Below, piece by piece: positions 1 through 64,000 of a stretch of DNA of 64,000 nt. The position numbers and the translations under genes are program-made. The first letter of the stretch is position 1; every line of letters starts with the position of its first letter. Below the pieces are notes generated by a model, which was given only the letters and a program-made list of their open reading frames with translations, searched no databases and was not told the origin of the DNA. This DNA comes from Siphonodentalium dalli (Eukaryota; Mollusca; Scaphopoda; Gadilida; Siphonodentaliidae), in the NCBI GenBank assembly GCA_032622095.1, contig CP136061.1, forward strand, positions 126,058,754-126,122,753, given 5' to 3'.

Positions 1-40
1 AGCTTCATCTTTGAAGGAACAGACTGGTTTAAAAAGAACA
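1..40 (-). mobile_element. Edge of a second LINE copy, cut by the gap
   Basis: These 40 bases are identical to 25083-25122, inside the reverse-transcriptase-derived reading frame of the LINE fragment at 24222-25510, in the same orientation. The copy is cut by the run of N. It is either another insertion of the same family or a misplaced piece of the same copy at an assembly join. Too short to say more. Confidence 0.7.
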
Positions 41-140
41 NNNNNNNNNNNNNNNNNNNNNNNNNNNNNNNNNNNNNNNNNNNNNNNNNNNNNNNNNNNN
101 NNNNNNNNNNNNNNNNNNNNNNNNNNNNNNNNNNNNNNNN
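41..140. other. Assembly gap (100 N)
   Basis: Exactly 100 N, the conventional filler for a gap of unknown size. Sequence on its two sides need not be adjacent in the genome. Confidence 0.99.
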
Positions 141-150
141 AGAAGGGCCG

Positions 151-665
151 CCAGCTAACGCCACATCTGTGTGTTAATTAATTACCGGTGACTGAGTGTC
201 GGAACATAAACTTGTGTTCGGCTTTTTTTACAAAATATCGAATAAAACACTTTTTATTGGCCCAAACTCCACAAATCTTCGTATAGTAATAGTGTGAACA
301 TGAATACATATGCCTATGAACTTTATTCGTGGAAATTTCCCATTTATTTGGACTTGTGTTCGGTTAATGTTCGGTTATGTTCGGTTGTGTTCGGCTTTTA
401 TGAGCTCCCCCTCACCAGAGTCATGGCCATTTATTGGATTTATCATGGGGGGTATTTTACCACGCCCTATCGATGCTCTTATTTAATATATCTGATTAGC
501 AAAATGATATACGCTATACCAAAACTGTTAAGTTACACCTTGCTGAGACAAAGTCAATATAGTGGGCCTATCAGATGATCGAGACGCCCCCCCCCCCTTC
601 AGACGCCGGATTCAGGGTCTGTTATATGACGTATTCCGGACATCGGATCCGTATGCGTATATATA
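151..665. repeat. Direct repeat, copy 1 (about 515 bp)
   Basis: Near-identical to 2659-3171. Differences seen are mostly one-base indels in homopolymers and in the short ATGTTCGGTT tandem near 360-400. Both copies contain the C tract before CTTCAGACGCC and end in GTATGCGTATATATA. No coding signal: the open frames are short and shared only because the DNA is duplicated. Confidence 0.9.
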
Positions 666-2466
666 TATATGTTTGATGGAGCCTACTATTATAGAAACAA
701 CATACTTTTGATAGGCCCCGTCATGAAAGACAACGATTGTAAAAACTTTGAGTGACAAGAAAGTTTTCCCGCTAGTTCCACTTCATGGAAAGGTTACAAC
801 TCAAAGTGTTTAATGCTCGTCAGCAAATTCTTCCATTCCTAAATTGTGGACAAATAATAATTGTGGAAAGTCTAAATAATATTATAAAACTAGAAAACAA
901 CTAGAAAGTTCTTCGACTGACGGACTTGACGGACAATCTTTCTGAATAGTTGACGATCAGATGAGAGCTATCGGAGGAGCATTGCATGGCTGTGGAAACT
1001 ATGACTTAGCAAAACATTCAAGTGCTCTAATCTTGAGTGAGAAATCAGACATGGGCGAACATGACGGCTGACCAACGCGACAACAGATTTAACCGACTAA
1101 TTTCGATTCCGCCAGAATCTTCAAGAAGCCATGTCAGACTAAAAGAGTAAACCCATGCAAAACTTGATCAATCAACCCTAGCAAACGTCAAAAAGTATCT
1201 TGAATGAGCGCAAAATAAACAATCTTTATTTCTTTCATATCACATTCCTGTCATATCAGACACATTTTTGAAAATAAAATAAGATCTTAAATTCCTGGTT
1301 ATCAGACTTTTAAAAAGATACAATACGAAACGCTCTTTAATCGTATTCAGATAATTCATTTCAATTCAATCGGTATTCGATTGAACATATACTATGATTG
1401 ACATCAATTCCACCAGAATTCCTTGCACCTCACCAAGAGATGTTATGTCGCCAGCTATAACACGGCGTAGAATCGCCAGATAACAATCATATTTTATTTT
1501 TTTTAAATACATTTATTCATTAACTCATGAATGAATTGGACCCAAAACTCAGGCACAGCCTATTTTATTGGGTCCAAACAGAAAATTCAAAAAGTTGACA
1601 AACAAGGACACATGACAATTTAATGGTGTATATATCTTGTATCAACAATCATATGAAGATATCGCCTTATTGGATGTTGGCCAGACACATACGGGTCCTG
1701 GTGTCACGACGAAGAACTTAATAACGGTATGTCGGTGCATAAACATGCGTGACGAAAACGAATATCAGTGTCGTCCTACAGCTATCAGAAATTGGTGTAA
1801 ACATTATTTAATTTCGAACAAAACATGTAATACATACAAACAATTTGACATAAGTAATAATAGGGTTCAAAACGGGGATTAGACAACAAGCCCAAAGGCT
1901 TTTATCAAGTCTTTTTCCCCGGAAGTTTACCCTTGGTATCAGAATAGATACCATATAGGGTAAGTTTAGCAGACGGGGAAAACATGTTAGATCCGAAAAA
2001 TATTGTCAAGGAGGGGGGTATAGAGGGATCGAGTGCAAGAAGGAAAGAACGTTTGTCAAGTTAATTGGTATTACATACCGTGCATCAGCCAAAACGAAAG
2101 AAGGGAGTGAAGCGACTTCAATAATGATTATCTCTATTTTGATATGCCGTGATCGGAAATTGCTGCAGCATGTTAATCATTATATCTATGAACCAGGACA
2201 TGTTGACACGATGTCACGAATAACCACTGTAAATCCCCAAAAAACAGGCATGGTGATAACAAAAAAACCAGAGATGGTGATCGTTGTAGTACAATAATTT
2301 TACGAATGGACTTGTAATAATAACGGGGGGTAACATTTTAGTGAGAATGCAGACGAAAATGGACAACAATTTAACACGTATTTCTCGCGAATAAAGCGTG
2401 CCAAATCCCATCTGGCAGATATTAATTATCACCTATCAGCGGATAAACTAATCCATGAGAAGAAGT
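666..2466. other. No gene recognised
   Basis: AT-rich sequence between the two copies of the direct repeat. Short open frames (for example 1637-1882) show no family resemblance and no splice or codon signal that I can support. Nothing else recognised. Confidence 0.6.
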
Positions 2467-2615
2467 TTGTGTTCGGCTTTTCTATGCCGAACACAAACGC
2501 GTTATACAAAACATCTAACAAAACACTCATCATTGAACCAAACTCCACCAAATTTCGTATAGTAATAGTTTGAACGTGAAATCATATGCCTTATAGATGA
2601 ACTTTACAAGGTGGT
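2467..2615. repeat. Diverged third copy of part of the direct repeat
   Basis: The stretch from TGTTCGGCTTTTCTATGCCG through CGTATAGTAATAGTTTGAAC to the ATATGCC/GAACTTTA block matches 205-330 and 2715-2840 with many substitutions. It lies immediately upstream of copy 2, so this end of the window carries at least three versions of one unit, two recent and one old. Confidence 0.7.
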
Positions 2616-2658
2616 CGTATATTTAGTAGACTGTTTTTAGAGTTATATATCTCAAACA

Positions 2659-3171
2659 CCAGCTAACGCCACATCTGTGTGTTAATTAATTACCGGTGAC
2701 TGAGTGTCGAACATAAACTTGTGTTCGGCTTTTTTTACAAAATATCGAATAAAACACTTTTTATTGGCCCAAACTCCACAAATCTTCGTATAGTAATAGT
2801 GTGAACATGAATACATATGCCTATGAACTTTATTCGTGAAATTTCCCATTATTTGGACTTGTGTTCGGTTATGTTCGGTTATGTTCGGTTGTGTTCGGCT
2901 TTTATGAGCTCCCCCTCACCAGAGTCATGGCCATTTATTGGATTTATCATGGGGGGTATTTTACCACGCCCTATCGATGCTCTTATTTAATATATCTGAT
3001 TAGCAAAATGATATACGCTATACCAAAACTGTTAAGTTACACCTTGCTGAGACAAAGTCAATATAGTGGGCCTATCAGATGATCGAGACGCCCCCCCCCC
3101 CCCTTCAGACGCCGGATTCAGGGTCTGTTATATGACGTATTCCGGACATCGGATCCGTATGCGTATATATA
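2659..3171. repeat. Direct repeat, copy 2 (about 513 bp)
   Basis: Partner of 151-665 in the same orientation. Leaving the repeat, the sequence changes abruptly to AGGGCGGACGCC, whereas copy 1 continues into ATATATGTTTGATGG, so the right boundary is sharp. The left boundary is CCAGCTAACGCC in both copies. Confidence 0.9.
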
Positions 3172-3714
3172 GGGCGGACGCCGTTGGGCTGATACTTCGG
3201 ATGTTATCATTGGTGTTCGGCATATGTTATCACAATTTAGGAAACTTATCATGGAATTAAGGAATAAATCCTCACCAAAGGTTTTGAACAGGCGTTGAAG
3301 ATATTTGGCTAGATGTGTTTGATTATCAAAGTATTGCCCAATGTGGAGTAATTTAATTTTGCTTAACTTTCAGATTAATCACTTTCAGATTACTCTATAA
3401 TCAAATTATTACTGGCCAATGCAGTCTAATTTCAATTTATAATGTCTTTTGATTTATTCCTCATTTTCTTTCCAAAAACTCGAGCTAACAGTATTCCGGA
3501 TGACAGGGTCTGTTTTAGCTGAATGTATTCCGGATTCCAGGGGAGATGGTCGCTTCCCTCCTATCACTGGCGCATTTAAACACCAAAAACACAACCAGTG
3601 GGAACAAATGGTGGGATCATGAAAACGTCCGAGTCGAGGCACATGTCCACTTTATATTTTATTCTTCGTTTGAGTCCTTTTTGGCATCCACAATCCCTGT
3701 TTAATTTAATATAT
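3172..3714. other. No gene recognised
   Basis: No coding, RNA or repeat structure that I can support. Confidence 0.5.
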
Positions 3715-4205
3715 TTAATTATCCCCCGCCAAATTGAAAATTTGCGGGGATATAGGAATGGGTTACGTTCGTCCGTCCGTCCATCTAGCCGTCCGTCCGC
3801 ACTAACCAGAGAGTACTTGTGGGGTGCGATGAATTTAACATGAATTTAACATGCCTTTCTTCTAATTGTTTTATTTACAAACCATCTCCGTTATTTCGTT
3901 AATATAATACGAACACGAACGGCGCGACTTTTGACATATTTAAACCACACCATTAGATTCCTCATATTATGGGAATGATTATAAATAAGTTTGGTGGCAA
4001 TCGGCGACAATATTTTTTTTCTGCTCCTCCCCCTTTTCTGCCCCTGACAACAACGGCGTCACTTTAGAAAATTCTAACCCTCGCCATTATCTTTCTCGTA
4101 AAAAGTTACCCCTATTAGACCCCTTTGTGCCATCTAGGTGGTCCCCTGTGAATTTCTATAGAACACAGACAGACAGACAGACCGACAGACAGACATTCGC
4201 AAATA
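3715..4205. mobile_element. Interspersed repeat with CCGT head and ACAG tail
   Basis: Starts with a small inverted repeat (CCCCCGCCAAATT / AATTTGCGGGG). A (GTCC)n-type run follows at 3768-3800, and the element closes with an (ACAG)n run at 4164-4194. Heads and tails made of such steps are common in dispersed molluscan repeats (general knowledge). No open frame of interest. Confidence 0.55.
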
Positions 4206-6390
4206 TAGATATAGATAATACATGTCAGCTGCTCCAAAATGTGTTCGGTAGCAATTCATGCTGATAAAAAGTAGCTATGCACGTTTATCTATATAATACG
4301 TTTTAAGGATTTTAGCTATACCTGCCATATATAGTACGTTTTAAGGAGTTGATTTCGTGAAGTGAAGTGAAGCTAAGACTGTACGTCGAATAAACGTTTT
4401 AATTCACGAGACAATGGTTCTTGCTGAAAGCCATTTGATACATTCCTGTGTGTTATTATATTATATCGGGAGAGGGGCTTTATAAGTTGAAAAAACTGAT
4501 GCCCCAATCCCTTTTGTATATTATTCAAATAAAATATCTTTAAATTCAAGCAATTTGATAATAGGTCTTACATGTATCTTACATGGTGTGGTGCGTTGTG
4601 GAACGTAGCTGCAGCGATTTCGATTATCATAAATGTGTAAGCATTCCGATGGGTGGTGGTCGTGAAAAGTTCCAAGATACAATGCCTGGATATAGGTTGG
4701 TGGGTTGGTGGGTCTGAGCGCCGATCGCACATTTGTCCATGTTGTTTTTTGTAAGTTTGGAGAATAAACTTGATTGATCCGTGCCATGTAAAAAAATCCA
4801 CGTATAAAGATAAATTACGACTACTAAAATTAGTTTAAATGTTCAGGCTTATAAACTGGACCAAAATAGCGCATTAATCAAGGGATATAGAGAAGTGGGC
4901 TCCTAGTTTCAATATTCAATATTTATGCAATATTTGTTCTTTTATAACACGATATCATGGGGTGTGCCCTGCTTATTACTAGGAAAAAATGCACTGAATG
5001 AAAAAAAGCTATTCTGTTAGTTCTTACAGGTTTCATTTGTTGTTTTTGACCTTCAGTCCCATAGCTCGTTGATTTCTTCAGGTGCTTTAAATGGTATGAA
5101 TATTTAAAGATATACAGATTTCCTGTATCATTGTATATATGATGTTCATGATTGGGTAGATGGGACCTTTCTGGGACCTACCAATATAATGAATAGTCGA
5201 GTGATTGAACATATATAACATGCTAATTAATACAAAACAAGTATTCATCTTTGTGATAACATTTTATTTCTGGATTATCGTTTCTGCCACATGGGATTGT
5301 AATGTGCTCCACTGCCACATCCCCTCTAAACCTGCCTGCCCTTATACGCCGTCCTTGTATACGCGCCTGCTTTACATCGTGGTATCATACATGGGTCTCG
5401 TATATACTAGTAGGTACAGCGCATAATGACAGTGCAGTTGGGGCGGAGCGACGAGCGCGTTACAAGCCCCTGTGCTTCAGCCATTTGGAAAGAATACATG
5501 TAGTTTATCAGTGTACTCTTCAATTACTTGTTATTGAACATATTGCAGATGGAACATTGTATAATACACAGACTGTGCCACTATTTGGTCATCTTGTCGG
5601 GGCTTGTCACTAAGTGAGAGAATATATATATACGCTGCTATCAACACTTCTTCGATGCATATATATACATATGCACTGTTGCGGGTGACCTATAGCTGTG
5701 GATGCTAACCATGCATATCTGACAAGTTTAATAAATGAGGTTACAGGTTACAATACACCAAATGATTTACATAGTCCTCAGTGTTAACAAATCCCGCTAG
5801 CCTGTATTCGCAGGAAAGGGTTGACCCTGCACGAGTATTTAAAATTAAAGAACGTCCTTTTAGACACACGGAAATGTGCCCAAAATTACTTGTAAACGTG
5901 CTGGATCACACTGTAGCTTGACAAACGTCACACTACCCTTAAAATTGAGAGCAAAAATGACATCGAAAAAAACACAAACACCTCCCATAAATTATTCGCC
6001 ATTTTCACAGCCATAACCGTTTACCATGTGCCTATATTTGATGTTTCTCGGCGGGAAACACTTTTGTGCATTTTTTCGTGCACTTTTCATCCATGTATCA
6101 TTGACCATTCAGCTGCCAGAATTTTTATGCTGATCCTAGGGGGTGCCAGGGGAAATCACTCTACTAATTTGTATTTGGTGTATTGTAACCTACAATATTG
6201 GCATCTAGATGGTTATTTAAAATATTTCACACTGTTTGTCTCCCTTATTCTGCTATTTTCACCGTTTTTACATCAAACTTTGGGGTGAATCCACAATTGC
6301 CCTTGGAAAAATCTTGTGTTGGAGTTGTGGGTGTCGGAGATCGGACAGGAAAAACACGTCCGTTCCCGGGGAGGTGTGTCCGCTGTGCTT
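4206..6390. other. No gene recognised
   Basis: Contains a small duplication (ATACGTTTTAAGGA near 4300 and 4337) and several short open frames (4521-4801, 5205-5613, 6028-6395) without recognisable domains. No splice-bounded exon resembling a known family was seen on either strand. Confidence 0.5.
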
Positions 6391-7215
6391 TTTAGCTCAC
6401 CTGAGACGAAGTCTCCGGTGGAGCTATAGTCATCACTCCTCGTCCGTCGTCCGTCCGTCCATCCGTCCGTCCATCCGTCCGACAACAATTCTTTGAACAT
6501 CTTCTCCTCTGAAACCGGATGACCGAATTGGTTCATATTTGGTGTGGATGTTCCCTAGGTGACTCTCATTCAGATTTGTTCAAACGAGGTCATTGGGTCA
6601 AATAGTTGCGAAGCCAGGGCCATAACTCTATCCCTCCATAGTAATTCTTACAACGACTTCTTGTTCAGAACCATTGGGCCGATTTAGCTAATATTTGGTA
6701 TGGAGGGTCCTTGGTGTTCAGATTTGTTCAAATGAGGTCACCCGGTCAATTAGTTGAGAAACCAGGGCCATAACTCATAGTAATTCTTACAATGACTTCT
6801 AAAAAAATATTTGGCCGATTTAGCTTATATTTGGTACAGAGATACCTTGGGTGACTGGGTTCAGATTTGTTCAAATGGGGTCACTGGGTCAAATAGGAGC
6901 AGAGCCAGGGACATAACTTTAAAAACAAAAAATTTAATTTTTGCATTTTGACCTTTAATTTTTGTTTAGGACACATCACAGCCTCATATTTCTTACCTAG
7001 ATTTTTCTTAGCATGTTCATCTGTATGGATTTTGGTATTGTTTATTTAACCCCTTCCACTCTTGTTTTGATATAGAATTCATCCAAGACAGGATTACTCA
7101 AACATTTTTCATCTGATCAACACCAAATTTGGTATATGAATTTTTATACAGATCAAGTTAAAATATGGGTTTGATCCGATATATTTTAACAGAGTTATGG
7201 CCCTTTATAATTCAC
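6391..7215 (+). mobile_element. Internally repetitive interspersed element, copy 1
   Basis: Head CTCACCTGAGACGAAGTCTC followed by GAGCTATAGTCATCACTCC and a CCGTCCATCCGTCC run. After that come three degenerate monomers of about 110-130 bp (start near 6530, 6680 and 6820). Each contains a TTCATATTTGGT block, CAGATTTGTTCAAAT, a GGTCA block, and GAAGCCAGGGCCATAACTC. Another such element lies at 9494-10030. I recognise the pattern as a common dispersed repeat of bivalves; I know of no protein made by it. Confidence 0.7.
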
Positions 7216-7427
7216 ACCTCTTTGCTATGCACTATTAATTTTTAAGAGAACACTGAAGCCTGTATTATTGAAAAAGCCAATTTATCATAGTGTGGTCACC
7301 CGATACTCTTGCTGAAGACTGCTTGCTTCAGACCAGTTTACCATCTGTCATTACAAGACATGACATTAGCTAAACAACTATTCTACCATAGCCTACAAGG
7401 AATAGTCCATTGTTCATTTCTCCAAGC

Positions 7428-7575
7428 CTGGACATAGTGTGTCTGACATTTGCAGAATGAAGTCCCCAGATGGTGAATTTAGTGTTGCTACCCCATACAA
7501 CAGGCTAGCATCACCAAATACACCCTCAATTACCTTATTCTGCTTAGGCCTCATCTTCTGGGACAATTTTGTTTT
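7428..7575. mobile_element. Long-TIR MITE, truncated copy
   Basis: Begins CCAAGCCTGGACATAGTGTG and continues through TCTGACATTTGCAGAATGA and the GTGAATTTAGTG block, matching the left half of the elements at 7966-8400 and 8505-8935. It stops after CTCATCTTCTGGGA, so the right half is missing. A C-rich low-complexity tract follows at 7672-7715. Confidence 0.65.
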
Positions 7576-7965
7576 AAACATGTTTTAAAATTTGAAAATA
7601 AGTGACACCATTATATATAACATCTGCAGAGTTATGAAACTGTATTCTTTAATGAAATTACGGAAACATTCCACCCTCCCCCACCCACCCCCCTCCCCCC
7701 ACCCACCCCCTCCCACATGGCCCAGGCCCAACCCTGCCATCAACCAACATCCCTTCCAAGCCATATCACCTCTCAATTTAATACCTCTTCTCACCACAGA
7801 GGCATATATATATGTAAAGGTACAGGTCATTAATTATATAAACTGGCCAGATGACATGTATTATTCTAATCTAAACATATCTGTAGCAATTTAACAACAA
7901 ACTGGTGCTTCCATTGTTAGGTGATGACTGACATTCAATGATACTGTGAATGGCTTTGATTTCTT

Positions 7966-8400
7966 CAAGTCCGGAAATAGTGTGTCTGACATTTACATAG
8001 TGAGGTCACCATATAGTGAATTTAGTGTTGCTACCCCATACAGCATGCTAGCATCACCAAATACACCGCCAGGGACCTAATTCTGCTAAGTCCTCATCTT
8101 CTTGGAAGTATCCTAAGTATCAAATTGACAGTTTGATTTAGTCACTTTTTCCACCTGTTCAGTTTCAATGTCCCCCTAATTTGCAGAAGATAAAATGCAT
8201 AATTGAGGTGCTCAATGGGTGTGTATCGCCAACTTCAACTGTAGGACTTCAATCTGTTCCTTGGTTTTATTGGCCATTGAGGCCTAATCAGATTGAGGAT
8301 GAATTTGGTGATGCTAGCCTGCCTTACAGAATATTGTCATTAAATCCACATTTTTGGGACCTAATTCTGCAAATGTCAGACATACTAAATTCAGGTTTGG
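7966..8400. mobile_element. Long-TIR MITE, complete copy A
   Basis: The left end (ATAGTGTGTCTGACATTTAC plus GTGAATTTAGTG) is the inverted counterpart of the right end (the block before and including CTGCAAATGTCAGACATACT). About 430 bp, no coding capacity. Copies of the same design lie at 8505-8935, 29725-30145 and 45165-45525. Cut-and-paste family not determined. Confidence 0.7.
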
Positions 8401-8504
8401 CCATTTCATATTATTGTTTTAATCACTACTTATCCAGATGAAATCATACGACTAATATTCAAAGAAAAATGGGGGGGGGGGGTATATATTGGATTAAATT
8501 TGTC

Positions 8505-8935
8505 TTCTATCTGGCATTTGCAGAATGAGGTCCCCAGAGGGTGAATTTAGTTATGCTACCCTGCACAGCAGTCTAGCATCACCAAATACACTAGCCAGGG
8601 TCCTCATTCTGCTTAGGCCTCATCTTCTGGGAAGTATATAGGCACTTTAATTGACATTTTTACTTACTTTAGCCCTTCTGTTTAGTTTCTATATCCCCTA
8701 ATTTGTGAATATAAAATGCATAATTGAGGTGCCCAATGGGTGCACATCACCAACGTTAACTGGAGAACTTCAATCTAATGCTATGTCTCCCATAGCAGTT
8801 GAGGCCTACACAGAATGAGGTCCCCAGAGGGTGAATTTGGTGATGCTAGCCCGCATTGCAGGATTGTGTCATTAAATTCACCCTTTGGGGACCTCATTCT
8901 GCAAATGTCAGACACTATGTTCAGACTCGTCTGTT
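8505..8935. mobile_element. Long-TIR MITE, complete copy B
   Basis: Left arm CATTTGCAGAATGAGGTCCC then CAGAGGGTGAATTTAG; right arm CCCTTTGGGGACCTCATTCT then GCAAATGTCAGACACTATG. The arms are inverted copies of about 45 bp. Internal blocks (AAAATGCATAATTGAGGTGC, GGTGATGCTAGCC) are shared with the other copies. A G tract at 8472-8481 sits just outside. Confidence 0.75.
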
Positions 8936-9054
8936 CGAATATTATGTTCTTAACCACCAGTATCCAGTTGAACTCATTATACCCTGATTTTGCAAAGAAA
9001 ACTTGGGGGGTATATTGGATTGAATGTGTCAGTCTCTATGTCAGACTGTTCTCC

Positions 9055-10030
9055 CATCCATCCATCTGTCATTATGTCTCTATCCGTCCATCAATTGTTT
9101 TCTTCTCCGGATACATATTAAAGACCAAATGGGTTTATATATTTAAGTGTGGATGTCCCCCAGGTGACTCACATTCAGATTTGTTCAAATGAGTTCATCA
9201 GGTCAAATAGGTGAGAAGTCAGGACCATAACTCTTTCCTTCCATAGTAATTCTTAAAACAATTTCTTCTCAAGAACCATCTGGACTATTTAGATTATGTT
9301 TGGTATGGAGGGTCCTTCGGTGACTGGGATTTAGATTTTTTCAGATTTGGGGTCATTTTAGGAAAATCAGTTCAGTTCAACTCTTAAAATCTAATGTCTG
9401 AAATTACCAAATGAATGGATCTCATAGATGGGGATTCACGTTTGTTCAAATAGGGGCGGAGATAAGAGATTTAATTATCAACCAGCCACCCTACCTGTGC
9501 TCCGGCAGAGCTATAGTCATCACTCCTCGTCCGTCCATCGTCTGTCCGTCCATCCGTCCGACAACAATTATTTGAACATCTTCTCCTCTGGAACCATAAG
9601 ACCAAATGGGTTCATATTTGGTGTGGATGTTCCCTAAGTGATTCTCATTCAGATTTGTTCAAATGCGGTCACTCGGTCAAATAGTTGCGAAGCCAGGGCC
9701 ATAACTCTTTCCCACCATAGTAATTCATTTAAACATCTTCAGAACAATAAGACCGAATGGTTTCATATTTGGTGTGGATGTTCCCTAGGTGACTCACATT
9801 CAGATTTGTTCAAATGAGTTCACTTGAAATAGTTGCGAAGCCAGGGCCATAACTCTTTCCCTCCATAGTATTCTTAAAGTGACTTCTTCTCAAATACCAT
9901 CAGGCTATATGGGTTCATATTTGGTATGAAGGATCCTTGGGTGACTGGGGTTCAGATTTGTTCAAATCAGGTCACTGGGTCAAATGTGGGCGGGGCCAGG
10001 GACATAACTCCAATTTTTTTGTTTTAGATT
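9055..10030 (+). mobile_element. Internally repetitive interspersed element, copies 2 and 3
   Basis: A partial copy starts near 9055 (CCATCCATCCATCTGTC) and a fuller one near 9494 (GCAGAGCTATAGTCATCACT, then the CCGTCC run). Monomers carrying CAGATTTGTTCAAAT and CCAGGGCCATAACTC repeat about every 120-180 bp to 10,010. Same family and strand as 6391-7215. Confidence 0.7.
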
Positions 10031-10327
10031 TAACTCTTTAGATATATAGATATTATGAACAGTTCTGACTGTTGTGGTCTCCAGAGTCCCAGTCTTATCA
10101 GTCTTTGCAGTCTGGTGAGCGACCCCACAGTCATTGACTGTCTTGTTTATTTAACATTTTACATTTTACACAGAGCGTCATTTGTTTCATGTTTCAAGCG
10201 CTGCAGCTATATGACACACAGCCGCATAAGGTAAGTAGTTTTTTGGAGAATTATTAACAACGAACTGATAAAGTTAACTTCGAGTAAAATGTGATGACTA
10301 TGAAAAAACCACAACTCAATATACCAA

Positions 10328-10487
10328 TGGCATGATTTTATCGGGTGTTATGGTTTATTGTCTGCCCGAAAGGAATGCATTATAATTAACAGACCTCGGG
10401 TCTATCAGAGGCCCTGGAATACTTCTCGGGGTGATAATCATTCCTGTCAGACCATTGATAAACCATGATGCCCGGCAAAATCATGTT
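10328..10487. mobile_element. Hairpin MITE (about 160 bp)
   Basis: Left end CATGATTTTATCGGGTGTTA and right end (reverse complement CATGATTTTGCCGGGCATCA) form arms of about 28 bp followed by TGGTTTAT. Further inverted blocks inside (TCTGCCCG / TCTGACAG region) extend the fold. No open frame. Confidence 0.6.
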
Positions 10488-11192
10488 ATTACTATTATTA
10501 CCTCTCCGTCCTCGTATGATCACGTGATCGGTGACTTAATCGGAAGCGCCGCAAGTTAGCGGAAACACAGATTCATTAATGCCCGCCACTCGCTTCCGGT
10601 AAATTTCGCCAAAATAATCGAATCTTACCGTGCGGGTAAACTACAGTTAATCTACTAGAGAATGCACTATTAAGTGGTAATAATCGTCATTATACCATGC
10701 AGGCCACCATTCGTCACTGAATGTTAAAATTTAAATATGTTTTTTAATCTAAAGAGAATCGCGATAATTATGCATATCGTATCATGATCACCATCGTCTA
10801 TATATATCGTATCGTATAGCGTATATACTGGGGGTGTATCGTTTCAGACTTTTCAGACATGTTATCATCTCGATGAAATACATTTTACAGCTTAAAGGAT
10901 GTTGACTATGACATCCGACGTAAGTCCGTAGGAAGCGGCGTAACTCCAAAGAGCAGATATACTTATCATTAGCGGTCACTGCATAGAGCAGACAACAACG
11001 CACGAAACAATATCAATTTGCAGGGTGCTAACACGTCAAAATAAGTATGGTTTGTCTGACATGTGGTCAGGCGCCGAATCTAGAAACTGGAACAGATTAT
11101 CTATAGTGACTGTTTTCTGAGCAGAAGTATATGCACAACGACTATATGCCACGTTGCAGAAGGCAAACTTCAGATCCTCGAGTCCTCGTGTG
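10488..11192. other. 3' flank of the DAGL gene, no gene recognised
   Basis: Unique-looking sequence downstream of the DAGL stop and poly(A) signal. The minus open frame at 10788-11003 has no recognisable domain. Confidence 0.5.
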
Positions 11193-11198
11193 TTTATT
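11193..11198 (-). promoter_or_regulatory. Candidate poly(A) signal AATAAA of DAGL
   Basis: TTTATT on the plus strand reads AATAAA on the minus strand, about 130 nt past the DAGL stop codon. It is the first canonical hexamer downstream of the stop that I see, giving a short 3' UTR. The actual cleavage site cannot be read from DNA. Confidence 0.45.
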
Positions 11199-11328
11199 GG
11201 CTGAGGATGACCGATCTTCTATAATGGAAGTTGCTACTCCAAGGAAATAACACATACAAATAAGTGAATTAATTTAGTACACTGATGACATGTGACTGTA
11301 CACGTGACAAGGAAACAAACCAATAAGA

Positions 11329-12822
11329 TCACACAGACGACTCTGTGTCGAAGTCAGACGACACTCCGGTCACGTGAACATCGAGACCACTGTCTGGAGT
11401 TTGAAGATCGTCCTCTTCATTCAAACTAGTTAACGTATGTGGAACACTTTTGACACTATGTAAATTCGGTGTGCTTGTATTGCTTTTATCCGAACAATAT
11501 ATTTCACAGTCGTCCTGTAAATGAGCTAAGTCTGTTTCCTCGTTAGAGCGCTTCATCACATATTGTGCAGCAAGTTCATTGAGCTGAGATTCGGACGCGT
11601 TCCGCACCGGAAGTTTGAGTGGGGCCTCATCACTGTGTTGTTGTGTATGCACTTCTGCCACCAGCGGAGTCAAATCTGACATGGTTCTTAACGGAGTTTT
11701 TGGTGGGGTCTCATTACAGTGTTGTGTATGCACTTCAGTCACAAGCGGAGTCATATCGGAAGCGTTTTGTACCGGATCTTTGGGCTGGGCGTCATTACTG
11801 TGTTGTGTTTGTACCGATGGAGTCATAACATTGTCATTCACTGTGTCTGCTTCCGGTGAGCTATGTACGGTCGCTTGAATTTCCTGATATGGATTAAAAA
11901 GTCCATGCGGGTAACCAGTATCCGCCGCGGAATAAAACGTATTGGGATGATCGTACTCGAATTGTTCGTTTTCTGTTGGTTCGTGCCGATAATAATGTTC
12001 AAACGAGTCCATTGTTGATAAATCAGAATCTGTATGCTGTTTAGTGTGCTCGCTACTCTCACGGCTCGAATTTTTTTCTGGCGAGCTAAAACTTTGCTTG
12101 CGGTTAAACTCCACAAAACCCACCGGAACTTTACTAGCGTCTATGCACATATCGCTTATACCGCTGTCATTTTTGTCGCTAATGACCTCAATAATTGAAT
12201 CTGAATTTTTACCCTTTACATTGTCAACCTTGTGAGGTTCAATAGAACCTGAATAAGTGCCTTCAATTCCTCGCTGGTCAGATTGTGGTACCTTGGCACT
12301 GCTATTCCGACCGAGAGAACTATCAGAGAGACCTTCCGGGCTGGCCAGCGGCGCACACAACTCGGGATCCTGCAGTTCAATGGGGAAGTTATTCTCATCG
12401 GGAACCACAACGGGTACCGCATCACAAACATGTGCCTGCTTCATTGTCAGCATGTTATCAACAGCAGCTTGATCCCAACTCAAACTGTTATCTGAAACCG
12501 GATGCGGGAGGGAAAGTACTTCCGGAAAATCTGTTTTAAGTTTATTGGGGGATTTCTCGAGGCTGAGTTTTAGGGTGGAAGCAGGTGACGCCCTCTCTGT
12601 TTGATCACATGCCAGAGTCTGCATGTTGATAGCTGTAACATTACCCTGATCAACAGTGATAACATCGGAGTCTAGGGTGTTTTCCAGCGTTATATCTGGG
12701 GTTTCTGCTGATGGTGATCCATCAGGGGTAGCTGATGGCGATTCGCTGTGCGTCAGGAGTTGCCGTCGTTCCTCTTCTGATAGAATTCGGTTGGGTTTTA
12801 TTGGACCATCGTCAATCAGCAC
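11329..12822 (-). CDS. DAGLA: DAGL last exon: C-terminal regulatory tail
   Basis: The acceptor TTACAG precedes GTG CTG ATT (VLIDDGPIKPNRILSEEERR); stop at 11329-11331. Encodes 497 residues, almost all polar, Ser/Thr/Pro/Asp/Glu rich and without hydrophobic segments, so very probably disordered. Features: an EEERRQLL helix just after the lipase core; NRKQSFSS (a basic R-x-x-S phosphorylation-type site, coded near 12098-12121); three tandem repeats of about 27 residues containing TPLVxEVHTQ (11590-11829); and the C terminus DTESSV, which fits a class I PDZ ligand (S/T-x-V). No PPxxF Homer-binding motif is present, although mammalian DAGL alpha has one in its tail. Open frames on the plus strand across this exon are shadows. 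Confidence 0.93.
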   Translation of the reverse strand: MLIDDGPIKPNRILSEEERRQLLTHSESPSATPDGSPSAETPDITLENTLDSDVITVDQGNVTAINMQTLACDQTERASPASTLKLSLEKSPNKLKTDFPEVLSLPHPVSDNSLSWDQAAVDNMLTMKQAHVCDAVPVVVPDENNFPIELQDPELCAPLASPEGLSDSSLGRNSSAKVPQSDQRGIEGTYSGSIEPHKVDNVKGKNSDSIIEVISDKNDSGISDMCIDASKVPVGFVEFNRKQSFSSPEKNSSRESSEHTKQHTDSDLSTMDSFEHYYRHEPTENEQFEYDHPNTFYSAADTGYPHGLFNPYQEIQATVHSSPEADTVNDNVMTPSVQTQHSNDAQPKDPVQNASDMTPLVTEVHTQHCNETPPKTPLRTMSDLTPLVAEVHTQQHSDEAPLKLPVRNASESQLNELAAQYVMKRSNEETDLAHLQDDCEIYCSDKSNTSTPNLHSVKSVPHTLTSLNEEDDLQTPDSGLDVHVTGVSSDFDTESSV

Positions 12823-15800
12823 CTGTAATATGATATATGGAGTGTACAACCTGATTAACCCTTGCTATACTCATTGTGTTATCCCATTAAGTTATACATG
12901 TATACATTGCAATGGTGTGTTATTCGTTTGGAGGGGTGTTCATGATCAATTAGCAGACGACAGTCAGACGAAAAGTTAACACAAGTGCTGAAAGAATTAT
13001 ATTCATTGGGGGGGGGGGGGGGAGGTTCAGATAATAAATTCAACAAACTCGTCATTTGTTTAACTTATTATCTGAACATTTCCTAAGGGATAACTCATCA
13101 CCGAATAATTAGTATAGAGAGGGTTATTAGGCTAAGTCTGCTAAATTGCCATGCTGCTCTGACCTGCTGAATTAGCTAAGTTGTTGGCGCAAAATCTTGA
13201 TGCTGTTGCGAAATGTACCTTTCTTTTTAAATCCAGATCACCTCTTAAATATATGTATCGAATGACCCGATATTTCGTTAAAATCATTCTGATCGTGATA
13301 ATGAACTCGAGAACTGAATTTTACAGTTAAGAAACGACTACACCAAGTCCGATACTATTGATGCGGATGATTCGATCTATACAATCCTATAAAATCACAA
13401 TTTCATATTAAAGAATCGTTGACAAGAGGATCGCATATGTATTATGAATGCCGGTAACAATTTAAAATATACAATGGACCTTGTTTTTGGGCAGCCGATC
13501 TCTCTGACAATCATACGATCCGTGACAATGTCCATTTAATAATTTCCAGTTCATTTTACGACGACACTCACAATGATACACGATCTCGCATGGCACTAAA
13601 TTCAGTTAATCAAATATAAATCCCAAGATTTGTATATAAGATGGATGTTGGAAGTCTTCAGCGAACTATAGAAACTCCAACAATGAAGACACTGCATGCT
13701 ATTAATATGAATACGAACCTTTTCTAAAGCTTCCAGAACATTATCGGGCATGTGGTCATTAATCATCGTTGGTGATATCAGAACCTCGTCAAAGTTGGTC
13801 GTGTCTGCCCAAATCGCTTGATATACAGGTCCATTCCTTCCACATATGAAGCTGGTAAGAAGTAAGTAATTAATTCAGCTTTACGTGAAACAGTGAAATG
13901 TTTAAAGAGTTTCATCCAAGATACAAATCTTAGACGCAAACACCATTTCATTGAAGATAGCATATCAACAGTTAAGACATCCATTGTTATGAATGGTTTC
14001 AAAAATAGAATGTTTACAGTTCCGGAGTGGAAAGCGTGTTATAGTAAACAGACAAGAAAACTGGCCGTAATTTGAGGATACCAGGGAAAACTATATCTGA
14101 TAAAAGCGCACTCAAAGATTCCCAATTATGTCTACGTAATTTGGAATGAGGTATTAGATAGGTTGACAAATACACGAAATATTGATATACCGGCTTCATA
14201 TGCTCTGAAAAATACTTTCCGTGGTTACAGCCATTTTCCATTTTATGCACAGAAGTGAAACAGTTACTCTTTATTTCTATCATATCATCAATAGACCTGT
14301 ACGGAACGCTCTTTTCTGTTCCATACCGTGCAAATGGCTGTTGTTGTGTTTTTTTATCACAAACATACTATTCAAATGATATACTTTTATGACTTCAATA
14401 CGTCTTCCTGTGACATATAATGCTTGTAGTAAGGTTATTAAAAGTATTTATCGATCTATTTCGATACCGGGAAAAATTCAAAATCGAATAGCATTAGGTG
14501 TATTTTGGAGCGCAAACCGTTAAGCGGCTTTAAAGACACGGATGGCCTTCGATGCGGTTATTGCTGTTAATATATTCACATCCTTTAAAACTAACATAAA
14601 CAGACCAAATATGAAAATATAGCACGAATTTGTTCTTATACTAGTACCAGTATGTTATTGTCAAGTTCGTATGCTGTTGTGTAAACGAAGGCCAAATTAG
14701 GTTACAGTACAGTACGTAAAGAGTGTGTGATAAGCAAAACGCTCAACACCGTGGAAACCCCACTGAGTGAAACCCACATACCAGAATAGCGCTCGATAAT
14801 CCTCGCCACTCAAGATTTCTGTGCTGAATGGGTCACCGTTAATCAGTCTCCCAAAAATGGTGCTGAGTGTTTTGCTATCGCACACTCTTTGCGTGCTGTA
14901 TATAGACAAACGATTGCCTCACAAAACGTGCGTTTTGTGGATAATATCGCATTCTTACCATCATTATACTATAATATTAGTATATTCTTGAGGAAATTTT
15001 CCTAACTTGGTAACATTTATTTCGAAATTATAACCTACAACCAAGGTCATCCGTGCCTTTATTATGGCCAATTAATAGATTCGAATATAAACAACGTAGT
15101 GTTTATCAGTTTTCACACTTAAAATTAAAACTTGAAAGACAAATGATAAGAAACGTCGATATAGTGATCGATAACGGAATGTCTATATGTGGACTACATA
15201 TGTACTTGAATACATATTGTTGACTTAATATGTCAGTAAATAAAACCGATAATATATTATCCAATGCAATTACCACTCAGTACGTAACGGATAATTTATT
15301 ATCCAGTGCAAATACTGGGAAAATGCAGCAATCAACTAAGATAGCCGACAATTCCAACCACATCGACTGTACTATTTCAGAGAACACAACATTTGAATTA
15401 CACGTACAATTGTAAAATTTTACTACTTTATTCGGGATGAATTATTGGGTGATAAACATACGACAATGGTTCCGCCAATGATATTCGTTTATAACAATGA
15501 CGCTCATTTCTGTCTATTTGGATATAAAATTTATGGAAACAACTATTTTTGGCATTATTATTTCCTGGTCCATACTGTTCCATGTCACTTTAAATGACCA
15601 CGAAAAAAAATTACCTTTTCATTAAATTCCCTGTGCCAATGCATTATCTTATATATGCGAGTCGACCATAGGTCTCCTTGCATATATAAGAGAATGCATT
15701 GGCCTAACAATTTGTTATCATTATTTATAAATTTTTATTACATACTTTAACAATTTTTATAATTTTTTTATAATATTATCTTACATTCTATAACAATCTT

Positions 15801-18800
15801 TTATCATTTTGTCTGATATTCTATTAACATTTTTATAATTTTTTCTTAGATGGTTTAACAATTTTATCTTTTTTTTACCATTTTTTCTTAGTTTCTTTAT
15901 CATTTTTTATCATTTTTATAATTTTTCTTACATTTTTTAACAATTATAAAAGATAATATAAAGTTCGTTAGGTCAGTGCATTCTCTTTTATATACGAGGC
16001 GACATATGGTCGACTCGCATATAAGAGAATCCATTGGCACAGGGTTTTCGCGAAAAATCAGGAAGCTCCCGTCATCAAAGGGTTAACAATAGATAGAAGC
16101 AACGCTGGACTAAACAGAATTGTCCAGAACTAAACGCACCAGCAATCCTGTTTTGTTTTGTTTTGTGTGTGTGCGTGCTTGTGGGGTGTGGAATGAGTTA
16201 ACAGATAATCCTAAACGAACGTACCCTGATTCGTCTTGGTGTTTCCGTACAATATGGATTATCGTTCCCGGTGGAAACAATGGCCGATGTGCTGTCAGCC
16301 CAATCATCGAGTCACTTGGGTGAGCAGTGACGTCACGACCCCGTGTTCCGATCAGGACTTCTTCGTCCCTGTTCGCTTCAATGTCGTATTTCTCGGGGCA
16401 GCAACATAATAAGCTGTGTGTAATAATCTTCCACTGGAAAATGGCACAATATATCACCATATTAGGATATAACATGCAGGGACGTGGCTAATCTCCCCAA
16501 CAATGGAAATTCCAACTGCACCCCCCCCCCCCCACCCCGAACCAAACTCACCAGTTTGCCTAATTTCAGTTGCAGACCCCTCCCCATTGGGATTTGATTT
16601 TCCCCATCTGGCACCTCACATGCGCTTGAATGGCAGGCTAATCTGAATTAATCAGTATTCTTTGACTGACCACCGCCCAACGGCCCGGCGGAACAAAATG
16701 ATTAACTGGGCGGACCATGGCTTGGCCCAGTGATAAATAATCAGATTTGGTCTAGGCCGGGGTGAGAACATTTTGAAATCTGAACATGAAAATTGCAAAA
16801 TCCTAGCATCTAGACTGGCATCAAGCTTTTCATGTTTTGGACATTTACAACCTGACAACCCCCCCCCCCCCCGCACGGTTGGAAAATTTCCAACTGATGA
16901 CCATTTCAGTCAAAACTTCAGGCCAAAGTAGAAAAATTTCCAACTATTAAATTGTTGGAAAATCAAACTATACGAGAAGAAATTCAACCTATTGTTGGTG
17001 TGAAATTTCCATCTAATGTTGAGTCAATTATTATTTTTCCAACTGTCGAAGCAATCTCCCACCCCCCCCCCCCCCCCCACCCCCTCCACCCCACCCCGTC
17101 GCCGCGTACCTGATAACACGTTGTACATGTGTATTTTTCTTCCTGATGTGACAACAATTTATATCATACCAATAAGTAATACATAAGTAAGTCTATAAGT
17201 AATTTATTTATTTGATCACCACGATGTTGGAAAAGCAACCAGTTACTGAGTATAATTTGTTGCATGCATGCATTTCAACCAAACATTCCTCACAACTATA
17301 GACGTATATCATGTTGTATAGAATATAACGTAATGAGTGTGATGTTGGCACATATTTGTGTGACTTATTTTCGCCAGAAACAACTCCCGAGACAGATTAT
17401 CAATTGATCAACGCAGGCCTATAATTGCGCATTCATATCACTATACTTGCGTATGTGTGATATATAGGGTATTATGCGTGACTCAAGATGATTTTCACAT
17501 TGATTGTATCGATTATGTAGCCTAAATCATTCCGCTGTGTTTCCGATTATGACTGAGTTTAGACATATGCAGACATGTTCAAATACGTGCGTCATATATG
17601 CAAACATCTGGGTAATTGAATCTTCGAGGTTTCGTGTTGATTGCTGCATTCCTTACCTTCGGCGAATCGCTGGCTTTTATCACATTTATCAGATCGGTTC
17701 GAAGAGATTCCATCTGAGATAGACCAATCCTGGAAATCAACGATCCATGCACAAGTTAATCTGTGATAATGTCTTAAAGATGGTATATCACTTCCTAACA
17801 AGTTTTATATAGTTTCTGGTGTGTAAAACAATAAATAAGAATCGAAGACACCTGACCGGAAACGCGTATGTCAATTAAAGGTACTCAATTCGATTCGATG
17901 GTCCTCATATAATCAGATTCCAACAATAACAACAACAACAACATTTTTAGAAATGCCGCTTCAGTTATCATAATCGATTAATTGCCCAAAAATAATGCTA
18001 GCCACTGTCAACTATAGTATAAAATTGCCATAAACGTGTTATTTATAAACATGTTGTTCGACGAAATTTGGCCTTATTATCAACAGAAAGCCTCTTGATG
18101 TTAGAGTTATCCATCTTCATCCGCAATTTGGTCCGAGACCGTCGACTCGCCGACTGTTTACTGGGCCACTGATAATTCTCGATGTTGAAAAATAGTAGAT
18201 TTCAAAAATCGATATCTAATAACTCTGAGTTTTCTCGTTAGCACTCTCCGTGAAGGCAAAATGGCATTTCGTGTGTAATGTTGTTGTATTGGTGGCCCAT
18301 CGACCATCTTTAAAATGCGATCTCCATACAAACGCTGGTGGGGTCATAAGGCACCGATTACATTCATAGCCAGCTTTTCAAATCGATCTCAAGTATAACT
18401 GGATTTCCGAGGGCGATCACATTAGCCAGTTTTTCATACTAGTTGGACACATCCCATTTTTGAGTAGTTGAATGAAAAAAACTTACATAAGGGAAGAAAT
18501 ATTTAAAAATTAGTTTATCATTTATATACCTATCAGGTTTTCGATCAATGTCGCGACATTAAATTACTCGAGGTTTATTCCTATACTTAATAAATGAACC
18601 CAGTTTTAGAGCATGACGTCGTCATGTTATAGTCATCATCATATCGTGTCATAAAACGATGAAATTTGAAAAGCTTGCTACGCTATCCTTACAATGTTAT
18701 GCATACCAGCGTAAACCTGTTTAAATTTTAGACACCGGCAGCGCTAACAAGATCTAATATTTACAGATTGAGGCCTGATCTCCGTCTGCTGGCATCACTA

Positions 18801-21800
18801 ACATTGTTAACCATTTTAAAGAGCGTTCTGACCGAAAAGTGATTTTAAGGATACGGGAGGCCTTAATTGGCGGTGGGTATGCTGTTAAAATATTCATCTC
18901 CGTCAAAAACCGCCATAAACAGAAGGAATAGTAAGATATAGACAGACTTTGTTCTTATGTCAATCAGAAATATGGCATAAACAGTATTTTATTGTCAACT
19001 TTCCCCCCTTTGTTATGTAAACAAAAGCAAAAAAGTAACTTTTCCTGGCTTTTGTTTAGATCCGGATATGGTAAACATAAAGAGCGATATTTGTTACTGT
19101 TTTCCTGTTATGGAAATAATAAAGAGCGTTTATATCATGTTTGTGTGATTAACCAATAGATTTACGCTGCGTTATGTAAACAGAAGCACAACTTCTGTAA
19201 CACGAGCAGTCTCTTGTTTAAGTACACCAGCGTACGTCTTATTATGTTTGGCATATGAGCGGAACTGTATATATTTTGGTGTTCCTTCTGTTGATGGCGA
19301 TTTGAACAAATATAAATATTTCTGCAACAAACGCCGCCTATGCCTTTAAAGAGCATTTTTAAGAGCGTTTTTTTTATTTCGAAGAAGTTATTTTGAGGTG
19401 TTGTAAACTGTATCAGACAAATCCGTTATTTAGTCGAAAGTACGTTATATAGAGAGATGTAGTAACTGTTCTGTTTGTCAACAATGTTAGTGGTGCCAAC
19501 AGACGAAGAGCGGAATTAGAAAGAGATAGAAAGCTCAGATCTTGTTAGCGCTGCCAGCCAGGCCAAATTTGATATAAAAAAATCCCCAGGGAAGCGTATA
19601 ATATCGGGTGAGCTATGAATGTGGACGGTTGTGAAAAGCTGGCCACACTTCCGATCGATTTGAAAAGATGACTACGAATGTGATCGGTGCCTTAATGTGT
19701 CAATAATCCCATCGGTGTCACAAAATGTATATTCGAAACAAAATTCACCGAATATAAGTTATATAGTCAGGTGATTGATATCGTCCGTTTGTCACGAGAT
19801 TAATGCGAGCTTGGTTACGACCTCTGCACACCTGGGTAAAATAATATTGCCCGATCTGATAACAGTGGCCAATATGCTATTACCGATCACAAGCCATAAA
19901 ATTCTATATTGATTTTTCATTGCAATAATGCGAATCTGGAAGAAAAATGGGTTGCAAAACACTGACAGCATTTAATCATATCCCCACCGCCGATTTAATT
20001 ATAATATGCATGCAGCGTTACATTAGGGTTGTAACGATAAACTGTGTCACGATACGATAGGAATCACGATACATGATCACTACATTAGTGTTCCCAAATG
20101 AATATGACCTGAATTATCAGAACAAACATGTTCGTAATTGGAGATGCAGTTCATGTTAAACTAAAATGCAGTTTAATAGTTAGTTAGATGAGTCAAATAC
20201 ACATAATAAACATGTACACTTGAGAGAACATAGCATGTGTTGCTCTTATATGCACATGTCCATCTTCAGAAATTATATGTCCTCTATTGTGATACACGTA
20301 CACATGACACGATACGATGCGCATACCGTTTGAAAGTGTATCGCGATAATTAAATCACCATGAATCGTTATGTTCAGCCATACTGCACATTTGTATCTCA
20401 AGCGCCAATTGCAAGAATTTGAATATTTGAATTTAAGCAAATGTGGTTTGTCAAATTCGCCAAGGAAAACGTCTCAGGAATAGCATGGCCACATCGGCAA
20501 AATCAGCTTTGATGGGCGGTAAAATCAGTGTACACTTTTCATCTAATGGTACGTTTCTTGTCAATGTTATACACACGGGGTAAGATAGCAGAGAATATAA
20601 GGTGAAATTCACTGATAAAGAATTCAGTATACCAACCGGGTCTCAAACCAAATGGACAGCAGACTAGAAAATATGGATTCTATTTTCATATGTGATTCAT
20701 ATACAGCTGAATAATTTAAAAATTAAATGGAATGTTACACTCAAGAAGGCATTGAGCTGAAAGTTCTGCTAAATGAACATTGTTGTTTCTATATTGACAA
20801 AAATGTCCCTCATTTTGGACCATGCATGCACCTGAAGGCCAACATCAGTAATGTATCTGTAATGGACACCTTTCGTACAATGAACTGCTACTGATACGAA
20901 ATACGAATAGGGTACTACGTCACTAAAATGTGTGTTCTTTCTGTCAGATGTCATTTTACCCGATCCGTAGATACTATTACGGTTTTGAGAACCCAAGCAT
21001 GGGCACGCGAGCTTTGTGGCCAATTAACCACTATGGCTATGATAACAACATAATTAAATACAAAATAATCGCGGCAAGTAGAAGCATATCACCTTACTGC
21101 GAGTGGCAAAAAGTTTGAACCGCACGATTTTCTCACAATCGATCTCGTGGTCGTCAATTCTGCGAAAAGGTTTTGGACCATCCAAAACGTTTACGACTAC
21201 TATTATAGCTATTCGTAATTGTTATCTGCAGTAGTTCATTATGCGAAAGGTATCCAATGTATATGAAGTTAAATTCATTTTAACTCTTTCATGACGGGAG
21301 CATGGGGTTCATGACGGGAGCTGCGCTGGTGAAGCATTAAATGTCATGTACCATTGCATTATCATATATATGCGAGTCTACCATTGGGAGCATCGCATAT
21401 CTAAGAGAATGCACTGGCTTACAAGGTAAAGGTAAATAGTATTATCTTATATATGTGTAGCTCCCAATGGGAGACTGGCATATATAAGAGAATTATATAA
21501 GAGAATGAATTGACACAGGGTTTTCGCAAACTTTCAGGAAGCTCCAGTCTAAAATGTGTTTCTGATTAATTTGGCTAAACCCGCTAACCCACCTGGGGAG
21601 ATGAGGGGAAGTGTTTAGCACTTGTCTTTCAATCCCCCTTGCTTTTATGTGTACTTTTTTAAACACATGTATATATGAGCAAATAAATATGTTTAAACCA
21701 CATGATGATATTACCGAATTGTATTACTATCTCACCCCCCCCCCCTCCCGCAACATCATATACTACTGAACTCACCTCGGAACAACATCCTTAGCAACGA

Positions 21801-24800
21801 CAACAGATGTTATATAAGACTTCGTTTCTTCCACACAAATGTCACTGAAAAAAATATAGAAAAGTAGTGCGATGTGTTTTAAAACATAGCATATAATAAA
21901 TCGTTTATTTACCAATGGATATACTCAAAATCCTCTCAACTTTATTCACAAATAAAGTTGCTAGTTATTGATAAATTTGGTTGTATCCATCCGCGCTAAA
22001 AGTTAAAGTAATTCGGTAATTCGTGATGACAAAAAAATGAATTTCCACTCGTGGCAGAGCCACTCGTGAAAATTCATTTGTTTTGGTCATCACTCATGAG
22101 ATAATTTCCATATCAAAATAAAAAGTGTAGATATCCTCTATTTATTATATGTTAAGTAGTGTTTTTGCATCGGATAAAAACCGTTATCCGTCTAGTCAGA
22201 TATCGATATCTCACTCGTATCCATCTGCGCTAAAAGTTATTCGGTACATGAACGCCACGTTCAACTCGCAAGTAGCAGCACGTTGTATGGTTTAATTATG
22301 CACAGAACAACAACAGAATCCTTGATACCTAAGCTTTTCTTGGCGCATGTAGGATTCGTTTATTTAAAATGATGTTCAACATTACATGCATTTACGGATA
22401 AAGCATCATATAACGTAAGTGTAGGTTCTCTAAATCCTCACCTTAAAAGGCCCCCTGGTGGTGAGTATGAATAACAGTGAAGAGTGGGAAATCTTTGTTT
22501 CATTAATATTGCTAAGATTGCAGCAGTACCCGCACCCAACGAGTGACCGACCAAAACAACGTCATAGTTCTTGACATCAGCATCCTTAGAAAATAGAAAA
22601 AAGGTCAAACGTTTTAAATAGCCATCTCTTAAAGCTATCGAAAGTGGTTCGCTGTCGTTACAGCTGGAAAATGACATAAAGTTTGTTAAACCAAGAAGAA
22701 CATGAAAAATAGAAGGAATGTGTTCTTATTTCTATTATCAATAACCCTTCAATGATGATATTGCGTACGTTGAAGCCATTGTTTACCAATATTATCGTTA
22801 CAGGGAAGCCATTGTTGTGTTTTCAGCAACGAACAATAACTCTAAAATACAGATAGCGTTGATCACGATTAGTTGCAGTGCGCTGCGTTTTTCCTGATTA
22901 TATTAATTACAACAGCAGTGGCGTTACGTTAAATGGAATGAAAGAGAAGATCACTCGATCTTTTCTACCATATGCAATTTTATTTGGATTCCACTATACG
23001 TTGATCAACTTGTTTTAGTTCTGGCAAAACATCTCATCTGATCTTTCACGAACAATGAAATTTTCCAATTACCATATATAATTGACAGCTTGTCATAGGA
23101 ATCCATGCTATGAATGCGCTTATACTATGTGTTTTTTTAAATGAATCTATGGTAGGCCTATATATTGTGCATATATACCGTATACCGTAAACTTTCGTTT
23201 TTAACAGTTCAAGTTGTTTCTTTTGAATAACTTTAGTCACATTTCATTCGTCCAAATCCAAACATACAACAAGTTATTCAAAAGAAACTACTTGGACTGT
23301 TAAAAACGAATGTTCACGGTATACGGTATATATGCACAATATATACCATAGTTTCATTAAAAAAAACATAGTATAAGCCCATTCATAGCATATAGTTTCC
23401 TATGGCAAGGTGTCAATTCTATATGGTAATTAGAAAATTACATTCGTCGTGAAAGATCAGATAAGACTTTTTTGCCAGAACTCAAACAAGTTGATCAACG
23501 TATAGTGGAATCCAAATAAAAATCATAAGAACTGAAATATGTCACGTTATTGATACGCATTCTTTGACACCGTCAAAGGGTAATTTTTTCCTGTGTTGTA
23601 TATAGCTAAAATTCATATTAACTTACTGTCACACGAGAGAATGCGTGCTCTAAAATCTTCTGCTCCTCTATCTTCTTGTCGATATACACAGCAGCTTGAA
23701 CCATTCCCTGTGAAATAAATCGATACGTGACATCAAAGGCGACCTGAGACTAAAAGGGAGCGATTTATCTTAAATGGACACAAGTCCAAGACCGTATAGT
23801 CGCCGTTTATTTTGATTTAAACATATTTTATTGTATACAAATTATATAGATGGGGATTGGGACACAAGTTTTGCCAACTTAGTGATGCCTTCTCTCTCAC
23901 GTTGTCATAAGTTGTGTCTAAAAAGGCCGGGCATTTAAATTTTAAATGTGTTTTCAATGACAGGTTGTCGTAATGGGAGACAACTAAATGATGTTACCCA
24001 AAACGATTGGTTGCAGTAATGTAGGACTGTGTAGGTAATATGAAATAGCAATATATTTCATCTGTGATCATTTTCAGATATTCCACAGTTGGTGAACAAG
24101 AGACAATGGAAGAAGAAATGACTATACGCTCGTGAATTTACTGTCATAAAATCTCAGGTATATATATACTTGCTTTTATTAGACATATGTATATTGTCTC
24201 GAATGGTGAATAAAGATCGGATCATGTCGCATATAACGTTAACGGCTGCAATTTGTTCATTCTGCATAATAATCTGAACTTCTCATAATTTGTCATTTCT
24301 AAGAAATGAGGGCACGTTGCAATTATGTCCTTTACATAAGCTTCGCGAATACTTTCATAGGCCCGACATTCTAAGATGAAATGATATTCTGACTCAATTT
24401 GTTTTGAATTACACACAGAACACAATCTTTCTCTCACTGGTTTTGGGGGCTGTTTGTGTCTCCCTTTTTCGATTTCCAGTCGATGATTACTGATTCTCAA
24501 TCTTGTGAATAGAATTCTCGCTTTGGCAGATCGCGCATTGGCAATGTATGGTTCAATTTCATACTTTGACTTGAATAATCTATACGTTCGTATTTTATTT
24601 CCACTGATCGTTTTCTTTTCGGCATGATTTACATTATAGAATCGCATCAAATGTTCAGATTTCAGTTTATCCACCAAGGCGCGCTCTTGTATCCCTTGGA
24701 ATCTCCGGCGGTCTGAAATATCGACGCCGTATTTTCCATATATAATTCATTGCACAATGAAATAGAAGTGTCTCTAAGTGATTCGATGTATGCATCATGT

Positions 24801-27800
24801 ACCAAGCACCCACTTGAAATGTTCGAAACTTTTTTCATATATCTAAATTGTTGAGTAATCGCATCATGTATAACTGGGAATCTGCCCAATTCTGCGCGGA
24901 CGGCATGATTGGTAGCATTTCGGTTAACACCTAATGTTATTTTGCAAAACCTCAGATGGACTTGTTCGCTTGGTATTGTATCTGGGTGAAGCATGTTTGT
25001 TTCTCCTGCCCATATCTCACATCCGTATAACATTATCGGTTTTATTAATTTGTCGAATAATTTGCATTTAGTTGGGATAGATAGCTTCATCTTTGAAGGA
25101 ACAGACTGGTTTAAAAAGAACATTGCTTTCGTGGCTTTCCCGCTTGTATGTTCTTGTGATTTTGCCATTCTACCAGTCGATGTGAATTTTATCCCGAGAT
25201 ATGGATACTCTGAAACTAATTCAAGCGATTTCGTATTTATATTGAAACTTGGTTCACGTTTAGTTATCTTTGACCTAAAAACCACACATTTTGATTTACT
25301 TGCATTAACCACGAGACCATTGTATTGGGTATATTTCTCTAACTTTTCAAGACAATTCTGTAGACCTTGTTCAGTTTCTGACAACAACACTAAATCTACA
25401 GCAAATAAAAGATGCCTGAACGGACGATTATTAAGGAATATTGGATCGCAGCCGGATACATCAAGTGAACATTTGATGTCATCAATGAATATTGGAATTG
25501 GAATGGGCATTGTTTATGATATTCCGATATGCTGGTTGTCGTTTTATTAAGGGCATTACTATATATGTATGATACATACCCATGTATGTATGAATACTAT
25601 TGTTAGTTGGGTCGAATAAATGCATGAAACACAAAGGCGACGATATGCCTTACTGATACGTACCTTGTGTCCAAACCAATCAGTTTTTTCTGGAGTCAGT
25701 GGAATAACTTCCGCCTCCGCATTCAAGTCCGTCAAGACGTCCTGGTGAAATTGAGATAATAGGAGTAATAATATTGGTTTAAGCTGGTTTAAGTGGAGAA
25801 TAACCTTGCAGACGTATTAATACCACTTCCATCCATCGTGTACTTTTTTGCTGAGTGTGCATTTTGTAGATGGTAATGTTTACCAATGCAGTGGTTAAAT
25901 ATATTGTAACTATATATAATTGTCAGCCTGAGCGGTTTCTCATTCCATACTTAGGAAAAGTTACGCTGATTTTGGTTATCGCCGCATGGTTTCGTGAAAA
26001 AAAAGACACACATGATTTCCTAAACCTGCAAAAAGACACACGGATATCCCAAATGCGCAATAAGTCACCCAACATCTCAAGTCGATTCAAGAATATACGG
26101 AACTGCACGCGGTGCCAGTCAAACTCAAAGTGAACGAAATGCCCATTCCAATTCCGTTGAAATTCCACTCAGATCAAACAAATACATACAGTAATGCCCT
26201 AAATAATCGACTCCTTAACCAGAGCAGAATTATTGGTTTGAGGATTTAGTCGGAAATATGGCTTGTTGCTCTCAGTGAGAGCTTTCCGATGAATGGCAAC
26301 AAGCCATACTTTCGACTAAATCCTGAAAAATTACCCATAATTCTGCTGTGGTTAAGGAGTCGATTATTAAGGGCATTACTGTATAATAATAATAATTAGT
26401 AGACGACTAGTCTAAAATCGCGTAGTTTATGATATTTCGATATGCTGGTTGTCGTTTTACACATTTTGGGAGATCATGTGTGTCTTTTTGCACGTTCGAG
26501 ATATCATGTGTGTCTTGTTTGCACGATAACATGCGACAATGACAAATTCAGTCATACGTACTTGTAACAGGAAATGTCAGATGGGGACACAATTTGAGGA
26601 TTCACATCTCCTCCTGGTTTAATGTTGCCTGTTTTCACCAAACTATTAAAAAGGCATCTATTTCATTTTCTCATTTTAACGTCGTGTATTAATATATAAC
26701 ATTCGGATTAAATAATGAATTGTTAGAAGAACCTGATTCGGGTAAGCTTTCCAACACTTCATAATAATAATTGTGACAAACTTCAAATAACCAAATCCTG
26801 CAGCAAATTTTCCTGATTCTACATAGAATAGTTATCGAGTCTGCGTGCGCTTTGATAACAAGGGTTTATAGAAGGGTTATATGAAGAAGCATGCCATTCG
26901 TGGATTTCCCCCGAGAGTCGCGGGGAATTCATTCGAAAAAACTGTCAATAATTCTCTCCTCATCTGAATTTACTACATTGAATTTCTCTGCAGAAAATTA
27001 ACGGAGCACGATTCTGTACACCGAGGGCACATATTGGCGTGCATTCCATTAGGAATAAAAACACGCATCGCATTTGATCTGCCGTGATGGAATGAACTCC
27101 GACAATCAGCAACAGTTTAATTATAAGAGGCATGTCTTGAATTGCTATTTTAGCATCGACTCCTTTGAATTGGCTATTTAATGGACATCTCCGCGTTTTC
27201 AGTTCCAATTCCCACACAGCGGATTAGGAATCACTGAACTAAATGGTTTCCCATAGGCGACAGTGTTAACGTTTCGGCCAAATTCACTGAATTGAAGCCT
27301 GCAGGCCATACCAGTGATGTTTACCCAGCTAGATTGACACCAGTTGATCACGACAATGCAAGAAAAATCATATGTCATGTGTTTACTTTTTTAAATAAAT
27401 CCCCAAGTGTACGACAGGGCTATCCCACAGCCAAATTTGATCTGGAAAAACCCAGAACTACAGCAGCTAGTTAAATAAATTTCCCGCTCACAAAAATCCA
27501 TTCCCCCATTCATTCACCAGTTTAAATTATTTAGATATGATGTACAAATCAAATACACGCGATGTCATCCTTTAATAACGTGTCGCATGCATCAGGTGAA
27601 GGTCATTCTTAAGTTACCTTCACCTTTAGCATTCCACGGTGTATTCGTTTGTTACGACACAGGCTATAATGAAACACATGGATAGACCAAAACATTTCTT
27701 ATAACACCACCAGCCTTTTTTTTAAATAACGCACAAGAATACCGAATGACCCAAACATATGACATATTGCTGCATGAGAGTGGGATAACATCTTGAGAGT

Positions 27801-30800
27801 GGAATAACACGTTCTATATCTTCTGGGAGTGGGGATACGATTTATATTTCGAAGTAAACAGTTGATGAAAATATAACAAAGAGTCGAATTAATTAACAGG
27901 GGCGAATTAATTCGGTCACGATTTATTCAGACAGTTGCATGCCTCCATAATCCAAGCAGTCTCGTGCGTATATATCAACAGCTATATATATGTTTGGTGG
28001 CAGAAAGGCAAAGTGACCATTTTAATTTCGACCTCAACCCCTGGGGTTTAAACTAGATATAATGAAAAATGTCTATATAAATGGTTCTCTTTGCTGCATT
28101 ATTGGGTCAACGTAGTACCATATCACAAAACAATTAGAAATATCTCTTTATTGCTGCACGCCACAGGAATGAAAGAGCATGCTATCACTTCGATGGTAAT
28201 TTTCACAGCATATAAAGCCCGTATGCTATATAATTATATATCGACCTGCAACACTTTGATCACAGGACATGACAATAATGTGCAATTGCCATATATAGGT
28301 TTATTTCTAGGCTTGGCGATTATATGTCGCTTCCCATGTTGTACCCGAAATACCTTGATTGGGTAATTTACTGAGCTCTTATAAGATACTTACCAATGTT
28401 TCGTTGTCAAGCACCATCACACGCAGTTTTGAAAAGCCAATGAAGTTTTTGTTCTTGCAAAAATACATTTAACTAATCCGGGTTCATTGGGTCTAGGGGC
28501 ACAAACAGTAAAAATATTTCATAATGCATACATTTATTTGGGGGGGGGGGGGACAAAATCCAAACTCCCGCGGCGCCCCTTTTTTTGGAATCTTTTTGAG
28601 CCAATAACGTTTGAGATTTTAATCCATGTGCAATAGATTTTTTTTTCATTACCTGTAATGACAGAGTTCCCCGCACGCAGATAACCACTTTCTTGTATTT
28701 GTGATCGATGGCGACGTAAAATGGAGTCTCTCCTATCTGCGAAATAGAATAAAGTAAGATTATATTAGCCATGCCAAAAATAAATTAGCTGTGTATTAGA
28801 CACGCAGAAGATAAATTTGTTTTATAGTCGAAGCCGCGATTGCAGATTTCAACAAACGATTGTGTTGATAACAAGTAATGTTGGGGATGCACACGCATGG
28901 ATGGATCCTGATACTGTAATTCTTGTGAGCAATTGGTGTCAATCGCATAGATGATTAGACAGAGTGTGATCATATTTGCAATTACTCCCAGTTCCAACTA
29001 TATCCCTGTCCTTATTCCCGTTCTGTTAGTTTGGTCATGCACGATGACATGCCAGTCTGGCACGTTTACACAACTTTAGAAGACAAACTATCAGCCCGGC
29101 TTGGCCTTGTTCATGTAACGTGTGTCACTGTGATATGAGTTGATATGGAGGTGAATTTGGCTAGGCAATTAACGTTGTTTTACGGCACCCACCCTTCACG
29201 TTTATAGATATCGGCACATCGTGCAGGGAAAGTGTAAGCAATTGCCGGGGGGGGGGAGACAAGTTGCGATCACCGATACGCTTAATAGGATTCAATCAAA
29301 ATAAGCTCTACCGCTCAGACAATTCCCATTGCCAGACTGTCTGCATAATATATATTGAACACGCTGGTCACAATATTTCTAAACGGTTTGAGCGTATAGG
29401 TATGTGTAACGGTCACGTAATTCCGGTGCCTTCCTTTGGAAACGGTCACACACGATACATATTACACGTACGTGTGTTAAACCTGGCTAACAAAACGCGC
29501 AAAAGCGTTATATGGAGAAATAGAAAACAAATATCGTTGTATACTTCAACCGTTCAACAGAATGATAAAACCATTTCGCAAGACGGATCTGCCAATTTTT
29601 GTTGGATCATACATGTACATGCACATTGATTCTAGAACCTCTGCACCTAAAACTCCAGTTAATTATTTTTGTGCTGCAACTTGCATCTCTTCGATCCACA
29701 GCTACTGCCATAAACAGGCCTTAAAATAGTGTTTCTGTCATTTGATAGAATTAGGACCCCAGAGTGAGAATTTAGTGACGCTATCCAGAATTAGATAGAA
29801 TTACAAACTTCATCCTCTCGGTGCCTCATTCTGCTTAGACCTGATTTACTGGGAAGTATATAGTCTCAAAATGACATTGTTTTTAGTAGCTTCTGTTCAG
29901 TTGCCACATTTCCTAATTTGCAAAAGCTAAAATGCATAATCCATGTGACTAATGGGTGAACATCACCAACTTCAAGTGGGGAACTGATCCTGGGTATACC
30001 ATAGCAGTGGGGGCCTAAACATAATGCGGTTCACAGAGGGTGAATTTGGTGAATCTAGCCCGCCGTGTTGGATAGATAGCGTCACTGAAGTCGCCCTCTG
30101 GGGACCTCATTCTGCAAATGACAGACACACTATTTCAAGCCTTGACCACAAACAACGCTACGTTTGCTGGACGCATGGTGGTAGCAGTGTTTTATAGTAT
30201 AAATGTCAACCTCAAGATTCTGAGAAACAAACGAATCGATGTTTTCTTTGATGCTACTCTAAAATGGTGAATCTGTGGCAATATTCTGATGAATAGTTGC
30301 AATTTCAAGGTTGACGTTTGCTATTACACATACCACAAATATAGAATCCGTCAACGGTTTAGTGGCGGACGGTGTATGTGGCATGTGTCGGACATAACAC
30401 AGGAGCATGCCTGAATACCAATTGGTGCAAAAATGTATACCATGTTTCATTCATTAATGTGAAGGCATAGTATTGTGTTCTGTTACTCTTCTTGTATTTC
30501 TTTATATAGAAAGTTATGCAATGCGCTATGACCAGGGTAATGATTGGTGTAAAACGCATTTTAATAAATTGACTGTGGAATGGGCTCTATAAAATTTGAT
30601 GAAGTATTATTACTATTGACGATGGTTATGCAAGATTATACTGTAGGCAGGGACGTGGTTATAGCGTCTCCTTGTAATTTGCAACTTGATCAAGACCAAA
30701 TTCCCATGTTCAGAAATTCCATTTGCATCCATCCGTTGAGCAGAAATATACCAGCTGGTACCTCTTTCAGTCAAACATTTGGACCAAAGTACGTTAATAT

Positions 30801-33800
30801 GGGAATTCCCCACTAATTACTAGTTCAAAAATCAAACTTAGAGATCAATATCAACCTAGTTTGGTGTTAAATGTTAACCTAATGTTTAGTCAGGCGTGAC
30901 ATTTCTTTCAATTGTCTTTCTTTGTAAGTTTTGAGATACCCCACCTCACCGTCGCCACGTCACCGACCGTAAGCTATACTCACATCCACATGATATGTAA
31001 CATAAATGATGTCGACATTCTTCAGCCCACTTAGTTTCTTGAGAGCAGCATAGTTGCAGTGGCAGCAATTGTCACCGATGAGCTCGCTGTACTTTGGCCT
31101 CTTGGCACAGCAATGTATGCAGCAGCAACTACGGAAACAGCGATTCGTCGGATATTAGTGAATTGAAATCGCAGATAGCGTTATTCGACGGCATGGTAGA
31201 TATGACAGGCTGACACCATTCTATGTGCATGGTTTCACAAAGATGTGCATATGTTAAAGGCACGGGCGGCGTTCGTTGCAGAAATATTCATATTTGTTCA
31301 AATAGAAGGAAACAGAAGGAATATTAAAATATATATAGTTTTGTTCAAATGCCAAACATGATCAGCGCATAAATAGTATATTGTCGTCAAGACCCACGAT
31401 GGTGTACGCAAACAAGAGCCTGCCCGTGTTACATAAGTTTGGTTCTGTTTACATAACACAGCGCAATTCTATTGGTTAATCACACACAAATTATATAAAC
31501 GCTCTTTATTATTTCCATATCAGGAAAACTAACAAATAACGCTCTTTATGTTTACCATATCCGGATCTAAACAAAAGCCAGGTTCTGTAACGTTTTTTGC
31601 TTTTGTTTACATAACAAAGGAAAAACATTTGACAATAACATACTGTTTATGCCATATTTCTGATTGGTATAAGAACAAGGTCTGTCTATATTTTACTATT
31701 ACTAGTATTTCTGTTTATGGCGTTTTTGACGGAGGTGAATATATTAACAGCATACTCACCGCCAACGCCGCCCGTATCTTTAAACAGTAATTTCAGTGCT
31801 TATAGATGACAACTTTGACGCTGCCATATGATTTATGTGTATCTTTCGAATGACTAACTCTGGTAAACTTTGGAGAGATATAAGCGCTGCCAAGATCATG
31901 CTCACAAAAACGAGTTAACCGGAGTACACAAAGTTTATATAATATTAAAAGTACAAAGCCTTTGACAAAAGCAGGAATAGGTTATCATGGTTTGGTCTCC
32001 AACGTAAATTGACGTCTGCTCTACAACCAACATGGACTAAGGAACGTGGCGGCTGACACCAAGTGTTATTTACTACTACCAATACGGCACTACTAAATGC
32101 GACTGTGACATGTACACGGTCAGGAATGTGTTAAAGGTGAGAATCTAAGATATAATTCGAATAGAGAATTATTTTCACTGTATTGTAGACCCCTTTCCGG
32201 AACCATGACATTGTGTAATCATTCCAATTTTTAATGGAATTCTGTCGTCACTTAAAGCGATGTGAAACACTCCGGTAGGGTGATCAAATAGAAATATAGA
32301 TTAATCTTGTTCAAAGTAGGTATTTTTACAAATATTATATCCAAATTATCAATAAACACCGCCATTCTTATATATTAATTAAATGCAGTGACTCTCGATG
32401 GTGAAATCATTTTCGTCAGTTTATCGCCGATTGATGAGTCCCGAATCGAGTAGTAAATATTTACAATTGAGCATTGTTCAGACGATGTATTCTATGGAGT
32501 GGTACAGTCGATTTGCTTCAGATTTACGGTGATGTTAGTAGAATGCTAAATTCCTACAGTTGGCATGGCTCCTGGACACTATCTTATGAGTTTCACGTAC
32601 CTGAACAAGTGCATAATATGTCTTTAAGTGAAATTTTAAACACCATGGCATCGGAAGTCGGGATAATTGTCAATCATTAAAATAACCAATCTGAATTGAA
32701 GAGAATCATCATAAATATTCATAAGCTATGACAATATATCTACCTTTCATTAACCCTTCCACGACGGAAGCTTCCTAAAATAAATTTTGGGGAAAAACTG
32801 TGCCAATGCATCCTCTTATATATGCGAGTCTGCCATATGGAACCTTGCATATACAAGAGAATACATTGGCCTAGCAATATCTACATTGACCTTGTAAGCC
32901 AGTGCAGTAAGAGAATGCACTGGCACAGTATAGTTAATGCTGCACCAGCGCGACTCCCGTCATGAAAGGGTTAATGGACGGGTGACTAACGAGGAACATA
33001 CCCGTGTGATCTAATCAAAGAGGAAACTTCGACAGATGTCGTCTTTATTTTGGCTTACCTAAGATATGGGACGATAGCGCACAATCCAGATCCGCGGACG
33101 GTCGCGGGCCATCCATATGCTGCCAGTGCAAATTTCATGTAGTGAACGACCTTTCTGTAGTCCTCAAGAACGTCTGGTTTGTGCAACTCTAAGAATCTAG
33201 TCGTTGGAGTAACTGGTACTCCAGACAAATACTGATACACTCTGCTCTTGCCCTGCAAGACAGCAATACGCAATCAAATGTCACTTCAACAGTGGCTGTG
33301 CCGGTACGAACCAGACAATGTATGAGTGTATCTAGGTAATTGCAGGATAGACTCACTTTATCATATGTGTGATTGTGTTACATAGCTACCCCTCGTGCAT
33401 GGGGTTTGACAGAAGTTTCAGTTTGAAAAAAAAGTCTTCGGTTGGCATGGGTGCTTGTAGGACATGGGGCAGTATTCCCTAAAAGTGTCATTCAATTAGT
33501 GCAACTATCAGAGGAGCCAATATGCCATACTCTGTTCCCTTTTGTGTGGAGGAACATGTATCGCACGTCGTGTGTTGACACGGTCCCCATACATGACGCA
33601 CATTCGGATTTGGAGATCCAGGCTGAAATAATTTCAAGATGTACAAATACTGATATACTATGCTCGCGCACAGCAAGGCAGTAAGAAGCAATCAAATGCC
33701 ACTTCAACATTGGCTCTGCCAGTACGAACCAGCTAATATATTCCCAGATAGGTGCATGGTGTCCTGGTAAATGCAGGATAAACTTACTTCCCCATATGTG

Positions 33801-36800
33801 TGATTATGTCACATAGTTATCCCTCCTGCAACGTGTTGAACAGAAGTTTCAGTTTGCAAAACCCTGCATTTCTTTGGTTGGCATGCATGGGTGCAACGAT
33901 CAGTTGAAGCAGTATATCATGCTCTGATCCCTTTGTGGGGGTGGGGGTAACATGCATCACACAACATTTTGACACAGTCCCCATACAGGAAGCGCATTTG
34001 GATGTGGAGATCCAGGCTTGGAATAATTTCAACATGTGCGATAGTCAACGTTGAGCTTTTCTCGTGATTGCCAGACACACTGTTAGCGATGAATGAATTG
34101 TTACTGTATTGGTTTTCGTCATGTCAGGGTTAATATCGCTGAGGTGACTGATATAATTGTTTCACACTTGCAGATTAGCAGAAATCTCAGTTCCCCTGCG
34201 CTGAGAATTCGAAAGATTTGATGACACTGATTTGCATTTGTAGATAAACTAGACATCTTTTCTAAATTATAAAAACTTCTGACTATCAAAAGAGTATGCA
34301 TTGGGATTGTATATAATTCATTTGTACAACGGGTGTTTATATAATAAAAGTAGTCGACAGGCAGAAGAAAAAACAGATAATACAGAATGATTTATATCTA
34401 TTGGAGGGAAATTGTTTTGTTGAACATTTCCCTGAGGGAAATATTCGGCAATGAGTATTTAGTACAGCAAGAGTTAAAGATGAATAATCCGATTAAGCGC
34501 CCCTCAATTACTATTTATTTATATTCGGGGGTAAAAAATATTTTATTCGAGTCGAGGAACCCATCTATCAAAGCTCAGAGTTATTAGAGATCGATTTTTG
34601 AGATCTATTATTTTTCAAAATCGAGACCCAATAAAAAGTCGACGAGCCGACGGTCTGGGACCAAATTTGGGATGAAGGTGGATAACTCTAAAATCAGGAG
34701 GCTTGGTGTTGATTATAAGGCTAAATAACACGTTTAGGGCAATTTTATACTATAGTTGACAATGGTTAGCATTATTTTTGGGAAGTAATCGATTCTGATA
34801 ACTGAACCGGTATTTCTAAAAAAATTGTTGAAATCTGATTATATGGAGGCCATCTAATCGGATTGAGTACATTTAACATGCAGTGGCAGTGCATGGGCAC
34901 TAACAGAGACAATGATAAAGGTCGCAATCAGTGGTCGGACCTCCGGTGAGAGTATGGTTATGTTAATACTACGTTACGTCGTGGAAATCTTGAGAGTGAC
35001 TCCACGGGAGCAGTCTCTTGACACTGACTGATGATCATTCAAATAAGGGCTGCTAGCTGGGACGAAAACTGCCGATAACGGAATGCGTCTTGTATGTACG
35101 AACTTCTCATCAATACTTAATTAAGGTTGTGGTGATTCTAATAATATTGATCGTGTTGTACTGGTAAGGTGAATTATAGGTAATGAAATCACTCAAAGAA
35201 AACTCAATATACACTGCATAATCGAGAGATCCGATCCATTTTGTCACTTCCAGAGTTCCAAATTCAAGAACATCAGAATGCCATGATGACATTTTAAATT
35301 TAAATTTACATATTAACCCTTTCTATGCTAAATATCTGTGCTCATTGACGAGTAGTTCCCATAGGAAATGTTCAGATATTAAGTTTAAAAAACTACCTAG
35401 TCTGTTTAACATTTTATCTGAACATTTACAACTGATAAATATGAATCCTTCTGTATTAGTCTATCTGTCGCCTGCTTTCATTTCTGGAACATCCATCAAA
35501 ATGATTAAAGTGATGTTAAACACTCCGGTAGGGTGATCAAATAGATCTGGAGAATAATCTTGCTTAAATTAGTTATTTTTTACGAATATTAATCCAAATT
35601 GACAACACACATCGTCATTCTTATATATTAATTAAATGCAATGACTCTAGATGGCGAAATCGTTTGCGTTAGTTTATCGCCGAATTTTGCGTCCCGGATT
35701 GAGATGTAAATATTTACAATTGAGCGTAGTTCAGACGATGTTTTCTATGGAGTGGTATGGTCGATTCATTTTAAATTTTCGATGATCTTAGTAGAATGAT
35801 ACATTCCCCAAGTTGGCATAGAGCCTGAGTACTAACTTATAAGTTTATCGCACTCGAACAAGTCCATAATATGTCTTTAATATACAATTCCAATGTATAC
35901 TTGTATAACTGATAGCAAAGAAATTGTTAAATGTAACACCACTCTTAGATGACGGAAACCCAGATGGCTCAATCGGATTTAAAAGCTTATATTTATTATC
36001 TACTGCTTTTTGAAAATTGGACCAAGGATCTCTTTATCAGAGACGATCATTAGATGTTTTACCAATCTGACACAAATTTAAAACGTGTTAAAACGTCACC
36101 TATCGAAAGGTCGATACAGGTCATACTATATACCAAGCAATAACGAGTCGATACCGGGCCGATAGACCCTCATTTTTAAAGGGCTCATTGGTACGATCTA
36201 ATTATTTTTCTTGTATAGAAAACGGACCAATTGTAATGTTATGATGTAAAATCTGGCCATGGAGCTGCTGCAATGAGATTGATGGATCTTTATATTATAG
36301 CGACCGAATATTTCCCCCTTATTGGGTCCCCGTGGGAAATAAATAACGGAATATGTGATATTTTCAAATTAGTAGGCTTGCACCAAATTATCCCGTTATG
36401 GATAACCTTATTACAAAGATGAATGGTTTCTTCCAGAAATCCGTCCGTCGGTGTAGAGTATAACCATGCAGAAAATCCGTCCGCCGGTGTTAAGTATAAC
36501 CAGGAAATCCGTCCGTTGGTGTTGAGTTCTGGGAATATCACGAAAAAGAATTCCACGATTGATAGAAGTTTCTAGAGAAACCACTAGGAATTAGTACCAC
36601 TAGCAACAACAACACTTCTTGGAAACTTGTTTTGAATGCACTTTTTCATTATTCGTCCATAAAACACAAAAGAAACAACTAGTTAGTTCCATACATATTT
36701 GACTTAAACACACTTTAAAGCCATTTGACAGTTTGCTCTGCAAAATAAACCTGATAATATTCGCTTTGAACAATTTATAAATTTACTTATCGAAGTAAGT

Positions 36801-39800
36801 CGATAAATACTTGAACTATCTTTCTACGAGCATTATATGTCCCAGAAAGACGCACTGAAATAATAAAAATCAATACAATTTTGAACACGATGTTTGGGTG
36901 CCAAAAAAAGACACCCATTGTCACGACATGGAACAGAAAAGAGCGTTTCGTGTTAGTCAATTCCTTATATGGTGGAAATAAAGAGCGTCTGTTTCACTTC
37001 TGTGCGAAAACAGCTGGAAAATGGTTGCGACAATGGCAAGTATTTTTCAGAGTATATGAATCCGGCATATCAATATTTCGTGTATTCTCAACCTATCTTA
37101 GACCTCCTTCCAACTTACGTAGACAGAATTTAGAAGCTCGAATGAGCCACGTCCGTTTAAAAGCTGCGCATTCAATCTAAAGCATACCTAGAGTACTCAT
37201 GTTTTGTCCCAATTCGTGAAAAAAATGGGAACAAATTATTTTCTGCCAGAATCTCCTGGTGACTGGATTTGTTTACGCATAATAATTATTTATACCCCCG
37301 AATCTACACAAACAGATCAGAGAAGAGCTGCACTATCTTTAAAGATGCATTATCCGAATTAACGCTCCTAAATTACTGTCTTTGGCTTCGATGGTAAAAA
37401 TTATTTGATTCGAGTCGAGGAACCCACCCATCAAAGCTCAGAGCGATATCGTTTTCCGAAGTTTATTATTTCTCGAGATGTGCAATTATTTGTGGCTCAG
37501 AAAAACGTCGTCAAATGGACGGTCTCGGACAAAATTGCGGATGAAGATGGATAACTCTAAAATCAAGTGGTAATACGGCCATAACAAAATGTTGTTAAAT
37601 AATACGTTTTGGGAAATTTGATACCATAGTTGACAGTTGTTCGCATTATAATCGATTTCTGATAACTAAAGTGTATTTTGAAGAAATGTTGTTGTTGTTG
37701 TTGTTGTTTTGCTGTTGTCGTTGTTGTTGTATCTTGATGATATGGGGATCGTCTGATCGGATTGAGTACCTTTAAGTACAAATCAGAGCATATAGAAAAC
37801 ATCACAACACCAGATAACTGAAGGCGTGTTCAACTTACAACTCGTAACAGCTTCTGATGATGGCGGAGTAGAACGAGCCCGGCAACAACGTCAGAAGGAA
37901 CAACGTCCAAGTCTCGGAAGAAATCGGTGAACAATTGAGCAACTTCTGTGATAGAGTTCTGTAAGTAGAATTTTACACATTTAAACTTGCAATCATTGAT
38001 ATGACTAGGCGGTCTCACTTTGTGGTGTACAGTAATGCTCTAATTAATCGACTCCTTAACCACAGCAGAATTATGGGTGGTTGCGACAATGGCAAGTATT
38101 TTTATGGGTATATATCGATTAAGGAGTCGATTAATTAGAGCATTACTATCTTGGAATTCCCAAGTGCCCGCTCCCTCGAACCATACTGATATTTCCAAGT
38201 CTGAGTAAATAATTCTCCAACAGATACTTCAAGCTTCCCAATTCCCAACTTATGTTAGTCAACTGTTTGTCTACATAATGAATAACTTAGCTTAGTCATA
38301 ATGACTAAGGCGGAACATTAGTCACAATGACTAGGTTGTTGTTAGTCATAACGACAAAGGAATGATCAGTCAAAACGACTAATTAGGCCATTAGACTACA
38401 ATTGTGTTAGTCAAAATGACCAGGATAGAGTCATGACGACAAACTTGTATGAGTGACAATTTCCGCCAAATTACATGTTCGCATTGTCATGCGAACATGT
38501 AATTTGGCGGAAATTGTATGCGAATAATTCTTAATCAGATTATATATTATTCAGCATCAGAGACCGAATTGAAAGAAGACAAACTTTCAATCCATTCTTT
38601 AAAACACAAACTGCTGTACTTGTCTATTGAGTGGTATAACACTAGTTTGTGGTATAGGTCTGTTTACCTGGTTCCTTCTTTCCGAGATGTCCGTGTTGTC
38701 ATGGAATAAGAAGCTTTTATCCTATTAGGGTAGCCTTTGTGTGGAGGGGGAGTTCTGATATGTATGCCATTATATTCTCCGGAGTTTCTCCCATAACATT
38801 CGTTTAATTATAGATCCAATAGAACTGCGATACAATGGAAATTCAATATTTAGCAATGAATATTAAGAATAATTCAAGGCACTTTTGCAATTAGAGTCAT
38901 CCTCTGTGTAACTTAGTCACTATGACTAACACCAGAGTTAGTCAAAGTGACTCGCTGAAAGGTGGATGTTAGTCAAAGTGACCCCAAATGATTGTGACTA
39001 ACCCTAAGTTAGTCATATTGACCCAATCTTTCTTTCTCAGTGCAGAGGGTCTCACGTGGTGGTGTACAGCTTGGAATTTCTAAGTGCCCGCTCCCTTGAA
39101 CCATACCGAAATGTCCATGTCTGAGAAAACAGTTCTCTAACAGATAACTGATGCAGACATTGGGCAGAAGATAACATAGGAAAACATAGGAAAATATTCT
39201 ACCTTTGTTCTAAAATCAACAAATTACACTCTAAATACTGATTATGAAATATCCAACTGCTGGAAATTTTGGACCAAGATGGGGTTGAGACACACACAAA
39301 ACATCCTCCTGTGGCCACATTCCCGCGTACAATGCGTGCATGTGGTTTATTCACCGTGGTTCTCAACAAGACCACGAATCGTTTCTATCAGATTAAGAAA
39401 AATCAGTTGATAATGAGAAATTGCAAACCACAATCACGGCTTTGCATTTCAATGATGTCCGACAAATACACATCATTTTCTACTAAATGGTCCTAGATAG
39501 AACGTTCTGGCATTAGTTGTTTTGACCGCTTACTGCTGCCCATGAATGTGTGAACGTATCTACACAAAGTCGGCAGGTTTAGCTGATAGCACAATCAGTT
39601 AATCGCCGCTCCGCATTAAAATGATAACTGAATAAAAACGTAGTTGTGTATGCACATGCACTATCAAATCACACGCATGCACACTCGAAATGATGTTCAT
39701 CATATAGTGATATGCATACATGAATATGACCTATACATATTTGGTCAAATTAGTTCTAATGAACAAAACTTCTTCACAATGCAAAATGCTAATGCATGGT

Positions 39801-42800
39801 AGATCTGTTTCAGGTAATAACTTTGAACGGGAATTTTGCTAATATAAATGAGATATTCACTACGAAATTTGCTTTATTGCGACCAAACAGTTGTACGGGT
39901 TAATATTCTAAATGGCCACTGACTGTACTTACACGGTTCCTTCCCTTTCGCTGGACGCAACAACATAAAACTTTGAACCTGCGGTCCCAGCTCTCTTCGT
40001 ATGCGCGCATGGCTTTTCTGAAAGAGAAAGTTTTATCATCGCGCTGAAATTAGCATTTGCACAAGACACATAGCTATACTACATTAAATATACTACAAAC
40101 ATATGTGCTGCATAGTGGTATATGTAGAAGTTGAAATGTGACAAACATCCACTATAATTGTTATCTGTATATTATTACAGGAGATATTTTTTGTCTAACC
40201 ATTGACAAAATTCCAAAGCCTCAGAAACATGAAATGTTTGCCAAATTCTAAATTCCTATTCTCTTCTATTTACTGAAGTGTCAAATTAAATTATAATGAT
40301 TTTTTTCTGGTGTTTTTTTTTATATTAAATAGTAATGTTATAACTCGGTAAATCAAAATTTTAACTGTTACAGTTAGGTATTTATAACTAGGATATTAGC
40401 TTGTATATAATTGATATGATAATGTGTACATGTTTAATTTAAATATATGTTTAATTTAAATATGTATTTGTTTTACAGTCGGTCAAAAGCTCAGAGCTTG
40501 TGTTTGTATAATGTTGTTTACCTCCGATTGTTAAATAACTGTTTACATGAGTCGTATTTGTTTCTGCACCAAAATCTGCCAAAAAAGTATCTTATCTTAT
40601 TACGTCCTACGGATGTATACTGCCAGGCTGTTCTGGCCGTGCCAATGGAGATATGTGGCTATTATCTACGAACAATTCGATAAGGAAAATATGAAACTTT
40701 TAAATGTAAATGTACATAACGCTACATGCGTGGACATGAGTATAATTATGCTAATCAGAGAATGCCTTCCATTCCACTGATTGACTATCGGTACATGGAC
40801 ACACATATCATTCATTCGTAACCAAGATGCAGGGTAGCATTCAATTATTCCACGATATAATGCATTATCGCCAGTGGAAGTGGACAGATGCATGTAGTTA
40901 GTGCTGTGAAGCTTGGAAAGTATAAATTTATAAGTGATTCTTCGGGGAAATCGATAAAGTGATTTTCATTAATGAGTCTAAAATCTGTCTCATAGCACGG
41001 CAAAGTTGGAGACAACAGGCTGGGTAATGAAAGAAAGATAATTTGCCTGTCGTTGCCGAGTGACAATTCTTTCTGAAACAAGCCAATATGAAAAGCCGAC
41101 ATGTTTCCCTTGAAGGCAATAGCTGCAGTATTTAGATTTTATACGGTCGGATCTTTTTTCAACCGTGTTTGTCCAAATAGTTTCGAACGTTGGTGTTAGT
41201 CGAGTTCGCTAATTAGAGAGGTTTCGCAAACTCACAGTATACAAATAATAAGTAATATGTCGTTCATATCCTAGCATAATATGGCCATTTTACGACCTAT
41301 ATCCTGCAACATTGCCAGGCAAATTTCCAGCATATGAACCTACCCTAAAAGCTAGTTGATGCCAACGCATGACAAGCCATACACTGCCAATATGATATAT
41401 GCTCTGATGTCTGCAATATTTTTGTTAGCGTGTGTATAATAATATATAAGTTGTTGATTGAAGAGTTAGTGATATATAGAATGTGGCTAGATCTATGCTA
41501 CGACACTTCGGACTTCGCCGTTTGTATCACGTTAATATATAGATATAATCATAATATTATGATTATATCTATATATTAACGTGATACAAACGGCGAAGTC
41601 CGAAGTGTCGTATGTTACTAAAGAGATAATTTATATGTGTATATACGGTGTTATAAAATAGTTCATCTCCCATTATTCGATTTCGTTATGAATTATACCC
41701 TATAGACGCACAGAAGTGCTGTGACAACGAAAAACAATGTAACGGCTATCGTCTTTATTTCTAAACAAGACCATATGAATGCACCCGTTTCACTGATTAT
41801 AATATAGAAGAAGGTATGAATAACATTTAAGGGATGGACGTTTAACCGCCAGATCATGTGTATTTACTATCGGATAATAACAAAACCAACCACAACAAAA
41901 GCAACCAAAACAAGAAGACACAAACATTATGCACCAATGCTATTGCAATCAGATGCTGTTTTGTCGCATGTTTCGTTCATTAAGATTAACCTACTGTATT
42001 ATAAATGTATGCACGTATTTTTGTCTCCACAACTTTATCGCGAGTGCCCAGGTATTTATTTTGTTTTGCAATGTTCAACTTACTAAAAAAATAATTGCAT
42101 ATATACTTTTGCATTCCATCGATCAGTATCCAAGATTTCACTGTCAAATATATGAATACTTCATGTCCGCACAACATAAACTGCTGGCACAAACTTCTTG
42201 CAGATCAGTAAGAGAGCATACCAGTAACGTCGCTGTTTCACTAATGATGGGTATATTCTGTCGTGCATTCAGAGTTGTTATGACTCAAATGCAGAAAACC
42301 AACTAGTGAAAGATAACATTAATTTTCTTAACAACTTTTGCCCCACCAACATCACAGAAATTAAGCAAGACCCACCAACATAATACATATTAGGAGGGCC
42401 ACTTTACCAGGGGCGAAACTACACGTATGCCACTGTGTGCATTCACAAAATTAATGTCCATAGAGTTGATATTTTTGCAAATAATCAAAGTTGCTGTATA
42501 TACAGTAATGCTCTAATTAATCGACATCTTAACCACAGCAGAATTATGGGTAACGTTTCAGGATTTAGTCGGAAATATGGCTTGTTGCCATTCATCGGAA
42601 AGCTCTCGGCGAGAGCTGTCCGGTGAATGGCAACAAGCCATATTTCCGACTAAATCCTGAAAAGTTACCCATAAATTTTGCTGTGGTTAAGAGGTCGATT
42701 AATTAGAGCATTTAAGAAATATATACACGGTGTAGAGGTGTGTATGGTCAAGTTGTACCACAAAAAACTGATTGTAGGACGACGCGTAGCGGAGTCCTAC

Positions 42801-44109
42801 AATAATTTTTTTGTGGTACAACTTGACCATACACACCGATACACCGTGTATTTATTTCTTTTGTAATACGACTGAAAGTTTATGGTCACAATTCGACTGA
42901 ATAGTCAACGAAATACTGCGCTTTTTCGGTCTCAGGTGAGAAAACATTTCGTGGTGTAATTCGTATTGGGCGTACTCGATTTCTTTGCATGGAGTACTCT
43001 GGTAATGTCTTGTTTTGTTATGAAATTCCCCCGTTGACTTTTCGAGGCACCTCTTCTAGAAATAATCGTTGTGATTGGCTAAAAAACGATGTGTTTTCAG
43101 CGGCGCCCGTGCGTTTCATTTAAATTCTACAGGAAATACGATTGCGGTCATTTGTTTTGAACATTGTTGGGACAACATGAATATGATCATCGACTATGGA
43201 CCAATTTCCTTACACAAAGCGATCTAAATGATCTAGTTTACTAAACTAATCTTATTCCCCTTCTGTACTGGTGAACAAACGCTTTCATTTTCAACTTGAT
43301 TCCGAAATATCGAATATGATCGAGATTCGAATCGACGAATGCACAGCCCGGCCCCATGGATTTATTTTGTCATTTAATATACTTATTAAGTAACTTTCTT
43401 TGGTCGTAACATATATCAATATACCATAACATCATTTGGACCATATTCATTGGCAACCAAACTGGTTTCAAGCGACAAATCGCTAGAAAATTCGCAAGAT
43501 TGTCAAGATGTAGCAAAATTCAAAGGGTTACAGGTGCGGGTGTACTCCGTTGATGCCCCGTTTGCGCGGAGTTAGAAAGGACGGGAAAAGTCGCGTGCGG
43601 CGATCTGAATAAACCATTTTTTTCGTGGTACAATTGGAAAAAGTAGAATTGTACCACAAAACTGGAACGAGATAGCCATGGTAACTCGGGCCACTGGCCA
43701 ATCAGGACATGGCTTTTAAGCATAGTTAGGCAGGGTCGTATTACAATACTGTATGTACCACAGGGCTATGTGAATATATTGCACTGATTCATACAATGCT
43801 ATATCATTTCATCAGCTTTGCCGTGATTGATGTGGATTATGTATCACACGATCAATAAGAATTGGAACATAATTGGGAACCTAATGATAGCTTCGTTGTA
43901 TAAATAATGATGTCAGGAAAGTGAAACTGATCATAATAACACAGTGTCTCAGTCACGAGCCATCGATCTGGTGCCCTACAAATGAGAAACGCAAAACTCG
44001 GTAAGAATTGAACGTCATCGCGCAAGGTGGGAATGTGGGACAACGACTATGATTATGATTTCAGCCATAATGACAGTGACGATTATGCCCACATTTACGA
44101 CGATGGTGG

Positions 44110-44145
<36 letters not shown>

Positions 44146-47100
44146 CGATGATGCTGCTGTTGATGATGCTGATGTTTACAATGCTAATGAAGTGCCAATT
44201 GGGAGGTCGATGTACGTATCGTATGCACATCGTCTTCCTTCTATCATTATTTTGTATATACTCAACTAATCACAATATCATGTAATGTTTCCGTGGATCA
44301 GATAATAAAGCATAAATATAAAAGAATGTCGAAATGACATATAGGCCTACGTTCAACAGTTATAGATTAGTTAAAAACTGCGTGGGTTTCGAAACTCAAT
44401 CAGATTCCAACACAAATCAGTCGCTGAGTGTTGACGAAAAATCATTAACAGCATGCAACATGCATTGAAACAAATAGCGAAACACTGCTACAATTGTTTT
44501 TAAATTGACATTTTCAACGTCGGTTACGACAGATGTCACTTGACTGCGAGAAAGAAGAAAACTTACGCACGTATACGTACTACGTTAGATGTCTATGATA
44601 TGGGAACACACCTTGGTAGTAAATGAAGACGTCTCACAAAGTCGTATAGAACTCAGGCAAAATGAACAGTTTTAGTGGCATCGGGGTCACCTGGGAAGAT
44701 ATGGGATCACCTTTAAAGTCGAGGTTTGGAAGGCTTTGAACGGATGTGGTTTTGTTTTGCAGTACGGTACACATAGACTGACTGGGCTACTCAGACATTC
44801 AATCAAGGGATATATGTATTACAATTATGTGTATTAAGCTAATCCCAGAACCAGATTGTTAGTCATAAATATTGCAGAAGCGTTGTGTTAATTATGTGGA
44901 ATAAACTGAACATATACGTACGTGTGCCACTTACGGAAGAGAGAGTCCCTTGTGGTTGATCTACTGGTAAGAACAAATTAAATTAGGCAAGGGCAATCGA
45001 GACCGACATTTTACACTGCCACCGATTCCATATGGTGTGTGCTGTTGAGAATCGTTGCAATCTGTCACGTATGTACTGTAGCTGTTCGTTAGTGCCAAAG
45101 AACGTATTCCCTTATTGATCCCTTTAAGGCAATTGAATTGAGCAACAACTTGTTTTAAGGCTATACCCAAGCCTTGAAATAATGTGTCTGTCAATTGCGG
45201 TATGAGGTCAACAGAGAGTGCATTTAGTGATGGTACCCCACACCTTATGGGGACCGTATTTTTCTTAGGCCACATCTTTTGGAAAGTATCTATAGTATCA
45301 AATTAACATTTTTTGTCCGTTCTAATGTGCAGAAGATAACATGCATACTCGAGGTGACTAATGGGAGAACATCGCCAACTGGGGAATTTCAATGTGCTCC
45401 TATGTCTCCCTCGGCAGATTGAGGTCCACATAGGGTGAATTTGGTAATAGCGTCCCTAAATTCATCCTCTCGTAACCTCATTCTGCGAATGACAGACACA
45501 TGGACTATTTCAAGGCTTGACTATACCAGGTGAACGACGGCGTTGCAAATAAATGACGATTCACGCTATATTGTGCTTGTTCTAAACGTTCATGCATTTA
45601 GTTTTAGAAATATCAAAACGTTTTTAAAAATCATTACTTGCCCATGAATGGTATACGTAGGGTTACGATAACGTTATTGACGTAAATGTCATGGAGGCAA
45701 AGTTCCTTTCATTTTGTCATGTACATGCATGTCCTACCGTGTTATGGATAACACATTTCAACATGGTAATTACAACATCATATTCAATCTACAAATACAG
45801 TCATCGAAGTGCGTAATAAGCATTGGACGTCCAGGCTGCCTGGACAGGTTGCCAGGTCGAACTTCTTTGACATGCCACGAGGAGCAACTCAAACTTCGAT
45901 ATGCTCGCATCCAAGATCCCGCAGTGAGTTAACAAAAAACGCAGCGGTTGCCAATGGAAATGTCGTGAAATTCAATGTCCAACATGTTGATGTGATGCCA
46001 GATCCGGGCGTAATTAACACTTTCTCACACTAAGTTATAAAAATATGCATTGGAACGGTCTATTATTCATCTGGAGGGGTGTTCGGGGGAATCAGACGTT
46101 GACCCAACGAGTTCGTTCGTTTCCACTTGACCAACCTCTACTCGATTAACCTATTGTTGTATCAACGACCTGTTCTTGGAATTAGCATTGTTGAAACCAA
46201 AACATCTGATCGCGTATATAAATACCATTTTGATGCAATGCCAGTTCGTATCAAATCTAACCCGGAGCAGTATGAATTTATAACTATTGTTAATTAATGC
46301 AGATATGATCTTACACGGGTTATGTGTGATATCTACCTAAGTCTGCTTTGTATTCTTCACGTATAGGAATAATGTACTATTTTAAAGGGTTACTGTACTC
46401 AAATGCTGTTGGTTTCTATATCGTCTGCTTCGTAGAATAAGGTAACCAGATTTCCATTATTTGACTGCTGACTATTTGTCTGCTGAGTACGAAGTAATAT
46501 GTTACAGATGGCAGATAAGACGAAATGCAAAAAATAGAACGCTCGACATCGAGATATTTTTTGTACAGTTTTGAGGAAAATGTACCAAAGAAATGATACT
46601 CATTAATTGTATTGTATAGATAGTGAGTGGCTTGAGTTCACACCCAGTATCAATATCATGTTTTACACGATGAATGCCACGCCTTGTCCAATCAACTATC
46701 CGTCAATTAATTTGAATACGTCTTGTACATGGAAATTAGTAACTTAGTTTATGGCTGGAGCCATAAAATATATTTATATTAAACTATTAAATTTTATTTT
46801 AAGACAACCAGTTTACATAAGACATTTTCGACTCAATTTAATTATTTTTATATATATTATCGATATTAGATTGTTATTACCGGGAATTTATTGAAATTGG
46901 CTTAGTCTCCCTTTAATGTATATTTTAATAACTGAAATAAAAACTACGGATCCATTCGTAGTTAAAGTGTTAAGACATCTTACTTACACACATAACATGT
47001 GTGGAATAATGATTTGCGGGAATGCGGTCTTCATATCCCCATGTATTATCTGCAATGGCATTGCTTATATTACTGACATCATTTGGGGCTAATGGCTGAC

Positions 47101-50100
47101 TAATGGTTCCACGAGCGGTAGCAAGATCGATATCCAATGTACTGTATTATTGGGTTTAGGAATGTTCGATAAATGACTCAGACGCTAAATACATATTTGC
47201 AGTACAATGCTTTCATCGGTACTCGCGGTACCTTGTGCGCAATATCCTTACAAAATGTTGATCTTATCACAGAATATATCGAATAACTATGTGTGTATCA
47301 TCTATGTCACACATGCATGGTCAACTTACTATCGATATATTCAATCTATAATCGAATATTATTTTTATGTATGCGTACGACAGTCTATTTTTGGGAATAC
47401 CTAAATTACGTTGGGTCGATAATTCACTTCGATGCACTGTGATATTTATATGCATGGCTGAATTAATTTGCGCCCACAACGGACTGTTTGTAATATTTCT
47501 GCTTAAATATTAGAATAACTCTTTTCCCAAAATGTTACAAAATTAAAGGTCATAATGTGTTTATAGCCAGGTGTTATAGTAACAGAGACTTCGGTTATAC
47601 TATCACATATAGATGTAACTTATATGAAGCTGACAATTGAAATTTGAAAATTTGAAACATTCCCGCTTATTATGTGGTTATACCTTCACGTGCAGGGCCC
47701 TCTCCAAGAATCAGATGTCACATGGACTGGCGCACAGCACTAGATGATAAAATATTACTACATGGTAGCGTTCCTTTAACGGATTTACCGGGTCACGTGC
47801 ATCAGTCCCAAGAGGTCAATGTGAAATACAAACGGGTGGACCCAGGATATGACCGCTCGGGCAAACTACACTAAATTTGTCCTCTTTTGACAAAATTGAA
47901 CTGAACTGAATGCCGCCTTCTTGTAGATACAATGCGCACGCACGTGTATCAGTATCTGGTCTCTTAATTCTTATGTTTCTGTGGTTGCAGAGTCCTGGGG
48001 TCGGATTACTAATAACTTATATACGTACAAATGAAAATAATAGGTTAATAACACTAGGCCGCTTAATTCTATCGATATTTAGCGAAGATAAAGTATTATT
48101 GATAAGAATCGCATCGTATGAAAGCAGAAGTTTTATAGTATTAGCCCTCGAATAGTCCATCATAGTAAATAATGTCGATATCTTACACGACAGCATGTCT
48201 GGTTTTCTGGAGTTGAGACGCACCACTGTCCATTAAGAAGAAACGAATTGGTTTGGAATACATTGTTTTAGTAAAAAGACACGACAGCTAATAGCAAATA
48301 GTTTTCCTGCGAGATTCGACCGGTGCCAATAACTTAATTTGCATACCGAATATACCAGCAACATATGATGATAGATGGCCGATGTCACACCACACGAGAA
48401 CAAACAAAAAGAAGACCCGACATGTTTTATCGTCTCAGTAGATCAAACAACGCAAATTCATCTTAACCCTGTCATAATTTGTCTCGTCTTGGGGCTTTAG
48501 ACAGTAACTGTTGTCGGGGACGTAGCTGGATTATCCCCGTTGTGGGGGGGGGGGGGTCACATTGGCATTTTCAAGTACATTCCACCTTGATTCAGACCGA
48601 AATGTTCAAGTTCGAGAAATTCCATATTTGTACACATGTGCACCTAAGGTTAGACAATTTCCAAGTTATGCAAACGGGCCAGCTCGGGGTGTGTCTTTTT
48701 ACCGGATTCCGGATCCCGGATTTCGACCCGGATTTAGGTGTCTTTTTACCGGATTTCGACCCGGATTCGGGTATGAATTTCATGCTTGTTTTATCACACA
48801 TTTAACCCATTAAAAGCCGTTTCTGACACGATTAAACCAATATAGGGCTGTCGTGCTCATTCAACCCGATTAAGCGTATTTAAAGGTACATATCGTGCCC
48901 GGATCAGCATACTTCTTATTTTTTCATATAGACACGACGGTTGGATTGATTTTACGTGATCATGATGGCATTTAAGGGAACACACCATGTCCGGATCCGA
49001 ATTAATTATCTCAAGGTAGATATCATGTCCGGATCCGGTTTTTCTCTCTCTCTCAAGATTTTTTCCATATAAATTATCGTCTTTTTGAGGTACACACCAT
49101 GTGCGGAACCGAATTAATTTCCACGTATTTACTGATAATATTTAAAGGTACAAATTATGCCCGGATCCGGATTTTTCTTCTTATAAAGTAATGCTTATTT
49201 AATACAATAAATGTAAACTGAGTCGCGTGGAACTAGGTTATAGATGTTGATGTTTAGGTCAGATCATTCCCGGATTCGGATACGAATAGTTCTTTTCTAT
49301 TTCATATAAATAGTCAAGTATTTAATACATTAAATGGCAGCTGAGCCACGCGGAACTCAGTTTATTTGGAAACGGTGAACATGGCGCTTTGATTGATTTC
49401 ACGCGAGAATGAGCCCATTTACAGACAAACTTTATGCCCGGATCTGGATCCGGATTTTATGTGTCTTTTTCTAATTTCGACCCGAACCCTGATCTCAATT
49501 TTATGTTTATTATAACCCATGTTTAACACATTAAAAGACATTTCAGACCCGCGAAAACATGGCACAGGTTGCGTTTAACAGTAATATCATTCGGATTGAA
49601 ATAAATTGACTTGCTTTTGTGAAGATTTTTTGTTCTCCAGCCCACAAAAAAAACCTGATGCAGTTTAAATGGTTTATTGTTTTAGTTCGAGTATAAACGA
49701 TCATATTTGTGATACTAGTAGTATTACTATTGTAAATTCGATATTTAAGCCGGTTTAAGTGAGATAGATGTACGACTTGTATTAAGCGTTTTATGTCACG
49801 ACGCCCGAATCGTTATAAAAACACGGATAGCATATTCATCCCGTTGCAGCCAGCTACAGTTTATACGGTGATTATCTAGTTTAAAGGCACAGACCATGCC
49901 CGGATCCGGTTTAAAAAAAAATCTCCATAAAATTAACGCCTATTTAATATATTAAATGTCAGCTGAGTTAAGAGGAAGTTAAAGTTGATTTTGAGATGTT
50001 AGACCCGGCTGTTGGATTTATTTCACGAATCACGATCACGATGATCGCATTTAAAGGTGCATACCATGCACGGATCCGAATTAATTATCGCGTATTTATT

Positions 50101-53100
50101 AATCATTTTTAAAGGCACAGATTATGCCCGGATCCCGATTGTTCTCCTTTCACTTATAAATTAACTCCTATTTTATACATTAAATGCCAGCGGAGCCACG
50201 TGGAACCAGGTTCCACGCGACGCAGTTTACATTTATTGTATTAAATAAGCATTACTTTATAAGAAGAAAAATCCGGATCCTGGCATAATCTGTACCTTTA
50301 AATATTATCAGTAAATACGTGGAAATTAATTCGGTTCCGCACATGGTGTGTACCTTTAAATGCGATAATCATTCCGTGAAATCAATCCAACAGCCTAGTA
50401 TAACGTCTCAAAATAAACTTATAACTTTGTTCCACGTGACATTTAATATATCAAAAAGACGATAATTTATATGGCAAAAAGAGAGAGAAAAAAACCGGAT
50501 CCGGACATGATATCTACCTTTAAATATGATCAATACTTACGAGATAATTAATTCGGATCCGGACATGGTGTGTTCCCTTAAATGCCATCATGATCACGTA
50601 AAATCAATCCAACCGCCGTGTCTATATGAACAAATAAGAAGTATGCTGATCCGGGCACGATATGTACCTTTAAATACGCTTAATCGGGTTGAATGAGCAC
50701 GACAGCCCTATATTGGTTTAATCGTGTCAGAAACGGCTTTTAATGGGTTAAATGTGTGATAAAACAAGCATGAAATTCATACCCGAATCCGGGTCGAAAT
50801 CCGGTAAAAAGACACCTAAATCCGGGTCGAAATCCGGGATCCGGAATCCGGTAAAAAGACACACCCGCCAGCTCGCCCCAGGGCCAACTCATTCCAGTCG
50901 AACTGGGCCAGCTCGTCCCAGGGGATAATGTATTATTAAAGTTGTTTATCGTTGGTGTCTTTTTTCTGTTGTTGTTATTGTAGCGTCTCTGGCCTCCATG
51001 TGTTGTTGCATAAGCCAGAACATGTAATGGTCACAATGGGGGGGGGGTTGGGGTCTCGAAAAAAATCCAGTATACGAGGTTCGGTTCCGATTGCAAAAGT
51101 ACTATCATTCCATATTTATCCTTGTCGACCACACCCATCGATAACATATTTAATATTCAGAATGTGAAAACAGTTCATTATTGTTATTTATGAATTCGCC
51201 GGTTTCTCGTTCAAACCAACTAATGTGATATACTGTAAACAAACGTGCCTAAAGTAAATTATGGCCAATTCAGTCAAAACATAGAAAAATAAGCAATTTC
51301 TTTTTTAATCTAAGAGCAAAAGAAGACATTTCATACTAAATACTGGACCTAACATATTTTATCCTTTCCGGAGATGAAGCAACGTAAATTCATCTGAACC
51401 ATATGTCTTACTTTGGCCCGTCTGGCGGCATTAATTCTCACTTTGAAGACATGTCGTTGTCAGAGATATGGCTAGAGGATCTCCGTTCTACTTTAGAATT
51501 TTTAACTGCACCCCCCCCCCCCACATTGATGAAGACCGAAATGTCCAAGTCCGATAAATTCCGTATGCACACACCTATAAGGTTGAAAAATTTCCAAATG
51601 ACAGAAAATTTGAAAATATGCGACTTTTTATCTTAAAGCCAAACAAACAATTTCACACTAAACATATTTAATCATGTCAGGAGACATAACGTAAATTCAT
51701 TCTGAACCATGTCATAATTTAGCTCGTCTCGCGGCATAAGTTCTCACTATGAAGACAGTTGTCCTATATGATTGCGAGAGTGTGGAGTGTGTATGGAATT
51801 TGTCTGACTACTATCGATTCTTCTCTCAGAGAATTGCCAATATAAGCCAATATAACTAATTTTGTATACACCTTTGGTTGGATTGAAGGGGAATTCTGAA
51901 TGAAATTTGAGCAAACCACCGAGATAAAATATATAATATTAAATATCACAGAAAATTGTAAATAAAAAATCAGAATATAACGTGGGGAGTACTCGATTGA
52001 AATGCCATAGACTGACATATACATTTAGTTACAGAATTTTAGTTCGACGTGAGCTCTTTTATTCCACCAATTAACTTCCAATCTATCGAGTCCAACCTTT
52101 GACATTACATTATGTCTGTATAGGAAATGAAATTTGCGAGGGGAAACGATTTTCTTCAAGAATAATCTAAACTATTTGGGGCCAATTGAGAAGGAAATAT
52201 TATATGTTCAAGACATTCGATGGGTGACAACTTGAAACGATTTTCTTCAAGAATAATCTACACCATTGGGGCCAGTTGAGAAGGAACTATTATGTTCAAG
52301 ATTTTTTGATGGGTGACAAACATAAACACATCAAAAAGTACGTCACCCCTAACATTTACGAGGTGATCAGCAGATGTGGTAGTTAACCCTTTACCCAACA
52401 GAATGGCCCTGTGCCAATGCATTCTCTTATATATGCGAGTCGACCATAGGTCGCCTCGCATATATAAGAGAATGCATTGGCTTAACACATTAAAAATTAT
52501 AAAATTGTTAAAGAATGTAAGAAAAAATGGTAAAAAGTGTTTAAAAAAGATTTTTGTTAGGCCAATGCATTCTCTTATATATGTGAGGCGACCTATGGTC
52601 GACTCGCATATATAAGAGAATGCATTGGCACAGGGCATAACTATAACCATCACAATGTGGTCAATGAGCCGGTTCCAATGATATCCATATTTGTATGGTT
52701 TTATTGAGACAGACCGAAGATATTTTAGGCTGTTGAAGCTTTATTTGGCCGGTTTTGGCCGGTTTGTTGGGTAAAGGGTTAAATTCAATGAAACTTGAGG
52801 AAACTAATCTATTATGTGATCAACGTATCTTGTTGTCATGAATTTGATAAGTGATTTCATGTCGTGAATGATCATAAATTTAATAGGAAGAGTAAACTTT
52901 CCAACAATCTCAAAATCACTGGCCGGATTCGTCATCTCCAGATTAACCCTTTTATGGCGGGAGCTGCACTGGTGCAGCATTAAAAACCCTGTACCAGTGC
53001 ATTATCTTATATATGCGAGTCTCACGTAGGGAGCCTTGCATATATAAGAGAATGCACTGGCTTACATGGTCAAGATAAATATTGTTAGGCCAATGCATTT

Positions 53101-55683
53101 TCGTATATATGCGAGGATCCCTATGGGCGACTCGCATATATAAGATAATGCATTGGCACAGAGTTTTCGCAAAATTTTAGAAAACTCCAGTCATGGAAGG
53201 GTTAAAGATCCGAGTTTATCAATTTCGGGATAAATAAAATTCGACAAATGCATGTACATGTATGTGCATCTGTCGTCCAGGAAAGAAGACAACGCTCCGT
53301 TTTTTTCTAAAAATAAAAGGCAAAATTCTACTGTTTCGAAAAAAATTGTCATTTTCGCGGTGTTTTGCTAATTTTATAAAAAAGTCAGTGTCTGTATGAA
53401 ATGTTCAAGAATATATATATTTTTGAAAATATTAATAATGGGTGCGCTTTATCATAGTCGATTTGCAACAATTAATACAACCAGTATTAAATTATTTCGC
53501 CATGTATATATTTCTAAATGTTTGACACACATAATGGCTTTTCCTGGATGTTTAGTTTATCCTATCACCGCAAAAATGACAACTTTATAATAAAAAAAAA
53601 CGTTATATATACGTTACAGGTAAGGTACATGACCACTTGACCAAGGGTGAGATAATTAAATTCGGTCGCCTTAGACTGTCCTCAATGAGTGTTTTCAGAG
53701 TATTTAAAGTCCATATATATTATACAGGTTATTGAATTGTTTAATGCATAAAGCCACCATTTAAGGTGGAACATGCCACGTACTTATCGGCCCATGGAAT
53801 GTGACTAATACCGGATTATATAATGTCACGAATCTCTACTATGACTATGATTATTTATTCATAACTCAATATAACATATATTTTTACACAATTAATGTAT
53901 ACAGACAATGAGTTATTGGGGATGGCATAATCTGTAAAGGCTGTCTTCCTGCCGTCCCCAAAACCGGAGGATATAAAGAAATCATAGAATTATGTTAATT
54001 ACTTAAATATATATAGAATGTTTACATTTGTTTCGAAAAGAAGAAACATTCAAGTAATAATATTCGTCCATCGCTCAGCTAATAAGATATAATGTATAAT
54101 ATATCAGTGCAATGTTTTGAGGAGATGAGGTCATAGTATAGGTCGTTCATGATTGAGGTTCGCAATGAGATGAAATGGAATAAGATGGGGGATGGTAAAT
54201 ACTTTTTTTTTTTAGGGTATTAATTTTTAGGGAATCATTATTCAACTATTACTATATTGGTAAACTAAATTATGAGGATTACTCATGAGCACAGTCAGGA
54301 CATCTATTGTGTGTACATTTTGGTTTCATTTGGTAAGTAGATAGGATCGTTCGAGAATAGTCGTTTTTAAACATTGGTCTTGTTGGGAGATCTTTAAGTC
54401 TATCTTCTAAATGGTTCCATATATTTGGAAAATTATGTTCCGGTAAATCTTCTGAGAAAACACTCTAGCTATTCACTTAGAGATAACAGCCCATCCGTTC
54501 AAAACATGTGATCTTGTTGTTGTTCTGATGGAGAACTTTATAACATTGAACAAACAACGCAGGGAATATATTTCTTAGTTATCACGTGTTCCTTAATCTA
54601 TTACACAGTCGGGTTTGGTCCCAGCTCGAGATTGCACGAGTTCTGTGAGTCGATATCGCAATAACCATTAATTCCCGGGAGAAATTCCATGATTGTAAGC
54701 GACAATGCAAATCAAAATCGGCTCAAAAAACAACAAAGTTACATAAAACTTGTAATTTCCAGATAGGGCCTTAATGTACCATGAAATTCATACGTTCCTA
54801 TCGAACGTCGAAATAGGGTCACACACCTGAAATGTATTACCTGCACTGGTTTATTTTCAATGTTATAAACTTCTCTGTCAGAAAATCAAAAAGTTGTCAG
54901 GGTTTGAAGCGTGAGGTATGATCTCTACGGGCGTAGCCAGATTAGAGATTCATGACATTCATCGACTATCGGATTAATTTTAGACAGGACATATATGCTA
55001 GCTGGACAGGTGACTCAAATAAAAATATCAGACATAGTCAAACAACATTGAGTGTAATAGCATGTATATGTGTAACATGCAAGTGTGTATCAACATACAA
55101 TAACTAATTGCATCTGTTTTTGATAAATATATTGAATGAATAGTTTTATTACAATATTAGTCCATTCACATATACAAACACTACTCGTGCCTCTAGAATG
55201 AGATCCAACCCTTTATAAACTAAAACATCATTGACGTGTATTTATCCAATAGGAAATGTTCAGATAATAAGTTGAGTTTATTATCAAAACATTTCCCTCA
55301 ATAAGTAGGACTCCTTCTGCACTTTTATTTATCTGACGGCTGATTATATTACCTGTGCATCCTTGCAAATCAATAATAGATCATTCCGATGTACACTTTT
55401 AACTGAATCATTGGAAGAGTCCATTTAGTATATAAAGGGTCAATCTACACTTTGACACACGTTGCACCATATATATCACACAAGATGGCGCTGATGTGAC
55501 CAATGTAAACTTACCTCTGCCGCCAATTCCGTCGGGTGCTCCCGGAATGTTTGTAAGCCCGTCTGTGATTCACACTCTCTTGATATCTCTTCATGACAAC
55601 CCATTTACGCCCTGCCGAGTCGAACGTGCACCATAATGATATGATGATGATGAAAAGAATCAACCAATTTGTGACGACTATAC
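11329..55683 (-). CDS. DAGLA: sn-1-specific diacylglycerol lipase, 14 exons seen, 5' end missing
   Basis: Whole-locus entry; exons are listed separately. DAGL hydrolyses diacylglycerol at the sn-1 position to give 2-arachidonoylglycerol, at the plasma membrane with the active site on the cytoplasmic side. I joined 14 exons (55515-55683, 39933-40017, 37839-37958, 33059-33252, 30984-31128, 28653-28736, 25664-25741, 23627-23707, 22442-22584, 21776-21844, 17657-17729, 16225-16433, 13719-13851, 11329-12822). All introns are GT-AG and all phases agree, giving 1,024 residues. Visible residues: last membrane helix about 1-20, lipase core about 95-530 with Ser333, Asp385 and His516, tail 528-1024. The Ser-Asp spacing of 52 residues equals that of human DAGL alpha (Ser472, Asp524). 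The start codon and first three helices (roughly 110-140 residues) are not in any exon I recognise. The long tail favours a DAGLA-like over a DAGLB-like form, while the linker near residues 50-90 reads closest to the insect enzyme, so this may be a pre-duplication orthologue. Confidence 0.93.
11590..11829 (-). repeat. Coding minisatellite, three copies of about 81 bp, in the DAGL tail
   Basis: The unit encodes (M/L)TP(L/S)V-x-EVHTQ-(x)5-PxK-xPVRNAS-like text: MTPSVQTQHSNDAQPKDPVQ, then MTPLVTEVHTQHCNETPPKT, then LTPLVAEVHTQQHSDEAPLK. On the plus strand the same units show as GGAGTCA...TGTTGTGTATGCACTTC blocks near 11640, 11725 and 11800. In-frame repeat, so copy number can vary without breaking the protein. 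Confidence 0.85.
12823..13718 (-). other. DAGL intron before the last exon
   Basis: Contains a G tract at 13009-13022. Near 13030-13090 an ATAATAA...TTATTATCTGAACATTTCCT block is shared with 35318-35485 and 55207-55345. Otherwise nothing recognised. Confidence 0.6.
13719..13851 (-). CDS. DAGLA: DAGL exon with catalytic His
   Basis: Acceptor CTTACCAG, then codons FICGRNGPVYQAIWADTTNF and DEVLISPTMINDHMPDNVLE; donor AAAAG|GTTCGT, a weak donor apart from GT. The His of NDHMPD (codon 13752-13754) aligns with the catalytic His of the family, human DAGL alpha His650 (established knowledge). Enters in phase with a Gly codon split across the upstream intron and leaves in phase 0 into VLIDDG of the last exon. 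Confidence 0.92.
14065..14350 (-). mobile_element. Interspersed repeat family E (copy 1)
   Basis: The reverse complement contains GGAACAGAAAAGAGCGTT, TTTCACTTCTGTGC, AAGTATTTTTCAGAG and TATCAATATTTCGTGTATT, all in the same order at 36890-37200 on the plus strand. A diverged third copy lies at 62100-62340. No protein recognised. Confidence 0.7.
14525..14700 (+). mobile_element. Fragment of the 18.3-19.7 kb foldback family
   Basis: TTTAAAGACACGGATGGC..., TGCTGTTAATATATTCACAT and TTGTTCTTATACTAGTACC match the left inner part of 18830-19020, in the same orientation. Cut off after TGTGTAAACGAAGGCC. Confidence 0.6.
15634..16086. mobile_element. TTAA-flanked twin-hairpin MITE, copy 1 (left end degenerate)
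   Basis: Two palindromes with arms of about 30 bp (TGCCAATGCATTATCTTATA.../...AGAGAATGCATTGG at 15634-15706 and 15971-16040) flank a T-rich core built of AATTTTT/CATTTTT steps. The right end GGAAGCTCCCGTCATCAAAG GGTTAA closes with TTAA. Compare complete copies at 32750-32974, 52383-52782 and 52943-53205. In the intron between exons 16225-16433 and 13719-13851. Confidence 0.75.
16225..16433 (-). CDS. DAGLA: DAGL exon: loop between catalytic Asp and His
   Basis: Acceptor TTTTCCAG, then WKIITHSLLCCCPEKYDIEA; ends in HIIHIVRK-type text (PPGTIIHIVRKHQDESG) and donor GTACGT. The PLFPPGTIIHIV block corresponds to the conserved PLYPPGRIIH of the family. The Arg usually seen after PPG is Thr here. 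The segment with three adjacent Cys and NRDEEVLIGTRGRDVT lies where the family has its variable regulatory loop. The Cys cluster could be acylated (inference). Confidence 0.92.
16434..17656 (-). other. DAGL intron with C tracts and GGAAAATTTCC motifs
   Basis: C tracts at 16519-16532, 16859-16872 and 17060-17077, plus four or more palindromic GTTGGAAAATTTCCAAC-like motifs between 16879 and 17046. Part of the same text (C tract, then GACATT/AAATTCC and TTTCCAA blocks) recurs at 48540-48665 and 51510-51620, so this is another dispersed repeat. Confidence 0.55.
17657..17729 (-). CDS. DAGLA: DAGL exon after the catalytic Asp
   Basis: Acceptor TTTCCAG, then G completing Arg, then IGLSQMESLRTDLINVIKAS DSPK; donor GTAAGG. 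Matches the RIGL-x-QxExLRxDLxxxIxxS stretch that follows the catalytic Asp in DAGL enzymes. Amphipathic helix on the lipase surface (inference from the pattern). Confidence 0.92.
17875..18240 (-). mobile_element. Interspersed repeat family D (copy 1)
   Basis: The reverse complement of this stretch matches 34490-34880 and 37370-37780: CTCAGAG.., a GACCAAATT...GATGAAG block, GGATAACTCTAA, ACTATAGTTGACA and TAATCGATT. An (AAC)n microsatellite at 17928-17943 corresponds to (GTT)n at 37687-37715, so the simple repeat is part of the element. Confidence 0.7.
18335..19735. mobile_element. Foldback element about 1.4 kb with nested inverted arms
   Basis: Outer arms: ACCGATTACATTCATAGCCA near 18354 pairs with the GACTACGAATGTGATCGGTG region near 19670; both include TTTTCAAATCGATC. 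Middle arms: GCAGCGCTAACAAGATCT at 18738 pairs with AGATCTTGTTAGCGCTGC at 19537, followed by the CACTAACATTGTT pairing. Inner core 18830-19380 carries TTTAAAG...GGCGGCG-type ends and repeats of AAAGAGCGTTTAT. The core recurs inverted at 31250-31800. No coding frame. Confidence 0.7.
19736..21279 (-). other. DAGL intron sequence, no gene recognised
   Basis: Near 20030-20350 are repeated GATACGATA/CACGATAC motifs. Open frames at 20769-21118 have no recognisable domain. Nothing else supported. Confidence 0.5.
21280..21552. mobile_element. TTAA-flanked twin-hairpin MITE, copy 2 (right end eroded)
   Basis: The left end TTAACTCTTTCATGACGGGA has a partial duplication of ATGACGGGAGC. It carries two hairpins with the TATATGCGAG/CTCGCATAT-type core (21353-21412 and 21445-21512). 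The right end still reads GGTTTTCGCAAACTTTCAGG and AAGCTCCAGTC but lacks the AAAGGGTTAA terminus. Confidence 0.65.
21776..21844 (-). CDS. DAGLA: DAGL exon with catalytic Asp
   Basis: Acceptor TTTTTTCAG, then T completing Ser, then DICVEETKSYITSVVVAKDV VP, and a split Arg codon before donor GTGAGT. Asp of AKDVVPR (codon 21787-21789) aligns with the catalytic Asp in the family's LGKDxVPR motif. Here Leu-Gly is Val-Ala, a mild change outside the catalytic residue. Confidence 0.93.
22442..22584 (-). CDS. DAGLA: DAGL exon with nucleophile serine
   Basis: Acceptor TTTTCTAAG, then DADVKNYDVVLVGHSLGAGT AAILAILMKQRFPTLHCYSY SPPGGLL; donor GTGAGG. GHSLGAG is the nucleophile elbow of lipase class 3 enzymes. 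The serine codon is 22540-22542 and corresponds to human DAGL alpha Ser472. CYSYSPPGGLLS is the next diagnostic DAGL block. Confidence 0.96.
22978..23527. mobile_element. Foldback/hairpin element, about 548 bp
   Basis: Left arm (about 22978-23232) starts TTTTATTTGGATTCCACTAT and the right arm (about 23270-23525) ends with its inverse, CCACTATACG region mirrored as CGTATAGTGGAATCCAAAT. Arms are about 255 bp with few mismatches and a loop near 37 bp. Internal landmarks pair in order: GTTGATCAACTTG, GATCTTTCACGA, CATAGCATGGATT, GTATACGGTATA, GTTAAAAACGAA. It lies wholly in the intron between exons 23627-23707 and 22442-22584, ending about 100 nt before the upstream exon's donor. Confidence 0.85.
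23627..23707 (-). CDS. DAGLA: DAGL exon GMVQAAVYIDKK
   Basis: Acceptor TTTCACAG, then GMVQAAVYIDKKIEEQKILE HAFSRVT; donor GTAAGT. Corresponds to the conserved GHKGM-x-x-A-x-YI helix of DAGL that follows the HK of the preceding exon. Phase 0 on both sides. Confidence 0.93.
24222..25510 (-). mobile_element. Non-LTR retrotransposon (LINE) 3' fragment, defective
   Basis: Two overlapping minus-strand frames (25510 to 24662, and 24677 to 24222) are parts of one protein split by a frameshift near 24700-24720; the second frame reads RRFQGIQERALVDKLKSEHL across the break. The first holds the C-terminal half of a reverse transcriptase: FRHLLFAVDLVLLSE is motif C with the first Asp of the usual ADD changed to Val (codon 25397-25399). 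After it come the thumb (YLGIKF) and KLFDKLIKPIMLYGCEIW, typical of LINE proteins. The second ends in LCSVCNSKQIESEYHFILEC, a Cys-His knuckle found at the C terminus of several LINE clades. The first part of RT and any ORF1 are absent. Same strand as DAGL, in its intron. Dead copy. Confidence 0.88.
25511..25547. repeat. 36-bp block repeated at 26424-26458
   Basis: TTTATGATATTCCGATATGC through TGGTTGTCGTTTTA occurs here and, with one change, at 26424-26458. Here it abuts a TTAAGGGCATTACT end like that of the hairpin MITE at 26188-26395, suggesting repeated nested insertion at the LINE edge. Confidence 0.6.
25664..25741 (-). CDS. DAGLA: DAGL exon DVLTDLNAEAEV
   Basis: Acceptor TTTCACCAG, then DVLTDLNAEAEVIPLTPEKT DWFGHK; donor GTACGT. 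The DVLTDL block and DWxGHK are diagnostic of DAGL. Family members usually have Leu before GHK; here it is Phe. Confidence 0.94.
25980..26530. repeat. Nested inverted segments around a hairpin MITE
   Basis: AAAAGACACACATGAT at 25998 and AAAAGACACACGGATATC at 26034 pair with GAGATCATGTGTGTCTTTTT at 26470 and GATATCATGTGTGTCTTG at 26499. AATGCCCATTCCAATTCCG at 26137 is the inverse of 25490-25512 in the LINE. The hairpin MITE 26188-26395 sits in the middle. Confidence 0.55.
26188..26395. mobile_element. Hairpin MITE CAGTAATGCYCTAA, copy 1
   Basis: Ends TACAGTAATGCCCTAAATAA and (inverted) TACAGTAATGCCCTTAATAA, followed on both arms by TCGACTCCTTAACC, CAGAATTAT and GGATTTAGTCG blocks, so nearly the whole 208 bp folds on itself. 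TA at each end fits a Tc1/mariner-type target. Other copies at 38033-38145 and 42505-42713. Confidence 0.8.
26531..28390 (-). other. DAGL intron sequence, no exon recognised
   Basis: No recognisable element or exon. Minus frame 26960-27217 and plus frames 27292-27474 and 28091-28366 look like chance. Confidence 0.5.
28394..28453 (-). CDS. Candidate 60-nt cassette exon of DAGL
   Basis: On the minus strand a TTTTTGCAAG acceptor is followed by 60 open nucleotides (NKNFIGFSKLRVMVLDNETL) and a perfect GTAAGT donor. Both flanking DAGL exons (28653-28736 ending LSLQ, 25664-25741 starting DVLTDL) are phase 0, so inclusion would add exactly 20 residues without breaking frame. The insert would fall between VRGTLSLQ and DVLTDL, a contiguous block in known DAGLs, so the constitutive form must skip it. 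The polypyrimidine tract is short. Could be coincidence. Confidence 0.33.
28653..28736 (-). CDS. DAGLA: DAGL exon IGETPFYVAIDH
   Basis: Acceptor CTATTTCGCAG, then IGETPFYVAIDHKYKKVVIC VRGTLSLQ; donor GTAATG. ETPFYVA-D and VVIxxRGTLS are hallmark DAGL strands at the start of the alpha/beta-hydrolase core. Phase 0 on both sides. Confidence 0.95.
28737..29724 (-). other. DAGL intron sequence, no exon recognised
   Basis: A G tract lies at 29250-29259. Open frames at 28785-28997 and 29264-29629 have no recognisable domain and no supporting splice sites. Confidence 0.5.
29725..30145. mobile_element. Long-TIR MITE, complete copy C
   Basis: Left arm ATAGTGTTTCTGTCATTTGA through GTGAGAATTTAGTGA; right arm GCCCTCTGGGGACCTCATTC, TGCAAATGACAGACACACTA and TTTCAAGCC. 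Internal AAAATGCATAATCCATGTGA and AACATCACCAACTTCAAG match 7966-8935. In the intron between exons 30984-31128 and 28653-28736. Confidence 0.75.
30984..31128 (-). CDS. DAGLA: DAGL exon: cysteine-rich DNCCHCNYAAL
   Basis: Acceptor TTTCCGTAG, then T completing Ser, then CCCIHCCAKRPKYSELIGDN CCHCNYAALKKLSGLKNVDI IYVTYHVD; donor GTGAGT. DNCC-x-CN-x-AAL and IIYVTYH-D are strongly conserved in DAGL. The two Cys clusters lie on the linker before the first core strand. In animals this Cys-rich stretch is a likely membrane-contact/acylation segment (inference). Confidence 0.94.
31245..31800 (-). mobile_element. Inverted copy of the 18.83-19.38 kb core
   Basis: Reverse complement of 18830-19380 over about 540 bp. 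Landmarks: AACGCTCTTTATTATTTCCA, AACGCTCTTTATGTTTACCA, TATCCGGATCTAAACAAAAG, and ends GGCACGGGCGGCGTTCGTTG and CCGCCCGTATCTTTAAA. The two ends are imperfect TIRs with TTTAAAG at the tips, so this core can stand alone. Confidence 0.8.
32250..32665 (+). mobile_element. Interspersed repeat family C (copy 1)
   Basis: AACACTCCGGTAGGGTGATC, ATTCTTATATATTAATTAAA, AGTTTATCGCCGA, GTAAATATTTACAATTGAGC and TTCTATGGAGTGGTA occur in the same order at 35505-35885. An inverted copy lies at 58885-59135. The open frame 32474-32680 is within the element and has no known domain. Confidence 0.75.
32750..32974. mobile_element. TTAA-flanked twin-hairpin MITE, copy 3 (complete)
   Basis: Ends TTAACCCTTCCACGACGG and (inverted right end) TTAACCCTTTCATGACGGGA. 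A TTAA target followed by CCC at each tip is the signature of piggyBac-type transposition (established knowledge). One full hairpin (GCCAATGCATCCTCTTATAT ... AGAGAATACATTGGC, 32812-32873) and one reduced one. 225 bp, no coding capacity. Confidence 0.8.
33059..33252 (-). CDS. DAGLA: DAGL exon YQYLSGVPVTPTTRFLEL
   Basis: Acceptor GTCTTGCAG, then GKSRVYQYLSGVPVTPTTRF and on to VVHYMKFALAAYGWPATVRG, ending in a split Ser codon at donor GTAAGC. LSGxPVT...YMxFALAAYGWP is diagnostic of DAGL. The junction with the upstream exon (LLRV|GKSR) appears 5-6 residues shorter than relatives, so a microexon of about 15-18 nt may be missing from this reconstruction. Confidence 0.94.
33226..34037. repeat. Tandem duplication of about 400 bp including an exon start
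   Basis: Unit 1 (33226-33642) starts inside the DAGL exon at ACAAATACTGATACACTCTG and runs into the upstream intron. Unit 2 (33643-34037) starts ACAAATACTGATATACTATG. Shared blocks in order: GCAATCAAATG, CACTTCAACA, GTACGAACCAG, ATATGTGTGATT, CAGAAGTTTCAGTTTG, TTTTGTG-type, GTCCCCATACA and GGAGATCCAGGCT. Identity roughly 75-80 percent by eye. Confidence 0.85.
33643..33681 (-). pseudogene. Duplicated 5' piece of a DAGL exon, acceptor lost
   Basis: The minus strand reads CTGCCTTGCTGTGCGCGAGC and then ATAGTATATCAGTATTTGTA. It matches the true exon start CTGTCTTGCAG|GGCAAGAGCA GAGTGTATCAGTATTTGTC, but the acceptor AG has become TG. Only about 28 nt of exon were copied, so it cannot act as an exon by itself. 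Confidence 0.75.
34490..34880 (+). mobile_element. Interspersed repeat family D (copy 2)
   Basis: ATTCGAGTCGAGGAACCCAT, TCAAAGCTCAGAG, GGTCTGGGACCAAATTTGGG, GATGAAGGTGGATAACTCTA and ACTATAGTTGACAATGGTTA are shared with 37370-37780, and inverted with 17875-18240. Confidence 0.75.
35318..35485 (+). repeat. Small dispersed repeat with AGGAAATGTTCAGAT
   Basis: The AACCCTTT start, CATTGACGAGTA, ATAGGAAATGTTCAGATA, the inverted TTTATCTGAACATTT and CCTTCTG blocks recur at 55207-55345, and partly at 13030-13090. Contains a short hairpin. Confidence 0.6.
35505..35885 (+). mobile_element. Interspersed repeat family C (copy 2)
   Basis: Parallel copy of 32250-32665 with the same order of blocks, ending CATAATATGTCTTTAA. 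Roughly 80 percent identical by eye. Confidence 0.75.
36890..37200 (+). mobile_element. Interspersed repeat family E (copy 2)
   Basis: Shares AACAGAAAAGAGCGTTTCGT, TTTCACTTCTGTGCG, GGTTGCGACAATGGCAAGTA and TATCAATATTTCGTGTATT with the inverted copy at 14065-14350. The 24-bp text from GGTTGCGACAATGGCAAGTA onward also appears inside the hairpin MITE at 38033-38145, so that MITE has captured a piece of this repeat. The open frame 36881-37180 is within the repeat. Confidence 0.7.
37370..37785 (+). mobile_element. Interspersed repeat family D (copy 3), with (GTT)n
   Basis: Same blocks as 34490-34880. The (GTT)n tract at 37687-37730 replaces the short A/T run of copy 2. It ends about 55 nt before the donor side of the exon 37839-37958. 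Confidence 0.75.
37839..37958 (-). CDS. DAGLA: DAGL exon LFTDFFRDLDVVPSDVVAGL
   Basis: Acceptor TTCTACTTACAG, then NSITEVAQLFTDFFRDLDVV and PSDVVAGLVLLRHHQKLLRV; donor GTAAGT. FFRDLDxVPSDxxAGLxLL is the signature of the cytoplasmic segment that leads into the lipase core of all DAGLs. 120 nt, phase 0 on both sides. Confidence 0.95.
38011..38230. repeat. Intron segment duplicated at 39048-39150, with MITE insertion
   Basis: GGTCTCAC-TGTGGTGTACAG, then (after the MITE) TTGGAATTCCCAAGTGCCCG CTCCCTCGAACCATACTGA. At 39048-39150 the same two halves are joined directly (GTGTACAGCTTGGAATTTC), so the second copy shows the state without the MITE. Confidence 0.8.
38033..38145. mobile_element. Hairpin MITE CAGTAATGCYCTAA, copy 2 (short)
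   Basis: TAATGCTCTAATTAATCGAC and its inverse at 38126-38145 bound a short interior with GGTTGCGACAATGGCAAGTA, shared with 37022. It starts 75 nt upstream of the acceptor of exon 37839-37958, on the branch-point side. Confidence 0.8.
38285..39030. repeat. Array of TTAGTCA / TGACTAA motifs
   Basis: About 15 half-sites in two clusters (38290-38445 and 38915-39022). Many are arranged as TTAGTCA-(AT-rich 1-3)-TGACTAA, for example TTAGTCATAATGACTAAGG, TTAGTCACAATGACTAG and TTAGTCACTATGACTAA. Others are single GTTAGTCAAAGTGAC. Spacing is irregular (about 20-40 bp), unlike a simple tandem repeat. TGACTAA resembles AP-1 half-site pairs. No function can be assigned. Confidence 0.75.
38456..38517. repeat. 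Perfect 28-bp-arm hairpin
   Basis: ACAATTTCCGCCAAATTACA to its exact inverse TGTAATTTGGCGGAAATTGT, with TGTTCGCA/TGCGAACA inner stem and a 6-nt TTGTCA loop. It separates the two TTAGTCA clusters. Confidence 0.9.
39933..40017 (-). CDS. DAGLA: DAGL exon KAMRAYEESWDRRFKVLCCC
   Basis: Acceptor TCTCTTTCAG, then A completing Arg, then KAMRAYEESWDRRFKVLCCC VQRKGRNR; donor GTAAGT. Matches the conserved RQRK-x-MRAY-x-x-SWD...LLxCC cytoplasmic linker after the fourth membrane helix. The triple Cys is a possible acylation site (inference). Confidence 0.93.
40018..41498 (-). other. Large DAGL intron, no gene recognised
   Basis: The stretch between the exon and the palindrome has overlapping short open frames (40447-41119) with no domain or splice support. 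Confidence 0.5.
41499..41612. mobile_element. Perfect 114-bp palindrome, likely Tc1/mariner-type MITE
   Basis: 57-bp arms with no mismatch and no loop: TACGACACTTCGGACTTCGC ... ATAATC|ATAAT|ATTAT ... GCGAAGTCCGAAGTGTCGTA. Ends in TA on both sides, and the flanks differ (GATCTATGC and TGTTACTA). Either a very young foldback insertion or a fold-back sequencing artefact. Confidence 0.85.
42505..42713. mobile_element. Hairpin MITE CAGTAATGCYCTAA, copy 3
   Basis: AGTAATGCTCTAATTAATCG ... CGATTAATTAGAGCATT with arms of about 95 bp including AACCACAGCAGAATTATGGG, GGATTTAGTCGGAAATATGG, CTTGTTGCCATTCA. Near-complete stem with a short CTCTCGGCGAGAG loop. Confidence 0.85.
42714..42862. mobile_element. 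Second hairpin element directly abutting copy 3
   Basis: Arms AAATATATACACGGTGTAGA... GTGTATGGTCAAGTTGTACC ACAAAAAA and the inverse at 42805-42860. Inner hairpin ATTGTAGGACGAC/ GGAGTCCTACAAT. A partial relative (GTGGTACAATT / AATTGTACCAC) lies at 43617-43660. Confidence 0.75.
42863..44100 (-). other. DAGL intron sequence, no gene recognised
   Basis: Holds only the small GTACCAC hairpin at 43617-43660. Open frames 43520-44043 lack domains. Confidence 0.5.
44101..44176. repeat. (GAT)n microsatellite
   Basis: GATGGTGGTGATGATGATG run continuing to GATGCTGCTGTTGATGATG. It produces artificial poly-Asp, poly-Met and poly-Ile frames on the two strands. Confidence 0.95.
44177..45164 (-). other. DAGL intron sequence, no gene recognised
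   Basis: Nothing supported beyond unique AT-rich DNA. Confidence 0.5.
45165..45525. mobile_element. Long-TIR MITE, complete copy D
   Basis: Left end CAAGCCTTGAAATAATGTGT CTGTCAATTGCGG and right end CGAATGACAGACACATGGAC TATTTCAAGGCTTG are inverted copies, which fixes the outer tips of the family at CAAGCCTTGAAATA. Interior shares ACATGCATACTCGAGGTGAC-like text with the other copies. Confidence 0.8.
45526..48429 (-). other. DAGL intron sequence, no gene recognised
   Basis: Several short plus frames (45714-46033, 47207-47404, 47674-47874, 47910-48155) show no domain. 47674-47874 resembles ordinary coding composition but has no recognisable family or splice support. Confidence 0.45.
48430..48677 (+). 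repeat. Dispersed repeat with G tract, target of the foldback insertion
   Basis: AACGCAAATTCATCTTAACC ... GTCATAATTTGTCTCGTCT ... G tract 48546-48556 ... GACCGAAATGTTCAAGTTCG matches 51370-51640 and 51665-51760. The big foldback element sits inside this repeat. Confidence 0.65.
48678..48686. repeat. 9-bp target-site duplication, left
   Basis: GCCAGCTCG, repeated exactly at 50867-50875 on the other side of the element. Confidence 0.9.
48687..50866. mobile_element. Complete Mutator-like foldback element, 2,180 bp, non-coding
   Basis: Begins GGGTGTGTCTTTTTACCGGA and ends with its exact inverse. The left arm (48687 to about 49245) and right arm (about 50215-50866) match over 550-650 bp at very high identity; the left arm has lost roughly 30 and 110 bp relative to the right (near 49005 and 49085). 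Flanked by a perfect 9-bp direct duplication, the length typical of the Mutator superfamily (established knowledge), which also often has long TIRs. No frame longer than about 100 codons; those seen (48479-48813) lie in the arms. Contains about 14 copies of a module AAAGGTACANANCATGYCCG GATCCG. Inserted in the 15.5-kb DAGL intron. Confidence 0.88.
50867..50875. repeat. 9-bp target-site duplication, right
   Basis: GCCAGCTCG, identical to 48678-48686. Confidence 0.9.
50876..52382. repeat. Dispersed repeats with C/G tracts
   Basis: GCCAGCTCG-like text recurs imperfectly just after the element (GGGCCAGCTCGTCCCAGG at 50906). 51370-51640 and 51665-51760 are two parallel units (CGTAAATTCAT-TGAACCAT, GGCATTAATTCTCACTTTGA, GAAGACA). 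A duplication of about 65 bp (CGATTTTCTTCAAGAATAAT CTA) lies at 52147 and 52238. No gene recognised. Confidence 0.55.
52383..52782. mobile_element. TTAA-flanked twin-hairpin MITE, copy 4 (complete, 400 bp)
   Basis: Perfect 18-bp terminal inverted repeat TTAACCCTTTACCCAACA. Two long hairpins (52411-52480 and 52560-52630), each with GCCAATGCATTCTCTTATAT arms, flank an A-rich core. The tip sequence differs from that of copies 3 and 5 after CCCTTT, so this is a sister subfamily sharing the inner hairpins. Confidence 0.88.
52943..53205. mobile_element. TTAA-flanked twin-hairpin MITE, copy 5 (complete, 263 bp)
   Basis: Ends TTAACCCTTTTATGGCGGGA and (inverted) TTAACCCTTCCATGACTGGA. Two hairpins at 52993-53062 and 53090-53158. 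Lies only 160 bp from copy 4. Confidence 0.85.
53206..55514 (-). other. DAGL intron sequence, no gene recognised
   Basis: AT-rich. A T tract lies at 54205-54213, and the small dispersed repeat of 35318 recurs at 55207-55345. Nothing else supported. Confidence 0.5.
55515..55683 (-). CDS. DAGLA: DAGL exon with the last N-terminal membrane helix (5'-most exon seen)
   Basis: Acceptor TTCTTTTGACAG, then a split Gly codon and IVVTNWLILFIIIISLWCTF DSAGRKWVVMKRYQ...RNWRQR; donor GTAAGT. One hydrophobic helix of about 20 residues, then WCTFDSAGRxWVxMKRYQ and NWRQR, as in the junction between helix 4 and the cytoplasmic linker of DAGL. The codon is split at its 5' edge, so at least one more upstream exon must exist. 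Confidence 0.94.
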
Positions 55684-56171
55684 CTGTCAAAAGAAAATAA
55701 TAAAATACTTGTAGTCTTCTGTGTTACTGGACACCATTAGCGTAATGAATACATGTGTAGACAGAACGCAACGCGGAATAGGACTTACAAAAAAGCCACA
55801 ATAGGCTTGTTGTCTCATCCCATTCCAATCGGTGTCAGACCGGTTTTCCGAAGACCTATTACTACGAAGGCCCACAACTCCGAAGACCCGATTCTCCGAC
55901 GGTCCACAACTCCGAAGACCCGATTCTCCGACGGCCCATAACTCCGAAGACCCGATTCTCCGACGGCCCGTAACTCCGAAGATCCGATTCTCCGAAAGCC
56001 CATAACTCCGAAGGGCCGATTCTCCGAAGACCTATAACTCCGAAGACCTATAACTCCGAAGGCCCGATTCTCCGACGGCCCATAACTCCGAAGGTCCGAT
56101 TCTCCGAAGGTCCGATTCTCCGAAGATTTTGTTTTATCGGGGTATTATCGTTTACTAAATAGTGTACAGTC

Positions 56172-56363
56172 CAGTGGCGAAGCCAAGGGGTCCCAAAATT
56201 CCCACTGCCCCCATTAAACCTCTACTTGCTATTTCAGACAATAAGGGCCCCTACCAAAACATGTCCAATGTCATGTAAACGCCCGGAAATCGTTCATGGG
56301 GCATCAACATATTCAAACTTTTCCTATTGCCCCCACCTAAATGGGAATCCTGGCCCGCCACTG
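56172..56363. mobile_element. hAT-like MITE 1
   Basis: CAGTGGCGAAGCC ... GGCCCGCCACTG. CAGTGGCG/CGCCACTG tips are typical of hAT transposons (established knowledge). No clear 8-bp duplication is visible because the flanks belong to the foldback arms. Confidence 0.6.
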
Positions 56364-56516
56364 ACTATACACCAGATACTATAACGTTACGTTGGCCCAT
56401 GAGATGCCAGAGTAAAATGTACAGGGGTGAACGGGGAAGAACTTGTCGCCCCTGTGCATGGTATAGGCTACTCTGACATTCTTGCAGCGTTTCGTTATAA
56501 TATACCCGGTGCACAC

Positions 56517-56803
56517 CAGTGGCGGAGCCATGGTTCCCATTTAGGGGTGCACATTAATTAGCATATGTGGGGGATATGTGGGGGATATATCATGCATATG
56601 ATATGCCGAAAGCATATCACGAAGGCCTGATTTGGGGAGCGCATACGTGGGAGGGGTCGCCCCCAATCGTTGGTCCGGGGGCTCCCCTGGGCAGGAACAC
56701 TGTGAATATTTGAATGCCTAGGAGGGATTTCCTGACGTTTACATGACATTTGACACGTTTTTTGGGGGCGGTCTTCTCTAGGGCCCCATTGACCCCGCCA
56801 CTG
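56517..56803. mobile_element. hAT-like MITE 2
   Basis: CAGTGGCGGAGCCATGG ... GACCCCGCCACTG, 287 bp, same tips as MITE 1. Open frames 56558-56835 lie within it and mean nothing. Confidence 0.6.
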
Positions 56804-57075
56804 GACTGTACCTTATTTAATAAGCGATAAAACATGATCTTCGGAGAATCGGACCTTCGGAGAATCGGCCCTTCGGAGTTATAGACCTTCGGAGTTATGG
56901 GCGTTCGGAGTTATAGGCCTTCGGAGTTATGGGCTTTCGGAGTTATGGGTCTTCGGAGTTATGGGATTTCGGAGAATCGGGACTTCGGAGTTATGGGCTT
57001 TCGGAGAATCGGGGCGTCGGAGAATCTGACCTTCGGAGAATCGGACCTTCGGAGTTATGGGTCTTCGGAAAAACG

Positions 57076-57588
57076 CTACGTAACCTTCCAATCACCCATA
57101 ACCACCCATTAGCATTTTGTTAAAATGTTAATCTTTTTGTGTTTGTATCGGGGTGCCGGGGTGCGTGGGTGGTCGATGGGACCAACAAACGATTTTTTCT
57201 GCAACTCAAAAAAAAATTCCTGCAAGTTTTTTGACTGTTTTTGCAATGAGTTTGGCTTAAACACCTTAGAATAAGAGAAATAATAAGACGGCCGCTGGCA
57301 GCCATGTTTTGTTGGCCACCCCAAAATGACTCGTTCCTATTTACATGTCAATGTTAACATCCATGACAAATAGTATGCACAGAAATTCATATACAGCTGT
57401 TTACAGTGAATTTTCCCCCGCAAATCACTGTTTTAGTTGTTAAAAGGGTGTCAAAAAATTGTCGGAAAAAACTGTAGGTCCCAACAAGCTAAAAATCAGC
57501 ATACGTGCCTGAACATTTTTTCCGACCTCCCCCCCCCCCCCCCCCCCCCCCACCTGTTTGTATTGGGAATAAATATTGTTTACACCAA
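57076..57588. other. No gene recognised, long C tract
   Basis: A C tract of more than 20 bases at 57529-57551, interrupted once or twice. Otherwise nothing supported. Confidence 0.5.
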
Positions 57589-57743
57589 CACAGCGCGCAT
57601 CTTAATCGAGAATATTTTATTGAATTATTTGAGGATAGCGCACTGATAATTTCGAGAGATCGTAGCTCCAGCGAAGTGTAACTATGCGCCGTCCGAAGCG
57701 AGTTCGATAAAAGATTCGAGATTATGATGAAAGTTGTGTTCTG
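57589..57743. mobile_element. TIR MITE family F, copy 1
   Basis: CAGCGCGCATCTTAATCGAG AATATTTTATTGAA opens and TTCGATAAAAGATTCGAGAT TATGATGAAAGTTGTGTTCTG closes; inverted ends of about 40 bp. Copy 2 is at 58158-58325. Confidence 0.7.
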
Positions 57744-58157
57744 TATTTATTCTACATCGTTGTTGTCAGATAAGTTAAATTTATTACTATCATATTTATT
57801 GTTATTGTCGCTAACTTTATTAAGAGGTACCCGAAGCGGATCGTTGACGTAATGTATGTCATCTTTCTTGGCGACAACGTCAACAAGAACAGTTCAGTCT
57901 TGTATTCCTCTAGAGGTATACAATAATATTTTATCTCAAGTGACTATCTAAGCATTATTGAAGCTTGTGATTGGTTGCTTGATATTCACTATTATCGATA
58001 GCGTCGTCCACGACACGATAGTGGGACTCCTAATTTTAGCACACACACAACCGCTTGGAAAATCCAGAAATCTATTTTTAGCATGCCCACTATTCCGGAA
58101 AGGTAATTTGAAAGTCATTAAATATGGGACCTGGGACAGCATGAAGAACGTTCGATA
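57744..58157. repeat. Spacer of a 570-bp imperfect tandem duplication
   Basis: CGAAGCGGATCGTTGACGTA ATGTATGTCATCTTTCTTGG CGACAACGTCAACAAGAACA near 57832 recurs at 58583-58650. Together with MITE F, two parallel units of about 570-750 bp are present (57589-57935 and 58158-58680). Confidence 0.65.
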
Positions 58158-58325
58158 AATAGACAGAACACAACGCGCATCTTAATCGAGAATCTTTTAT
58201 CGAATGAGTTGCGGATGGCACAAGGATATATTTCGCGAGAGCGTAGCGAGAGCGAAATATAACTTCGGGCCGTCCGCAACGAGTTCGATAAAAGATTCAA
58301 GATTATGATGCAAGTTGTGTTCTGT
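58158..58325. mobile_element. TIR MITE family F, copy 2
   Basis: CAGAACACAACGCGCATCTT AATCGAGAATCTTTTATCGA opens; TCGATAAAAGATTCAAGATT ATGATGCAAGTTGTGTTCTG closes. A further inner palindrome TTTCGCGAGAGCGTAGCGAG AGCGAAAT. Better preserved than copy 1. Confidence 0.75.
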
Positions 58326-58756
58326 ATTTATTCCATACCGTTCAGTCAAATAAGTTAAATCCATGAATGTCACCTCCATTGTTACTATAGCTACCTTTAT
58401 TGTTCACTGGTCCCCGGACTATAAACCTTGCCATCGCTCTGCTTTGGACGTCGTTATTATGGGAGGGCACGTCACAGAGCGATAGCGCCGTACAGTGTTT
58501 CACATATGAGCCAGGGACGAGTCTACCTTTATTTTTATTATGATTTAAGTCTGACAAATAACCAGTAATTATGGGGTGATCACCGGAAGCGGATGATCGA
58601 CGTAATGTACGTCATCTTTCTTTGCGACAACGTCAACAAGAATAGTTCCGGCTTGTATTCCACTAGAGGTATACACTAATATGTATTCAATGGCTGGGAT
58701 TCCGTTGAATACATGTGCCGCACGTCAATGGGTGTGGAATAAAATATAATAAATAT

Positions 58757-58836
58757 ATAGTGGTCCTCGGTGGAGGAATGATCCCCTCGCCCCCGTATCG
58801 GGTACTATTCCTCCCCTCGGACCACTATTTTGGCAT
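58757..58836. repeat. Hairpin with ATAGTGGTCC ends
   Basis: ATAGTGGTCCTCGGTGGAGG AATGATCCC pairs with GGGTACTATTCCTCCCCTCG GACCACTAT; loop about 14 nt. Possibly a very short MITE. Confidence 0.65.
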
Positions 58837-58884
58837 AGTCACCTCCTAGCCGTGCAATATTTATATAATATAGCCGAAAATCTG

Positions 58885-59135
58885 AAGCAAAGAAAACATC
58901 GCCTGAACTACGCTCAAATGTAAATATTTACTTCTAGATTCGGGACGCAACTATCGGCGATAAACTAACGAAAACGATTTCGCCATCGAGAGTCACTGCA
59001 TTTCATTAATATAAGAATGACGGTGTGTGTTGTCAATTTGGATATAATATTTGTAAAATATAACTACGTTGGGGAAAATTATTGAACATTTCTATTTGAT
59101 CACCCTTCTGGAGTGTTGCACATTACTTTAAGAAT
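58885..59135 (-). mobile_element. Interspersed repeat family C (copy 3, inverted)
   Basis: The reverse complement matches 32250-32560 and 35505-35800: AACACTCC-AGGGTGATCAAAT, ATTCTTATATTAATGAAATG, TCTCGATGGCGAAATCG and TTTATCGCCGATAGT. Confidence 0.75.
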
Positions 59136-61159
59136 AGCTAATATTAGTCATAAATTGTCCGACGGTCGAAAAACCTTCGTAATCGACTACGAGTGCGCTT
59201 TTGAGAAAATAGTGCCTTCAAAATTCTTGCCACTTGCATCAAGGTGATATGGTTCTTTTGGTCGTGATTATTTTGTGCTTATCTATGTTGTTATCGGGCT
59301 AAAGTCAGTGGTAGGTTCAATGGTTGCATGCAAAGTTCGAAAACAACTATGATAACTACTGACAACTGATAGACATTACACAAATAATTTTTGTTTTATA
59401 ATAACTTTATTTACATATTAACTTGCAAAAATATACAACTAGCTCATGTCAAATGATACGCGAGTTGGCATCCATGCACAAACTGTGACCATAAACAATT
59501 ACCATTATTACTCTAATCATCACCAGAAGGGACAATGAATGAACTGTTTTATAAATGTTTTGTTGAATTATATTATAATTATATGAATTATGATATAAGC
59601 TTTTGCTTATATAAATAAACTGAATTGTGTCAAGTCAGACATTGTGAATACCTCGACATTGGGTAATAGTGCACGTTTCGCAGATTTACCCTCTCTGGCC
59701 CCTGACATAAGACCGACCAAATGTTCAATTTCAATTTACTATTGAGTTTATCATACCGATATTCCCGGGCCGTGTGTTCAGATGCCCATTGGTGAACTAT
59801 GTGAAATGCTATCGTTTTACGGCTCTAAATAGTTTCCTTCTTTTGGGGGGGGGGGGGGTCCCAGTTTCTCCAATTGATCAGGTGATCGAACATCGAATTC
59901 GGGATCAGTATACATGGATCTGTGTAATCCGGCTAATTGAGATACGTTGGAGATAATGACACATTAAAAGGGGGAACTTATGAATGAGTCGGCTGAGTTA
60001 TTCAATTGACTAACTTCCAAACCGCCTATAACGCTTCGAAATTGTGAACTTTATTTTGTGCTCGGCGGAATATCGAAAAGTATGGTAGTGATAATGATAT
60101 ATGTCAGTCTTCTTCACAGCCTCTTAAATGGATATATGCTTATTTTCGGTGTTGATTTACAAACAAAACTGCATATTTAAGGTTCATGTAAATTAGAATG
60201 GGGATAAATATGGTGTCTTGTGTGAACGTTTGGCGTTTACTGGTGGGTTTTACATTTACGACAGAAAATATCCGTTTTACCGGCTCATCGCTGGTAAAAC
60301 TGAATTATCTGTCGTAAAATCCTGACATCAAATTTATCCCCAAAATGTATACATATTCTATGTTAAATTGGCGTGATATGGAATTTGAGTCGATGGATTC
60401 TGAAGATTCCTTTGGGTTGCTGTTTATTTATATTCTAAACTAATATATTCGTGGAGTGGGACACAATTTATAGTAGGAAGTGACAAACGATGATTTAATT
60501 TGGCCAAAAAACATTTGGCTAAAGTATTTTTCATTTGGCTAATAAAATTTCCATTTGGCTAAACTTTTGGCTAAAGTTTTTTTCGGTCCAGCGCGAACAC
60601 TGGTGACATGGATTGTTTATAAACTGTCAACAATTTCCAGTTCAGCAACTCGTTGGCAGATGCTCGTGTTCATAGCATGATTTTTCGGTCGGTATTAATT
60701 AGAATGGTGATAAACATGCTGCTCTTCGCGTCGCCCGCAAAACTGCATTTTCTATCGTAAAACCCACGGATAAATGTCACTAAAGCACACAAGACAGCAT
60801 GTTTGTCGCATAAATACCACGTTGAGTTCACGGGGAGACAACACCATTTGGTAGGTTGATAACAGTTCTGTGGGGAAGTCAGTGTTAATTGGATGCATGG
60901 TGGAATGGTTAACATTTTAGTCTATTGGGGTGTCTTCGGTCGTGTTAGTAGGGTAATTGCTGTATACATCACCAGCTATCCATAACCTGTAAGGACGGTC
61001 AACAAAATATATGGTTGGTGTACCGAAGTTCATAATTATGCAAAACGTGGATAGCGCGGGATGTGGTTTCTTTGCAGATTTCCGTCGGAAACTAAATCAT
61101 TTCAACTGGGCAATATATATAGACACAGTCAAGTCCGACATTCATTTTATATGAGCAGT
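59136..61159. other. No gene recognised
   Basis: Contains a G tract at 59846-59858. A partly inverted block at 60240-60310 (TTTACGACAGAAAATATCCG / TTATCTGTCGTAAAATCC) has a looser relative at 60750. No TM1-TM3 exon of DAGL was recognised here on the minus strand. Confidence 0.5.
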
Positions 61160-61369
61160 ATAAAATGATAAAAATTGTTAAAGAATGTAAGAAAAAAATG
61201 ATTAAAGAATGTGAGAAAAATTGATAACAAATGATAAAAAAAATTGTTAAGACAATGCATTATCTTGTATATGCAAGGCGACATATGGTCGACTCGCATA
61301 TATAAGAGAATGCATTGGCACAGAGTATTTAATGTTGTACCAGTGCAGCTCCCACAATGAAAGGGTTAA
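61160..61369. mobile_element. TTAA-flanked twin-hairpin MITE, copy 6 (left part missing)
   Basis: A-rich core (AAAATTGTTAAAGAATGTAAG repeated), one hairpin at 61253-61318, and a right end AGTGCAGCTCCCACAATGAA AGGGTTAA. Confidence 0.7.
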
Positions 61370-61599
61370 ACACACCTGGTCAATTAAGTGGTCCTGCTAA
61401 TTTGCTATGTTGTTGGTGGGACCTGCTGAATTACTCTGATGCCGGTAGGACAAAATGATGCTGTTACGAACAAGTACTGCTATTTTTTCAGAAGGACCCG
61501 CCAACACCATAGTAAATTAGTAGGACCAGGATGTTCAAGTGTCGCTGATATTGATATAAATCTGGTGCCCCATCTCTTTCGACTGTCCCAACATCCATT

Positions 61600-61841
61600 T
61601 TTATTACATTCATTACAGTTCATTATCGATTTTTATCTTTTTTTTGTATTCTTTAATAATGTTTTATCATTATTAATTACATTTTTTAATAATTATAAAA
61701 CATAATATAAAATTTGTTAAGCCATTTGATGCCTTCTCTTTTATATGCGACGAGACCTGTGGTCGACTCGCATATATAAGAGAATGCATTGGCACAGGGT
61801 TTTCGCAAAAATTGAGGAAGTTCCCGCCATCAAAGGGTTAA
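61600..61841. mobile_element. TTAA-flanked twin-hairpin MITE, copy 7 (left part missing)
   Basis: T-rich core (61620-61700), one hairpin at 61722-61795, and a right end GAGGAAGTTCCCGCCATCAA AGGGTTAA. Confidence 0.7.
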
Positions 61842-62099
61842 CATAATCAATTGACATCGCCGTCATATTATAATTAAGTGATCCACACAATCTCGAGAAT
61901 CCTATGTTACAGGCACACGAGACTGTGACGAGAGGGAGCTAAACGTGTAGATTGTTAAGCTAATGTGAGAAGCCAAGTGTAGGCCTACTTAGAACTATGG
62001 CTTATAAAAAAAAACACCCTGGCGGTTTGAAGCCTGAACGTTAGCTCGTTTTTGCTACTTATCCGCATGCTCAGGGTATAAAATAAATGCATTGGAAAC

Positions 62100-62340
62100 T
62101 TGGTCGAAGTCAAAGCATTTAGAAAAATCATCACGACTTTTCTTCAGCATGTAACAATAAAAAGCGTTCCTTGTTAGTCCGTTCCTGGTACGGTTAAAAT
62201 AAAGAGCGTTTATGTCACTTCTTAGAGAAATATTGGAATATTGGCATTTTAGGGTAGATATGTATAATTGACACCCCTTTCATATTACATATAGACACAG
62301 TTGTTGTGGAGATTCAAATGAGCCATGTCCGTTTAGCCCA
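62100..62340 (+). mobile_element. Interspersed repeat family E (copy 3, diverged)
   Basis: AAAAAGCGTTCCTTGTTAGT, AAATAAAGAGCGTTTATGTC ACTTCT and AATGAGCCATGTCCGTTTA correspond in order to 36935-37160. Confidence 0.55.
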
Positions 62341-62704
62341 ACTTCTACTTGCAATGACATGTATCATAATTTCAACTATTTCGCGACGCCGCAAGTTTTC
62401 TTGGCAAATGATAGACTTGGCGCAAGGGGTTGATGGGCAATCGCCTTTTGAAAACACCCATTGTCAGTTGATAGGCGTTTGTCCAAGAGTTGGTACACAA
62501 AAATAGAGTCATCTTCCATATATACAAATATCATAGTTATATATCAATGTTATGATGCATGGAGTCAGTATGAGTGTTCGTTGCTTCATGTGCTTATCTC
62601 AGTGAGCATGAACAAATTCTCATTTCTTGTCGAAGTGGCCATGTGTCGATCGGAATGGCCCATTGAGATCTCCCTTAACTCAGATCAAGCTTGTAAATCG
62701 GTCT

Positions 62705-62830
62705 CGATTTTCGCCCATGTCGGGATTTGAACCCGTGCCAACCATCTTTGCGCCAACTTAAATCAGATTTGCGTAGCCCCAGTGAACATCGCGGTTTGTT
62801 GTCCGCTACATCAGGGTCGACGCATGTCGA
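62705..62830 (-). ncRNA. tRNA-like/SINE-like stretch with a perfect B box
   Basis: The minus strand has CACGGGTTCAAATCCCGACA, a TpsiC-type arm (CGGG-TTCAAAT-CCCG) with GGTTCAAATCC fitting the RNA polymerase III B box. A clear A box at the right distance is not seen; the best upstream candidate (TAGCGG... about 90 nt before) is poor. More likely a decayed SINE or tRNA pseudogene than a working tRNA. Confidence 0.35.
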
Positions 62831-62879
62831 TACAATAAGCCCTGGACATATACCGAGACGAGGTCCATTATATTGACAT

Positions 62880-63620
62880 ATACTAAAATTAAACCAATAT
62901 AAGAGTGCAGTCTGTTCTCGATAAAATAAGCACAATACGGGCATTTATTGCATTTACGGGAAATATTTGTGCGATATAAGCTCATATTGGCATTATTTGA
63001 AAAATCAAATACGCTCTATATGGACCTAAACTACGGATATAAAACAGCCCTATACGGGACTATTTAAATATGAAATAAGCCACGAGAACAGGCTGAAAAT
63101 AAAAATATCCTCGTTGAAATAGGTTCATATTGAACACAAGTATTCACATAATTATATAAACAGTTCATTTAGACGGAGGTGGGACTTTCATAGTGCAGGG
63201 GTTCAATGTATATGTTTCTTTTTTGCCTCCATTTAGGAGAATGGCTGTTTACACAACACTATTTACAGTTGATTATAATAATGCTACAAAATACAGTTAT
63301 GCATTTGATATTATTAGTATGTTTCAACTGATTATGCATCCTGTTCTTGTGAAAATAAGCACAAATATGGCTTATTTTAATGAGCGAAATAAGCTCATAT
63401 TGGCATTATTTAACCTATATATATAACCTAAATATATGATCTATTCGGACATATAACGCGGTTTTTAAATCAGTCCAATATGGGATTAATTCCATACGAA
63501 ATAAGCCCATATTGGCATTATTTAACCATTTTTTTCAGACTTACGTTCTTTATAGTGTGTTTTCACTGCGGCCCGTGTCATTCAACGGAATATTCAATAT
63601 GGGCTTATTTCATAATTCGA
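62880..63620. repeat. Tandem/inverted repeats with AATAAGCYCATATTGGCATT
   Basis: AAGCTCATATTGGCATTATT TGA at 62978, TAAGCTCATATTGGCATTAT TTAACC at 63391, AAGCCCATATTGGCATTATT TAACC at 63502, and the inverse AATATGGGCTTATTT at 63595. Unit spacing is irregular. Directly precedes the open frame at 63714, so may be the 5' region of the same element. Confidence 0.6.
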
Positions 63621-63713
63621 TCGGTAGCCCGACGGGATTGTCGCATCAGTGCTCGTTGCAGCACTAATCCGTTGAGTGACTGTGAGTTTTTTTGTCACGC
63701 CTGGCTGGACACT

Positions 63714-64000
63714 ATGGAATTATTCCCCAGTCAGGTCGTGCACATGCTGAGCGCTTACGAACCGTCCCATTGTGTTAGCTGGATTCTCCACACTAACTCG
63801 GGACGACTGGAGGTTATTCCACACTACCAGGTCACTCCGGTAGAACCCTCTACTGCCGGGAGCTTGGGTAGTAAGACTGTAGCCCACCAGTCTGTGGCCT
63901 TTACCGCCACCAACAAGACAAAAAAGGAGAAATCGAAGCCGCCAGCTGGGAGACACATGGACGCTGACAGGAGGGTCAGGTGGAAACATGGAGCTGAGGG
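63714..64000 (+). CDS. Open frame running off the window, unknown protein
   Basis: ATG at 63714 opens MELFPSQVVHMLSAYEPSHC VSWILHTNSGRLEVIPHYQV and stays open for 95 codons to the last base, ending in a basic segment (TKKEKSKPPAGRHMDADRRV RWKHGAEG). No stop is seen. GC content is clearly higher than the AT-rich DNA around it. I do not recognise the family. An ORF1/Gag-like protein of a retroelement is one option, given the repeats just upstream; a genuine first exon is another. The minus frame 63720-63989 is its shadow. Confidence 0.45.
   Translation, partial: MELFPSQVVHMLSAYEPSHCVSWILHTNSGRLEVIPHYQVTPVEPSTAGSLGSKTVAHQSVAFTATNKTKKEKSKPPAGRHMDADRRVRWKHGAE

Follow-up and report, generated by a model that had tools for sequence, protein, structure and literature searches.

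A non-autonomous foldback element with a 9-bp target-site duplication, most likely Mutator-like, in a DAGL intron of the scaphopod Siphonodentalium dalli

The stretch of DNA analyzed here, referred to below as the window, comprises 64,000 nucleotides of the Siphonodentalium dalli genome (GenBank assembly GCA_032622095.1, contig CP136061.1, positions 126,058,754 to 126,122,753). It contains exons of the animal lipase gene DAGL and, within a DAGL intron of approximately 15.5 kb, a foldback element of 2180 bp (48687-50866). On the upstream side in gene direction the intron is bordered by an exon at 55515-55683 (minus strand; tblastn E 9.3e-5), and on the other side by a probable next exon at 39933-40017 (minus strand; tblastn E only 0.016, in an alignment that also crosses non-exon sequence), both being flanked by AG and GTAAGT. 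Even if the latter assignment is wrong, the element is bracketed by DAGL, since a further exon is found at 37842-37958 (tblastn E 6.1e-10); the exons on both sides of the element are in order and on one strand. The intron location proposed in the initial annotation of this DNA is upheld by these tblastn exons and by the splice-type sequences flanking them. No exon corresponding to the first ~136 residues of the DAGL probe was found in the window by tblastn, and weak probe matches at 59160, 49288, 62403, 53757, 47962 and 49360 (E 2.7-8), two of which fall within the element, were regarded as noise.

Both ends of the element are intact and mirror-symmetric. Its terminal letters are GGGTG/CACCC, the first three bases thus being GGG, and the two tips are exactly identical over 235 bp (48687-48921), the inverted repeat ending at the first base outside. 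The coordinates first assigned to the element proved correct to the single base, and its exact inverted tips, originally quoted over 17 bp, extend considerably further. Immediately outside the left tip lies the 9-mer GCCAGCTCG (48678-48686), an identical copy of which abuts the right end (50867-50875), as the perfect 9-bp flanking repeat noted earlier had indicated. A tip hairpin was also considered as a cleavage signal and dropped, as the outer 114 nt fold no better than shuffled sequences (z -0.87; 39/200 shuffles equal or better).

The arms are more complex than plain terminal inverted repeats (TIRs), as they carry a duplicated tip core and mirrored 29-bp motifs. The left arm of 553 bp (48687-49239, plus strand, with some uncertainty over the innermost matching bases, 49234-49239) starts with the tip GGGTGTGTCTTTTTACC and contains a second tip-core copy at 48738, together with five copies of the 29-bp motif (48879, 48971, 49009, 49083 and 49141). 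The right arm of 663 bp (50204-50866, minus strand) mirrors this organization, with two tip-core copies and five motif copies (50274, 50332, 50496, 50554 and 50646). The tip core measures 17 bp and is duplicated at 47-bp spacing, while the repeat unit of ~222 bp includes the 29-bp motif as its core. All 14 copies of this motif in the window (at most 9 mismatches) are located within the element, and none occurs in any of five mononucleotide-shuffled windows; the consensus was built from the element's own copies, and these counts therefore indicate confinement and not independent significance. Likewise, CCGGATCC is found eight times within the element and nowhere else in the window. Long inverted arms of internal repeats flanking a middle are what defines the foldback structural class, and the element shows this organization.

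Left and right arms are identical at 538 of 547 aligned bases (98.4%), with 122 gap columns corresponding to 20 bp and 96 bp missing in the left arm and 6 bp missing in the right arm. The earlier description of nearly identical arms of 550-650 bp is right except for these three indels. Differences are found at 0/235 outer and 9/312 inner aligned positions (Fisher p 0.012), or at 7/306 inner positions when two inner-edge differences are left out (p 0.021). Note that the outer/inner split was chosen from the data; the contrast is compatible with conversion biased toward the ends, with selection acting there, or with chance, given such a split. With one copy to judge from, recent insertion or ongoing homogenisation, the two causes first proposed, may each account for the likeness of the arms.

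Further inward, the element contains more degenerate material. A degenerate arm module in left-arm orientation (49240-49436, plus strand; 49319-49403 versus 49941-50027, 73.6% over 87 columns) is followed by a decayed internal copy of the left tip domain, in the same orientation (49437-49558, plus strand). In a self-comparison of the window, 49437-49551 matches 48715-48830 at 75% over 117 columns (E 6.5e-15), and 103/164 positions agree in an alignment made to extend as far as 49600. The middle of 311 bp (49559-49869) is without clear similarity in the window, where its best non-self match reaches only E 0.04 over 22 bases. It is followed by an older array in left-arm orientation (49870-50207, plus strand), the inner partner of the right arm, which agrees with the reverse-complemented sequence of 50208-50540 at 244 of 320 aligned bases (76.2%). 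At the junction of this array with the right arm lies a 9+1+9 palindrome, CGTGGAACCAGGTTCCACG. The older inverted pair and the decayed inner tip suggest that the arms have been rearranged repeatedly.

The element has no transposase, as the initial annotation had recognized, and no room for a transposase gene. Only four stop-to-stop open reading frames (ORFs) of at least 60 aa lie wholly within it, the longest having 94 aa, and none gave a Pfam match at E≤1; the same holds for the ORF at 49546-49812, spanning 254 bases of the 311-bp middle. No transposase family was detected in any of the 46 stop-to-stop ORFs of at least 90 aa in the window, all of which were scanned against Pfam (cut-offs of E 0.01, 1 and 0.1 across scans), and the window thus offers no autonomous partner. 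The sole mobile-element domain among the scanned window ORFs is a reverse-transcriptase fragment that scores below Pfam's cut-off. A Fibrinogen_BP match in repeats at 55818-56144 (E 3.9e-5, score 22.6 versus a cut-off of 50) and the remaining weak Pfam matches were taken as chance.

We consider it likely, with a probability of about 0.72, that this is a non-autonomous cut-and-paste DNA transposon of the foldback type, most likely mobilized by a Mutator-superfamily (MULE-like) transposase encoded elsewhere in the genome. Target-site duplications (TSDs) of MULEs are reported to span 8-11 bp and their TIRs often hundreds of bp (PMC6446971), and the element shows 9 bp at its one insertion and arms of 553 and 663 bp. 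The GGG of its tip agrees with the description of most arthropod MULE tips, whose first three bases are conserved G/C (PMC13359780). The 9-bp TSD, the long internally repeated arms and the G/C-rich tip thus fit the Mutator signature claimed at first; membership itself is plausible, given a single target duplication and the arm structure, whereas superfamily and family are not established, since neither a MULE-type DDE transposase nor a second copy was found in the window.

It is also conceivable, albeit unlikely, that the foldback belongs to Rehavkus or Merlin, superfamilies other than Mutator whose duplications span 8-9 bp, its Mutator-like arms then being convergent. Some Merlin elements, which have an IS1016-like transposase, carry TSDs of 8-9 bp, compatible with the 9 bp seen here, but their TIRs are usually short. 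Rehavkus elements are described as having a minisatellite ahead of the 3′ TIR, TSDs of 9 bp and TIR lengths of 26-400 bp (PMC6446971). The TSD of our element fits; its repeats occupy both arms and not just the side of one TIR. Against Rehavkus speak its shorter TIRs and its range, which in that source covers arthropods and annelids alone. Rehavkus transposases are characterized by a PHD finger. Foldback arms have also arisen in the P superfamily, as illustrated by Galileo of Drosophila, which however duplicates 7 bp and not 9 and has a P-type transposase (PMC3573991). Like our element, Galileo has long arms containing internal repeats, with arm lengths of 0.5-1.2 kb; the two arms of a copy are reported to be 98-100% alike, and arm re-copying has been proposed (PMC3573991, PMC3688188).

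Compared with named elements, the best reading is a non-autonomous Mutator-type foldback resembling Tm1 or Tetris. Tm1, a Mutator/Foldback element of Meloidogyne, has composite multi-domain TIRs with tandem repeats, as well as non-autonomous copies, and 45 of 53 complete elements show TSDs of 8-10 bp, 9 being the commonest; the arms within one element are 93.15% alike on average (PMC3169594). It differs in that its 7-bp terminal motifs are asymmetric and its repeats measure ~14 bp, in contrast to the symmetric tips and the ~222 bp unit with a 29-bp core found here (PMC3169594). Tetris, a foldback of Drosophila virilis placed in Mutator solely on the basis of its TSD and structure, is likewise without conserved ORFs, with TSDs in the 8-10 bp range and tandem repeats inside its arms (TIR-220), but these repeats also form kilobase arrays, none of which is seen here (PMC4079207); the likeness described is one of structure. 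Muta1 of Aedes aegypti, an active MULE and type-2 foldback with more than 300 putative non-autonomous derivatives, shares TSDs of 8-9 bp and subterminal repeats in the TIR, but has a TIR of 145 bp with 12-bp repeats and encodes a transposase (PMC5225508). The TIRs (18-613 bp) and TSDs (8-10 bp where given) of the Phantom group of MULEs would both suit our element (PMC6446971), and internal repeats have been noted in Phantom arms (PMC3688188); nevertheless, Phantom is defined by its transposase, absent here (PMC6446971), and the likeness is one of description. Tandem-TIR MULEs of tomato and Arabidopsis also carry extra internal copies of terminal sequence without their own TSD, although in these plant elements the duplicated unit is a complete TIR of 50 bp or more, in contrast to the 17-bp tip core and one decayed inner tip domain found here (PMC3310237).

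It should be asked whether the structure is a transposon at all. An error of replication or repair within this repeat-rich intron might have produced an inverted duplication or palindrome, the 9-mer being shared by chance in a GC-rich repeat; the window is indeed rich in palindromes and inverted repeats, and GCCAGCTCG is present three times locally, the third copy (50907), overlooked by the initial annotation, lying within a neighboring GC-rich repeat (50905-50923). This we regard as very improbable. The 9-mer abuts both ends exactly where the inverted repeat halts, and a 9-mer is shared in such geometry by only 39 of 2,000,000 position pairs drawn at random from the window. Of 46 maximal exact inverted-repeat pairs in the window (17 bp or longer, with a spacing of 100-5000 bp), only the foldback's own pair is abutted by a direct repeat of at least 7 bp; the other 45 show none. 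The third copy might have offered another origin for the apparent TSD; the structure of the flanks, however, speaks for target duplication. Each flanking copy lacks precisely the suffix or prefix that insertion would split off, as target duplication predicts, and the joined flanks GGGCCAGCTCGCCCCAGGG match the neighboring repeat GGGCCAGCTCGTCCCAGGG, a paralogue of the empty site, at 18/19 positions; the 9-mer is therefore best read as a target duplication. The two copies of the 9-bp target that enclose the element belong to a GC-rich intronic repeat of DAGL, and the claim that the foldback is complete and flanked by a 9-bp target duplication is sustained by tips, arms, abutting 9-mer, inverted-repeat control and joined flanks. 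A diverged host repeat flanking the element (48414, 51346 and 51661) was rejected as an empty site, as it stops, judged by eye, before crossing the target. Finally, an assembly artefact (a fold-back read or collapsed repeat), envisaged at the outset as a possible refutation, is scarcely credible: perfect arm identity over 235 bp is also expected of a chimeric fold-back read, but the arms differ by substitutions and three indels, the 311-bp middle is unique in the window, a TSD is present, and the flanks run on either side into ordered exons of one gene on one strand.

For a Mutator-like foldback element, by analogy with sites in the arms of Galileo (PMC3688188), the transposase may bind the tip core, which is present twice in each arm, as well as the 29-bp motifs, five of which are mirrored on either side. 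The transposase would pair both ends via these putative sites and cut just outside GGGTG/CACCC. The arms would consist of ~222 bp modules that grow, contract and pass by copying from one arm to the other, which could keep the outer arms, 98.4% identical where aligned, far more alike than the older inner copies (76%). More tentatively, and with some doubt, the arms may be regenerated in layers: the decayed inner tip and the 76% inner palindrome would be remains of an earlier foldback, the outer arm having later been recopied whole from one arm to the other by a hairpin- or break-primed process, so that an element without a transposase would stay mobile through renewal of its ends. The match between left and right arms breaks off within ~5 bases of the inner palindrome center (left 49233-49239, right 50204-50210), and the 9+1+9 palindrome at this point would, as part of the same layered reading, mark the fold-back junction.

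The tip 18-mer has nine matches in bacterial and archaeal contigs, where ~7.5 are expected by chance (257 Gb, both strands, over 4^18); these were rejected as relatives, as all match the element over 18-22 bp only. Viral contigs contain no match to the tip 18-mer or to two further patterns. Among the titles and abstract openings listed for the literature, none described a foldback element with this sequence or from a mollusc. In the available portions of two papers on mollusc satellite DNA, 'foldback' is named only in the reference lists (PMC5139131, PMC8268682), one of which cites tandem-repeat-containing MITEs of a clam (PMC3879986, known via that citation in PMC5139131).

The element is a well-preserved but ordinary example of the known foldback elements of animals, and the known picture of such elements is unchanged by it. 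Its intact ends, clear target duplication and paralogous empty site make it a good probe for the transposase of its family, and its layered arms could help to test whether arm likeness in foldback elements reflects young insertions or re-copying.

The inverted arms of the 2180-bp element (48687-50866) are identical over their outermost 235 bp, and the 9-mer GCCAGCTCG directly adjoins each tip (48678-48686 and 50867-50875). When direct-repeat lengths of 1-15 bp were tried at the element boundary, a match was obtained at 9 bp only, apart from a trivial one at 1 bp, and shifting the boundary outwards immediately destroyed the inverted repeat; the target duplication is thus 9 bp long. The same geometry of a repeated 9-mer arose at 39 of 2,000,000 random position pairs, and among the window's 46 pairs of maximal exact inverted repeats (at least 17 bp long, 100-5000 bp apart) only one, the element's own, is abutted by a direct repeat of at least 7 bp. 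A third copy of the 9-mer lies at 50907 within a GC-rich repeat, and a pre-existing repeat was therefore checked as the source of the duplication. Once joined, the flanks agree with this repeat at 18 of 19 bases (GGGCCAGCTCG[C/T]CCCAGGG); the 9-mer on the left is without the trailing CCCAGGG and that on the right without the leading GG, the pattern expected of an insertion with duplication.

The element fully contains four stop-to-stop open reading frames of 60 aa or more (longest, 94 aa), and neither these (Pfam, E ≤ 1) nor three longer frames entering from the flanks (48467-48805, 48526-48813 and 50740-51030) matched any Pfam family. The element cannot encode a transposase, and none was matched when Pfam was searched with all 46 window frames of at least 90 aa. 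The left (48687-49239) and right (50204-50866) arms share the same base at 538 of 547 aligned positions, beside 122 gap columns. The initial annotation, which proposed a complete foldback with nearly identical arms, a 9-bp target duplication and no transposase, is thus borne out: as read from the sequence, the element inserted with a 9-bp duplication, has intact, symmetric ends and carries no transposase.

The arm gaps correspond to 20 bp and 96 bp missing from the left arm and 6 bp missing from the right. Each arm holds two copies, 47 bp apart, of a tip core, GTGTCTTTTTACCGGAT, that has no mismatch-free copy elsewhere in the window; allowing up to three mismatches gave six matches, the four exact ones and two outside the element with three mismatches each. 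All 14 window copies of a 29-bp motif, TTTAAAGGTACACACCATGTCCGGATCCG (up to nine mismatches), fall in the element, with five in each outer arm as mirrored sets, and none occurred in any of five mononucleotide shuffles of the window; as the consensus derives from the element's own copies, these counts are descriptive. Going inwards from the tip, successive motif copies of the right arm lie 92, 58, 164 and 58 bp apart; the left-arm values are 92, 38, 74 and 58 bp. Spacings of 170 and 58 bp are seen again in the inner array (copies at 49880, 50050 and 50108), so the 20-bp and 96-bp pieces were probably lost from the left arm. The element is also CpG-rich (observed/expected 1.48 vs 0.95 for the window).

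Between the arms, the tip domain recurs at 49437-49551 with 75% identity (103/164 when the alignment is forced to 49600), and 49870-50207 and 50208-50540 are inverted partners at 76.2% identity (74.4% over 671 columns in a separate comparison) that meet in a 9+1+9 palindrome. The left-right arm match ends about five bases or less from the palindrome centre, the point at which the right arm folds back on itself. For 49559-49869 no clear partner was found in the window, the best non-self match having E 0.04 over 22 bases. Given the decayed inner tip copy, the 76.2% inner pair and the arm match ending near the palindrome centre, the element appears to hold two generations of inverted arms, an older and a younger one. 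Alternatively, the modules alone may be old, the arms stemming from one later inverted duplication.

The initial annotation also placed the insertion in a DAGL intron, which a tblastn search with an approximate human DAGLA query, run without composition correction, upheld. DAGL exons occur in order on the minus strand, including those at 55553-55684 (E 9.3e-5), about 39945-40020 (weak, E 0.016), 37842-37958 (E 6.1e-10) and 22444-22572 (E 2.6e-14), and the open frame 22438-22722 holds a class 3 lipase domain (Pfam E 1.9e-7). AG and GTAAGT bound exons 55683-55515 and 40017-39933, from which an intron of 15,497 bp is predicted; should the weak exon near 40 kb prove wrong, DAGL exons still enclose the element. 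Amid the DAGL exons, also on the minus strand, lies a reverse-transcriptase fragment (24665-25513; RVT_1 E 4.1e-5, 23.8 bits, cut-off 29.6), and a diverged host repeat (about 76-79%) flanks the element on both sides (48414-48664, 51346-51597 and 51661-51757).

Other repeats are present in the window. A second foldback structure lies at 55840-57075. Its arms are built from minisatellite repeats of 16 and 32 bp (TTCTCCGAAGGCCC-like) and are 82% complementary across 251 nt; a search for target duplications at exact tips of at least 8 bp, up to 40 bp from the ends, found none that exceeded 2 bp. Hairpins sharing the tip AATGCATTCTCTTATATATG (21 matches at up to three mismatches vs 0.02 expected) form a dispersed family of ten facing pairs, each about 61-63 bp, and a lone copy, at 15638-16035, 21353-21511, 32805-32867, 52416-52626, 52996-53154, 61254-61316 and 61728-61790. 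Stretches at 22978-23521, 26186-26384, 41499-41612 (a perfect 114-bp palindrome) and 42507-42712 match their own reverse complement at 83-100%, and a segment of about 515 bp is directly duplicated (151-665 and 2659-3171; 98.8% identity over 517 columns).

We judge membership in the Mutator superfamily to be probable (roughly 0.7). Tm1 (PMC3169594), Tetris (PMC4079207) and Muta1 (PMC5225508) are likewise described as having complex arms, 8-10 bp duplications and copies without transposase; Rehavkus is reported to duplicate 9 bp as well (PMC6446971), and one survey that includes molluscs reports MULEs in all genomes analysed (PMC10294476). The P superfamily is not favoured, since Galileo is described as duplicating 7 bp, unlike the 9 bp here (PMC3573991). 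The element would be mobilized in trans, each arm offering several putative transposase-binding sites; transposase binding to such arm repeats is reported for Galileo in PMC3688188, which calls it untested for Foldback and Phantom elements. The arms may have been re-copied through recombination, as proposed for Galileo (PMC3573991). The element, for which we found no name, is real, complete and an ordinary example of the foldback/Mutator-like kind, and the history of arm rearrangement within it is unusually readable.
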